Below are positions 1 to 58,769 of a DNA stretch of 58,769 nucleotides, one piece after another. Both the position numbers and the translations under genes were made by a program. Each line of letters begins with the position of its first letter. Position 1 is the first letter of the stretch. Source of the stretch: Gracilaria domingensis (taxonomy: Eukaryota; Rhodophyta; Florideophyceae; Gracilariales; Gracilariaceae); the NCBI GenBank assembly GCA_022539475.1, contig VCMS01000204.1, positions 176,461-235,229 on the forward strand. The letters are read 5' to 3'. The notes beneath the pieces were generated by a model. The model had not been told where the DNA came from, made no database searches, and saw only the letters and a list, made by a program, of their open reading frames with translations.

Positions 1-2190
1 CGCCAATAGGTTGCTGCGTAATGCAGGAACAGGAGGACGGCAGCTCGCACCAATTGGGTATTGGAGTAGAGCTCTTAACCAAGCGGAGCAGAATAACCGT
101 ACGGCGAAGAATGTAGCGGCTTGTTTGGAGCATGCTCATGCTACGTCCTTACCTATATGGTGTGCGCTTCTACGCTCCGAACGGATCACACTCTTGAGGT
201 GGCTATTAGGTTTGGCGACGCATCGGGTCGTCTGGCCCCGATGGCGTCTGAGACTCTCGGAGTTTGAGTACGATGTGCATCCGTTCCGGGGTCAAATCCG
301 AGTGGCGATGGCATTGTCCCGGTTTGACTACCGAAGATTGGACTGACGCCAGTGGACGACGACATCGCCATGCTTTATATAGAACCAGCTAACCAGAAGG
401 TCATTGAGTTCGAAGGGATACTGGATGATGACAGTAACGGTACCAAGTGGTAGTGGAGACCTCCTTCCTGTGGAGGAAGGGACACGCTCCAATCACCCGC
501 TGAGGAATTCTTCGCGAACAATCGCCGATAGGTTGTGCAAACGCTCGCTGACGTACTTGAAGGCAGGCTTCTCATTTCGACGTCGACCACAATGGGTTAC
601 CTCATCGACGCTCACACTTTAGAGGAGCTTGCCAAGAAGTGTACCTGAGTCATTAGACAAATTGGGTGTTATATCTGTCAACAATCCACGGGCTTTTCGG
701 AGCACCCTGGAGCCAGCGTTGTCTATACCCTTCGGAGCGCAATTCTACTGCCGCATTATGCTAACGATGTATATACCTATGTGGCGCAATGCAATTCGTG
801 CATTAAGACCGAGGTGGGTTGGCGAAGCACAGGAAGTACCTAAGTATTCCCGGCGGCGGGCCTGGACTCGTTAGCAATCGATCATACCTTTGGGGGGGCC
901 CCCCTTGCCCCCCCCCCCCAAAGAAACCCTTTCCAAGAAGGGGGTTTTTTTTACGCTTTGTAGTATCATAACGCGACAGGTTTCAAAACAGCTCAACCAA
1001 GAGCCATACCTCTTGAGAACAACGGCAACGACACCATAAGCGACAGCCTTCCTGGAGAATTGGGTCTACCCGTACGGTGCTCATGTACCTGCTGACCGAT
1101 AAGCGGTTCGAACTAGCTTCTAAGTTTCTTCCGAGGCGTTTGTCAATGGCTAGGGGTCAAGCCAACTACTTTACCACGGCTATCATCCGCAACAACGGCC
1201 AAGTGGACCGCTTCAATAAGACCTAAGTGGCACGCCTAGGCACTATGTGAAGAGCAACAAACACATGTCGGAGTATGTCCAACATTGAACTAATATGCGT
1301 AAACTCCAGGTCCACAGGGTACTGCGCAAACAACCATTCGACCTGGTACTTTCGGCGAACACACCATGGTATGTCCAGCGCGGACCTGACGCGCTCGAAG
1401 CGGCGGGAACTCACACGCGGCGAGGTCAAGAGAAACATACCTCCAGAAGTTAGCGCGCTTTGGGCTGCTGCCAAAGTTAGATGACAGCAGCCGCAATGAA
1501 GCGTTATAAAGGCGGACTATGACCGACGGTGAGGCAAAGTGACCAAGGTGGGTAGCAGGAGACATGGTCGCTTCTTGACGTGCACCAAAAGGTAGCGCCA
1601 ACCCAGCGAGTGAAGAGACATCCGCTTGAGGAGGATATGCAATTCTAAACTACTACCCAGCCACGGGAACCATCAGGTGATTCGCTCCGATTAAGCATAC
1701 CGCTACGGTCATAATGGTTTGGAGACACGGTCTCCATGCGTACGGATTTGTCAAGGCCGCCACCGACGACAGCGAATACAACCAATAGGTGAGGCCAACG
1801 CAGCCAAGAAGGCGGAGAGGGAGTAATGTCTCCATACCCCTCCTATGATGAAGTCAGCCGAGGCGGTCACCTTCCACCAGAGCCGTAAACGGCTGACCCC
1901 ACGACAACAAGCGGCAGAGGAGATCGGCCTCGGCAAGACCAACGGGTCACACGCCCACGGAGGGCCACGCACCCCATGACCAAATGGAAGACTCAACTCA
2001 GTAGACACCAGGATTGCGCTTATTGCACCATTGTAGTCACGACACACACAAAGGGTGATGCGCTACCGGTTAAAGATGGTATTGGATGGTCGCCGAGCAC
2101 GACTCTATGGAACCACCTGGTCATATCGCTAACAACTTCTCATCCGATACTGGCGTAAACAAGGGCGAACGCCCCCCACCAACTGGTATT
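1..2190 (+). pseudogene. Ty3/gypsy pol relic of element I (RNase H, integrase, chromodomain)
   Basis: A degenerate pol remnant. Residues at 11-346 keep the RNase H signature PIGYWSRALNQAEQN and the WRLRLSEFEYDV segment. At about 757-810 an integrase zinc-finger stretch reads LPHYANDVYTYVAQCNSC. At about 1130-1230 it reads like the integrase core end (SMARGQANYFTTA, NGQVDRFNKT). At 1320-1370 PFDLVLS resembles the integrase C-terminal region. A chromodomain trace (EHDSMEPPGHIANNF) lies at about 2085-2140. Domain order is that of a chromovirus. Stops and frameshifts occur throughout and the catalytic aspartates cannot be followed in one frame, so this copy is dead and old. It is only distantly similar to elements A-C. 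The 5' part lies off the left edge. Confidence 0.85.
888..923. repeat. G-run/C-run hairpin inside the integrase relic
   Basis: CTTT plus seven G, six C, TTG, then twelve C plus AAAG. It folds into a stem of about 11 bp and is followed by another AAACCC...GGGTTT pair up to about 950. It interrupts the integrase relic just after the LAIDHTF segment. Homopolymer length may be misread. Confidence 0.7.
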
Positions 2191-2499
2191 GCTTCGCGTG
2201 GTACGCGTCGTAAGGCAGGGGGGGGGGGTTATCGAAGCGCGTTAACGGCCGCTACACGAAAAGCTACTAACTAACCTAACAGGAAAAAAGAAGTTAGATA
2301 TCTCAATGCAAGACACTTTTAATTAGTACGAGAGACTCACAGAGGGAAACCACGAGGTGACTTAGGGCCGGCTTGGAGGACATGGCCCACGTCCGCGTCC
2401 CACGACTGGTTCACGACGCGACCACGTCCACGGCGAGGTCCGCGAGATGAAGCGGGAACCTGCCACGTATCCAGAGGACCGACACAGGTCCGGCGGAGC

Positions 2500-5135
2500 T
2501 TCGCCCCCGCCGCTAGCCGCTGCTGCTGGCGGCACACCGATTGGTAAAGGGAGCAGAAGTACCGCAGGTCCCGCAGGGGTACCGCAGCTGACTACCGGCC
2601 TGGTAATTCCGCAGGACGCAGTGGGTGGATGGGAAGGAAGGCGGTAAGCTAGACGGAGGGGATGCCACCAGAGGTCGGAGGAGCAAGACACTAGACGGCT
2701 GCACCGGGGGTCAGACCAGTAGGACGGCATAGGCAGCACTGGACGTCGACGGATAGCTGGAGGCCGAAGGAAACGCAGTTGAGCACCACTTGGTGCTTCC
2801 TGGTCCCAGTACTTTGCTGGAGAAGAGGAACGTTGTGGGACCAAGCGGAGTATGGGAAAGGTGCGAAGGTCACCACCAGGAGGTCCAACCAGGGAGTTGA
2901 TACGTCCCAAGGCCACCAAGCTACATTGGGTCGCGGTTGCTGTGACGCAGGGCGTACGGTTGAAACTTTCCACAGGGGGTCGATGTAACGGCGCTGCCTC
3001 CCCAAAGGTTGCTCAACGACAACATAGGCCTGTCACCTCAACGGTAGAGTTCGCGCTGGAGTATCGCGAACTGTCCGCACTCAGAAGTTGCGCCCGCTCG
3101 TGGTGAGCAACACGGGGAGCAAGTTGTAAAGAGTATCCACAGCGGTGAGGATGTCATTTGTGACATGAGGTTGAAGTGCACATCGAGGCGTGGTTGCAGA
3201 CGAGCCCAGAGGCCCGTATCGCGCCACTATCACACCAGGGGGCACCGGATCACCGAAGCGACTGGAAAACCACGCCAAAGAGGCCTCTGGCAGCCCGTCC
3301 GGGAGGGTGAGCAGCCCGTCTGAGGGTTCCGACGGACCTCTTGGACAGGCGCGCCACGGCTTGGTCGAGGAGTAGCCTGTACAGGTGCCGACGGACGGCA
3401 AATGCGGGGGACTCTAAGTTCTCAGCGCGCACGCATCCGGTATCGTCATTACCAAATGGGTCTTCGCCAGCCATGTGCTGCTGTTGGAGAGGCACGATGC
3501 TATGAACTCCGGGTCGTAGACATCCAACCTGTTCAGGCCCCCAATTGTGGTTACTTAACCGCAGTGAGGTACCATCCAACTGCTGCGCAGTATATTTGGT
3601 GCCCTCCAGATGTTGGAGAGCCCCATGGCACGAATGTCGCCGACCACATCGTTGGGAATATTGAAGATACGACCAACTGGTTGAGTTCCGGCTGATCCCG
3701 ACAGACTTGTCAGGGCAGCGCGTGTCCCAAGTCACACCTTCCACGGAAGCCTGAAGGGCGAGGATAGCTACCATGACGGCCCACTCGCTGCGCGCGACCG
3801 ACCAACGGCATATGGTTGTTCCTCTCGAGGGAGATGCTACTACAAAGTCGCCAAGGACCGGCGGGGTCGGCACTTCCAGCCACTGACATACTTCATAGTG
3901 GTCCACCAAGAGGGTCGATTGAATACCATGTCCGGCGGTTGTGGTCGCTCCTGCGACCAATACTCAACGTTGTGGAACAGGACATGGTCCGCGTACGGTT
4001 GTTACGGTGACGAACACGGCTTTCAGCCATCGCATCGGTCGCCCACCTCCCACGGTCAGTCCAATAATTGGTATCTAAAGGGCGCTCAAACGCGACGTAC
4101 TCCAGATCGACCTCGATGTGCGTAGCAGGTTCGTCCAAGCGGTGAAAGATATTACCAAACGGCGGAAGTAGTGGACTCCCCATCGCAGCGGATGAAGGGG
4201 AGATCCGACGGTACGGCCACGGGGATGTAGTATAGAAATTCGTGTGTCGCTGCCGCGCATGGAAACACTGTTGTCGACCGAACCGGCTCTGCTTCTCGCC
4301 CTTGCGTGGTGGAGGAGGTGCCATAGGCACGCTCCAACCGGCGACAATCAACGGGCAATTGCGGTATACTGCGTGAGACCCATGTGGCGGAACCGCAAGG
4401 GACAGAGTGAGGAACTGATGTGGAAAGGCCAGTTCCCCAGAGCGACCAATTCGGCGGAGATATCGGCAAAGCGTGCACCATAGTGGGCATGCGGCTGCCC
4501 GTGCGTCCTATTAAGGTCATGAGGATTCAGCTGTTGAGCCTCCACCGTACCGGCTACCGCAAGAGGGTTAACGTTGCTCGGACCCGCGGCGGCTGCGTAG
4601 GGATCATACCCACCGCGACCGTAAGGGTCTTGACGAGAGCGCGTATTCGACCGTGTGTTAGGCTTGAAGATGCCACCCCGCGGCCACGCGCTACCCAGGG
4701 GTCTTGCCAGACATCTCGACCGGGAGGCAACAGTTTCGCGAACCGAACGGTTGACCTCCGCCGAGGGGGAGACTTCAGAAGCCGAATATCCTTTATAGGG
4801 TCGTAGCGCGGCTCCTCCAATACCAAGTGGTTGGCCTCCACGGGAGCCTCGGCGCCCGATGGAAAGGACACAGGTGTACCGGTCTGGGACGGCAGACAGG
4901 GCTGCGAAGAGTCAACCACGTGGTAATTCGATTGAAACGGCGCCGTCTCACCCCCGGGGTCACCACAACGGGAAGGCCGCGCGTGAGGCCCTCCTCGGCA
5001 CCGTCTTCACGGCGTTCGAACGTCATCGACCACCGTTGGGGAAGCGGGTTGATCACCCCATGAGGTATAAAAGGCGCGAGTTGGAGCGAGAGCGTGCCAC
5101 GGAGGATACCAACCGCGAGGGGGAACACCACCAAT
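2500..5135 (-). pseudogene. Degenerate antisense ORF of element I
   Basis: Downstream of the element I pol relic the - strand holds broken open stretches (3250-3960, 3893-4351, 4152-4520, 4554-4919, 4793-5134) with no intact gene. At 3727-3885 one frame reads LEVPTPP, then WSVARSEWAVMVA and a later VTW. This lines up with the VEVPRGC ... WSILATEWTVRVA ... RVW block of the intact antisense protein of element B (residues 318-374). Strand and position after the chromodomain match elements A-C. I infer a relic of the same antisense gene. Its limits are approximate, and only the 3727-3885 block is a good match. Confidence 0.5.
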
Positions 5136-5139
5136 TGGA

Positions 5140-6700
5140 TGACTAGATGAAAACTGAGGGGTCACAGAGAACGGGCACGCCGCTCGAGCGAGTTGACAAC
5201 CCGTGAAAATGACCAGGGTTGTGCGCCGGCTGGACGGGTTCCGTGAACAAGGGAGGTTACAACCACCCCAGAGGGAACCTAAGGGACGGAAGGAGACCGC
5301 GAGGAACCAGGTGGAGGGGCGCTGAACGCCGCGCAGCCGGGTAAACCCCTCGGCTGGACCCGAATCAAGCCTGAACACCACGATGAGGCAGACCATAGGT
5401 AGGAGCGGCGTCAGCACCGGTACGGTCACGAAGTCTGAAGAGCCACGGGCAGGAGTCTCCTCACCCTCGACGCGGCCGCCCAAGGCAACGACACCCCAGT
5501 GGCGCCCTCACTCAAGCAGAGAAACAGTACGTGTCGGAACCAACGAGGTATCACCTCAGTAGGCACAAGACCAAGTGGCCAACAAGAACAGGAGCGACAC
5601 ACGAGGGGGCGGGGTGCCGATCGGTTGACAACTGCGAACCCCACCGACGGGAGGCTCGAAACCAACTGGTAAGCCGGGACTAACCCGCCCAGGGGGAGGA
5701 CGGACAGGGGAAGATGGAGTGGCGGATCCTCCGGGAGGACCGAAGAGGCGAAGACAACCACGTGGTACCAGGCGCGGCGACAAGATCAACCTGAATGGTC
5801 GCGGTTCGCGGTTTCGCGTTCCAATACCACGAGGGATGTAAGGTACGGTCGCACCTACCCAGGGGGTACGGCGGCGTGGGTAATGGGCTGCAGTGCATGT
5901 GGCGAACCGCGCCGTGCACCGCGCCGTCTTCGCGTCATCGCGAGACGCGCCGTGCGCCAGGCGATGCGCGCCGACGACCGTTTGGCGAAAAGGCGGCAAA
6001 CGCCGTGGGAACTTCGCAGACACGGGGCGTGCCTGTCGGTAGGAGGGGGGTCTGTAGTATAGCCCGGCCAGATCAACGGGGGCTCTACAAGACCAAGTGG
6101 TGACGTCACGGGCTCCCGGCACGTGTGCCTATTGTACCACGTGGGACGCGTAAGCGAGGCTTGGACAAGACTAATTAGTCTATTTTCGTTAATTTAGAAT
6201 TAATATTTACTCGGTAGTGTAGATATGTGGCCGGGGTGGTGCACCACAAATGCACCTCCCGGTGGCCCACGTGGCACTAGGCCGTGAGAGCCGGAGGGGC
6301 GCTCGGGTGTACTAAACCCCGAGACGCCAACCTCCCACACCAAATGGTAAAGTCAAGCACCAACTAGGCTGATTTGACACCAGTTCGGTTCTACAGTCAC
6401 CAATTGGTAAGTCTAGTAGTCCTCTAATAGTTTTGCTGACCTCGAGGGTTATACGTGCCTGCGCACACCAGTGCAGACGTATTTACCACTTGGTCACCGT
6501 GCACTATAGGCAACGGTGGGTGCTGCGACCTATTAGGTGTCACGCGTTTCACTCCTCCGCCGGGTCGAGCCACGCGGGGCTCCCCACTAGCAGCTCGCAC
6601 CGATCGGTTATACCACACATTCTGTCGTTGTGTTGGCATTCGGCATCAAACGCTGAATCACACTCTCGTTTAATTGCTCTCCCCGCTTCCCGTTAGCGGA
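5140..6700 (+). other. Probable terminal (LTR-like) region of element I, non-coding
   Basis: I see no gene here. The stretch follows the presumed antisense relic in the place where a 3' LTR should lie. Like the LTRs of elements B and C it is rich in short palindromes (for example GACTAATTAGTC at 6169-6180 and ACCGATCGGT at 6599-6608) and has an AT-rich core at 6175-6210. No LTR ends or target duplication could be recognised. Confidence 0.3.
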
Positions 6701-8575
6701 GAGTTTCTACTATCTTGGGGTTATCTTGTCTGCTCCTGCAGGCATTTGAGCTACGTTAACTTGTCGCCCGTTTTGGGCTGGTACTCTCGAGCATTTATTG
6801 TGTTGCTCTCCTTGGGTTTGTCACCACCCGCGCTGTTTCCCTCAAAATGGCGTCCACACATTGTTTCCAGAAACATCATAATTTGATATATTTTTAGTCC
6901 GACAAGCCTTATTTTGCCTCTAAACCTCCGCCAATTTCTCGCCACTGCGCTCTGTTAGAAGAAGCAAACTTGGTATCACATCTTCGACGGGAGTGGGAAA
7001 GTCCTCAATTGGCGAAAAACCTACACTGTTGAAACAAGACGCGATACGTTCCCACAAATGCTCCTGACGAATCCCAGAGTCCTGCTGGGCCCAAGTCAAT
7101 GCAGAGAATGTAAACATATATGTTTCTTTGTTTCTTCGTTATCTCGTACCAAAAGCAGGAGTCACGAAATTCATTTTCAGTGAAATCCGGAGTATTCTTC
7201 CTTTTTTCGCATTCTATACGTTTCACTTGGTGTTAGAGTTATCGTCTGTTCAACACTTACCGCCACCACTTCATCAGCATCTGGAGATGCTAACTCTTTC
7301 CTAGAAAGCTTTGCTCTGCGTTTGATAACGCGTCCAAAGTTCTTCGCTCTTGAGATGATGGTGACCTTTCCACCCTGTCTTAAAATTGAAATGAGTCATG
7401 ACATTCTTGCTGTTAAGAATCTGCATAAGAGAGTACGGCATTATATTTCGCATTAATTCATTGAAAAAATAAGGCAGAAGTCGTGAGCGCAGGACCTCTT
7501 CGTTTCCGGTGGTTGGTCTTCTTATTGTTTTGAGCAGGGCGCTCATTTCCTGTCCACTCCGGGAAGATAAAACAGCCCAGACAAATCAAGTTCTTTTTCT
7601 ACAGTAAAGAAACAGATTGTCTAAAATGAAGATGTTATAGAGTTTCTGCGCCTTGTAAAATAGGTGTGGGTGTAATGTCGGTCGGACAATTCTCCAGCTA
7701 ACTTGTGGTATTGAGAAACATTGTTAAGTTCGCAAAACTGAGAAGCCTACATCGTATCTTCGCTGTTTATGGTCAAAAAGTGAAAGAAAGATAGAAGATC
7801 CAAAGTTTAAAATCATATTACGCGCTAGGGCACGTGTTTCAGTTCTCAATAGTTGTAATGAGATCGGATAAAAAGCAGCTCTTTCGTGTGAGTAAAATTT
7901 TGAATTCTTTTGGTTCGTTTATTGTATTTTCCTGCAGCATGCGATACAGGTAACAAGGAAGAGTTTAAAACTGGCGCGCTCGAAACCTAGACAAGCGAGC
8001 CACTTGAACTGGAGATGAACGTAGAAAGTCTACTGAAATGGTGCTTTCAGAACGTTTGCGCTATGATACGCAGCTGTTGTATACGTGTGCGATAAAACTA
8101 TGTGTGAACGTGGATTTTTGCTAACATTAGAGGTTGCTGCCCTTGTTTGTCTGCACCGGATACGACAGCTACTGCCAGGTGCACGGTTCTTTGATGACTT
8201 CTGCAACGCAAAAAAGTCATCAGAGGTTCAGAAAAGCATGGTTTCTCTAAAGAAGGGACCACAAAGCTCGTTTAGAGCTTTGAGTAGCTAATTACGCACG
8301 AAGACCATCGGATTTCTATTTTCATTCAAAAATATATCGTAGAAGTTTAGATTTTTCTTAAATTGTACAACAAAGTTTAAGAATAGTTATATATATTTTA
8401 TATATTCAACCAAGCGGTATCATGATCGTAGAATACGTAGCATTCTACAAAGATTTGGGAACCTGCTTCCACGGAATCCAGATTACATAAACTTTGCTCT
8501 TTTTGTTTTTACACGTTCTCATTTGTTGGATTGCGATTGATCCAGAGTTGAGATATGTCCAAAAAATGCCCGAAA

Positions 8576-8596
8576 TGCGCCGTGTGACACGGCGCA
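8576..8596. repeat. Perfect 9-bp stem with 3-nt loop
   Basis: TGCGCCGTG, loop TGA, CACGGCGCA: an isolated GC-rich hairpin in AT-rich DNA, about 60 bp beyond the stop of the small - strand ORF at 8658-8972. Confidence 0.9.
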
Positions 8597-8657
8597 TATA
8601 AACAAAGACTTTTATTGTAGGACAGCAGCTTCTTTGACACGAACTTAAGATATCTAT

Positions 8658-8972
8658 TTATAAAGCGGTAAAACGCTGAATCCTCCAGAAATGAGATTGA
8701 CCGCCAATTTGTAGCAAGCGGCCTATTTCTACAAGACTTTTTTGAGACGAGATCTTAATTAGATCAAAACAGCCAGCTTTTGCCCATGTATAGAGCTTTG
8801 CTATTAATGTGTTTCTCTTCTGACTTTTCCCGACGGCGCGTGGACAGCGCCTTACGGCGTGGGAGAAGGCGCTGAGCTGCGACGCAGTTTTGAAATTCGC
8901 CTTACCAAATGAAGCCATGTACCAATTTAAGCCTTCGAGAAAGATAAATGTTGCAGGGAATGAGAGAGACAA
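8658..8972 (-). CDS. Small hypothetical ORF
   Basis: About 104 codons, not recognised. It contains a basic stretch (RRCPRAVGKSQKRN). The upstream end reads TTG rather than ATG; an internal ATG lies about 17 codons in. It could be an exon or chance. Confidence 0.2.
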   Translation of the reverse strand: MSLSFPATFIFLEGLNWYMASFGKANFKTASQLSAFSHAVRRCPRAVGKSQKRNTLIAKLYTWAKAGCFDLIKISSQKSLVEIGRLLQIGGQSHFWRIQRFTAL

Positions 8973-9021
8973 AATTTGATGCGTTCTTGGGCGATGGCCT
9001 TTGGTCGACCATTGTGACCGG

Positions 9022-11411
9022 TCACACGAACAAAACTTTCATTGCAACCTGAACAAACCCATCTTCGTCTATGAAGTTTTCAGCTGAGCTGTGTTTCCGC
9101 AGCAGTACATCCACTTCTGTTTCATTCCACTCATTCCGTGTTCGGGTGAATGATAACTTTTCATGGGAGGAACTTGACTCACCGCCAGACGATTTGAACA
9201 GTGCATGCAAAAGCAGCTTTGCAACTCTAGTTCTTAGAAGTGTCTTGGACCCTGTGGCACTCTGGAATCTACTTCGGAGCTCAGGTGGCTCTCGTTGACT
9301 ACTAGAGGCTCCGTTGTTTTTGCACAGCTGGTGAAATGCCCGGATGAATGCATCTACGTCAAGTAAACCGCTGGTGTGGTCCATTTGTTGCATAACCGAA
9401 TCTTCTACCTCATCTCTGTCTACAGTGACACCGGCGCCTTTGTGATCGTAATACCGTTGTAACATGTGCTGTAGTTCCGGTACGGGCATCCTGAGCAGTG
9501 ACCGTTTGTGCACCTAAGTGAGACCTGGTTGCCAGAATAGTAAATCGTTGATGCAATTCATCTTCAATCTCGTGTACTTCTGTACCTGGATCGTCATCAG
9601 GATCCGTGAGCTCCTCCACAACAACATTAAGACTCTGTTGCAGATTTGGAAGCGTTTCGAAGTCAGTTTGTTCGACAACGGCCTCGACACGTTTTCTGGT
9701 GACGTGAGGGAGCCTGTTGAGGATATGGTCGCTCACGAGTAAGGGAGCGGTCTGAAACTTGCTTATATCCACAGCCAAAATGCTGCTGACTGCTGTGCTG
9801 GCGGCAGAGCTGGCTTGCTCCACAGTAAAGCCAAAGCCAATCTCAGTTAAAGCAAATGAAGCGTTAGAAAGAACACCGCCAACGACTGGAATCATTGAAA
9901 GACAAAAACCCAACGTTGCTGCGAGGATGCGGTTGCGTTGCTGTTTCTTCAGCAGGTCATGCAGCTGCTGTAGGCTGGCGGCCATGTTTTTTCATATCAG
10001 TGACCATTTGCCGTTGACCTTCGCAGAGCTGCTCAAAACTTTTGACAGCTTTGTCTGTCCAGTTCTCTACAGCGGTGACGCGATGGTTTAAGCTACTGAT
10101 TTCGCGCGCAACCGTCACGAGCGCCGAGCGCATTTCCAGGCGCATCTCGCGGATCTCGGCGCGCAGATCGGCGACGACCTTTACCAAAACGGCATTACCC
10201 TCCCGAATGAAGCGCCTTTTCTCGGCGTATGACAGTACATTTGACAACCAGAACTTGTGCTCGGCGCTGAGCGAGAACTTGGTGACGGGCAGGTAGACGT
10301 TCTCCCAGCAGGTAGTCGCGACTGCCGCAAAGGTGGCGATCTGCGATCGCGTGAGCACGCGCTGGCGAACGGCAAGCAGTAGCAGGTGGTGCGCGAGCAC
10401 GAAGTCGGAGAAGCAGCCGATGTGCTCGGCGCTTAGCGCGGCCAGCAGCTGCTGCTGTGTGATAATGGAGCTCTTGGCGTGCAGCCACACGCGCTGCAGC
10501 GTTGTGAGCGGCGGAGGGTCTTGAGGGCGCTGCGACACGGCCAGTGCAAGCGGCGCGTCGCGCATCTGCCGCGCCAGCGCGCTGTTTGGCGGCAGGTGCT
10601 GCAGCGGTGTCTCGCCGATGTAATTGGGTCTGCGCGGGTCGCCGCCGGCACGCCACAGCGCGTGCGCCTCGGCTCGTTCTTCTCCTGGGCGGCCGTGTGC
10701 AGCGGCGTGTCACCTCGGCAGTCGGGCGGTGGACGTCGGCGCCGTGCTCGAGCAGCAGGCGCACAATGCCCACTTGCCCTCCCAATGCGGCCATGTGCAG
10801 CGCAGTGGCGCTTCGGACGGTACCGCACTGTTGACGTCCGCGCCGGCTGCCACCAGCTCTTGCAGAGCGGCCTCGTGTCCATGGAACGCCGTAAAGTGTA
10901 GCGCCTGTAGACCGTCTGCGTCCCTGAGGTGGACGTCGGCGCCTGCAGTCAGCAGAACTTTGAGCACGGCCACGTCGCCATTGAATGCGGCGGCGTGAGT
11001 CGCCGTCATTTCGCCATTCTGTGATATGCAGTTAACGTCGGCGCCGCGCTGCACCAGCGCTGTTACCACTGCACAATGTCCATTCATAGCGGCGTAGTGC
11101 AACGCATGAAGACCGTGTGCGTTTTAGAGTTGACGGCTGCGCCACGATCCAGAAGTGCTTCAAGCACGTGCAAGTGTCCATTCAAGCGGCCACATGCGTG
11201 GGAGTAGTTCCGTCCTTGTCTCTGCAGCCCACGTCGGCGCGCCGCGCCAGCAGCACCTCCACTATCGCAGCGTTACCTTGCTTCACGGCATAATGCAGCG
11301 CAGTTCCGCCAATTTTGTCTCTGGAGTTTACGTCTGCGCCTCGATCCAGCACGTCGTCCAGAGATCCAAGTCCTTCTTTCCCGCGTTCGCGAAGCCTTTG
11401 GCCTAGCCCCT
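9022..11411 (-). pseudogene. Ankyrin-repeat protein gene, frameshifted
   Basis: Reading from right to left, several ankyrin repeats are visible. About 11390-11200 has GADVNSRDKIGGTALHYAV and ARRADVGCRDKDGTTPTHVA. 11102-10800 has LHYAAMNGHCAVVTALVQR, GADVNCISQNGEMTATHAAA and GADVHLRDADGLQALHFTA. 10794-10720 has QVGIVRLLLEHGADVH. A C-terminal region follows (10565-9957), with helices and a coiled coil (LRAEIREMRLEMRSALV). Then come a segment with a glycine-bearing hydrophobic stretch (LSMIPVVGGVLSNASFALTE, 9985-9515) and an acidic, EF-hand-like tail (9513-9022). At least four frame changes are needed, one at an A6 run near 9972. This is either a decayed gene or unpolished sequence. The start is not certain. 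Such ankyrin proteins act as protein-protein scaffolds; no partner is indicated. Confidence 0.65.
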
Positions 11412-13129
11412 TACAAATGAATATTGGTGCTTCGTTTGCGCGCGTTTCGCTGCCAAAGTCAAGGTGTTGTGTTCTTCAGGAAAGCGCTCCATCGCTGGAT
11501 TAGTGTCTGCTGCGCCTTGCTTCTCTGCTGCCGTTGTCGGTTGCGTGAATACGAAACGCATAGGGACTTGCCTACTAATTTTGGTATATCTTCCTGTTCT
11601 TCACAACATCCCGCCAATGTCCCTCCATATTCCTCCGAATCGCCTCTTCGCTTTTGGAATATATGCGGGGCAGAGAATGAGAGTAATCCTTTCATCGTAA
11701 GGTAGCAACATCTGATGGTCCGCGATGCATGTCATTGTATGTCGAGACGAAAAATTCCGTTGTTGGAGCCATTAAATTTTAATGCTTCAACCGTCAGTGA
11801 CTCTTCTACTCATCGTGACTCTCTCAGCTAAAAAGAATATTGACGTGGCAGTATTTGGCAAAAGTTCCTTCTGTCCGTACGTTTTCATTTACCTTTAGTC
11901 CCCAAATGAAGCATCGTCCCCTGTCCGTACCCACGCCTTCATGCGCATATAGGCCCACAGGTTGTAGCTCCCTTACCATCTCTTGCTTCGGCAATACGTT
12001 GAACATCGATTGCGTGTAAATACGCTCTTTCCTTTCTGTGTTTTAAGACCGCTACATGCTGGCGAGAGGTTTGTTTTTGAGTGTGACAACCTTTCCGTCG
12101 TCTATCATGTCACCCCATCAGAAACTGTGGTGAGCAGCGCACAGACGGAGGCGTGTACTAAACGTCAACCGAACTGAATCAGTCGCAATGGATTTCCGCA
12201 GAAAATCCGTCTTCGCCAGTTCCGCCGGCGTTCCACATGCCGCGTCGTCCTCAACTAGCTCCATCGAGTTCTAACGCTTTGAGTAAGAAGAGAAGAGTAT
12301 CGAAACTGGCCGTTCTGTGTCCGACTCTGCACGTGAATTCAAGTGGTGAGGAGAAGATATGTTGAGAAGGATCGGCACAAAAGTCCTTTACCTTGACATC
12401 TTAAATCATTTCAGCAATGAGGTTTTAAGCAGCGAAAAAGGTATTGCTATTTGGAGCTGGCGCAATCGAATCCGGTTCAATGCAGTGTTGCAGTTCTTTC
12501 AAACTTAGAAAATTGCATGGCCATCTATCTGTCCACGTTTCGAAAGGTTGCTCATGGATTCACTAAGAGTATATGGACTATAGCGGCAACAGCGGTGGGA
12601 CCATTCTTGACAAGTTGAGATAAGTCATAATTGAAAAAAGACATATGACGGAGGTTGCCAGGGTCGACGATTAGGATCGCTTCGAGAATATGGATCAGTT
12701 TGTTTATTGCGTGCTTACGAGTAGAGCAGGCCTTGTTATGCTCGCCCTCAATACTTTTGCTGATGATTCTTGTCAGAGTCGTATGGTTCTTCATGCCGAG
12801 GAGGTAGCAGCGAAGTTATGGCTATAATGAAGACCTATATGGGTCTTCTACTGAGCTAAGCCGTGCTGCAAATCCACGATCATGATCTTGGACCCTACTT
12901 TACTTTCTTATTTTGCTTCTTGATGAAGCTTGAGCTGTTACAACAACAAACGTCCAGAAACACAGCAACAGAACTGATGACAATCAAGAGACTTATGAGG
13001 GTTTATACAATTACAAGTAATAATAATACTGACGGATATGTTCTTAAGAATATTATTATACGATTTGCCCTCTTTTAGGAAGATGCAATGCTGCTTCAAA
13101 GTGAGCACATTGATTTCCTAAAAAGTGAA
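11412..13129. other. Host-like DNA without a recognised gene
   Basis: Only short frames. The stretch at 12200-12360 (+) reads through a Pro/Ser-rich segment with a basic KKRRVSK cluster and might be an exon. 11459-11695 (-) could be the N-terminus of the ankyrin gene. Nothing is firm. Confidence 0.35.
12552..12794 (-). CDS. Small hypothetical ORF
   Basis: 80 codons opening with an in-frame ATG. Mixed helical composition with no recognised motif. It may be an exon or part of a decayed transposon. Confidence 0.2.
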   Translation of the reverse strand: MKNHTTLTRIISKSIEGEHNKACSTRKHAINKLIHILEAILIVDPGNLRHMSFFNYDLSQLVKNGPTAVAAIVHILLVNP

Positions 13130-13172
13130 NNNNNNNNNNNNNNNNNNNNNNNNNNNNNNNNNNNNNNNNNNN
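13130..13172. other. Assembly gap (43 N)
   Basis: A run of 43 undetermined bases. The outer end of the element A LTR and its host junction are lost here. Confidence 1.
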
Positions 13173-13771
13173 CCAGAACACAGACGTTCGTAATCTAGTC
13201 CTATACCTCCTCGGTACGACCCTCAGGTCCCGACATCAGCGACAGATGTTCCTCAAAGGTACCGAGAGGGTAGGACCACCGTAACCAGACGTGGCTATAC
13301 TCGCGAGAGTGATAACCGACGTAGGCGGTTGGCGCCAGAGCCTCACTCGTGTAGAGTCCACTCAGGAGAGCGCTACTCGACAAAGAGTTTACTTAGAAGT
13401 GCTCCGGTTGACTTTACAAAGGTGCTCGCGACGACGAGGTCGAGCTCACCTAAGTAGGTCTAAACTAACTATGTACACGTGGTGCACACCCGCAGGGGTC
13501 CGTACACGTCGCTAGCCCAGTGTCAGGCACCTCAGGTGCACTACCTATTGTCCCGTAATATGCACACACACGGTGGTGTAGTACACGCGTCCACCTAGCG
13601 GTATTGGCCAGCAATGGCAACCCTGATTACAGGTAACTGTGGGAAAGCCATTCCAAAAGTAACCGCCAAAATTGGGTCCAACTCATAACTCTTCGAATGC
13701 ATCCTCGTATCACTCCCCTGAGTATATGAGGCGCATCATCCTGATAACCACGCAAATTGCGTTGCTCTACA
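13173..13771 (-). repeat. 3' LTR of element A (partial)
   Basis: On the - strand it begins TGTAGAGCAACGC, matching the TGTAGAGCAAAACGC start of the B and C LTRs, directly after a polypurine tract. The distal end falls in the gap. It is rich in short palindromes, for example ACGCAAATTGCGT, GCACCTCAGGTGC and ACTCGCGAGAGT. Confidence 0.8.
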
Positions 13772-13784
13772 TCTCCCCCTCCTC
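13772..13784 (-). promoter_or_regulatory. Polypurine tract of element A
   Basis: On the - strand GAGGAGGGGGAGA directly precedes the LTR TG. This is the usual primer site for plus-strand synthesis. Confidence 0.8.
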
Positions 13785-13850
13785 AGAGCCGAGAAAGACT
13801 TCGAGGCTGAAGTTTTGTGCGAAACGCAAGTACGTAAATACGTGACAGTC

Positions 13851-15703
13851 ATGAGCGGTACCAACTCCTCGGTTTCTATACCTCGCAAGCGCGATACACA
13901 CTCAAGCGAACAGAGTATTCAAGTATCCAAACTCGATCACAGTACATCATCTGTCATTCCGATGAACCCGAACCAGTTTCCTCATCACCCGACGGGTCAG
14001 GCGAGCGCCTCGAACTACCCTCAGCCGGGTTCTGCGACGGCTCCACTGCCTCAGTCTCAACCGATGGTCCCGGTGAACGTTCCGTTATGGAATTCAGCGC
14101 AAGCGATGCGGCTGATGGCGAACCAAGCTGGTTGGATATCGAAGGATTCTCTCGCAGTACGCGATCCACTCCGTGATGGGTTTGCGTTCAGCCGTGCACC
14201 GTGGTTTCATCCGGTAGCTGTTAACGATGACAGTCTCCTGGAGTCGTATGCCGAAAACGGCTTCCTACCGGGCGGTCTGCCGTTAGCGGTAGTGCAATCC
14301 TCAGAATGGAAAGTTCGAATAGCGATCGACCCGATGCTCCTCCGGTACGATACCCACGAGGGTGAGAACCTGAACACCGCGCGCGCGGAACACGCGAAGT
14401 TGGCGTACAAGAGACTCAGTCGAGTGCACCTTGAGCACCTGGTTCCACCGTCATATGGGTTCGATACTCCGTTCTACCGTACTTTCGGTGAAGTCCGATA
14501 TGGAGACAACTTGGCGACGTTCAACCATACGCGGTACGCTGGCGATGGCACGACCACATCGAGGTTGATGTTGTGCTGGAATCGGCCCATACTCCGAGCG
14601 GAGTTCAGTTATCTTCGCAAGAACGCTTCCCAGCGTGGGTTCGTCAACCGCATTCGGTTTGAGCGGAAAGCTCGTTCCTGTCATGGGTATCTGATTCCGT
14701 ATCCGAAAATCGAGACCGAGAGGTACAGACCGCAGGCCTTTGTTGGACGGTTCCCTCCTCTACCAGATTGGTGGCGTGATGTGGAGGTACCCAAAGGGTG
14801 TTTTGCAGAACTGCCTCCGTGCTTGAGTTACTTCGGTTCCCGATTGATCAACGATTCGCATTCAGGATGGTGGGGTCTCGTAGCCGGCGAGTGGGCGGCA
14901 CGCGTAGCAGCGTTTCTCCTCTGGGACGCTTACGACAACTACCGTGTTTGGTATATTCCGCCGATGCTTCGCAGCATTATCCGCTCGCTGGATTTGCACA
15001 CTCCCTTGGGTTCCGAAGAGAACGTGGATGAGATCCATTACATCTTGGATGTTATCGATGGAATCGATTGGGAAACGGTGCCCCGTTCGCAACGCGGGAA
15101 AGGTCCTCGTCGTCACTACGACCACTCACCCGGTAGGAGACATCCCACCGCAAGAGATTTCGTGTATTACGACCCATGGGAGGGTACGATGACGACCAGC
15201 GCGTATGCCGAGTGGGCAGCGAACCAGCCACGGTCGATTCCAGACGGTCACCCCGTTGGGTTCATGTTCAGTGACAACTGGGTCGCCCCAGTGGATCGGG
15301 ATGATCCGAACATGGATACTGGTGGAGAGGCGTCGGGAGCACTCGTCGAGATGGACCAGGAGTTGGTGACGACCTACCGGCGGCGAATCAGGTGTTGCAC
15401 GCCAGCGGCGGGGTACCCCAGGCTGCTGTGGGTTGGAATGTTCCGACTCAAGCGAGTGTTCCGGTGGTGGGTCCGGCCCCTGTAGCGGCTACCGTTCCTT
15501 CGGTCCTTCCGGCCCCGACAGCTCCGGTCGCTCCGGGAGATTCTCCGGCGAACATCGCGATGTTGCGCGCCAGTCTCCAGAACGCTAGAATTATCGTGCC
15601 CGATCATCTCAACACTATGGCAGGGATACTGGCTTACGCCGTTCCGCACCCTTCGCAGGGTCCCTCCGGTAGCGGCGGTGCCGGTCCCTCATCGGGGGTG
15701 TAA
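13851..15703 (+). CDS. Antisense-gene protein of element A (unknown function, one frameshift)
   Basis: About 600 codons on the strand opposite to element A pol, starting at the ATG at 13851, roughly 80 bp from the LTR. The protein is homologous to the element B antisense protein. Both keep YRTFGEV-x-YGD-x-LA, RPILRAEF, VEVP-x-GC, ELPPCL-x-Y-x-GS, EW-x-x-RVAAFLL-x-x-AYD-x-YRVW-x-IP and DFVY-x-DPW. N- and C-terminal tails are Pro/Ser/Ala/Gly-rich and probably disordered. The frame is broken near 15380-15410: the main frame ends at 15485, while the conserved C-terminus (ending PSGSGGAGPSSG) continues in another frame to 15703. No signal peptide, membrane segment or known catalytic motif is visible. 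I do not recognise the family. Confidence 0.85.
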
Positions 15704-16089
15704 GATGACCAGCAGGGCTGGAGGACTTGGTCCTTAGTATAAGATAGAAACAGTAAAACCATCTAGTGGTAACTTTCCCTTCACCCTTTTGCCTGTTCTC
15801 CACGAACTTGATCGATCTTCGATTACTTCTTCACTCACACTGTGTTCAAGTGTATTTCACTTCCTTGGTGCTTCACTTCTTTGGTGCTTCTTCTACTCTA
15901 ACCGTTTTAAATCGGTACAACCGGCATTTCGGTATGCTCTTCTTTCTTTCTTCTCACTTCCTCTAGTTCAGTCTTCAACGCTTCATTGGTCTTCTTCCTT
16001 CATTCATCTCCCACACAGAAGGGGTCAACTCTCCATTCTGAGTCTTCCGCATCGCGGTATAGTTGAAAGCTCCTCACCGGGAACGGTTC
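15704..16089. other. Spacer between antisense gene and pol of element A
   Basis: Non-coding convergent interval. It holds mini inverted repeats such as CGGT-ACA-ACCG, ACCG-GCATTT-CGGT and CCGC-ATC-GCGG, and a short TC-rich repeat (TTCACTTC...TTGGTGCTTC) at about 15850-15890. Confidence 0.7.
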
Positions 16090-17455
16090 TTATCCCACCT
16101 GGGCTTGGTCCAGGTTGGACGGCAATGCTGACCGAGTGCGACGGTGGTATGAAACGATCTTCGACCTAGGTAGGTGCTCGACCGGCTCCATGGTGTCCTC
16201 CTCGGCGGAGTAGCCATACCATCGCTCTTGGTACAGTACCGTCCCATCGGGGTCTACAACATGACGTACGATACGTTCGATCACGTATTCCTGCGGGTAC
16301 AACTCAGTGTTTGACTGCTCTCCTTCACCCATTGTGATTTCGTACCTTCGAGGGTGGCGAGGTGGTGGCCGGCTGGCCTCTAAAGGGGTTCCTCTTGGAC
16401 TTAACCAATCACGACTCACTAGGAGTTCCTCGCTGCGCGACAACTACAACTTACGCCAGGAGCGTCCAATCTTCAACCTGAAAGGTTCTTCTTGAAGTAC
16501 TCTCCTTCTTGAGTCTGACGAGCTTCGGCTCGTTTTGGTTGAGCTTCCGACCGTCCAACGGTAGCTTCGGGATTCTGAGCTCCCTCTTGCTATCCAGAAG
16601 GATCTTCCGTGCGACGGAGAACGGGCAGGGTCTCGCTCGTGCGCCATGGAGGCGGATTGACCAATCACGGTGCATATCGCGGCCTTCTGGTTGGCCAGGC
16701 GATGGCACGTGTGAGCCACGAGTTACCCTAACAGGTGTCCGTTCGCCTACGGTTGGCGACCGTACATCGTGCACCGTGCACGTGTGGTACTGGCGCACGC
16801 GACTTACTGTCAGCAGTTCCCCGCGTCGGCGGTGCTTTCCATACGGCACCGCGTCACACAAAGTGTTACTCTGCGCTTGGGTGTGTCATGAGTGCTCTGC
16901 CACGCGGCGTGGGTGCACCATCGACGGTTTCCAAACTCGTACTTCGTACTTCACCTTTTCAAGGTTTTTTTCCCAAATAATACGCGGGTAAGTACGACTT
17001 CTCGTTTCCTCATACCACGGCGTGGTTAACACCGGTCGGTAACATTGAGCTGATCTACCGCTTGCGGTTCTGCGTTCTCCGGAAAGCCCGGGTCTACAGA
17101 TACTGTCTTCTCCGCTGTGCGGGTGGTGACCTCACTCAGTTGTGGTGTTCCCGACGGGGTTACGTTATCCACAGCGGTGTGTACCCCCTGGGTGGGTCGT
17201 GTCGTCTCCAGCGCATTGCTCAACGAACTCGACGGAGCATCACCACGAGGTACAGCGCCTCGGCGCACCACAACGCTATCGGTAGAGACCGCGAGATTGG
17301 TTGCGGTACCTTGCGACACAGTGTGACCGTGCGACGCCGGTGTAACGGGTTCCGTACTTTCCTCCCCCTCCTTAGGCGGTGGCACGGGAGTCACGACGTC
17401 CGTGGGGGTTCAACTCTAGTTGAGTTTTCCTCTTCGTCTCCCGCAACGGGTTGTG
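16090..17455 (-). pseudogene. Integrase-chromodomain linker and chromodomain of element A
   Basis: The C-terminal part of pol. The chromodomain lies at about 16090-16310: EYVIERIVRHV, LYQERWYGYSAEEDTMEPVEHL and a basic tail ending QAQVG. The aromatic cage positions (Y, W, Y) are present. Upstream (16443-17455) the linker is Ser/Thr/Pro/Arg-rich and runs in more than one frame (16451-16861; 17026-17394), so the connection to integrase is broken. Chromodomains in this family bind modified histone tails and steer integration; that role here is inferred. Confidence 0.75.
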
Positions 17456-20400
17456 CTACCTGCGTGGGTGATTCTGACTTCGGTAGATCCCACAAGCCGC
17501 GATCAGGGCGGAGAGTCGCAGGGCGCGAAGATACGACCTGTTCGTCCCCTGTAGCTTCACCCAGTTGGGTGTTAACGTGTGAACGTAGGGTGGTGGGGCC
17601 AGCGCGACACGATCTAACGATATCCGTTCGTGGAGATTATTGATATCCAATACTACGGTATCGTCCGTGACGGAAATAACCTTGTAGGGTCCTTCCGCGA
17701 TAGGCGAGGGCTTGTGGCGGCGTTCCTTCTCCGGATTATAGTATTCTTTGCGGAGAAATACCATATCGTCTGGTTTGACCTTTGGTAATGGGGTCTTAAC
17801 CTTCGCATCGAAGTTGCGCTTATAAGGGGTCTGCGCCTTATCCATCGCTGTGCGAGCGACCGGTACCACCTTGGTTAACCAATCCTTCCAAGCGTTCCTG
17901 TATAACCCAACAGACGGGTACGTAGAAAGTGTTTCTTGAGCCTCGATAGCGACCGGTGGCGGTACTCTTGACAATACCAACTCAAAAGGTGCTAGCTTCG
18001 TTACCCGGTGGACTTGGGTGTTGCACGCATACGTAATAGCGTCCGTATACAAATCCCAATCTTTAGGATGATCTGCCCCATAAGATCTTAATGCATTTAG
18101 CATGGTACGGTTAAATCGTTCTACCTGACCATTTGTTTGGGGGTGGTAGGTGGTCGTAAATAGATTCTTGACACTCAAGATCCGAACGACGTCCTGGAAA
18201 AACTTCGACGTGAACTGTGAACCGTTATCTGATAATAGATGAACCGGTGGACCGTACACAAAGACCCAGTGGGTGACAAAAGCTTGTGCAACCACGGTGG
18301 CCGTAATCCGTTTAAGCGGGACTGTCCGTACCAACTTAGAGAACCGATCGGTGATAACCAGAAGGTATCGATTACCTCTTGCGGTTCTGATCAATTCACC
18401 TAAGATATCCATAGCGATAAACTCCAAAGGAGACCGTGCTGGGAACAGCGTTAACTTCTTCGAGTACTTACGAAGTTTCACGTTATTCATAGCGCACTCG
18501 GTGCAAGAGCGTCGTACTGCGTAGCAGTCCAATGCCATCGACGGCCAGTAAAAATCCCTACGCAGGGTCAAGTATAGTTTTCGACCTTCTGGGTGGGCTC
18601 CTACCTTCACATAGTGTTTCATGACCAACAAACGGTTTTGCAGCGAGTATGGGACCACAATTTGGGTATACGCTCCAACCAACCTAACCAGGTACCCCTG
18701 ATCGTTAACCTGAAAAGGTATACGATCTCCTCCATTGAGACGAGCGCGAATTCGCGTACAAAACTCATCCGTTTGCTGTTCTCGGATCATCTCCTCGGGA
18801 GTGATGGGTACAAAAGATCCAGTCAAGGGATCCAACTTCTCAGAAGTGAGCAGGATGTCGTCACAGATGTCATCCTACAAAGATTCGACCCAACCTGCTT
18901 GTTCTTCCACCATAAAGCATGGTATGTCCAGATCGTCAACTGGTGCCGCTTCTGCATTTGTTCCCAAGCGGGAGAGTGCATCTGCCTGCAGATTCAACGT
19001 TCCTTTTTGTACGTAACTGTGAAATCGAACTTCGATAACCTCAAGCGCCAACGCATCAAGCGTCCTGATGGTTCCGAGATTTCCATGAGCCATCGGAGAG
19101 ATGAGTGGTCCGTATGTACCGTAAAATGGTTGCCCATAAGATATGGCCTCAGTGTAGTTAGAGCCCATACAACGGCTAAGCACTCTTTCTCCGAAACTGA
19201 GTAGTTACGTTCGTGTACGTTCAAAGATTGCGACCAGTATCCAATTGGATGTCTCACGCCGTCTTCCGTGACGTGAAACAGGGCGCAACCAACCTGGTGT
19301 GCACTGGCATCAGTGTCTACTTCGAATGGAAGTCCTAGCTTAGGCAAAGCCAAGATTGGCGGTGACGTTACTCCGTCAATTAATGCCGAAAAGGCAGACG
19401 CTTCCGCGTCGCCTAGAGGTTCCAGTTGAACTGGTTGATCTTTTCTCAAAAGGTGATTAAGAGGGGTCGCAATATCTGCGAAGTTCGGGACAAAACGCCG
19501 ATATACATTACAAAGACCCAGAAAACTGCGCAGTTCCGTTCGTGTCGTAGGGTGTTTCGCTTCTTTCAGCGACTTCACGCGAACTGCGTCAACTGAGAGC
19601 TGTCCAGGTCGGATGATATGCCCTAGGTATTTGACAGAATCTGTGAAGAACTCGCACTCTTGAGTTTCAGCGTAATGCCCGCGTCCCTGAGGACTCTCAT
19701 GACGTCCCGGACGTGTGTTAAGTGGTCATCAAGGTTATCGGCGAACACGATGATATCGTCAAGATACACCAAGCAGGTCTTCCACTTGAATCGAGCCAAG
19801 AGGATATCGATAGCACGTTGAAACGTAGCCGGTGCGTTGGTTAATCCGAACGGCATTCGTTTAAACCGGTACAAACCTTGGTGGCACACAAAAGCAGTTT
19901 TATCCTTATCCTTTTCACGGATCGGAACTTGCCAGTATCCCCAATTGGCATCCAAGGCGGTGAACACTGTAGCACTCCCAAGCGAGTCAATGTATTCGTC
20001 CATCCTGGGTATGGGATAAACGGCTTTGACGGTGACCGAATTTAGACGACGGAAATCAATACAGAATCGCCATGATCCGTCCGCTTTTGGAACTAGCACC
20101 ACGGGTGAGGCCCAAGCGGATTGAGCCGCCTCTATGACGCCAGCGCGTAACATCTTCTCAACCTGAGATTGCTCTTCTTCCCTAGGTTTGGGACCAGCCC
20201 GGTATGGGTGTTGGGGAATGGGGATAGTACCTGGAAGTAGGTCAATACGGTGTTCCGTGATTCCAATTGTCCCGAGGGATCCATCCCACATGGGTGTGAA
20301 CTCCATCAACATTTCTCTTAGCTTATCTCTATGAGATTCAGGTAGATGATCAAAATTCAACTGTTCCAGTTCCTTGACAGGGTCTGTATCTTCCGTTCCT

Positions 20401-20710
20401 GGTGGCAACGCTTTACCCTCGGTGGGTGCCAGCGATTCGGTGACTTCGCTCGCCGGGGTAACCGATGCGGTAAAAGCGGTTTCCGCTGATCCCTCCCCCT
20501 CCTTAGCATCGGTTATACCGAGAACATCCGCAACGGGTATCTTCGTCTGTACGATAGCAGCAGGGTGTGGGAGAGTGGTACCAAGGATTTGGTTTTTAGC
20601 TAACCACTGTCGGGTTGTGCCAAAGTTGGCGACCAAAACTCTGAATGGTTTGTCGGGTTCCACCGAGATTACTCCGTTCGCCAAAGCGAGTTGCTTCTGA
20701 TCATACAATG
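17456..20710 (-). pseudogene. Pol (RT, RNase H, integrase) of element A
   Basis: From 20710 leftwards. A pre-RT spacer is followed by reverse transcriptase with ALDANWGYWQVP, RMPFGLTNAPATFQRA and the catalytic YLDD (about 19760). RNase H follows (DTDASAHQVGCALF, HTDHSSLRW, LQADALSRL). Integrase has an HHCC finger (H-Y...H-P...CTEC), DD(E) residues in AMDILGEL, LSDNGSQF and NGQVERFN, and a GPY motif (GPYKVI). Defects: a one-base loss near 19657, an A-run frameshift near 19010 and a TAG at 18875-18877. It lacks gag and protease. It encodes the replication and integration enzymes but cannot be functional as read. Confidence 0.9.
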
Positions 20711-20711
20711 A

Positions 20712-23700
20712 TATGCAGTAGATACGGATGCGAGCGACTACCAAGTCGGCTGTGCCCTATTCCAGACCACCAATGATGGCGAGCGATTGCCAATTGGGTA
20801 TTGGTCAAGGAGCCTCAACGTTCACGAGAGGAATTACTCGGTATCCGAGAAGGAGTGCTTGGCCGTTGTCTGGGCGTTACAGACACTGCGGCCCTATCTT
20901 ATGGGGACCCGCTTCATTGTTCATACCGATCATTCGGCATTACGCTGGCTACTCTCTATAGCAGAGCCATCTGGCCGCTTGATGCGGTGGAGACTTCGCT
21001 TGTCGGAATTCGACTTCGAAATCCGTTACAAGAAAGGACTCCTGAACACTCAGGCTGATGCACTGTCCCGCTTGGAAACAGCGGCTGAAGCTGCGCCAGT
21101 CGATGATCTGGAGATACCGTGCTTTCTCGTGGAAGACGGCTCGAGCGATGCCGATGAAGAATCGGAAGGATGGGACATCTACGATGCTGTTTTAGCCGTG
21201 TCAGACACGCAACCCGAACCGGGCTCTTTCGTACCGATCAAGCCGGAGGAACTCATCCGGGAGCAGCACACCGACCGTTTTTGTACGGAGATTCGTAGTC
21301 GTCTAAACGGTGGAGCACAGTTGCCTTTCGTCGAGAACGACCAAGGATTTCTAATCCGAACTGTCGGAAACAGGCCACAGATTGTGGTTCCGCACTCACT
21401 TCAGTCACGAGTACTGCATTTGTCGCACTATGCGAAGTTGTCAGCCCACCCTGGTGGCAGGAAGTTGTACTACACCTTACGGAAGGACTTTTACTGGCCA
21501 GCAATGGCTTTCGACGCGTATGCCACTGTTCGTGGATGTTCTGACTGCGCGAAGAACCGCGTCAAGCTGCATAAGTATTCCAAGAAGTTGGCGCTATTCC
21601 CTGCTAGGGCTCGACTGGAGTTTGTGGCGATCGATCTACTCGGCGAGTTTATTCGCACCCGCCGGGGAAACCGGTTTTTGCTTGTTATCACCGACCGCTT
21701 TTCTAAGCTGGTACGGACTGTGCCTTTAAAGAAGGTTAGTGCTAGTGCGGTCGCCCAAGCTTTCGTTACTCACTGGGTTTTTGTCTACGGACCGCCGATT
21801 GACTTACTATCGGATAATGGACCGCAGTTCACGGCTAAGTTCTTTCAGGACGTATGCCGCATCTTGCGGATCCAAAACTGGTTTACGACAACATATCATC
21901 CCCAGAGTAATGGGCAGGTTGAGCGTTTTAACCGCACGATGCTCAACGCATTGCGGACGTTTGTTGCCGAGCATCCGTCGGAATGGGATCAGTACACCGA
22001 TGCGGTGACTTATGCCTACAATACGCAGGTTCATCGCACGACTCGGATCTCGCCGTTCGAGCTTGTGCTATCACGCGTCCCACCTTCGGTGGCTATCGAG
22101 CCACAGCCAAGTTTGGATAAGTTTCCGTCGCCCCGTCTACACAGGGACGCCTGGAAGGACTGGCTTAAGAACATTATCCCTACAGTTGGGCAGCATATCG
22201 CTAAGGCCCAGGCCGCATACAAGCGGAATTTCGACGCTAGAGTGCGTAAGAATGCCCCTCAGATCAGGGAAGGTACCTTTGCCTTCGTACGGAAGGAGTA
22301 CTACAACCGTGAAAAGGAGAAGCGCCACAAGCTTTCTCCTATCGCGGACGGCCCGTTCCGGGTTATTGCTGTCACCGACACAACGGTTGTCCTTGATATC
22401 AAGGGAGAGCACGAGCGTTTGTCGCTAGATCGCATAACGCCTGCGCCAAAGCCTGTTTCGCAGGATTCGCTACCGTCATCGTCGGCCCCTACCGCACCCA
22501 CTGTGGAAACAGCCGTCGAAACGGAAACAGGCGCCGCGGCGGGTACTCGCACTCAACCGTCTGTGTTGCCGCATCCGGATCGCGGACTTGCTCATTTGCC
22601 TGCTAAGCCGGAATCTGACCGGTTGGTCTCCAATGCTGCACATGTGCACACGCGGATAAGGGCCCCTATGGGGATACTCGCCGCCACCCCCGACACTCCC
22701 ACTGAGGAGGGGGAGGAGGCAGGTCGCTCTTTGTCGCTGTCGCCGTCATCGACGGAGTCGCCTTCGCAGGCCTCTGTATCGCACGCAAGTCGTGATGAAT
22801 GCACGTCAACGCGCGACACACAGCCGGAGAGCCGGAAAGAAGAGAACGACGCGCAGCTACCGCGGAAGCCTCAAGAAGAGGAAGATCACTCTCGCTCACC
22901 ACCGCCGTCGCGAACGGAGTTACGCTTGCAGGCCCAAGAACGGGAACACAGTACCGATGTGGTACGTGATTTGCAGCCGGAAAGCCGGAGGGATCGCACA
23001 GTTTCGCGTTCTGAGAAGGACGCCACCTCGGTGACGATTGCAGCCGGAAGACCGGAAGAGAAGGACGCGCCGTTACCACGGAAGGCTGAGGTGAAAGGCA
23101 CCACTACGGTGAATCGCAAAGCCGGAAGTCCGGAGAAAGAAGAGTTAGCTCGAAAAAACCGTGCTGTTACGGCAGACCCGACTTCGGGAGATTTTGGTGC
23201 AGCACCGAGTGCCAAAGCCGTCAAAAGGACGGAACCAACCACCAGTGTGGCGAACAGTCAAGCCGCAGCAAGTGGGCAGCACTCAAGCACTGACGACGCG
23301 TGCACGTCGCGCCAAGTGTCGAGCTCCGTGGGAGATCCGCCTCCAACCGGGGATTACAGTGCGCAAGCCGGGCACGTGCCAGCCACAGACCTGGCGCCGT
23401 CTAAAAACGGTTCAAAAAATTCCGAATTTGAATCGGCTCTTGACAGCCATGCAAAGGCGCAGGTGTCGCAAACCGCAGCGCGCGGCGAACCGCCGCCACG
23501 GCACGTGCCAGAACACCACTCGCTGGCTCACCGCTCTGCGGACCGTTCACCGTCGCAACGGGAGATTGTGCCGGAACGCCGGAAGCTCGCTATTCGAGAA
23601 GACCGAAGCACGGTCACAGCCCAGCAGCATGGGGAGAAGAACCAGGAATCTGGAAGCATGATGGTCAGGAAAGTACCATGGTCACGAAGACCAAAGCCTG

Positions 23701-24035
23701 GCGTACAGGATGTACTGCCGTCAGGACGGAAGCCGATCACGAACGACGATGCCCACGACGGGAGAAGCGACGACTACGCCTCGAAAGAGGATTCTTCAAG
23801 CAAGCCGCACACAGAGCGGAGTGTTCTCGATGAGGAATATGTCATTGACCGTCTGGTAAGTCACTGCTACGCCCCTGACGGGAAACTACTGTATCGAGTC
23901 CGTTGGTACGGCTACGCCTCCTCAGAGGATACGCACGAGCCCATTGAGCACTTGCCTCGCTCGAAGGTCTTGCAGTACCACCGTCGCACACGGACACCGA
24001 TACCGGCTACGCTGGACAAGGCCCAAGTGGGTTGA
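20712..24035 (+). CDS. Pol fragment: RNase H, integrase, long linker, chromodomain (element B)
   Basis: An uninterrupted frame from the truncation point. It has no true start codon because the 5' part is missing. RNase H shows DTDAS, KECLAV, HTDHSALRW and QADALSR. Counting from 20787, the integrase HHCC finger is at residues about 211-253 (HYAK..H, CSDC). The catalytic D/D/E lie in AIDLLGEF (about 281), LSDNGPQF (about 341) and NGQVERFN (about 376). The GPF module is at about 521. A low-complexity linker of about 470 residues follows, with recurring RKPQEEE, RPEEKDAPLPRKAE and KAGSPEKEELARK motifs. The chromodomain is at about 1017-1068 (EEYVIDRLVSH, YRVRWYGYASSEDTHEPIEHL). A linker this long between integrase and chromodomain is unusual. 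Confidence 0.93.
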   Translation, partial: YAVDTDASDYQVGCALFQTTNDGERLPIGYWSRSLNVHERNYSVSEKECLAVVWALQTLRPYLMGTRFIVHTDHSALRWLLSIAEPSGRLMRWRLRLSEFDFEIRYKKGLLNTQADALSRLETAAEAAPVDDLEIPCFLVEDGSSDADEESEGWDIYDAVLAVSDTQPEPGSFVPIKPEELIREQHTDRFCTEIRSRLNGGAQLPFVENDQGFLIRTVGNRPQIVVPHSLQSRVLHLSHYAKLSAHPGGRKLYYTLRKDFYWPAMAFDAYATVRGCSDCAKNRVKLHKYSKKLALFPARARLEFVAIDLLGEFIRTRRGNRFLLVITDRFSKLVRTVPLKKVSASAVAQAFVTHWVFVYGPPIDLLSDNGPQFTAKFFQDVCRILRIQNWFTTTYHPQSNGQVERFNRTMLNALRTFVAEHPSEWDQYTDAVTYAYNTQVHRTTRISPFELVLSRVPPSVAIEPQPSLDKFPSPRLHRDAWKDWLKNIIPTVGQHIAKAQAAYKRNFDARVRKNAPQIREGTFAFVRKEYYNREKEKRHKLSPIADGPFRVIAVTDTTVVLDIKGEHERLSLDRITPAPKPVSQDSLPSSSAPTAPTVETAVETETGAAAGTRTQPSVLPHPDRGLAHLPAKPESDRLVSNAAHVHTRIRAPMGILAATPDTPTEEGEEAGRSLSLSPSSTESPSQASVSHASRDECTSTRDTQPESRKEENDAQLPRKPQEEEDHSRSPPPSRTELRLQAQEREHSTDVVRDLQPESRRDRTVSRSEKDATSVTIAAGRPEEKDAPLPRKAEVKGTTTVNRKAGSPEKEELARKNRAVTADPTSGDFGAAPSAKAVKRTEPTTSVANSQAAASGQHSSTDDACTSRQVSSSVGDPPPTGDYSAQAGHVPATDLAPSKNGSKNSEFESALDSHAKAQVSQTAARGEPPPRHVPEHHSLAHRSADRSPSQREIVPERRKLAIREDRSTVTAQQHGEKNQESGSMMVRKVPWSRRPKPGVQDVLPSGRKPITNDDAHDGRSDDYASKEDSSSKPHTERSVLDEEYVIDRLVSHCYAPDGKLLYRVRWYGYASSEDTHEPIEHLPRSKVLQYHRRTRTPIPATLDKAQVG

Positions 24036-24545
24036 CCACCCACGTCTCTATTGAGCACAGCCGTCCCAGACGGAATATGCCGCCTCATGCGGACAGTATT
24101 GCATTACGCAAGAATATGCCGCGTCAAGCGGATGCAACTTGAAGTTAACTCGAGATCACTCAGTCGCCTCAGGCGGACCAGGCCGCTCTAAGCGGACAGC
24201 TTTTTGCTGAACAAACATGCCGCGAAATGCGGAAGCCACTTACAGTGGAGAAGAAGATAAAGAAGAAAGAAGCCTAAGAAGAAGGAGAAGAAGCCAGGAC
24301 ACTGGAAGGAAGACTAAGAAGTTTTATCGCTACAGCCGCTTGTGCGGAAAAGTTACCCCTCTCTTGTGGGCCATTCGCAACAGCCTCAAACGAGGTATTG
24401 CCCACTGAGAAGGGGGAGAGCAAGACGAAGAGTTTGAGCCAAGCCAGCACGGCTGGAGAAGTTTACCTCTAACTATTGAGTCGCCCCTCATCATCGGGGT
24501 CTATCGCGGACTACCGTAGCCCGTAGGGGATCGCGAGCCGGGGAA
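24036..24545. repeat. Convergent spacer with mini-hairpin array (element B)
   Basis: A non-coding interval between the stops of pol (+) and the antisense gene (-). Short perfect stems lie at 24061-24073 (CCGT/ACGG), 24080-24092, 24119-24131, 24183-24195, 24220-24232 and 24336-24347 (all CCGC/GCGG), 24165-24175 (CGCC/GGCG) and 24384-24395 (CCTC/GAGG). A purine-rich AAGAAG tract lies at 24245-24320. The corresponding interval of element C (52730-53239) is similar but indel-rich. Confidence 0.85.
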
Positions 24546-26345
24546 TTACGCGCCGGACGGCCCAGCACCTGGGGTGCCCCCACTACCGGGAGCCCCGGAG
24601 AAGCGCTGTGCCGCTATTGCTTGCAACTCCGACTCGTCGGTCACCGTATCGGGAACGGCCACTCCCACGCCTCGAAGGAAGTCGCGAATGACCGCCGCTC
24701 GCGGAGTGAGAGAAGAACTGCCGCCCACGGCGGATGCTACATCCTGAGCCCACGGGCCGGTCGGAGCGGGAGCCGCTACAGCGGGTGGGTCAACGATCAC
24801 GACTTCGTCGTCATCTCCCGTAGTGTCGGGCTCCGAGGCAACCCCCACTGGGCTCCCCTCATCCATGGGACTTCCTCCCTCTGCAGGGTCATCACCGTCA
24901 TCGTCGACGTATACGAACCCACGCGGGTGCCCTTCCGGGATATATCGCTCCTCTCGGCGGCGACCAGCCGCCTCAGCGGGGCCAATTACCTCCCAAATCC
25001 ACGGGTCAAAGTATACGAAGTCGCCGGCGTTGACGTTCCGTCCGGGAGAACGGTCCGACTGCCGGCGGACTCCGTCGGAAACCTGACTAGCAGGCACCTC
25101 ATTCCAGTCAATCTGGTCAATGACGTCCACCAACGCGGTGGCTTCGCGCGCATTGCGGACCGAGCCGAGCACTTCGGAGAGATCCAACGCTCGGATCGCT
25201 TGCCGGATGAGTTCCGGGATGAACCAAACTCGGTACGAATCATATGCCTCGATGAGGAGGAAAGCCGCAACGCGGACGGTCCATTCTGTTGCCAGGATGC
25301 TCCACAGGCCGCGAGGCGGATCGTTCATGAAGTATGAGCCTATGTAAGTTAGGCAGGGCGGTAGCTCTACGTGACACCCTCGTGGGACTTCGACCGCAGG
25401 CCAGAATGACGGCAGCGGCAGGTATCGCCCAGTATGGGAGTGACGCGCAATGCGTTCCACCTCCGTGCACTGGTACGGCACCAGTACCCCGAAGCGGGAA
25501 CGCCATTTCCTCTCGAAGCGGAGGCCTTCATGAAATTGAGACCGTCCAGGACGGCGAAGGAACCGGAACTCGGCGCGAAGGATCGGCCGCGCCCACAGGA
25601 TCAACTCCTGCTGCGGCTGAACGGTATCCGAATATCGGTCAATTTCGTCCAACGCGTTGGCTAGATGGTCGCCGTAGCCGACCTCGCCGAAAGTTCGGTA
25701 ACGTGCCACATCGTACTGGTACTGTGCCGGCACCGGATGTTCGTTCGGAGCTCGGAAGTGTCGCGCGTACCCAATGCGGGCCATCTCATTGCGAGCGAAT
25801 TGTCTCGTCTCGTTTCGACCTACAAACAGGCAGCTCGGTATAACCGCAACGCGGGCGATCCAGTCCCATGAACGGGTAACGTCAGCAGGAAGCCCACCAG
25901 GGAGTTGACCGTCGACAGCGTACGAGTCGACGAGCTCTGTATCCCGAACGGCTTCGGCGTCAAACCAGGGAGCCTGGGCAAAAAGGAAACTGTGCCGGTG
26001 GGGATCCCGGATGCGTAACGCGCCTGCGGTAGGCCATCCACCCAGCGTAGCTGGCATCTCGGCGTTGAACCAATCCCACACGGGCGCGGGACCAGCCTGA
26101 GCTGGAGCGTGATCTTGTCCGGAAGAACCCGGCTGGGAGGCAGCCGCCGACTGCGGGAGAGGAACAGACCGGAACGGCGGGTTCGATACTTGCATGCGTG
26201 CCGTCGAGGACGGAGGGCCGTTCGGTGCGTTGGACATCGCGGGAGGGCTCGAGATGACGAGGTTCGCTACTGACACCGGAGGTGTTGGTGGCTCCGAACA
26301 GTTCTCGGCAGACCCGTCTTGGGAGACTTCCTTATATACCTCCAT
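24546..26345 (-). CDS. Antisense-gene protein of element B (599 aa, unknown function)
   Basis: An intact 599-codon ORF opposite to pol, starting ATG at 26345, 53 bp from the 3' LTR. Residues 1-87 are Pro/Ser-rich. The conserved core is at about 88-450: YRTFGEVGYGDHLAN (216-230), RPILRAEFRFLRR (253-265), VEVPRGC (318-324), ELPPCLTYIGSYF (327-339), EWTVRVAAFLLIEAYDSYRV (354-373) and GDFVYFDPW (441-449). The acidic, Gly/Pro-rich tail ends AGPSGA. There is no signal peptide, transmembrane segment, zinc finger or recognised catalytic motif, so an envelope protein is unlikely. Conservation with element A despite wide divergence argues for selection on this frame. Convergence with pol means its transcript would pair with genomic element RNA. 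The promoter must lie in or next to the LTR. Confidence 0.92.
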   Translation of the reverse strand: MEVYKEVSQDGSAENCSEPPTPPVSVANLVISSPPAMSNAPNGPPSSTARMQVSNPPFRSVPLPQSAAASQPGSSGQDHAPAQAGPAPVWDWFNAEMPATLGGWPTAGALRIRDPHRHSFLFAQAPWFDAEAVRDTELVDSYAVDGQLPGGLPADVTRSWDWIARVAVIPSCLFVGRNETRQFARNEMARIGYARHFRAPNEHPVPAQYQYDVARYRTFGEVGYGDHLANALDEIDRYSDTVQPQQELILWARPILRAEFRFLRRPGRSQFHEGLRFERKWRSRFGVLVPYQCTEVERIARHSHTGRYLPLPSFWPAVEVPRGCHVELPPCLTYIGSYFMNDPPRGLWSILATEWTVRVAAFLLIEAYDSYRVWFIPELIRQAIRALDLSEVLGSVRNAREATALVDVIDQIDWNEVPASQVSDGVRRQSDRSPGRNVNAGDFVYFDPWIWEVIGPAEAAGRRREERYIPEGHPRGFVYVDDDGDDPAEGGSPMDEGSPVGVASEPDTTGDDDEVVIVDPPAVAAPAPTGPWAQDVASAVGGSSSLTPRAAVIRDFLRGVGVAVPDTVTDESELQAIAAQRFSGAPGSGGTPGAGPSGA

Positions 26346-26385
26346 CGCGAGGCGTATCGAGCCGACGGAGTCGGTGTCTCAGCCT

Positions 26386-26398
26386 GAGAAGGGGGAGA
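26386..26398 (+). promoter_or_regulatory. Polypurine tract of element B
   Basis: GAGAAGGGGGAGA immediately before the TG of the LTR. Confidence 0.9.
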
Positions 26399-27255
26399 TG
26401 TAGAGCAAAACGCCCTTTGTGGGGATGCACCGAGGTGCTTTTCATAGTTTGTTGATCCGTTACCGGCTGCGACACCTCAGGTTATGAGAGGCTACTGGGG
26501 TAGTGCCCCTATTTTGGGGTATGCCTAGGAAGGGTAGTATTTCTGCACACGTGTGCCAAGTTGGCCCGATCGCGCGGGCCCCGTGGCAAGCATGCCACGG
26601 GGGCACACCTGTAGTGTATTGGCCGGCAGCGCCGGATAGTTAGATATTTTAATTGATATTTTCAAGTGCCGTATATAAGTGGCGGCACTTGCCGCCACTG
26701 TACGGGAAGTAAACCTCAACGAGGCCTTTGGCTCTGATCTTCTTGCCGCTTGCGCACGGTCACCAGCCCCATCCTGGGGAATACCGCCGCAATTCCGGGC
26801 TGATCAACCAACCTCCGTCCCTGAGGAGTACTAATCCGTCGTCACGGCACTTTTCTTATCTATTTTATTGTTGTCATTTCCGTCTTACGGCTTTCGCTAC
26901 TCTGCCCTACATTGTAGGTTTGTCCCATTTGTCTCGGGAGTTTTCCCGCTTATCGCGAGTCAGTGCTCCGCAGTGCGGCTCGTTTGTTGATCTTTTGTCG
27001 TCCCATACCGTTGGGCTGGATACCCCCACTCGCTGTGGCTCGCCGGAACCATCCGGATACCTACGCCGATTCTACCCCTTCTACCTCCGACTGCACGCCC
27101 AGATCGGGGCCACCCGGATTTACACCCGGCTTGTGTTGGCCCTATCGGAGGGTTCTGCCGCTCGACTGCCCTTCACAGGGAGCAGGGCCTGAACACCCTG
27201 AGGTGCTCGTCCGCGACGCGGCTTGTTGTTTTCCCGTCAAGGGTTTTGCACCACA
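26399..27255 (+). repeat. 3' LTR of element B (857 bp, hairpin-rich)
   Basis: Begins TGTAGAGC and ends GCACCACA. It has the same length as the 5' LTR of element C and is almost identical apart from a short U3 block. Twenty short inverted repeats can be listed, including 26427-26438, 26506-26519, 26545-26556, 26578-26604, 26679-26698, 26767-26779, 26836-26847, 26880-26890, 26906-26918, 26935-26948, 26968-26978, 27043-27056, 27105-27116, 27169-27180, 27194-27205 and 27211-27221. Confidence 0.95.
26672..26698 (+). promoter_or_regulatory. LTR TATA box followed by 8-bp stem hairpin
   Basis: TATATAAG at 26672-26679, overlapped by GTGGCGGC-ACTT-GCCGCCAC at 26679-26698. The same arrangement is at 44439-44465, 55349-55375 and (indel-noisy) from 57755. 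It is the likely core promoter for gag-pol RNA; the hairpin falls about where transcription should start. Confidence 0.75.
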
Positions 27256-27573
27256 CACATGACTATATCGTTCGCCACTAATACCGATTTGGAAAAAGAA
27301 TTCCATGTTGTCTGGTGACGTCATTACTCCGACAGAAGTTGAATAGGAGGCCGCCAAAACATGTTGAATCAAGACACCTTTGAGCTCAAAGACGTTCGTT
27401 AGGGATTGTCGACGTACGCGTAACACGCGGTTTGCATTCGTGGGAATTTTGGATAGCACATTCTCCAGAAGGAAAACGTCAAACGTGTCCAAGCGAGAAA
27501 GACCAGACTCACTCAAAAGACGAGCGCCTTGGGTCTCTGAATCTTGAATCTCTTTCGTAACGTTTCTCAACAT
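27256..27573 (-). pseudogene. Host ORF truncated by element B
   Basis: A - strand frame starting MLRNVTKEIQDSETQ and reading to the LTR edge at 27256, where it runs into element sequence. It remains open upstream of this ATG (RLRKQFLYEANT), so it may be a downstream exon of the gene at 27618-28322. Family not recognised. The insertion removes its natural C-terminus here. Confidence 0.45.
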
Positions 27574-27617
27574 TGTGTTTGCTTCATATAAAAACTGTTT
27601 CCTAAGTCTGCGTTGAA

Positions 27618-28322
27618 CTAATCCAAATTAAGCTCAATTGGATGAAACGGTGAACAATAAGTCCAGTCGCGCAGCCCTTTGTCAATCAATGTTGGAATAT
27701 CTCGCTCTGGAGCTACATCATTTTCGTTTAAATGCGATCCATGTGAATCCAATGAGTCTTCTAAAATACAGTCTATTTCGTAGTTGAAAACGGAAGACCA
27801 CACATCTTGGACTGCAATTTTTCTGGCTTCTTCCCCATTTGATGTTGATCGGTGCGAGCTCTTCTTAACCGACTTTGAGTTCCCCTCATTTAGCAGTTCT
27901 CTTATTTCTGCCTCAGGTATTTTGCCAGTTTTTTGCTCCAACTTCTGAAGGAGATCGATGGTAGAACCAGAACTATCGCTTAAAGTTTCAACTGCAAGAT
28001 CTAAATCAAGTGAAGGGTCATCTTCGCTTTCGTCTGCAAAGATAAGGGTATTTGTGTTTCCCATATATTCGTTCAATGTTTGCTGCTGTTGAAGATTTGC
28101 GTCACTGTTGTTTCCAGTTTTGCCGTTTTCATAGAAATTGAAGGGCATTGGGGAGATTTGTTGAGAATTTGTATCATGTCCGGATTGAAAGTTTCTGTGC
28201 TGACTGTGAGAGGAAATGGAGGATTGTTGTTGGTCAAGATCTGCGTGAAAGGGACTAGGGACAAAGGTATCTACTGCTGGTGACAAAGGAGGGGCTACGC
28301 TGGGTGAGATGTTGAGTGACAT
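27618..28322 (-). CDS. Hypothetical acidic, Gln/Ser-rich protein
   Basis: 234 codons from the ATG at 28322. The N-terminal part is low-complexity (Pro, Ser and a QQQQ run). The middle is acidic (ADESEDDPSLDLDLAVETL), followed by helical segments (TIDLLQKLEQKTGKIPEAEI) and a short basic patch (SVKKSSHRS). The composition would suit a nuclear regulatory protein with an activation-type acidic segment, but no DNA-binding domain is seen. Its upstream region holds a striking inverted-repeat array. A second - frame begins 45 bp downstream. Confidence 0.5.
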   Translation of the reverse strand: MSLNISPSVAPPLSPAVDTFVPSPFHADLDQQQSSISSHSQHRNFQSGHDTNSQQISPMPFNFYENGKTGNNSDANLQQQQTLNEYMGNTNTLIFADESEDDPSLDLDLAVETLSDSSGSTIDLLQKLEQKTGKIPEAEIRELLNEGNSKSVKKSSHRSTSNGEEARKIAVQDVWSSVFNYEIDCILEDSLDSHGSHLNENDVAPERDIPTLIDKGLRDWTYCSPFHPIELNLD

Positions 28323-28432
28323 TGCACAGGAATGGCTCAATGTGGGCACTTCAAGGTTGATGGCTTTGCAATGGTTCGGGTGAGGATTCAGGTCTCAGAA
28401 GGTGAAAGTATGGGTGAATGGGATGAAAAGCA

Positions 28433-28556
28433 GGGTGAGCTCACTTTTCTAGGGTGAGCCTCACCCTGCGTTGGGACCAACGCACGGAGGCCGGGTGAAA
28501 TGGGACTATTTCACCCAGCATCACCCTGAAAATTGGGTGAGGAAAAAATCCTCACC
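28433..28556. repeat. Array of six consecutive inverted repeats with GGGTGA motifs
   Basis: Perfect dyads follow one another. GTGAGCTCAC is at 28435-28444 and AGGGTGAG-C-CTCACCCT at 28451-28467. TGCGTTGG-GA-CCAACGCA is at 28467-28484. GGGTGAAAT with a 6-nt loop and ATTTCACCC is at 28493-28516. TCACCC with an 8-nt loop and GGGTGA is at 28521-28540. GGTGAGGA with a 5-nt loop and TCCTCACC is at 28536-28556. GGGTGA/TCACCC occurs ten times between 28302 and 28540. Confidence 0.93.
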
Positions 28557-28639
28557 TAACTGTCATGGGGTTATAATCAACTTGCATGTCGTCGCGAAGC
28601 CTAGGTACAGTAGGGCAGGCTCATGCGTCAAAAAAGTGG

Positions 28640-28723
28640 GGTCAAAGCTGAACACCATAATTCCGCGCTTTTGAGTGCTTCTGCAAGGAAAGCTGCCATC
28701 TCAAAAAGTGTTCAGCATTGACC
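28640..28723. repeat. 84-bp imperfect foldback
   Basis: The outer arms GGTCAAAGCTGAACAC (28640-28655) and GTGTTCAGCATTGACC (28708-28723) pair with one mismatch. A second inner pair (CTTTTGAG / CTCAAAAAG) makes a longer cruciform-like structure. Confidence 0.85.
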
Positions 28724-29272
28724 GCACGGTACAATCATGAACTACATCTGAAAGAAACACTTTCTTTACTCTCATCGAAGAGTCTAGAGCCCGCTAACCT
28801 TCGTCTACTCAAGATAGACAAACATGAAAACAATGTAGGCCCTTCACAGATTATAGAAATGGGCATTTCGTTCAACACACTTGACAAAAAGGCTGCCATC
28901 CCCACGTCTACCGTAGTATACTTTCGAACTTCTTTCTTTGATACAAACTTTGCAGAAGCGACTTGAAGACTATTTGTTGCGTGGATCCGATTCCCTTTGA
29001 AATCAAACAGAACGCAAGTCCCCTAACCTCCGCTACCGTCCAATTATTCTTTCTCAAACCTACAAGAGACCACCAAAACAACCAATCCCATCGTAAAGAA
29101 ACGTCTGCGAGAATTTTCAATGAAGTTCCAGAAGTCTACGAATGCTGCAAAGCATCTCTATCGCTCATTTATAAACCGCTCTCAGAAACTTGCGGCTTGT
29201 AAAACAGAACGTTAACAATCTAAGCTTGCATTTGTCATTACCACTATCACTCATCCTGCATTCTACGACAAT
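28724..29272. other. Intergenic region upstream of the DDE gene
   Basis: Short open frames (28718-28966, 28963-29202) without recognisable motifs. AT-rich with pyrimidine tracts. No TATA box or terminal inverted repeat was identified. Confidence 0.4.
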
Positions 29273-31114
29273 ATGCCTTATAAGCACAAGTGGTCCCGCA
29301 AACTGAAACCAACGCACTTCTGCAAGACGTGCAAATCCGTCCATAAGCGAACTGAGAACTGTTTCATGGTTCGGGCTATGCGCATGCGCGTTACCCGTGA
29401 AATGCGCCATGCCGTTTTTGCAGTCAAAGAAGGACGCATGTCGTTTCATGAGGCCAGTCGTAACTTCCGCCTGCCGGTTTCCTCTATCCATTATTGGCTC
29501 CACCGCATTAATTTGATCAGCAAGCCGGCGAGGTCGAAACGATTTGCCCTTACCGACACTGAAGAAGAGCACATAGTGCAGGTGCTTAACCATTATTCCA
29601 AAACTGGAAAGCACATGACTAGGAACGACTTGAAGGATGCTGTGCAATTCTTGGTCCAGTCTTTTCCGATCGAAAGGCAGCAGAAGCTACGGTTCAAAAG
29701 TGGTCGCCCAGGCGACGATTGGTGTAGAGCTTTCCAGGTTCGACACGAAGACGTCATCATGTATCGCAAGGTCTGTGTTCAAGAACCGCAGAGATACATA
29801 GCGACAAATGCAGAGGTTCTAACCAGCCATCTTGCGAAGATATCTGAAGTGATACAGATGTACAACATCGACCGCCGCAGACTTTTCAACTTGGACGAAA
29901 CGGGGTTTTCCGTTGAAAAGGAGGACAAAAAGACGCCTCGCAATAAGCACTACATCTCAATCGATGATGTTCCTGAAATTCAGGGCGCGTCTTTCAAGAA
30001 CATATCCCGAATTACCTGCCTTGCGTGTGTATCAGCCGAGGGTATCGCAGTCGATCCGATGTTTGTCTTTAAAGGATGTAGGGTACGCACACAAACAACC
30101 AATGAAACGGAAAGTGTTGAACCCATTCATGAAGTTTTGCCTCCTGGAGCGCTCGTAACCGCTCGCAAGGACGTTGCCGGTGTTGATGCCAACAATTTTT
30201 ACCAGTGGGCAACCCACTTTGTGGCCAAAACTGAAGACCTCCGAGCTAATGGGCGCCATGTTTTGCTAACGTACGATGGATACCGCAGTTATATGTCACT
30301 TCGTGTCTGTGAATTGTTTCGCATCAACCGTGTGATCGCGTACCTGCTGCCAGCGCATACTAGCGCTACCACGCAACCGCTTGACGACTCCGTCTTTTCG
30401 TCAATGAAATCCACGTTTCGAGAGCTTCTTGCGGCTTGTGTGGCCTCTTTGCCATTGTTTGACAAGGAGCTTGATCTGTTTGACGTATGTCGTCTGATCA
30501 CAGAAGCCTACGGAAGAGCCATGAACCGTGAAAATATTCGGAGTGGATTCGTGAAAACGAGTCTCTGTCCTACAGATCCACATCATGTGCTTGGAGAATA
30601 CAGGCCACGCAGCTTTGATTGCTTTTCGGAGCGAGTTGGTATCACTGAAATGATCTCGATGTTGCAGGAAAAGAGAGCGAAGACGCGCGCAGAGTTGTTA
30701 GGGACTGCTGTTCTGACGAAAAGTGGATTCATCGACAACAGTGAGGGAGTGGTTTTGACCTGTGAAGCTGCGTACGAGTTGATTAAATGCCAGGAACAGA
30801 AACAGAAAGCCAAGAAAGAAGCTAAGAAAAAACGAGAGGAAGCTAAGTCATCCAAGGAAAGGGCTAAAGTTGTTCAAAAGCGTGCCGCCAACATTGCTAC
30901 CACGATACAAGGCGCTCTGCGCCGGAGCGAACGTTTCGGTAGCAATATTGCTGTGCCCCGATCCTTCGAGGAGCGTCGTCGCGTAGCTCGAGGCAATGCT
31001 CTCTCCAAGAATTCTTTTGTGGTTGCCGAAATGGCGCAGAACTGTGCCAGCGACGAGGTGACTGCTTCACGTTCTGTGGATGCGACGGGAGCTGCTTTTG
31101 ATAAAGCTTTCTGA
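29273..31114 (+). CDS. DDE superfamily (pogo/CENP-B-type) transposase or domesticated derivative
   Basis: 613 codons, uninterrupted, starting MPYKHKWSRKLKP. Residues about 17-31 have a possible C2HC zinc site (CKTCKSVHKRTENC). A psq-like helix-turn-helix lies at about 45-80, and the CENP-B-type motif GRPGDDWCRAFQVRH at about 143-157. The catalytic core has NLDETGFS (D about 208), LTYDGYRSYMS (D about 335) and LPAHTSATTQPLDDSVFSSM (D about 371). This gives a D-D-D set with 35 residues between the last two. The C-terminal 110 residues are a basic coiled coil (KKEAKKKREEAK) and a Ser/Ala-rich tail. All three acidic residues are present, so activity is possible. No terminal inverted repeats were found nearby, so it could be an immobile or domesticated copy. 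Confidence 0.88.
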   Translation: MPYKHKWSRKLKPTHFCKTCKSVHKRTENCFMVRAMRMRVTREMRHAVFAVKEGRMSFHEASRNFRLPVSSIHYWLHRINLISKPARSKRFALTDTEEEHIVQVLNHYSKTGKHMTRNDLKDAVQFLVQSFPIERQQKLRFKSGRPGDDWCRAFQVRHEDVIMYRKVCVQEPQRYIATNAEVLTSHLAKISEVIQMYNIDRRRLFNLDETGFSVEKEDKKTPRNKHYISIDDVPEIQGASFKNISRITCLACVSAEGIAVDPMFVFKGCRVRTQTTNETESVEPIHEVLPPGALVTARKDVAGVDANNFYQWATHFVAKTEDLRANGRHVLLTYDGYRSYMSLRVCELFRINRVIAYLLPAHTSATTQPLDDSVFSSMKSTFRELLAACVASLPLFDKELDLFDVCRLITEAYGRAMNRENIRSGFVKTSLCPTDPHHVLGEYRPRSFDCFSERVGITEMISMLQEKRAKTRAELLGTAVLTKSGFIDNSEGVVLTCEAAYELIKCQEQKQKAKKEAKKKREEAKSSKERAKVVQKRAANIATTIQGALRRSERFGSNIAVPRSFEERRRVARGNALSKNSFVVAEMAQNCASDEVTASRSVDATGAAFDKAF

Positions 31115-31870
31115 CCGTTTCAGCAGATTTGAGATTGAGACCGCAAGCACGTTTGGTGTACCAAAACATGGACTTGGGAATTTTATATGATAGATTTTGT
31201 TCAAGGTTGACCCTATGCTTTTTCTAAGTGAGCCTGTTTTGCTCTCCCCTGGTACAGACATCATATCTGTTCTGTTTCGTTGCCGTTTTGCCTCGTTCAA
31301 AGCTTGTTTAGTGGGGCAGATATCGTGCTTTCTGGTAGTGTGCCACGATGTACCAGAAAGAAAGGAACGTGGGAATGAGAGGGATTTTTAGCTTCTGTTC
31401 AAGTGTTGAGCCCACCCCCCTGTACCTTGCTCATCGATGGACCAGCGTGTGCCGCGTACTGCATCCGAAGAGGTTGTTGCCGCCCGCCAGTGACAACCAT
31501 GACACACACGGAGAGCACAAGCGACAACCAGTACAGCCTTTGACATCTCGACGCGGTATCAATGCGCGCCCTGGGATGTGAAAAGCGGCGGCTCGAAGAG
31601 AAGGGAGACGGCTTCATGGAAGGTACGTGTACTCTCTTTTTCAAAAATTACATCGTCGTGCCTCCAATGGCCATTCTTCTGCGTTCCTGGAAATTCCAGC
31701 GAAATGTTGTCCAAAATTGACCTTTTATGGACTATAACCTCGTTGCATCTTCCCCGCCGTCGCCCTTGCCGCCGCGACCACCGCCCGCCACGCCCGCGCC
31801 CGCGCACAATGGCGTCCTTCTCCTCCATGCGAGCGGTGTTCCCGCCCACATCGTCCCCACCCTCCCCGCC
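31115..31870. other. Intergenic region
   Basis: No gene is recognised. The right part (31740-31870) becomes C-rich and codes Pro/Ser/Arg runs in all frames. Confidence 0.45.
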
Positions 31871-33169
31871 ATGCCCCTCTCCCATCTTGCGCGTGATGCG
31901 CCGCGCCACCGCCGCCTCCCGCCGTCAAATCCGTCGCGCCCGTCGACGTCCGCTTCGTACGGAGCCTTCCACCCTCCGCGCGTTGCTCATCCGCTTTCCG
32001 AAGCACGATGCGATGCGTCTACCGTTTCCGCGCTGCTTGCACGGCATTCTGGCGATGCTGGTGCCGTGACCGCGCTTTTGCTGAGGGCGCGTGCTGCGCC
32101 TTCGTCGCCGGATGAACGGCAATCACCGATGACAAACGTAACCGCCACCGCCTACACCACCTCCACCTCCGCCTCCACCACCACCGGCTGCTCGGCGGGT
32201 GGCGGGCGTGAAGCGGTCGCAGCCTCCTGAAGACCCTGCAGATAAACCTGGAACTCCAGGCTATCCTGTCCAAAGCTGTTGATGAAGCCAGTACAACTAA
32301 GATGATTATGGAGTGGGGCACTAGAGCCAAGCTTAGGAATCTTTGTGGTTCCCATGACGACGACGAAGAAAACAGTGTTCGTCGTTCAAAGAGAGTAACC
32401 CGTAATACAGCTGATCTTAATGGTATAGGAAATGAAACTGAAAGCGATGAGGAAGCCCTGCACATAAAGAAGAAGGGGAACAAGCGGAAGTCGGCATCAG
32501 CACAAGTTTCTACGGACGACAGCGGTCCTGATGAGTCATTCTTCGAATCGCCAGCCACAAGAGCTCGTCGGAATGCGAACGGTATGAAGACAAGGAGACA
32601 AATCGCGTCTATAACCGAGGCACAGAGGCTAACGAGGACGAAATCAAAAAGTGTACCGTTGCCGAAGGTACGAGGGGTAGCAGGCCTTCTTCAGAGCCGG
32701 TTGAAATCCCGAAAAACACTCGCAGCGCAAGGTATTGGAAAGGCAAACTAAGCTCTCAAGAGACACAGAATCTCACGATGACAACGAATCTCATCTTAAA
32801 CTCCGTCGAAGGAAGCGCAGACTTACGAGGAGAGGTGCGTCAACGCGGTCTACGTATGCTGAGGATGCAACTGAGAGTGATGATAAGCATGATAAAGACT
32901 TCCAAAATCTTGACGATGCCGTAAAGCAATTGTCCGATTTCGATGATGAAGATGAAGACGGAGAGGTGGTGGAAATGGAGATCGAAGAGGTTGAGGAGTC
33001 CGTCGGTTATGAGGGAGGTGATGATGAAGTTGAAGAAGTCATGAGCGATGAGGGCGAAGACGATGAAGATGATGAGGACGTAGAGAGTGAAGATTTATTC
33101 GAAGAGGAGAAAGATGAAATCAGGAGACCGAGGTCACGAAGGTACCCATGTGATGATAAACAGTTTTAG
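31871..33169 (+). CDS. Probable nuclear protein with UBA-like N-terminus, basic middle and acidic tail (three-exon model)
   Basis: Best read as exons 31871-32137, 32242-32667 and 32726-33169. The two introns (104 and 58 nt) begin GT and end CAG, and both restore the phase. Exon 1 is Pro/Ser/Arg-rich and ends with a UBA/CUE-like segment (STVSALLARHSGDAGAVTAL). Exon 2 has a helical stretch and then Lys/Arg-rich nuclear-signal patches (RRSKRVTRN, KKKGNKRKS). Exon 3 is basic (KLRRRKRRLTRRG), then very acidic (EEVMSDEGEDDEDDEDVESE). This composition suits a chromatin or histone-associated factor. Without splicing the frames stop at 32751. The exon 1 start is uncertain. Confidence 0.5.
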
Positions 33170-34910
33170 TCCTGGCTTCGTCAGTTTTCGGGTCTGGGCA
33201 TTGGAATCCTCCTTAGCGACTGTTCGGGCAGGATCTGGCACGACTGACCCTGGCGTTTGATTACTCATTGAAGGAAGCAGGTTGCAATGTCGACCGAAGC
33301 GGAGAACTCCCTAGAATCGTTGGTGCGATGTCGAAGGTGTGTCGGAAGGGTTTTGACTCACGGCAGTTGTGGGTGTTCAAACGTGACCGCCGATGAAGAT
33401 GCGTGGTGTGCATTGGGGCGTGAGGTGTAACAAAGAGATGGTGAATGAAGTCTGGCCTCCCGAGATGGAGGGGAAGGCCGGCTGAGGCCCCTTTAATACA
33501 GATCCTGTAGCAAGTTTTAGAGAGAGCTACGACTATGCTACAAGCTACCTACTGTCTCCTGCTGTCTCCTAGTGTCTCGTAACACGTGAGCTACAAGCCA
33601 AGCACGGTGATCAGACGTGACTTGGAGCTTGTAGGCTGTCTTCTGTGTTACGTGAGGTATCTAAATGCAAGTGGAGACAGAATCATTTGCTTTTTTCTCA
33701 GGGGATTTGTCTGGATATGATGACTTACGAACTTATGAGTCGAACAGGTCGAACAGGGAAAGGCAGCAACTCCGGCGTGGTCAGCGGGCCGTCACGACTC
33801 ATGGCCTGACTCTTGGGTGGGTCCCGTTCGTTCCTGACTCTTTTGACGTGAGCTCACACCTTGGAGATGGAAGCGATGTGTGTCTCTCTTGCCCTGCAAA
33901 GTGCGCGTACATGTAGAGGTCTACCCTCTCTTCTCTCTATGTTTGATCAGTCTTCGGAAACAACGTCTCTTTCTCTCTCTCGGAGATCTCAGTTCTCTCT
34001 ACAATACCCATTCGCAGGCGCTTCCGCGGAATGGGATTGGATTATGAGCCAGCTCAAATTTGAACCAATACTCATATTCATGTCCGAGAGAAAGTTCCTT
34101 TGAGACGGTAAAGACTACGTCAAACGTGACAGCCGTGTCGGAATTATGATGCTCGTGATGTATTGTGCTTGTGAAGTCCGAAAGCTTTCTTCTCTCAGAA
34201 CTCAAACTGACAAAAGTTAGGACCAGTTTCTGTCAGTTGGGACGTACTCTCCAACGTGCTCCTGAGAACAATCCTACCGAACTTCCGACGGAGATCAGTG
34301 AATGCGCCAATCGAATCGATTGGTGAGCTCCTAGGTGCCGTGACCTTTTTCGCGATGACTACTGCGAGGATCAGCGTTGGAGGGATCACTGGGTGATGGT
34401 CCTCGGCAATGATCTCCCTTCAATTCTTTTAGTGCTCAAGTTTCTGAAGAGCTCACGTCTCTGCTAGTGGTTTACACGACGAAATGGCCGATGTTGGGTA
34501 CAGATCCCCGTGTTCCGCATATGCTCATCCTTGAACACGGTGAGACAAAGCTTGGTGTGATGAGATCGTTCTGCGCGTTCGAGGGACAAAACTGTGCGTT
34601 GTGGTACGTTGTCGTGGGTTCCATTGTGTTGCGATTGAATTGGAATGCACGAAGAACACGGATCTCGAATCTGGAACTCGGTCACGTTCCCACGGTGGTG
34701 TAGGCATGGTGACAGTTTATGGGCTGTTGGTTGTCAGCCCCTGCCTCTTGCCCTCGGTTGGTTTTCACCTTTCGAGAACGGTTCAAAAGCGCTGCGGTTG
34801 TTCGCTTGACTTTGTAGTTAAGGTGTGCTGCGACTTCAACCTTCAGTTCATCAAAGAAGCAACCGCAGACAATTTTTTTATTCGAAAGGAGGTGTGCTTT
34901 CCATACTAAC
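33170..34910. other. Intergenic region with a foldback
   Basis: No gene is recognised; open frames at 33665-33916 and 34601-34909 look random. A foldback lies at 33578-33652. This interval should hold the promoter of the large glycoprotein gene. Confidence 0.5.
33578..33652. repeat. Imperfect hairpin
   Basis: Outer arms CGTAACAC (33578-33585) and GTGTTACG (33645-33652). Inner arms CTACAAGCCAAGCACG (33591-33606) and CGTGACTTGGAGCTTGTAG (33616-33634) pair with small bulges around a 9-nt loop. Preceded by three TGTCTCCT/TGTCTCGT repeats. Confidence 0.75.
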
Positions 34911-36344
34911 ATGACGGCTGGCGTGCCTTTCCCCGTCGTGGCGGCGAAGATCGTCATGATTGCGATAGCGTTGATGGTCTTTTTCACCGTCGGTGAGTGT
35001 TACACCGAAGTTTTCACGATCGCGACGGATGGTGATGGACCCAGCTACTACGGTGGCAACATCGATTCAAACTTCTTCATGGCAAAAAGGAGCTCCGGCT
35101 GCTCGTTCGAATGGACGAGCTCGGCAGGATCAGCAACTGGGGATGACGACAATGATGAGAACCGCGAGATATTCTACGGCTCTATTGTGGGATCCGATGG
35201 CTTGGTATATGCCACCGGTACGACGAAAGGAAATTTCTTGTCTCCGGAAGACGAGGTTCCGACGCTGGATGCAGCCGTCGTGGTCTATGACGCTGCGGAT
35301 GGGAGCTTAGTCAGACAAGCTCAGTACGACGTCGACAACGGGCTTGACGACGTGGCAAGCGCCATTGCTCAGAAACCGGATGGGACACTGTTGGTAGCTG
35401 TGTACGGTTCCCCGCCCAATGCGCAGAACACCGCAGTGTATTCGACCAAGGTTTTAGAGATATCACCGGACTCCCTGGAGCTTGTGGGCAGCCATACGAT
35501 TCAAGTTCATACTTCTGGAACGTTTGCTTCTATCACTGGTGGGCCGGCAATTCTGCACATGATATATGACGAGAGCCAAGACTCTGTGGTAGCCGTCGGG
35601 CAGATTCTTGGCAGAGGGCTGTTGTTTATGTTCAGCCTTTCAACCGATACCGTTGTAACTCAGACTGAATGGGGCAGCATTCTTGGGAACATGCAGATTG
35701 GGGGCTTGGCCACTGATGGTAATGGTGCGTTCTTTGTGACAGGCTCCAATAGTGAAAACATCCTTGAAAACGGGGACTTGCAGAATGTGGTGGCATCGGA
35801 ACTTCATGCATATGTGATTCGGTACGACAATGTGCTGCTGGCAGAGCCGGAGGTTACGTGGGTGAGGCAATTGGCTGGGTCGGGAAGCAGTCAGTCTGGA
35901 GGTGACGTTTCGTTAGATGCGACTGCTGGAACTGTTGTGGTGATCGGATCTTTTCACGCTGACTTTGTCGTGACGGACGAACAAACTGGACGTACGTTCG
36001 AGCTGAGCACGGTCACGAGCGATGGGCTCACTGATATCTTTGTGTGGTATCTTGATGCGGAGAGTGGCTTTTTCACGGATTTGCAGCTGTCGTTTGGAAG
36101 CACCGCTTCAGAAGATCGGGGCAATGTTGTTGAAGTGTTGTCTTCTGGGCGACTGGAGATCGGAGGTGTAATCAACGACGGGACGGATGACAGCGCACTA
36201 GCTTGTGAGGAACAAATTGTGAGTGCTTCACCAACTCCCTCTCCGCGTGTATCAAGTTCAACGTCCGTCGGGCCTTCTTCAAACCCCGTGCAGTTCGCTT
36301 CGCCGAGCTCATCATCGAGCATTGCAACCTCAAACCCAGCGTAA
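34911..36344 (+). CDS. Giant mucin-like membrane glycoprotein, N-terminal part (secreted propeller-like domain)
   Basis: Starts at the ATG at 34911. A hydrophobic signal segment (about residues 8-29, VVAAKIVMIAIALMVFFTVG) is followed by a Cys-poor ectodomain to about residue 430. Repeated blade-like motifs there (GSIVGSDGLVYATGTTKG, GGLATDGNGAFFVTGSNSE, TAGTVVVIGSFHADF) resemble bacterial-type SBBP/NHL beta-propeller repeats. A Ser/Pro-rich stretch (SASPTPSPRVSSSTSVGPSS) begins at about 440. The apparent stop at 36344 follows a single missing A compared with a later repeat copy (about 37125), so I infer the gene continues to 42417. It would face the cell exterior. Confidence 0.8.
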   Translation: MTAGVPFPVVAAKIVMIAIALMVFFTVGECYTEVFTIATDGDGPSYYGGNIDSNFFMAKRSSGCSFEWTSSAGSATGDDDNDENREIFYGSIVGSDGLVYATGTTKGNFLSPEDEVPTLDAAVVVYDAADGSLVRQAQYDVDNGLDDVASAIAQKPDGTLLVAVYGSPPNAQNTAVYSTKVLEISPDSLELVGSHTIQVHTSGTFASITGGPAILHMIYDESQDSVVAVGQILGRGLLFMFSLSTDTVVTQTEWGSILGNMQIGGLATDGNGAFFVTGSNSENILENGDLQNVVASELHAYVIRYDNVLLAEPEVTWVRQLAGSGSSQSGGDVSLDATAGTVVVIGSFHADFVVTDEQTGRTFELSTVTSDGLTDIFVWYLDAESGFFTDLQLSFGSTASEDRGNVVEVLSSGRLEIGGVINDGTDDSALACEEQIVSASPTPSPRVSSSTSVGPSSNPVQFASPSSSSSIATSNPA

Positions 36345-37620
36345 TTAGCGCGACAGAGCAGCCGTTGGAACGAAGTCCCCGTTGGCCCCCCGCCACAGTG
36401 AGCCCGATTGGGGTAGGACTAGTGTCCGGTGACCCGCGTGAGTTTTCAGTGACGGCAACGCCAACGCTTCGGGTACGGAATATCAACATCTACCCAGCAT
36501 AGGTGTGTCTACGAGACCTTCAGTGAGCTCGTCTGAACGATATCTTCAAATCCGTGCAGTTCGCTTCGCCGAGCTCATCATCGAGCATTGCAGCATCGAT
36601 CCCAGCGTAATTAGCGCGACAGAGCAGCCGTTGGAAGACGAAGTCACTCTAGTTTGGCGCCCACACCGCCTACAGTGAGCCCATCGATTGGGGTAGGACT
36701 AGTGCGGTGACCCCAGCGTGAGTTTTCAGTGACGGCAACGCCAAACGAAAAAAACTACCAAACATAGGTGTGTCTACGAGACCCAGTGAGCTCGTCTGAA
36801 ACGATCTCCCCGTGCAGTTCGCTTCGCCGAGCTCATCATCGAGCATTGCAGCATCGATCCCAGCGTAATTAGCGCGACAGAGCAGCCGTTGGAAGACGAA
36901 GTCACTCCTAGTTTGGCGCCCACCCCCGGCCATCGATGGGGTAGGACGGCGGGCCGCGTGAGTTTTCAGTGACGGCAACCCAACGTTTCGGTACGGAAAT
37001 ATCAACATCTACTTCACCAAGCATAGGTGTGTCTACGAGACCTTCAGTGAGCTCGTCTGAAACGATATCTTCAAATCCCGTGCAGTTCGCTTCACCGAGC
37101 TCATCATCGAGCATTGCAACCTCAAACCCAAGCGTAATTAGCGCGACAGAGCAGCCGTTGGAAGACGAAGTCACTCCTAGTTTGGCACCCACCCCTACAG
37201 TGACCATCGAGGGTAGGACTAGTGTCCGGTGCCCCAGCGTGAGTTTTTCAGTGACGGCACGCCAAACGCTTCGGGTACGGAAATATCATCATCTACTTCA
37301 CCAAGCATAGGTTGTCTACGAGCTTCAGTGAGCTCGTCTGAAACGACCCCCGTGCAGTTCGCTTCGCCCCACACACCCCCCCGCAATTAGCGCGACAGAG
37401 CACCGTTGGAAGACGAAGTCACTCCTAGTTTGGCGCCCACACCGCCTACAGTGAGCCATCGATGGGTAGGACTAGTGTCCGGTGACCCAGCGTGAGTTTT
37501 CAGTGACGGCAACGCCAAACGCTTCGGGTACGAAATATCAACATCTACTTCACCAGCATAGGTGTGTCTACGAGACCTTCAGTGAGCTCGTCTGAAACGA
37601 CATCTTCGACTGCGAGTGTC
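36230..37620 (+). repeat. Tandem repeats of about 280 bp in the glycoprotein gene, indel-rich
   Basis: Copies are marked by GGTGTGTCTACGAG at 36502, 36767, 37026, 37310 (one base missing) and 37561. Each encodes S/T/P-rich units containing SSSETISSNPVQFASPSSSS and VISATEQPLEDEVTPS. Observed spacings of 265, 259, 284 and 251 bp differ by single-base losses. The frame breaks repeatedly here; this is probably consensus error in a collapsed repeat. Confidence 0.85.
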
Positions 37621-40600
37621 GGTGTTTCTGTGGGCCCATCGGCGAGCTTGAGTGTTAGCTTGAGAAGTATTTCCGCTGTGCCGAGCGTTAGCGCGTCAGT
37701 GGGAGCGTCGATAAGCGCTCTCGGATCGGCAAGACTGCCTACAGCTCCGAATGCGGGCAGTCCCGGAGTGCCCAGTACATCTGCTACAGTGGTCTTGCTG
37801 AGTTCTGCCACGCCGACGCCATCGGCTTCCGCGAGCACGCGAGAGTTCGTCGCGCCTTCTAACATAATGGAAATGGTATCAGACGCACCAAGCACAAGCA
37901 CAAGTTTGTCCTTGTCTGGGATACCTTTTGCGATATCAGTGACCCCGTCGATCTCGTTGGGTGCAATCATCCAAACGCCGAGTGCAAGCAGACTGCCCAT
38001 CGTTAGTGCATCAGCTCCGGCCGTTCTGCTAATATCTTCCACCCCGACAACTTCGCCTTCAGGGAGCAAGATGGATATGGCTTCTCCTTCTGATGCAACG
38101 GAAATCATATCAGATGCACCGATGTCAAGCGCCGCATTCGCGCCTTTTTCAAGCCCTTCAGATGGAACGGAGGCATCGTCTGCTGCTCCGAATGTGGAAA
38201 TGTCTACAAGCCCGTCGGTAAGCTTGTTGGCAGATTTGGAAAGCATCTCTGCTACGACAAGTTCAAGTCTGGCGCCGTCATTTGTAGTTTCGATGAGTCC
38301 ATCGGGATCCCCGGAAAGCATACCGATTGTTCCGAACGCGAGCCAACCCGCAATTCCAGTTGCATCGGTTACAATGGTTTTGTTTACATCTGCTACTCCT
38401 ACCCTGTCGCCTTCAGCGAGCATGCCAGATTTGGTTGCTCCTTTTAGTACCGTGGAGTTTGTATCGGACGCACCGACTTCTAGTGAAACTGTTTTTTCGT
38501 CAACAAGCCCTATGGATGAGAGAATTGTGTCATCTCCCCTGCAGAGTATAGACATATCCACGAATCCATCAGTAGACTCTGTAGATACGTTTGGAAATAT
38601 GTCTGCTTCTCCGATTGTCAGTTTGGAAATGAGTGCTTCAACGATTCCATCCGGATCTTCGGAAGGAACGTCGATTACTCCCAGTCCAAGCCAGCCTGCA
38701 ATTCAAAGTGCATTGGCTACAATGGTTCTGTTCGTGTCTTCTAGCCCCACGCCGTCGCCCTTGGTGCTTAGTACAAAGTTTGCTGCTTCGGATGTTCTGG
38801 AAATGGTGTCTGAAGCACCTGCCGTGTCTATTCTACCCTCTGAGACACCTGTGGTAACGCCAGCAAGTATGTCGGACTCCTTGGATACAGGTAATCCTAC
38901 ACCGAGTGCCAGCAGACTCCTACTCCCCGGGACATCGGCTACTTCGTTACCTTCGCCGTCACCGAGTACGAGAGAGTTGATGGCCCCCTCGGATGCAATG
39001 GAAGTGATATCAGAAGCGCCGAGTGCGACTGCGTTATTCTCAGAGATACCATTTGTATCGTCGGGAATCCCGTCTGATTCGGTGGAAATGAGCACTCTCA
39101 CGCCGAGTGCGAGCACACTCGTATCACCAGCGCCCGCTTCAACAGTTGTATTGATTTCATTCAGTCCAGTGCCTTCACCTTTGTCGAGCAGGACAGAATT
39201 GACAGTGGCCGCACCCTCGAATGCAATGGACATAATACCAGAAGAACCGAGCGATGCCACAGTGACACCGTTTCTGTTCTCCGTGAGTCCGGTGGATGAG
39301 ACGGATGTGCCCTCTTCTGTACAGAGTGCGGAGATTTCTATGAGTCCTTTTATGAACACATTTACCCCTAGTGCAAGCCAACTCTCAATCGCTGTTACAC
39401 CGAGCACGATGGATCTGACGGCATCCTCTCTCCCTACACCGTCTCTGTCACCGTCAGTGAGCAAGAGAGATTTGGTGATGCCTTCTGATGTAATGGAAAC
39501 GACGTCGGAAGCGCCGCGAACAACTGTGGTATCGTCTGAAACGCCTTCAGGATCATCACTAAACCTCATGGACTCTCTAGAAACTGACACTGCCGACCCA
39601 AGCACCAGTGAACGGCCAATCCCCGTGGCATCAGATCAAATGGTTCCGCTCGTATCCTCCACTCCGACACTATCGCTTTCCCCCTCAGCAAGTAAGAGAG
39701 ATTTGGTGGTGCCCTCGAACGCAATGGACACGACACCAGAAGTGCCAGGCACAATCGCATTGCCCTCTGAGATTGCTCTAATGTCATCACCAAAACTACT
39801 GGATGAGTTGGATATAGACAGCCCTGCTCCGACTGCTGGCAGGCTGCCAGTTCCGTTTGTATCCTCTACTCCGACACTGTCGCTGTCTTCATCAGAAAGT
39901 GAGACACAGGTGGTAGTGCCGTCAAGTACTATGGAAATGATGTCAGAAGCACTGCGCACAAGCGTATCCCCTTTGGAGACTCCTTTAATGCCGTCGGCGA
40001 ACCTCATGGATGTGTTGGATACTCGCAGTCCCGCCCCAAGTGTCAGCAGGATCCCAGTCCCTGGAGCATCTGCTACATTCGTTCCATTGGTTTCCTCCAC
40101 TCCGACACTGTCTCCTTCAGGAAGTAAGACAGTTCTGGTCGTTCCCTCTGAAGATGCGGAACCTATAGAGGGCAAGCCAACGAGCACATTAGGTACCCCT
40201 GTGTCGTCAGAGATGCCTGTCCCGATGATATCTTTTGCACCGATGCCATCGCCGGAGCCGTTGGAGAGCCCTGGTCCTACGACTGCGAACGCACCCTCTG
40301 CATCAGAAGTGGTTTCCGATACGCCTGCGAAAGAGTCTCAGTTGCCGATAACGGCTACACTGCCCGCGCAAAGCTCGTTGCCCCTTTCGGAAATGGCTGT
40401 GTCATCAACACCTATCCCGCCATCGCCGACATATGCGTCAGATTCGGAGGATATCCCTGCAGCGACGCTCAGCTTGGCTCCAGCTGGTCCATCGAGAGCG
40501 AGGCCGATGCTTTCGGTATCAAACGTACTTGCGACACCGTCGTTCTCTCCATCTCACGGAACACTTTCCCCAAGTTTCATCCCCGCTACTCCGGTGGCAA

Positions 40601-42417
40601 GTGCGTTGGTGACGCCGCTTGCGTCCACTGCGGAAAGTGATGAAGTAATTCCGGATGACATGCAGCTGGTGACCTCATCTTTGGCTATGAGCCTTCCGAG
40701 CGTTACAGACACGGCAGAATTCAAGACCGAGAACTCGCCAGAGCCGCGTGAAGTGGACGTGGACGATTCATCTGTACCGCAGTCCGGGACCCCTGAGATG
40801 ACGGCAACAGTGCGTGCCATGGAGGCATCCCCCTCCGTTACGTCCGACGCATCTCCTCCGGAAGCCAGCCCAATGGTTACACCGCGTGCTATTGAGTTGT
40901 CCATCTCCAACTCAGTGACTCCGAGCGTCACACCATCTGGCGTCAAATCATCTGCTGCTGCGAGCAGCTCCTCTGAGGCTCCTAGTCTTGGCTTGACTAC
41001 ACCATCGCTATCAGTGTCGGCCATACCTCGGATGACATCCACTTCCGCATCTCCTGAGATCACGTCGTTCCCGAGTTTCATCTCTGCTCCCCCATTACCA
41101 AGTGTGTTGGTGACGCCGCTTGCGACAAGTCCAAGCAATTCTGAACTACCGGATGACACGCAGTCATCGACTGTATCATTCGATGTGGATCCCTTGTCGA
41201 CGGAGATCTTGGAGCCGGATGACACATCCTCGTCAGAAACGGATGAACTTCAGCCAGAGGACCCGCGTTTTACGGCTTCGTTTGATTCGGATGTTACACC
41301 GGCAAAGACTTCAGCGGCCACATCTGACTTGATTTCTCCCGAAGCGAGTCAGAGCGTCACTCCGCGCCCCTCCCCGTCTCGGAACACAAGAACTTCTGGT
41401 CTCATCTCGACGACGGCACCAAGGAGTTCGATCGTGACGCCAATGCCGACAATAGAAATCGGTTCCATAGCGGATGTGCTCGCAAGCATGCCAGGAAACG
41501 ACGGACGTGGGGAAGTCAGTGCTTCTCTCAGCTCTTCTCTCAACGCTCCTCTGAATGCCTTAAGTCCCGAAGCGACCCCAGTATCCGCTCTGCTTCTTTT
41601 GTCACCGACTATAACTCCGGAGGTCGCATGGCCTGAGAGGCCTGAAACTTCGGTAATGGTGACCGTGAGCCCATCGAACTTGTTGCCCACGCCGACTTCT
41701 GAATTTTCGGGAGAGCCCACACCTACGGTTGTTGCAAGTGTCATGCTTTGGACGCCGTCACCGGATCCGAATATGGTAAATCCATGTTCAAATCTGCCAG
41801 TGGTTGTACCCGACTCTTCTCTGTTGGCGCAGACGGCAAACTTTCAGAGAGTACGGCTAAGGCTTCAAGTGGCTGGGCCAAACATGATGAGTACCTGCCA
41901 GTTGAAGGATGACATTGTACAGAGGTTCGTCAACCTCAGCGCCATGAGCACGTTGTCAAACGCTCATCTTTGGTTCATCACATCCGTCGAGGATGGGCCG
42001 GCCGTGTTTACAAATGGATCAACTCTGGTGGTTGTTGAGGAGGAAGTGGATGTGATGGAATCTACAGCTCCACAGCACTCTGCGGATCCTGAGGATATGG
42101 AGGAGGTATTCCCGGGGTCGGTAGTGATTGGTGTGACTGCCTTCATGAGCCCGTTTTCCGTAGAGTTGATGCAAGCGGCGTATATACAGTACGTGCGCTC
42201 GCAGAACATCGTACGGGCCCTGAGGCAGAAGGGTTTTGACGAAATACATTGGACTGGGATAGCTGCAGAACCGGTGGTGGTGGACAAGCGAAAGGCGCCG
42301 ATGGTTGAAGTTAGCAGCGGCGTCTCAGGGGGGTACATTGCAGGCATTGCCTTCGGTACTCTCTTGATCGTTGGCGCCGCTGTGCTGATAGTGGCGGAAA
42401 CAGGTCGACCTACGTAG
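37564..42417 (+). CDS. Giant mucin-like membrane glycoprotein, stalk and transmembrane part
   Basis: 1,617 open codons without a natural start (first codon GTG inside a repeat), so this is the continuation of the gene beginning at 34911. Residues about 20-870 hold about eleven diverged units of roughly 75 aa with a core like TMVLFTSATPTLSPSAS and SDAMEVISEAP. A further S/T/P-rich stalk runs to about 1,390. A C-terminal globular domain follows (about 1,400-1,580; it includes VRLRLQVAGPNMMSTCQLKD). Then comes one membrane segment (GGYIAGIAFGTLLIVGAAVL) and a tail of about 10 residues. The whole predicts a heavily O-glycosylated type I surface protein of about 2,500 aa, for cell wall, adhesion or sexual recognition (inferred). 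Large - strand ORFs opposite it are composition shadows. Confidence 0.85.
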   Translation: MSTRPSVSSSETTSSTASVGVSVGPSASLSVSLRSISAVPSVSASVGASISALGSARLPTAPNAGSPGVPSTSATVVLLSSATPTPSASASTREFVAPSNIMEMVSDAPSTSTSLSLSGIPFAISVTPSISLGAIIQTPSASRLPIVSASAPAVLLISSTPTTSPSGSKMDMASPSDATEIISDAPMSSAAFAPFSSPSDGTEASSAAPNVEMSTSPSVSLLADLESISATTSSSLAPSFVVSMSPSGSPESIPIVPNASQPAIPVASVTMVLFTSATPTLSPSASMPDLVAPFSTVEFVSDAPTSSETVFSSTSPMDERIVSSPLQSIDISTNPSVDSVDTFGNMSASPIVSLEMSASTIPSGSSEGTSITPSPSQPAIQSALATMVLFVSSSPTPSPLVLSTKFAASDVLEMVSEAPAVSILPSETPVVTPASMSDSLDTGNPTPSASRLLLPGTSATSLPSPSPSTRELMAPSDAMEVISEAPSATALFSEIPFVSSGIPSDSVEMSTLTPSASTLVSPAPASTVVLISFSPVPSPLSSRTELTVAAPSNAMDIIPEEPSDATVTPFLFSVSPVDETDVPSSVQSAEISMSPFMNTFTPSASQLSIAVTPSTMDLTASSLPTPSLSPSVSKRDLVMPSDVMETTSEAPRTTVVSSETPSGSSLNLMDSLETDTADPSTSERPIPVASDQMVPLVSSTPTLSLSPSASKRDLVVPSNAMDTTPEVPGTIALPSEIALMSSPKLLDELDIDSPAPTAGRLPVPFVSSTPTLSLSSSESETQVVVPSSTMEMMSEALRTSVSPLETPLMPSANLMDVLDTRSPAPSVSRIPVPGASATFVPLVSSTPTLSPSGSKTVLVVPSEDAEPIEGKPTSTLGTPVSSEMPVPMISFAPMPSPEPLESPGPTTANAPSASEVVSDTPAKESQLPITATLPAQSSLPLSEMAVSSTPIPPSPTYASDSEDIPAATLSLAPAGPSRARPMLSVSNVLATPSFSPSHGTLSPSFIPATPVASALVTPLASTAESDEVIPDDMQLVTSSLAMSLPSVTDTAEFKTENSPEPREVDVDDSSVPQSGTPEMTATVRAMEASPSVTSDASPPEASPMVTPRAIELSISNSVTPSVTPSGVKSSAAASSSSEAPSLGLTTPSLSVSAIPRMTSTSASPEITSFPSFISAPPLPSVLVTPLATSPSNSELPDDTQSSTVSFDVDPLSTEILEPDDTSSSETDELQPEDPRFTASFDSDVTPAKTSAATSDLISPEASQSVTPRPSPSRNTRTSGLISTTAPRSSIVTPMPTIEIGSIADVLASMPGNDGRGEVSASLSSSLNAPLNALSPEATPVSALLLLSPTITPEVAWPERPETSVMVTVSPSNLLPTPTSEFSGEPTPTVVASVMLWTPSPDPNMVNPCSNLPVVVPDSSLLAQTANFQRVRLRLQVAGPNMMSTCQLKDDIVQRFVNLSAMSTLSNAHLWFITSVEDGPAVFTNGSTLVVVEEEVDVMESTAPQHSADPEDMEEVFPGSVVIGVTAFMSPFSVELMQAAYIQYVRSQNIVRALRQKGFDEIHWTGIAAEPVVVDKRKAPMVEVSSGVSGGYIAGIAFGTLLIVGAAVLIVAETGRPT

Positions 42418-43923
42418 TATAGAGTGTTTGGATAAACGACCACACTAACTGATATTGGCAAACATCTGTGTCCTGTTTTTTTTGTACAATCCTGTTGAGC
42501 GACAAACAGGAAACAGATAACAAAAAGACAAATCAAGTACTTGAAACCTGGCTGCGTTACGGTTCCGTACGACGTTCTCACAATCTGGCTGCGTCGCGCT
42601 TGCCAAAGGGAAACGGAAACAGCAACAAGAAAGAAGAAGGAATCAGAGCCCGGCTGCGACGCGGCTTCCGAAGCGAAAACAAGACGATGTAATCAGAGCC
42701 TGGCTGCGACGCGGTTCCCAGAGCGTGAAGCTGCGGACAACGACGTTGGTCAGAGCTAGAGACTTCGCCAACAATCGTGCCTACATTGCTCTTCGCTCCG
42801 TTCTAGCCTCCGCTGATTGCTCTGCAACAGAGACAGCGGAGACAGCCGCCCGTCAACCTTCTACTCTCTTTTATCTGGCACTCTCGTTCTGCTCAACGGC
42901 GATCTTTATTTCTGGGAAAGGAGACACAGAGCGAGCAACTGCTCATGAGGCTCTGCTGCACCGTACGGTCCCTACCGTACGCGTTCAGCCCGTCCTATCA
43001 GGACAAAGCTGCTCCAAGGGCGGGAGTGGAGGGTGAAGGAGCGAGGACGGCAGCGGCCGGCCGAAGACCGAACAACGGCAGCGGCCACGTTGGGCGCAAA
43101 ACGAAACTTTCCTCCGCCTAATTCTTCCCATTGAAAGATTCTCCTGAGACTTTCTCATCAAACTTTTCAAAGTTTGAAAGACTTTAGACACGTGTAACCG
43201 ACTACGTCTCTCTCTTTGTGAATATGAATAGACCATATGACGAAAGACGGCTCAGGACCGTATGTGGGGCCTTGCCGACTTTCAGAATCGCTGACCATGA
43301 CGCTTTCAGCATCAGCAGCCGTTCTTACTCAAAACATGAACTGTTGTCAGCTTGCACTCTCGAGCACATGTACGTGTACTGTCCAAAAATGGTTCGCGGT
43401 TTACACGTACTCGCCCCCCTCTTTCATCAGTAAGCTCCTTTTGAATTTGGAATACGCCATAACCACGGCGCTGTATCCCTAAAACAAACTTACCAATATA
43501 TTCTCCTCCTTGCGTTCCTCCAGATTTTGCCACTGGCTTGACACACATACGCGCCCGTCCAAACCAAGTGCAGGAGAACGAGATCCATTTACGCTGCTTT
43601 TGCTTTGCAACCACAAACGCCTACCTCACAAGCCAAGCCTGGCAATCGTTTGAGTTTTGATCGCTCATATGCGCAAACGCCAACTTTTCCACTCTGTCTG
43701 GGTTAATAGAGGTGTAGCTTCCGCAGCACAAGCGCTCGCTTTTCTTCGAACAATCGATCAACCTAAGCTGGCTTGTGCAACATTTGTAGCGGCGCTTTCG
43801 GATTCGACTTGCACAGACCCTTTCCTTGAGTACTAAAAGTTGGCTGCCCTGAATCTGACAATTTTTCACCTTTGCGGAAGCTCAAATCTTTCTCTTCGTT
43901 TGGATTTGTGTCCATCGAGGCAG
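42418..43923. other. Intergenic region with short tandem motif
   Basis: At 42548-42720 the motif CTGGCTGCG-N-CGCGGTTCC recurs four times (starts near 42548, 42585, 42649 and 42699) in a GC-rich context. Otherwise there are only short frames without motifs. The promoter of the hAT gene should lie before 43924. Confidence 0.5.
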
Positions 43924-44165
43924 ATGTCAGAGAACATTTCTCCGGCACATACGGCGACAAACCGCAGCAGCTCTGGACCGGCTTCAAGCGGTCAACAGCG
44001 AACGAAACTCAAAAAATGGTGGGTAGAAGAACTGTTCGAACTGCAGCTTTGCGACGATGTGAGCGATGAGAATACTCATCCGAGGTATTTTATGACATGT
44101 AAGTCGTGTTCCTGGCAGAGTAGAAGTAAGACAACGAATGCGTCACGACTTGGCGAGCATGCAGT
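43924..44165 (+). pseudogene. hAT-type transposase, 5' part (BED-like zinc finger, interrupted)
   Basis: Starts ATG at 43924 (MSENISPAHTATNRSS). Residues about 35-80 carry LKKWWVEELFELQL and then TCKSCSWQSRSKTTNASRLG-EHAV. The first zinc-ligand pair C-x2-C and the His are here. The frame is broken at 44165 by the LTR of element C. The second Cys (in VKCPNG) lies beyond the element at 55940, so the insertion sits between ligands of the finger. Confidence 0.8.
44161..44165. repeat. Target-site duplication of element C (left)
   Basis: GCAGT before the LTR. The right copy at 55932-55937 reads GCCAGT, one extra C in noisy sequence. The hAT frame reads through when one copy is kept. Confidence 0.75.
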
Positions 44166-45022
44166 TGTAGAGCAAAACGCCCTTTGTGGGGATGCACCGA
44201 GGTGCTTTTCATAGTTTGTTGATCCGTTACCGGCTTCGACACCTCAGGTTATGAGAGGCTACTGGGGTAGTGCCCCTATTTTGGGGTATGCCTAGGAAGG
44301 GTAGTATTTCTGCACACGTGTGCCAAGTTGGCCCGATAGCGGGTGCGCCGTGGCAAGCCTGCCACGGTTGCACACCTGTAATGTATTGGCCGGCAGCGCC
44401 GGACAGTTAGATATTTTAATTGATATTTTCAAGTGCCGTATATAAGTGGCGGCACTTGCCGCCACTGTACGGGAAGTAAACCTCAACGAGGCCTTTGGCT
44501 CTGATCTTCTTGCCGCTTGCGCACGGTCACCAGCCCCATCCTGGGGAATACCGCCGCAATTCCGGGCTGATCAACCAACCTCCGTCCCTGAGGAGTACTA
44601 ATCCGTCGTCACGGCACTTTTCTTATCTATTTTATTGTTGTCATTTCCGTCTTACGGCTTTCGCTACTCTGCCCTACATTGTAGGTTTGTTTTATTTGTC
44701 TCGGGAGTTTTCCCGCTTATCGCGAGTCAGTGCTCCGCAGTGCGGCTCGTTTGTTGATCTTTTGTCGTCCCATACCGTTGGGCTGGATACCCCCACTCGC
44801 TGTGGCTCGCCGGAACCATCCGGATACCTACGCCGATTCTACCCCTTCTACCTCCGACTGCACGCCCAGATCGGGGCCACCCGGATTTACACCCGGCTCG
44901 TGTTGGCCCTATCGGAGGGTTCTGCCGCTCGACTGCCCTTCACAGGGAGCAGGGCCTGAACACCCTGAGGTGCTCGTCCGCGACGCGGCTTGTTGTTTTC
45001 CCGTCGAGGGTGTTGCACCACA
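44166..45022 (+). repeat. 5' LTR of element C (857 bp)
   Basis: TGTAGAGC...CACCACA. TATA box 44439-44446 and following hairpin 44446-44465. The U3 stem at 44344-44372 has different outer arms from that of B and D. Confidence 0.97.
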
Positions 45023-45025
45023 AAC

Positions 45026-45043
45026 TGGTCTCCCGACCTAGAA
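45026..45043 (+). promoter_or_regulatory. Primer binding site of element C
   Basis: TGGTCTCCCGACCTAGAA starts 3 nt after the LTR. It is complementary to a tRNA 3' end with CCA; the following TCGG extends plausibly into a T-loop. The same site occurs in element D at 58367. It is not the usual initiator-Met site (TGGTATCAGAGC). The tRNA is not identified. Confidence 0.75.
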
Positions 45044-45056
45044 TCGGCTTAATTGG

Positions 45057-45180
45057 CCAACGTTCGTTGGAGTTGGTTCGTTTGTTTGGAGCCCAGATAG
45101 CTGGGAATATCCGTTCTTACGGTTCTCTCATTGTCCGTTTTCGGAAGTTGTTTTGGTTGCCCATTGGCCGACTGTGTCGG
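45057..45180 (+). repeat. Leader hairpin array of element C
   Basis: Five perfect short stems: CCAACG-TT-CGTTGG 45057-45070, CCCAG-ATAG-CTGGG 45092-45105, CCGT-TCTT-ACGG 45111-45122, CCG-TTTT-CGG 45135-45144 and CCGA-CTGTG-TCGG 45168-45180. All lie between the primer site and the gag ATG; packaging or translational control is conceivable. Confidence 0.85.
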
Positions 45181-45186
45181 TGAACG

Positions 45187-47196
45187 ATGTCGTCCCGTCG
45201 CAGGAGTGGCGCGCCACGTGCCGCTTCTGTGCCCGGTTCGTCCGGCTTGCCGGCAAGTTTGCCTCCGTTGCCGAAGGACGCACTGGAGGTCCCAGGCAAT
45301 GGCGACCCGAAACCGGCTTCCCGGGGCCGCCGTTCTGATAACGGGACCCCACCCACTCGTGGGCCAACTGAAACCGCACCTGCGGCTGATGCCGCCGCAG
45401 CGGTTGACGTTATGTCGTCGCGGTCCGACGAGTATACCCTCCGTGAATTAGAGGCTCAGTTTCGCATCCTGCAGAACTCCCAAGTGGGCCTCATCCGGGA
45501 CATTACGAAACTCCGGCAACGGCTCGATGAAGCCGGTGTCCGGGATGTTTCGAGCGACGTCCGTGTTTTACGGTCTGATGTCAACCAGATTATGGAACAC
45601 CGACAGGTGTCGGCTGGTCTGCACGAGCAGGCTGCCGCACGCCTGGACCGCCTGGCTACCCGTCTGGAGACGGTCGAGCAAATCATCGTATCTGATGCTG
45701 TTGCGCCGGGAGCCCCGGTTTCTGAGGGTTCTCAGCACTCGCGCCGTTCCCGGGATCGTCCGGCAAAGAAGAAGGTCAAGGTTGAGTCTGACTCGTCTTC
45801 TTCATCCTCTTCTGATGAGGAGGGCCCCAAAAAGGGATCGTCTACCGACTCTTCGGACAGCGCGGAAGAGCGCTCTCGCTATCGTGCATCCCGTTCGCGG
45901 GCTACTGAAGCCACTTCTGGCGTTGCACGAGGCCGTACGAAAGGACGGAGACACCTCGGATTGAAGGAGTTGAAGCCGACAAACTTACTGTATCGGAAGC
46001 TACTATCTTACCGATATTATCGGCTTGATGACACGACGCCACAGAGGACCCCACGTGGGACTGGCAAAGTGCGAAATCATCTCCGACAAATGGAGCTCAC
46101 GTTAAAGCCCCACAAGTTCTCTGGGGAAGATCCAATTCTTGTCTTGGATTTTCTTAGCCGCTTCGTAGCGGAAGCCGATGTACTTCGGATGAGTGAGGCA
46201 CAGGCCTACATCGCGCTGCCGTACTTTTTGACGGGTGTAGCCGAAGATCAATTCAATTCGGTTCGTGGGTCGTCTCGCGCCTCCGAAGGAGGAGTTACGT
46301 GCTGGCCGGAAGCGGTACAATATCTCCTGCGCTCTTACGCGACAGGCAATGCGATACAAGGTGCCATACTCGCGCTACGAGACACGAAGCAAGGAGCCGA
46401 AGAGTCGGAAACCGTTTATTCGACCCGCCTCAATAAGGCTTTCCACAGATGTGGCAACGTGTTCTCCGCAGCCGAGCGGTGTACGATGTTTGTTGATGGA
46501 CTGGACCGATCAATTCGGACGTTGGTAGCCCATTATCGGGAGAACAAACGCCGGATTACCTATCTGGAACTCGTTCAATTTGCCCAAGCGGAGGGAGATG
46601 CAGCTCGAGCACGCACTGGTATCAAGGCGCGCACGCGCCGACTCCTTCATGTAGAAGGCCGAGACTCCTCACTGCCTCACTCGCGAGGTTCTGTTCAAGG
46701 GGGTTATGATAACCTGCACCTGTTACAGGACGATGGTTCAATGCCGAGTTCGGAATTGCCGTCGACGACGGAGCAGTCTACAGTGGACGGAGACCCCGCT
46801 CTGTACGCCGGACGTCAAGTCCCGGCATTGCCCGTGCCGCACTCTGGCGGATATCGAAGCCAACGCCCTGGATGGAGGGACCCGTATCCTCCTCGACAGG
46901 AGCGCCGGCCACCCAACGCGGATCTTCTTCGTCACCTTATTTGTCATACCTGTTACAGGCCAGGGCACATCGCTCCGAATTGCTTAATGCCCATACGGGA
47001 TATGGCGAAGATAGTGCCTCAGTATGAGTCGTTGACGCCCGCCGAGCGGGAACGTGTTCCCGACAAGTCGTACCTTCGTGCGAAGGCGGAGACTCAGCCT
47101 GGAAACCAGGAAACGGTGCCATCGAATGGTGGAACTGTAGCCGCCCCTGCGGAATCGCAACCTCCGCAGATTGGCGGCGACGCTCAGAAAAACTGA
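45187..47196 (+). CDS. gag: Gag polyprotein of element C
   Basis: 669 codons from the ATG at 45187. The N-terminus is basic (MSSRRRSGAPR). A long coiled coil is at about residues 84-180 (LRELEAQFRILQNSQVGLIR). A Ser/acidic stretch is at about 200-225, and the retrotransposon gag (capsid-like) domain at about 305-495 (PHKFSGEDPILVLDFLSRFV). A CCHC zinc knuckle lies at about 585-598 (C-HT-C-YRPG-H-IAPN-C). Gag forms the cytoplasmic particle and binds element RNA through the knuckle. It ends AAA AAC TGA next to a probable frameshift site. The coiled coil is an unusual addition. Confidence 0.95.
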   Translation: MSSRRRSGAPRAASVPGSSGLPASLPPLPKDALEVPGNGDPKPASRGRRSDNGTPPTRGPTETAPAADAAAAVDVMSSRSDEYTLRELEAQFRILQNSQVGLIRDITKLRQRLDEAGVRDVSSDVRVLRSDVNQIMEHRQVSAGLHEQAAARLDRLATRLETVEQIIVSDAVAPGAPVSEGSQHSRRSRDRPAKKKVKVESDSSSSSSSDEEGPKKGSSTDSSDSAEERSRYRASRSRATEATSGVARGRTKGRRHLGLKELKPTNLLYRKLLSYRYYRLDDTTPQRTPRGTGKVRNHLRQMELTLKPHKFSGEDPILVLDFLSRFVAEADVLRMSEAQAYIALPYFLTGVAEDQFNSVRGSSRASEGGVTCWPEAVQYLLRSYATGNAIQGAILALRDTKQGAEESETVYSTRLNKAFHRCGNVFSAAERCTMFVDGLDRSIRTLVAHYRENKRRITYLELVQFAQAEGDAARARTGIKARTRRLLHVEGRDSSLPHSRGSVQGGYDNLHLLQDDGSMPSSELPSTTEQSTVDGDPALYAGRQVPALPVPHSGGYRSQRPGWRDPYPPRQERRPPNADLLRHLICHTCYRPGHIAPNCLMPIRDMAKIVPQYESLTPAERERVPDKSYLRAKAETQPGNQETVPSNGGTVAAPAESQPPQIGGDAQKN

Positions 47197-47268
47197 GCAA
47201 GGGAGCCTCCAGCAATGGAGAGGCGCCCCCAGCGACGGGGTTTAGTGCGCCTGAGGCTGAGAAGCCTC
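47188..47268 (+). promoter_or_regulatory. Probable -1 ribosomal frameshift site between gag and pol
   Basis: G-AAA-AAC is read directly before the gag TGA. The pol frame is -1 relative to gag and is open across this point. Eleven nt downstream a hairpin (GCCTCC...GGAGAGGC, 47205-47224) follows, then a 6-bp stem with a GAGA tetraloop at 47253-47268. The heptamer is imperfect because its first base is G. Confidence 0.55.
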
Positions 47269-50200
47269 GCTCCCCGGTCACAATCCTTTCGAGGAAACTG
47301 GCCACTACAGACGTGGACTCTGAGCACCTTGGTGTCTTGCGTCGCCCGTGGATACGGTCTAAGAACAGCCGGTTCCCGGATAGAGTCCTGGTCATGGCGA
47401 AACGTAACTACAAAGTTTACGCCGACCTGGGTGTTTCCGACCAGTACATGGTTCGGCAGTTGTCCGTGCTCGATACAGGAGCTGGGCCAAATTTCTTGGT
47501 TGAATCAATGATTCCGCCGCACTTGCGGTCTCGCGTTCGTGCGGCGCCGCAGATCGATATAGCGGATGCGAACAATCGGCCACTTTCGACTGTGGGAGTA
47601 ATAGACCTGCTCGTCAGGCTTGGCCGCTACGTGGCGAAGCTCGACTTCTTGGTTTGCAAGCAACTCGCTGCGCCGGTTATCCTCGGCTGCGACTTCTGTG
47701 ACCGCTTCGTCGATGCAATTCGACCGCGGAAGCGAACCATCGAAATGGAAGATGGGACTACTGTACCGATCGTTCGGCGTCCTTTGCGCCGGGCTCTGAA
47801 GAAGCAAGTCCCTTTGCCTGCGGCACAGAAGCCTACAGCCGATGAACGGAAGTCTACAAAGCTCCGAGTAGCTCGGCCCATTTCCATCCCGCCTGAATCA
47901 CAGGTCTGGGTTACTGTGACCTCCCCACAATGTGGCTTACAAACGGTACAACCGTTGCCTGCGTTACAGGAGAAGCATCAGCTTGCCCTCGCTAATGGGA
48001 TTGTTTTCGTCGAACCCGAGAAGCCTTTTCAGGTGCTGGTTGCGAACTTCAGCCGTTTTTCTCAACGGTTGGTTAGGAGCCAAGTTATTGGTTCGTTGCT
48101 TCCGCACCCTGCGGCTATAGTGCCTACTCAGGTTTCTATTGCCGAGGTTCTCGGAATCCTCGAAGCTGAGGAGGGGGAGGCGGAACGGAACAATTCCGAA
48201 ACGACTGGACCGAACAGTTCGTCGGAAGATGCTACGCCGACTTCGTCGGATGCAAATAACCGCAGCCTGTCGAAGGAGGCAATGCCGACCTCGTCGGACA
48301 GTAATGATACGGACCTGAGTGCTGCTGACACGAAGGATAAGGCAGTACAGGAACTGGAGTCTCTGGATCTTGAACATGTCCCAGAGACTCACCGCGATAA
48401 ATTGCGGCACATGCTTGAGGAGTTCACGCCCATGTGGGATGGCACACTGGGTAAGATTGGTATTACCGAACATCGGATTGATTTGCTACCGAATACTCGG
48501 CCCATTTCACAGCACCCTTACAGGGCAGGACCGACAGCTCGGCAGGAGGAGAAAGCTCAAGTTGAGAAGATGCTCCGCGCTGGAGTTATCGAGCCGGCTC
48601 AGTCACCTTGGGCATCGCCGGTGGTGCTCGCGCCCAAAGCTGATGGGTCTTGGCGATTTTGCATCGATTACCGCAAGCTAAACGCGGCTACGGTCAAGGA
48701 TGTGTATCCTATCCCACGAATGGATGAATGCATCGATTCATTGGGCGACGCGAAAGTGTTCACAACCCTAGACGCGAATTGGGGCTATTGGCAAGTTCCC
48801 GTGAGGGCTGAGGATCGTGACAAGACAGCCTTCGTTTGTCATGAAGGATTGTACCGATTCAATCGGATGCCCTTTGGGTTAACGAACGCGCCAGCCACTT
48901 TTCAACGAGCTGTGGATATTTTGCTAGCCCGCTTTAAGTGGAAGACTTGCCTGGTATACCTGGATGACATCATTGTCTACTCCAGCAACCTGGATGAGCA
49001 CTTGACCCACGTACGGGATGTGATGCGAGTCCTACGCGATGCAGGCATTACGCTCAAGCTCAAGAAGTGTGAGTTCTTTACCGAAACCGTCAGGTATCTC
49101 GGCCATGTTATCCGTCCGGGACGGCTTTCGATTGACGAAGTACGCGTGAAATCCCTCAAAGAGGCTAAGCATCCGAGGACGCAGACGGAACTCCGATCTT
49201 TTCTCGGCTTGTGCAATGTGTATCGCCGCTTCATTCCGAACTTTGCGGATATCGCTGCACCTCTGAACGAGCTTCTTCGCAAAGGCCAGCCAGTCGATCT
49301 GGAAGAATTCGACAACCGCAAGGTCGCGGCTTTCTCGTCGCTCGTGGACGCGGTGACATCGCCACCTGTTTTATCCCTGCCTAGGGCTGGTTTGCCATAT
49401 GCAGTAGATACGGATGCGAGCGACTACCAAGTCGGCTGTGCCCTATTCCAGACCACCAATGATGGCGAGCGATTGCCAATTGGGTATTGGTCAAGGAGCC
49501 TCAACGTTCACGAGAGGAATTACTCGGTATCCGAGAAGGAGTGCTTGGCAGTTGTCTGGGCGTTACAAACACTGCGGCCCTATCTTATGGGGACCCGCTT
49601 CATTGTCCATACCGATCATTCGGCATTACGCTGGCTACTCTCTATAGCAGAGCCATCTGGCCGCTTGATGCGGTGGAGACTTCGCTTGTCGGAATTCGAC
49701 TTCGAAATCCGTTACAAGAAAGGACTCCTGAACACTCAGGCTGATGCACTGTCCCGCTTGGAAACAGCGGCTGAAGCTGCGCCAGTCGATGATCTGGAGA
49801 TACCGTGCTTCCTCGTGGAAGACGGCTCGAGCGATGCCGATGAAGAATCGGAAGGATGGGACATCTACGATGCTGTTTTAGCCGTGTCTGACACGCAACC
49901 CGAACCGGGCTCTTTCGTACCGATCAAGCCGGAGGAACTCATCCGGGAGCAGCACACCGACCGTTTTTGTACGGAGATTCGTAGTCGCCTAAACGGTGGA
50001 GCACAGTTGCCTTTCGTCGAGAACGACCAAGGATTTCTAATCCGAACCGTCGGAAACAGGCCACAGATTGTGGTTCCGCACTCACTTCAGTCACGAGTAC
50101 TGCATTTGTCGCACTACGCGAAGTTGTCAGCCCACCCTGGTGGCAGGAAGTTGTACTACACCTTACGGAAGGACTTTTACTGGCCAGCAATGGCTTTCGA

Positions 50201-52720
50201 CGCGTATGCCACTGTTCGTGGATGTTCTGACTGCGCGAAGAACCGCGTCAAGCTGCGGAAGTACTCCAAGAAGTTGGTACTCTTCCCTGCCAGGGCTCCA
50301 CTTGAATTCGTGGCAATTGACTTGCTCGGCGAGTTTATCCGCACTCGCCGGGGAAACCGGTTTCTACTTGTGATCACCGACCGTTTTTCTAAACTGGTAC
50401 GGACTGTGCCTTTGACGAAGGTTACCGCCAGTGCGGTCGCCCAAGCTTTCGTTACACACTGGGTTTTTGTCTACGGACCGCCGATTGACCTGTTATCGGA
50501 CAATGGACCGCAGTTTACGGCTAAGTTCTTTCAGGACGTTTGCCGCATCTTGCGGATCCAAAACTGGTTTACGACAACATACCACCCCAGAGTAATGGGC
50601 AGGTTGAACGTTTTAACCGCACAATGCTCAATGCATTACGGACATTCGTTGCCGAACATCCGTCGGAGTGGGATCAATACACCGATGCGGTGACATATGC
50701 CTACAATACGCAGGTTCATCGCACTACTCAGATCTCGCCGTTCGAGCTTGTGCTATCACGCGTTCCACCTTCGGTGGCTATCGAGCCACAGCCAACTTTG
50801 GATAAGTTCCCCTCGCCTCGTCTACACAGGGACGCCTGGAAGGCCTGGCTTAAGAACATCATTCCTACAGTTAGGCAAAACATCGATAAGGCACAAGCCG
50901 CGTACAAGCGGAATTTCGACGCACGAATGCGCAGGGATGCCCCTCAGATCAGGGAAGGTAACTACGCCTTCCTACGGAAGGAATACTATAACCCGGAAAA
51001 GGAGAAGAGGCATAAGCTCTCTCCTATCGCGGACGGCCCCTACAGGGTTATTTCTATCACCGATACAACGGTTGTCCTCGATATTGAGGGTGAACACGAG
51101 CGTTTTTCGCGCGATCGCGTAACGCCTGCGCCACAGCCTGTTCGTCAGGAAAAGCAACCGGAAACGCCGGACAGCGCTACGCCTACTGTGGACCAAGCCG
51201 CGACAGCGGGAGAGCGCGCTTCGTTGTCAGTCCTGCCGCATCCTAGCCGCGGACTTGCTGATTTGCCGGCAAAGCCGGAAGCTAACCCGCCAGTCTCGAA
51301 CGCCGCACATGTCCACACGCGGATACTGGCCCCTCAGGGGATACTCACCACCACCCCCGACGCTCCAACTGAGAAGGGGGAGGAGGAGGTAAGTCGCTCG
51401 ATTTCGTTGTCGCCGTCGTCGACGGAAGTGCCTTTGCAGGCCTCCGGGCCGCACGCAAGTCGTGGTGAAAGCACGCGGACGCGCGACGTACAGCCGAAGA
51501 TTCGGAAAGAGGCGAAAAACGCGCAGTTATCGCGGAAGCCTAAAGAGGAACGCACCACTTCGGTGGAGCACGAAGCCGGAGAACCGGAAGAACACCAGGA
51601 TGTAGCTGCTGCAGAAGTCGCCGCTTCGCCCGCGGATAGCACTGTACGGCCGTCACAGACGGAAGGACAAGAGCCTGCCCCAGCTGTGCAGCGTGAGACC
51701 GGTACGCCGGAAAAGAGGGTGGTAACCACCGCAGCAGCCACGTCGAATGCGGAAAGTACATGCCCGCCGCAGTCGGAGCCCGGCAGCGGCAGCGCACTCG
51801 CGTCAAAAGAAGCCGGAAGACCGGAAAAGAAGCCTGTCCAGAAAGACCGTGTTGTTACGGCAGACCCGATTTCGGGAGATTTTATTGAAGCATCGAGTAA
51901 TGAAGCCGTTGAAAACACGGAGGCAACCGCCGCAACAGCAGGCCGACATGCCACAGTAGGTGGGCAGCAGCCCAACGCTGCACACGCGCGCACGCTGCGC
52001 CAAGTGTCTGGCTTCGCCGGCGATCCGCCTCCAGTGGAGGGTGACAACACACGAGCCGGGCACGTGCCCGCTGTAAGGCTTGCGGCCGCCGGAAACGGAA
52101 ATTCCGAATTTGAATCGGCAACGCACAGCCGTGCAACGGCGCAGGCCCCACCGCCAGCAATGCTTGGCAAGGCGTCGCCTCGGCACGTGCCACGGCACCA
52201 CTCGCTGGCACACCGCATTGCGGACCGTTCACCCTCACTTCGGGAGATCTTGCCGGAACGCCGGAAGCTCGCTATTCGAGAACACCGAAGCTCGGTAACA
52301 GCCCGACAATACGGAAGGAAAGCCAGAACTCTGGAAGCATGAATGACAGGAAAACACCATGGTCAAAATGGCTCTCGCCTGGCGTACAGGGTGTCTTCCC
52401 TTTCAGGGACGGAAGCCGAAAGTAACCGATTGAAGCCTCTACACGGAAGAGTAACAACGACACTCGAGAGGAGGATTACATCGCAAAGCCGCAGTCTTGC
52501 GCGGAAGCGTCCTCGTATGAAAGTATAGTCATTGACCGGTCTGATAAGTCACGGCTACGCCCTGACGGGAACTACTGTATCGAGTCCGTGGACGGCTACG
52601 CCTCTTCAGAGGATACGCACGAGCCCATTGAGCACTTGCTCGCTGCGAAAGGTGTCTTGCAGTTACCACCGTCGCGACACGGACACTGATACCGCGCTAC
52701 GCTGACAGGGCCCAAGTGCA
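47193..52720 (+). CDS. pol: Pol polyprotein of element C (protease, RT, RNase H, integrase, linker, chromodomain)
   Basis: The frame is open from the gag end. Aspartic protease has LDTGAGPN (about 47470) and VILGCDF. RT has DANWGYWQVP, MPFGLTNAPATFQRA and YLDD (about 48957). RNase H has DTDAS (about 49408). Integrase has an HHCC finger (about 50110-50240), D in AIDLLGEF, D in LSDNGPQF and E in NGQVERFN (about 50602), then GPY (about 51040). A missing C near 50588 shifts the frame inside integrase: the first frame ends at 50693, the next runs 50540-52342. The linker keeps the PEK/RKP-type motifs of B. The chromodomain at about 52510-52700 is broken by indels. The frameshifts may be sequence errors. 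Confidence 0.9.
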
Positions 52721-52729
52721 AGGATCCAC

Positions 52730-53239
52730 CACGTCCTCTTAATTGATGCACAGCCGTCCAGACGGAATATTGGCCGCCTCTATGGGACAGTATTGTCATT
52801 ACGCAGAATATGGCCGCGTCCAAGCGATGCAACCTTGAGTAATCTGAGATCACTCATTGTCGCCCTCAGGCGGACCATTCGCTCTAAGCGGGACAGCTTT
52901 TGCTGAACAAACATGCCGCGAAATGCAGGAAGCCTACTACAGTGGAGAAGAAGATAAAGAAGAAGAAGCCCTAAGAAAGAAGGAGAAGAAGCCAGACACT
53001 GGAAGGAAGACTAAAAGTTTTATCGCTACAGCCGCGTTTGTGCGGAAAAGTTACCCCTCTCTGTGGCCATTTCCAACAGCCTCTATGAACGAGGTATGCG
53101 CCACTGTAGAAAGGGAGAGCAAGACGAAGAGTTGAGCCAAGCCAGCACGGCTGAGAAGTTTACCTCTAACTATTGAGTCGCCCTCATCATCGGGTCTATC
53201 GCGGATACCGTAGCCCGTAGGGGATCGCGAGCCGGGGAA
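52730..53239. other. Convergent spacer of element C
   Basis: Corresponds to 24036-24545 of element B. It has the same mini-hairpins and AAGAAG tract but many single-base indels. No gene. Confidence 0.8.
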
Positions 53240-55025
53240 TTACGCGCCGGACGGCCCAGCACCTGGGGTGCCCCCACTACCGGGAGCCCCGGAGAACGCT
53301 GTGCGCTATTCTTGCAATCCGACTCGTCGGTCACCGTATCGGGAACGGCCACTCCCACGCCTCGAAGGAAGTCGCGAATGACCGCCGCTCGCGGATGAGA
53401 GAAGAACTGCCGCCCACGGCGGATGCTACATCCTGAGCCCCGGGCGGTCGGAGCGGAGCCGCTACAGCGGGTGGTCAACGATCACGACTTCGTCGTCATC
53501 TCCCGTAGGTCGGGCTCCGAGCAACCCCCACTGGCTCCCCTCATCCATGGACTTTCCTCCGAGGGTCATCACCGTCATCGTCGACGTATACGAACCCACG
53601 CGGGTGCCCTTCCGGATATATCGCTCCTCTCGGCGGCGACCAGCCGCCTCAGCGGGCCAATTACCTCCCAAATCCACGGGTCAAAGTATACGAAGTCGCC
53701 GGCGTTGACGTTCCGTCCGGGAGAACGGTCCGACTGCCGGCGGACTCCGTCGGAAACCTGACTAGCAGGCACCTCATTCCAGTCAATCTGGTCAATGACG
53801 TCCACCAACGCGGTGGCTTCGCGCGCATTGCGGACCGAGCCGAGCACTTCGGAAGAATCCAACGCTCGGATCGCTTGCCGGATGAGTTCCGGGATGAACC
53901 AAACTCGTACGAATCATATGCCTCGATGAGGAGGAAAGCCGCAACGCGGACGGTCCATTCTGTTGCCAGGATGCTCCCACAGGCCGCGAGGCGGATCGTT
54001 CATGAAGTACGAGCCTATGTAAGTTAGGCAGGCGGTAGCTTCTACGTGACACCCTCGTGGACTTCGACCGCAGGCCAGAATGACGGCAGCGGCAGGTATC
54101 GCCCAGTATGGGAGTGACGCGTCCAATGCGTTTCCACCTACCGTGCACCTGGTAATCGGCACCGTACCCCGTAAGCGGGGAACGCCATTTCTCTCTCGAA
54201 AGCGGCAGCTGCATGAAAATTGAGACGTTCCAGGACGCGAAGAACCGTTGACTCGGCGCGAAGGATCGGCCGGCCCACAGATCAACTCCTTGCTGCGGCT
54301 TTGAACGGTATCCGGTAATATCGGTCAACTTTCGTCAAACGCGTTGGCTAGATGGTCGCCGTAGCCTTGACCTCGCCGAAATCTGGTAACGATGCCACAT
54401 TCGTTACGTTTACTGTGCCGGCCCACCGGATGTTCGTTCGGAGCTCGGAAGTGTCGCGCGTACCCAATGCGAGCCATCTCATTGCGAGCGAATTGTCTCG
54501 TCTCGTTTCGACCTACAAACAGGCAGCTCGGTATAACCGCAACGCGGGCGATCCAGTCCCATGAACGGGTAACGTCAGCAGGAAGCCCACCAGGGAGTTG
54601 ACCGTCGACAGCGTACGAGTCGACGAGCTCTGTATCCCGAACGGCTTCGGCGTCAAACCAGGAGCCTGGGCAAAAAGGAAACTGTGCCGGTGGGATCCCG
54701 GATGCGTACGCGCCTGCGGTAGGCCATCCACCCAGCGTAGCTGGCATCTCGGCGTTGAACCAATCCCACACGGGCGCGGACCAGCCTGAGCTGGAGCGTG
54801 ATCTTGTCCGAAAACCCGGCTGGGAGCAGCCGCCGACTGCGGGAGAGAACAGACCGGAACGGCGGGTTCGATACTGCATGCGTGCCGTCGAGGACGGAGG
54901 ACCGTTCGGTGCGTTGGACATCGCGGGAGCTCGAGATGACGAGGTTCGCTACTGACACCGGAGTGTTGGTGGCTCCGAACAGTTTCCGGCAGACCCGTCT
55001 TGGGAGACTTCCTTATATACTCCAT
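53240..55025 (-). pseudogene. Antisense-gene protein of element C (frameshifted by indels)
   Basis: Same gene as 24546-26345, starting ATG at 55025 and ending at 53240. Segments match B almost exactly but jump frames many times (54325-54921, 53792-54328, 53575-53862, 53462-53677, 53170-53478). Since the differences are nearly all single-base indels, the gene may be intact in the real genome. Confidence 0.8.
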
Positions 55026-55064
55026 CGCGAGGCGTATCGAGCCGACGAGTCGGTGTCTCAGCCT

Positions 55065-55076
55065 GAGAAGGGGAGA
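55065..55076 (+). promoter_or_regulatory. Polypurine tract of element C
   Basis: GAGAAGGGGAGA directly before the 3' LTR, one G shorter than in B. Confidence 0.85.
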
Positions 55077-55931
55077 TGTAGAGCAAAACGCCCTTGTGGG
55101 GATGCACCGAGGTGCTTTTCATAGTTTGTTTGATCCGTTACCGGCTTCGACACCTCAGGTTATGAGAGGCTACTGGGGTAGTGCCCTATTTTGGGGTATG
55201 CCTAGGAAGGGTAGTATTTCTGCACACGTGTGCCAAGTTGGCCCGATAGCGGGTGCGCCGTGGCAAGCCTGCCACGGTTGCACACCTGTAATGTATTGGC
55301 CGGCAGCGCCGGACAGTTAGATATTTTAATTGATATTTTCAAGTGCCGTATATAAGTGGCGGCACTTGCCGCCACTGTACGGGAAGTAAACCTCAACGAG
55401 GCCTTTGGCTCTGATCTTCTTGCCGCTTGCGCACGGTCACCAGCCCCATCCTGGGGAATACCGCCGCAATTCCGGGCTGATCAACCAACCTCCGTCCCCT
55501 GAGGAGTACTAATCGTCGTCACGGCACTTTTCTTATCTATTTTATTGTTGTCATTTCCGTCTTACGGCTTTCGCTACTCTGCCCTACATTGTAGGTTGTT
55601 TTATTTGTCTCGGGAGTTTTCCCGCTTATCGCGAGTCAGTGCTCCGCAGTGCGGCTCGTTTGTTGATCTTTTGTCGTCCCATACCGTGGGCTGGATACCC
55701 CCTACTCGCTGTGGCTCGCCGGAACCATCCGGATACCTACGCCTGATTCATCCCTTCTAACCTCGACTGCACGCCAGATCGGGGCCACCCGGATTTTACA
55801 CCCGGCTTCTGTTGGCCTCTATCGGAGGTTCTGCCGCTCGACTGCCCTTCACATGGGAGCAGGGCTCTGTAACACCCTGAGGTGTCGTCCGCGACGCGAG
55901 CTTGTTGTTTTCCGTCGAGGTTTGCACCACA
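55077..55931 (+). repeat. 3' LTR of element C (855 bp)
   Basis: Matches the 5' LTR including its subfamily-specific U3 stem. Differences are mostly single-base indels that increase towards the right. Confidence 0.95.
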
Positions 55932-57470
55932 GCCAGTGAAGTGTCCAAATGGCACTTCTTCTGACGTACGTCATCGTCTTCTGAAAGACAATCGTCTCAA
56001 GACATACTACCGGGAAAATATCGGCAGTGGTGGTTTCCGACTTATTTGGACGCCCGGTAACTCCCATTATATCAAAGAAGCGGAGACAAAAACGTGGCGT
56101 CGAGGAGATCTAATGGGGGAGGTGTCAAGCGAAAAGCTCCGGTCTGCGTTAAGAAAACATTTATGGCTTCTTCAAACTCAAAAAGCGAGTTTTCAGGAAG
56201 CGACATGAGTCTTATGCTCGCGCGATCGTCGGTCAAAGTTTAACGACCTTGTCACACGCTTCTTCGTGAAGCATATGCTACCCTTTTCGTTGCTGAGTCG
56301 AAAGAAGGTTTCAATGAGTTCTATCAGATAGTGAGACTCGCGGATTATGAACTCAGCAAACAATTGCCCGATCCGAAACGAATGGGTTCCAAGAATATTA
56401 GCGTTTACTACGAAGAGATGCATAATGAGTGAAGCAATCCATCGCTGCTTCACTGAAAGACTCGTATGGACCTTGATTCGACGGATGGACTGATGGAAAC
56501 AACGAAGGGGTGGTTAATGTTCTGCTTTCCCTTACCGGAATGGAAAGCGTTCGAAAGACGTTCTTTCTTAAATCGATTTATACTGGATCGATCAGCTGCG
56601 ATGCAGCCTTTTATCAAAGGTTGTTGAAGATTCTCTATTAGATTCGGAGAAATGCGACGAGTCGGCGCGGTTGTTAGCGACAACACCAGTTCTTGTGTTA
56701 GAGCTAAGCAGAATTTGCTTCAGAAGCATACATTCATGTTTTCGTGCCAGGACCAAACTCACCTCGCTAGCCTATGATGCAGGGATATTGGAAAGCTGGC
56801 GTGGGTGAGTGAGCTCCTTACGATGGTATCAATTGTGATTGCGGACCTTAGGAACCATCCTAAACTATACCACAGATTTAAGGAGCTGAAAACCCGCTTT
56901 AATTTGAGAGCTCCTCGGAACTCGACGTCACCCGAATTGGACCAGTATGGACGCGTTCGACTGCCTCCATCCGCAGTTCTTCCGGCTAAATGGCGCAGAC
57001 GCGATTCGCTTCTTCAGAAAGCATGATTGCATCCTTTTTAAGGTGCAAAGTAGTTCTTAACGAACTGATTGACTGCCAAGACTTCCACTCTAGTTTGTAC
57101 AGCGGTAGGAACCGAGGAGAAACGGGAGCTGTTCAAGGCAAACTGTTCGAAACGAAGCACTCTACGAAAAACTTTTGGATGTGTATCATATCTTCCGGCT
57201 CGTTCGCCAGTACTTAAGGATATTTGATGACGAGTCTTCACTTCTATCTGAAGTTTACCCGCCACGACGCAACTATTGGAAAAGCTTAAGCAGCTACCGA
57301 CTACACCTTTCTACACATCGCAGAGAAGGGATGATATAATTAAGGTTTTCGAGCGACGAATGAATGGGGAGGGACAGAAGGTAGCATTGGTGACGCCGCT
57401 ACATTACGTTGCCTACATGTTAGATATCAGGAGCCTTGCGGAAACTTTTAAGCGCATGTCGTTCCTCATC
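55932..57470 (+). pseudogene. hAT-type transposase, 3' part (DUF659-like region and C-terminus)
   Basis: Continues the 43924 gene after element C. VKCPNGTSSDVRHRLLKDNR supplies the last zinc-ligand Cys. A DUF659-type block is readable across frames at about 56400-56890: a DGWTDG-like stretch, VVSDNTSSCVRAKQNLLQKH, FMFSCQDQTHLAS, then RNHPKLYHRFKELK. C-terminal hAT-like segments follow at 57220-57470 (IFDDESSLLSEVYP, RRMNGEGQKVALVTPLHYVA). At least six indels or stops. A second LTR element (D) cuts it at 57470. Dead as read. Confidence 0.75.
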
Positions 57471-58360
57471 TGTAGAGCTAAAACGCCCTTTGTGGGGATG
57501 CACCGAAGTGTGCACTTTCATTTTAGTTTGTTTGATCCTGTTACCGGCTGCGACACCTCAGGTTATGAGAGGCTACTGGGGTAGTGCCCCTATTTTGGGT
57601 ATGCCTAGGTAAGGTAGTATTCTGCACACGTGTGCCAAGTTGGCCCGATCGCGCGGGCCCCGTGGCAAGCATGCCACGGGGGCACACCTGTGTAGGCTAT
57701 TGAGCCGGCAGCGCCGTGATAGTTAGATATTTTAATGATATTTTCAAGCTGCCGTATATAAGTGGCGGCACTTTGCCGCCACTGTACGGGATAGTAAACC
57801 TCAACGAGGCCTTTGGCTCTGATCTTTCTTATCCCGCTTGCGCCGGTCACAGCCCCATCCTGGGGAATACCGCCGCAATTCCGGGCTGATCAACCAACCT
57901 CCGTCCCTGAGGAGTACTAATCCGTCGTCACGGCACTTTTCTTATCTATTTTATTGTTGTCATTTCCAGTCTTACGGCTTTCGCTACTCTGCCCTTACAT
58001 TGTAAGGTTTGTTTTATTTTTGTCTCCTGGAGTTTTTCCGCTTATCGCGAGTCTCAGTGCTTCCGCAGTTGCGGCTTCGTTTGTTGATCTTTTTGTCGTC
58101 CCATTACCGTTGGGCTGGATACCCTCCACTCGCTGTGGCTCGCCGGAACCAAATCCGGATACCTACGCCGATTCTATGCCCCTTATACCTCCGCACTGCA
58201 CGCCAGATTCGGGCCAACCCGGATTACACCCGCGGCCTCGTTTGGCCCTATCGGAGGTTCTGCCGCTCGACTGCCCCTTCACAGGGTAGCAGGCCTGAAC
58301 ACCCCTGAGGTGCTCGTCCGCGACGCGGCTTGTTGTTTCCGCGAGGGTTTTGCCACCACA
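57471..58360 (+). repeat. 5' LTR of element D (890 bp, indel-noisy)
   Basis: TGTAGAGC...CACCACA. TATA box 57755-57762. The U3 stem at 57657-57683 is of the B type. Over 30 bp longer than the other LTRs because of scattered one-base insertions. Confidence 0.93.
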
Positions 58361-58366
58361 AAACTA

Positions 58367-58384
58367 TGGTCTCCCGACCTAGAA
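58367..58384 (+). promoter_or_regulatory. Primer binding site of element D
   Basis: Identical to the primer site of element C. Confidence 0.8.
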
Positions 58385-58536
58385 TTCGGCATTTAATTGG
58401 ACCAACGTTTCGTTGGAGTTTGCGTTCGTTATGTTTGGCAGCCCAGATAGCTGGGAATTATCCGTTCTTACGCGTTCTTCTCATTGTCCGTTTTCGGAAG
58501 TTGTTTTGGTTGCCCATGTGCGACTGTGTCGTGAAC

Positions 58537-58769
58537 GATTGTGTCCCGTCGCAGGCGTAGGTTAGCGCGCCACGTGCCGCTTTCTGTGCCCGGTTCGTCT
58601 CGGCTTGCCGGCAAGTTTGCCTCCGTTGCCGCAAGGACGCACTTGGACATGCGGTCCCATGGCTATATGCGACCCGAAACCGGCTTCCGGGGCCCGCCGT
58701 TCTGATAACGGGACCCCATCCCACTCGTGGGCCAACTGAGAACCCCACCTCGGCTGATGCCCGCCGCAG
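58537..58769 (+). pseudogene. Gag, N-terminal fragment of element D
   Basis: Matches the first codons of element C gag (the CCCGTCGCAGG context and the CCCGGTTCGTC stretch). The ATG is disrupted (GATTGTG instead of GATGTCG) and several indels break the frame. Cut by the window edge. Confidence 0.7.

Follow-up and report, generated by a model that had tools for sequence, protein, structure and literature searches.

An antisense gene under protein-level selection between pol and the 3′ LTR of Ty3/gypsy elements in the red alga Gracilaria domingensis

Grande and RIRE2 are LTR retrotransposons of the Tat branch, without a chromodomain. Antisense ORFs lie between pol and the 3′ LTR in most copies of both elements, as gene23 of Grande in maize and its counterpart in rice RIRE2, and a nuclear protein and a promoter of its own have been reported for the Grande gene (PMC7264820). 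Retand is described in PMC11963269 as a non-chromovirus lineage confined to flowering plants, where 97% of clusters have a TRP28 domain in the antisense ORF and clusters 4 and 5 of Helianthus annuus have no such ORF. Outside plants, the LTR element Boty of Botrytis cinerea possesses an extra antisense gene (PMC7264820), named brtn in PMC8365987, and HTLV has an antisense promoter inside its 3′ LTR (PMC7264820). The functions of antisense genes in LTR retrotransposons are called unknown in PMC7264820 and PMC11963269. The open-licence literature that we searched, including the accessible portions of PMC5408684, PMC8365987 and PMC12502185, yielded no antisense gene in an LTR element of a red alga.

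Here we describe such a gene in Gracilaria domingensis, in a stretch of 58.8 kb (hereafter the window) of a 77.9 Mb genome in 680 contigs that we surveyed for further copies. As far as our searches reach, the architecture is already known from Grande, RIRE2, Retand and Boty, while the novelty lies in the protein family and in its red-algal setting. The red-algal elements share with Grande and RIRE2 an antisense gene between pol and the 3′ LTR, but the latter are plant elements, whereas ours belong to a red alga and have a chromodomain in two subfamilies; gene23 is set apart here by its description. The place and orientation of the gene are also those of Retand ORF4/TRP28, which is likewise absent from some members, but the red-algal proteins searched against Pfam gave no match to PF04195. 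Likened by description alone, Boty is another non-plant LTR element with an extra antisense gene, but in a fungal host, and HTLV, a vertebrate retrovirus, has the antisense promoter in the 3′ LTR that the algal element would also possess.

Three related elements were found in the window (Table 1), at about 13.2-20.4 kb on the minus strand, 20.7-27.3 kb and 44.2-55.9 kb; by content they correspond to the elements A, B and C of a preliminary description of this DNA. The second of these, which spans 20711-27258 and belongs to what we call subfamily 1, bears out the ORF of about 600 codons that had been claimed opposite a Ty3/gypsy pol: its antisense gene (24546-26345) is a single open frame from ATG to stop. 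In 2000 mononucleotide shuffles of the same bases, the longest open run in three frames had a mean of 151 codons and a maximum of 365. Among the intact genes of subfamilies 1-4 (n=4), the antisense frame was the only one open throughout, the longest other frame being 262 codons. The gene lies between pol and the 3′ LTR on the strand opposite to gag-pol, as do members of the aORF-3R class (antisense additional ORFs of LTR retrotransposons), and 53 bp, which include the polypurine tract, separate its ATG from the start of the LTR.

Table 1. Features of the three related elements in the window.
Feature	Position	Strand	Remarks
LTR of subfamily 2 element	13187..13771	-	minus-strand reading starts TGTAGAG at 13771, after purine tract
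Antisense gene, subfamily 2, 544 codons, partly decayed copy	13851..15485	+	element A
pol of minus-strand element (A), interrupted	17456..20374	-	
pol, 5′-truncated: RNase H, integrase, C-terminal chromodomain	20711..24035	+	same element as the 24546-26345 gene; part with these domains at 20787-24035
Antisense gene, 599 codons, subfamily 1	24546..26345	-	open frame; element 20.7-27.3 kb
Polypurine tract AGAAGGGGGAGA adjoining 3′ LTR	26387..26398	+	
3′ LTR of subfamily 1 element	26399..27258	+	starts after purine tract AGAAGGGGGAGA; first part directly upstream of antisense ATG, presumed antisense promoter site
5′ LTR, third element (C)	44166..45025	+	
gag-like ORF, third element	45187..47196	+	named by position; zinc-knuckle match at E 0.3 only
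pol, third element, two frames	47028..52342	+	
Broken antisense gene copy, third element	~53216..55025	-	24 deletions, 13 insertions vs 24546-26345
3′ LTR, third element	55077..55931	+	

All three elements had been said to carry a long antisense ORF, which holds for A (544 aa) and B but not for C. The third element is full-length (44166-55931), with two LTRs that are 96.6% alike, but its antisense gene, 94.5% identical in DNA to that of the second element, is interrupted by 37 indels in a MAFFT alignment. Its 97 substitutions are spread over codon positions 1/2/3 as 28/32/37 and, together with the indels, mark it as a broken copy. Since 16 of the 19 single-base deletions adjoin an identical base, decay and assembly error are both possible sources of the damage. 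Opposite the C-terminal part of pol, the third element also has a 342-codon open frame (51334-52362, minus strand), which is probably a mirror of sense coding bias.

In the subfamily 2 element (A), the ATG of the antisense gene is 79 bp from the LTR, and the LTR has the same first bases as that of the subfamily 1 element and follows a similar purine tract. The A and B proteins share 42% identity across 497 aligned columns (E 7e-115), and all six motifs listed in the preliminary description (YRTFGEV, RPILRAEF, ELPPCL, RVAAFLL, AYD-x-YRVW and DFVY-x-DPW) occur in both, encoded by codons that differ synonymously. The pol order is that of Ty3/gypsy elements, RT, RNase H and integrase (residues 74-234, 301-429 and 554-767 in the subfamily 2 copy L039, and likewise in L043 of subfamily 3). 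A chromodomain follows the integrase in subfamily 1 (E 5e-8) and subfamily 3 (E 2e-6). None was found in the L039 frame; in the window's own subfamily 2 element, the DNA at 16094-16292 is 71% like the chromodomain end of pol.

The remainder of the window contains several other features. The junction at 20374-20711 looks like the product of a rearrangement: the first two elements, which belong to different subfamilies and are each truncated within pol, abut there in head-to-head orientation. The beginning of another related element occupies 57471-58769, 90% like the LTR and internal sequence at 44166-45400, and ends at the window edge. A 613-codon transposase-like ORF at 29273-31114 (plus strand; DDE_1 E 3e-12, with a Psq-type helix-turn-helix just below cut-off) presumably belongs to a pogo/Tigger-like DNA transposon. 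A tandem repeat occupies 36276-37607, where self-alignment gives 80-87% identity at shifts of about 267, 524, 792 and 1042 bp. The 1617-codon ORF at 37564-42417 (plus strand) has no Pfam match; its serine/proline-rich product contains imperfect repeats and, close to the C-terminus, a hydrophobic stretch, and resembles a surface or wall protein of the host.

To place the gene in the wider family, we scored its copies across the genome and found six element subfamilies that carry it in the same place and orientation. Searching with the 599-aa protein, at least 73 places were scored for subfamily 1, of which 52 of 73 had no internal stop; searches with relatives gave at least 68 places for subfamily 2 (57 of 68 stop-free) and at least 41 for subfamily 3 (36 of 41 stop-free). 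These are hand counts of best-scoring places and so favour intact copies. The subfamily 2 figure is what remains of 78 matches after removal of 10 subfamily 1 copies; that for subfamily 3 derives from 83 matches, less 39 subfamily 1 copies (leaving 44) and three further places (C659, C436 and C298) whose frame length resembles subfamily 1.

Pairing of these places with RT positions, taken from the best 150 of 1776 candidates, revealed an opposite-strand RT past the stop codon in 29/73 copies of subfamily 1 and 27/68 of subfamily 2, at a median gap of 4120 bp. Exceptions were few: one same-strand RT and, in the three lists, wrong-side RTs in 2, 1 and 2 copies, respectively. Subfamily 3 had no partner among the best 150 RTs, the two pairings in its list having gaps that fit C436 and C298; the architecture was read directly in L043, as it was in L039 for subfamily 2. 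Outside the lists, we sampled 10 of the 92 RTs left without a partner. An opposite-strand relative of the gene accompanied seven of them, two as intact frames (685 codons) and five broken, and three had none. This sampling revealed three more subfamilies (L063/L064/L067, L065 and L066). Among the 10 sampled RTs the gene was thus more often present than absent, and its many copies, six subfamilies and occurrence in other genera rule out an unrelated host gene captured in one copy only.

The preliminary description had read the pattern of shared motifs as a sign of selection on the protein in the antisense frame. Because synonymous sites are saturated between A and B, dN/dS is not computable for this pair, and closer genomic copies were used instead (Nei-Gojobori). 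The window's subfamily 1 gene gave values of 0.16-0.22 against L048, L049, L051 and L052, and L043 of subfamily 3 gave 0.20-0.29 against L044, L054, L055 and L056, and 0.37 against L046, whose pairs ranged from 0.37 to 0.53. Several pairs were weakly constrained (L044-L054 1.18, L054-L055 1.10, L054-L056 0.67, L048-L049 0.61), as was the window's subfamily 2 gene against L039-L042 (0.66-0.71; 0.27-0.56 in other subfamily 2 pairs), as expected from copies decaying after insertion.

Differences were concentrated at third codon positions, with counts at positions 1/2/3 of 16/13/60 between the window gene and L048 and 35/24/111 between L043 and L044; the excess was less marked in closer pairs (17/7/22 for L044-L056, 4/10/18 for L039-L040). 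Among 29 same-length subfamily 1 copies, a set that includes the window's own locus, variable sites were distributed 16/25/60 by codon position (58 synonymous, 43 not), or 14/15/41 without the most diverged copy, L052. The dN/dS of about 0.16-0.29 in better-separated intact pairs, well away from the neutral value near 1 despite some higher close pairs, and the third-position excess indicate that the antisense frame is under protein-level selection. For the narrower conclusion, that the element really possesses a protein-coding antisense gene maintained by selection, our confidence is very high.

These data bear on the idea that the antisense transcript, and not the protein, is what matters, dsRNA formed with the genomic RNA dampening or tuning the element while the ORF is incidental. 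The gene is convergent with pol, and antisense dsRNA regulation has been discussed for plant elements (PMC7264820), but the purifying selection on amino acids, the third-position excess and the conservation of residues although synonymous sites are saturated make this idea highly improbable.

The gene is also old. RT synonymous sites are saturated among the six subfamilies (pS 0.74-0.88), and those of the antisense gene are saturated among subfamilies 1, 2 and 3. Between subfamilies, RT identity is 84-90% vs. 42-55% for the antisense protein, which therefore evolves much faster; 91 of 410 columns in the antisense-protein alignment are invariant. Antisense-protein similarity tracks RT similarity across the six subfamilies (r 0.72, exact Mantel 40/720), an agreement in rank that fits common descent, though with six subfamilies it is borderline. 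Homologues with E values from 7e-254 to 2e-43 were recovered from Gracilariopsis chorda (one) and Agarophyton chilense (two), as annotated genes, and elsewhere (two), and a further search added two. The nearest among the candidates scored, from Gracilariopsis chorda, is 66% identical over the whole protein. As the searches scored the best 7993-7998 candidates by shared words, more relatives may exist.

None of the 7993-7998 candidates scored was a relative that reveals the origin of the gene, which is what one might see if a host gene or another transposon had been captured long ago by one ancestral element and carried along without benefit. Purifying selection in at least two subfamilies and the steady position of the gene argue instead for a benefit to the element, and the gene is not a single-copy capture; we consider passive carriage very unlikely.

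We then turned to the protein itself. Searches of Pfam, PHROGs and PDB sequences returned no credible family, and a fold search with a core-only structure model (pLDDT 65.7, pTM 0.61; mostly helical, with some confident parts) gave no match. PF04195 (TRP28/Transposase_28) did not match at E up to 1 in the window protein or up to 5 in nine family members, in a test with the whole Pfam library in which HMMER filters discard most very weak matches. A conserved core of about 370 residues is flanked by variable tails, and the alignments contain the conserved stretches APWF, YRT-x-GE, LRAEFR, PYQ, GRY, ELPP, DPW and SPGR. As the preliminary description had stated, the protein has no envelope features: the highest 19-residue Kyte-Doolittle window in ten proteins was 1.53, with no membrane segment. 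In its antisense orientation, too, the gene departs from env.

A broader possibility is that the protein is a structural or movement component, for instance an additional protein of the particle or a stand-in for the envelope in cell-to-cell passage, rather than a regulator. The gene does occupy the place of retroviral env, at 599-685 codons its frames are longer than one would expect of a regulator, and no known fold speaks against such a role. On the other hand, the antisense orientation uncouples its expression from that of gag-pol, and the protein neither has a membrane segment nor resembles the third element's gag-like ORF. We regard a structural role as possible, though unlikely.

The gene had also been called an integral part of the family. 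It is typical, as the sampled RTs attest, but it is not required in cis, for a non-coding segment replaces it in amplified derivatives. In L061 and L062 (99.8% identical), the end of a subfamily 1 pol is followed by about 1.5 kb with no ORF over 122 codons and then by the LTR from about its 310th base. The replacing segment is present in 17 full-length copies with 99% or higher identity and in 20 others at 76-90%; its flanks were read in four copies (L061, L062, L073 and L074). By hand comparison with the best 150 RTs, 8 of the 17 near-identical copies have a same-strand RT 4.05-4.08 kb before them. L073, which belongs to the older group, retains the tract and LTR, the replacement of the gene reaching to about 12 bp upstream of the ATG, and the preceding pol (L071) is 95.8% like 21545-24480; L074 resembles L073 on the LTR side (79%). 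At C22, 4.1 kb separate another copy of the segment from an RT that is only 0.06 synonymous substitutions per site away from the RT of the third element. At L058, the last of the three gene-less loci in the RT sample, subfamily 2 is represented by LTR sequence only.

Subfamily 1 pol is thus followed by one of two classes of 3′ module: either the antisense gene or, in L073 and L074, a stretch of about 1.1 kb in which no ORF reaches 90 codons. In L061-type copies (L061 1-2757), the first 309 bp of the LTR are also replaced, and the new LTR start of this type recurs at C12 (L075), about 4 kb before an RT.

The occurrence of gene-less L061- and L073-type copies on subfamily 1 pol indicates that loss or replacement took place within subfamily 1 and that such copies spread. 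Since derivatives without the gene have amplified, it is not needed in cis; the protein either acts in trans or is dispensable, and the derivatives also fit a dispensable gene. The gene might then be useful only to some subfamilies or at some stages, the gene-less derivatives being fully autonomous, and the numbers of copies of the replacing segment, the four replacements read directly and one derivative with an open RT frame of 1899 codons all speak for this. Against it stands the fact that selection has kept the gene in subfamilies so divergent that their RTs are saturated at synonymous sites, and we think such limited usefulness rather improbable.

The best explanation, to which we give about an even chance with the function included, is that this is a trans-acting accessory gene of a red-algal Ty3/gypsy group, expressed from an antisense promoter in the 3′ LTR. 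It would have been inherited with pol since before the six subfamilies diverged. The short distance between ATG and LTR makes the LTR the likely site of the promoter, and transcription would start within the LTR portion that precedes the ATG by 53-79 bp. The protein may act in trans on the element cycle, whether in expression control, in nuclear entry or integration, or in shielding the element from host silencing, and gene-less derivatives could use protein made by other copies. Fast change, persistence under selection and the spread of gene-less copies fit a trans-acting factor that meets host factors. A more specific version is tentative and on balance doubtful: the protein would be a fast-evolving trans-acting anti-silencing factor or host antagonist with a new fold, the gene would be a 3′ module open to exchange, in some copies together with the neighbouring LTR portion, and the gene-less derivatives would be parasites of the parasite.

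Globally, our data show that this kind of antisense gene also occurs in red algae and in chromodomain-bearing elements, and reveal one that is large, old and under protein-level selection. As gene-bearing and gene-less copies occur together in a small genome, the role of the gene can be tested by comparing them.
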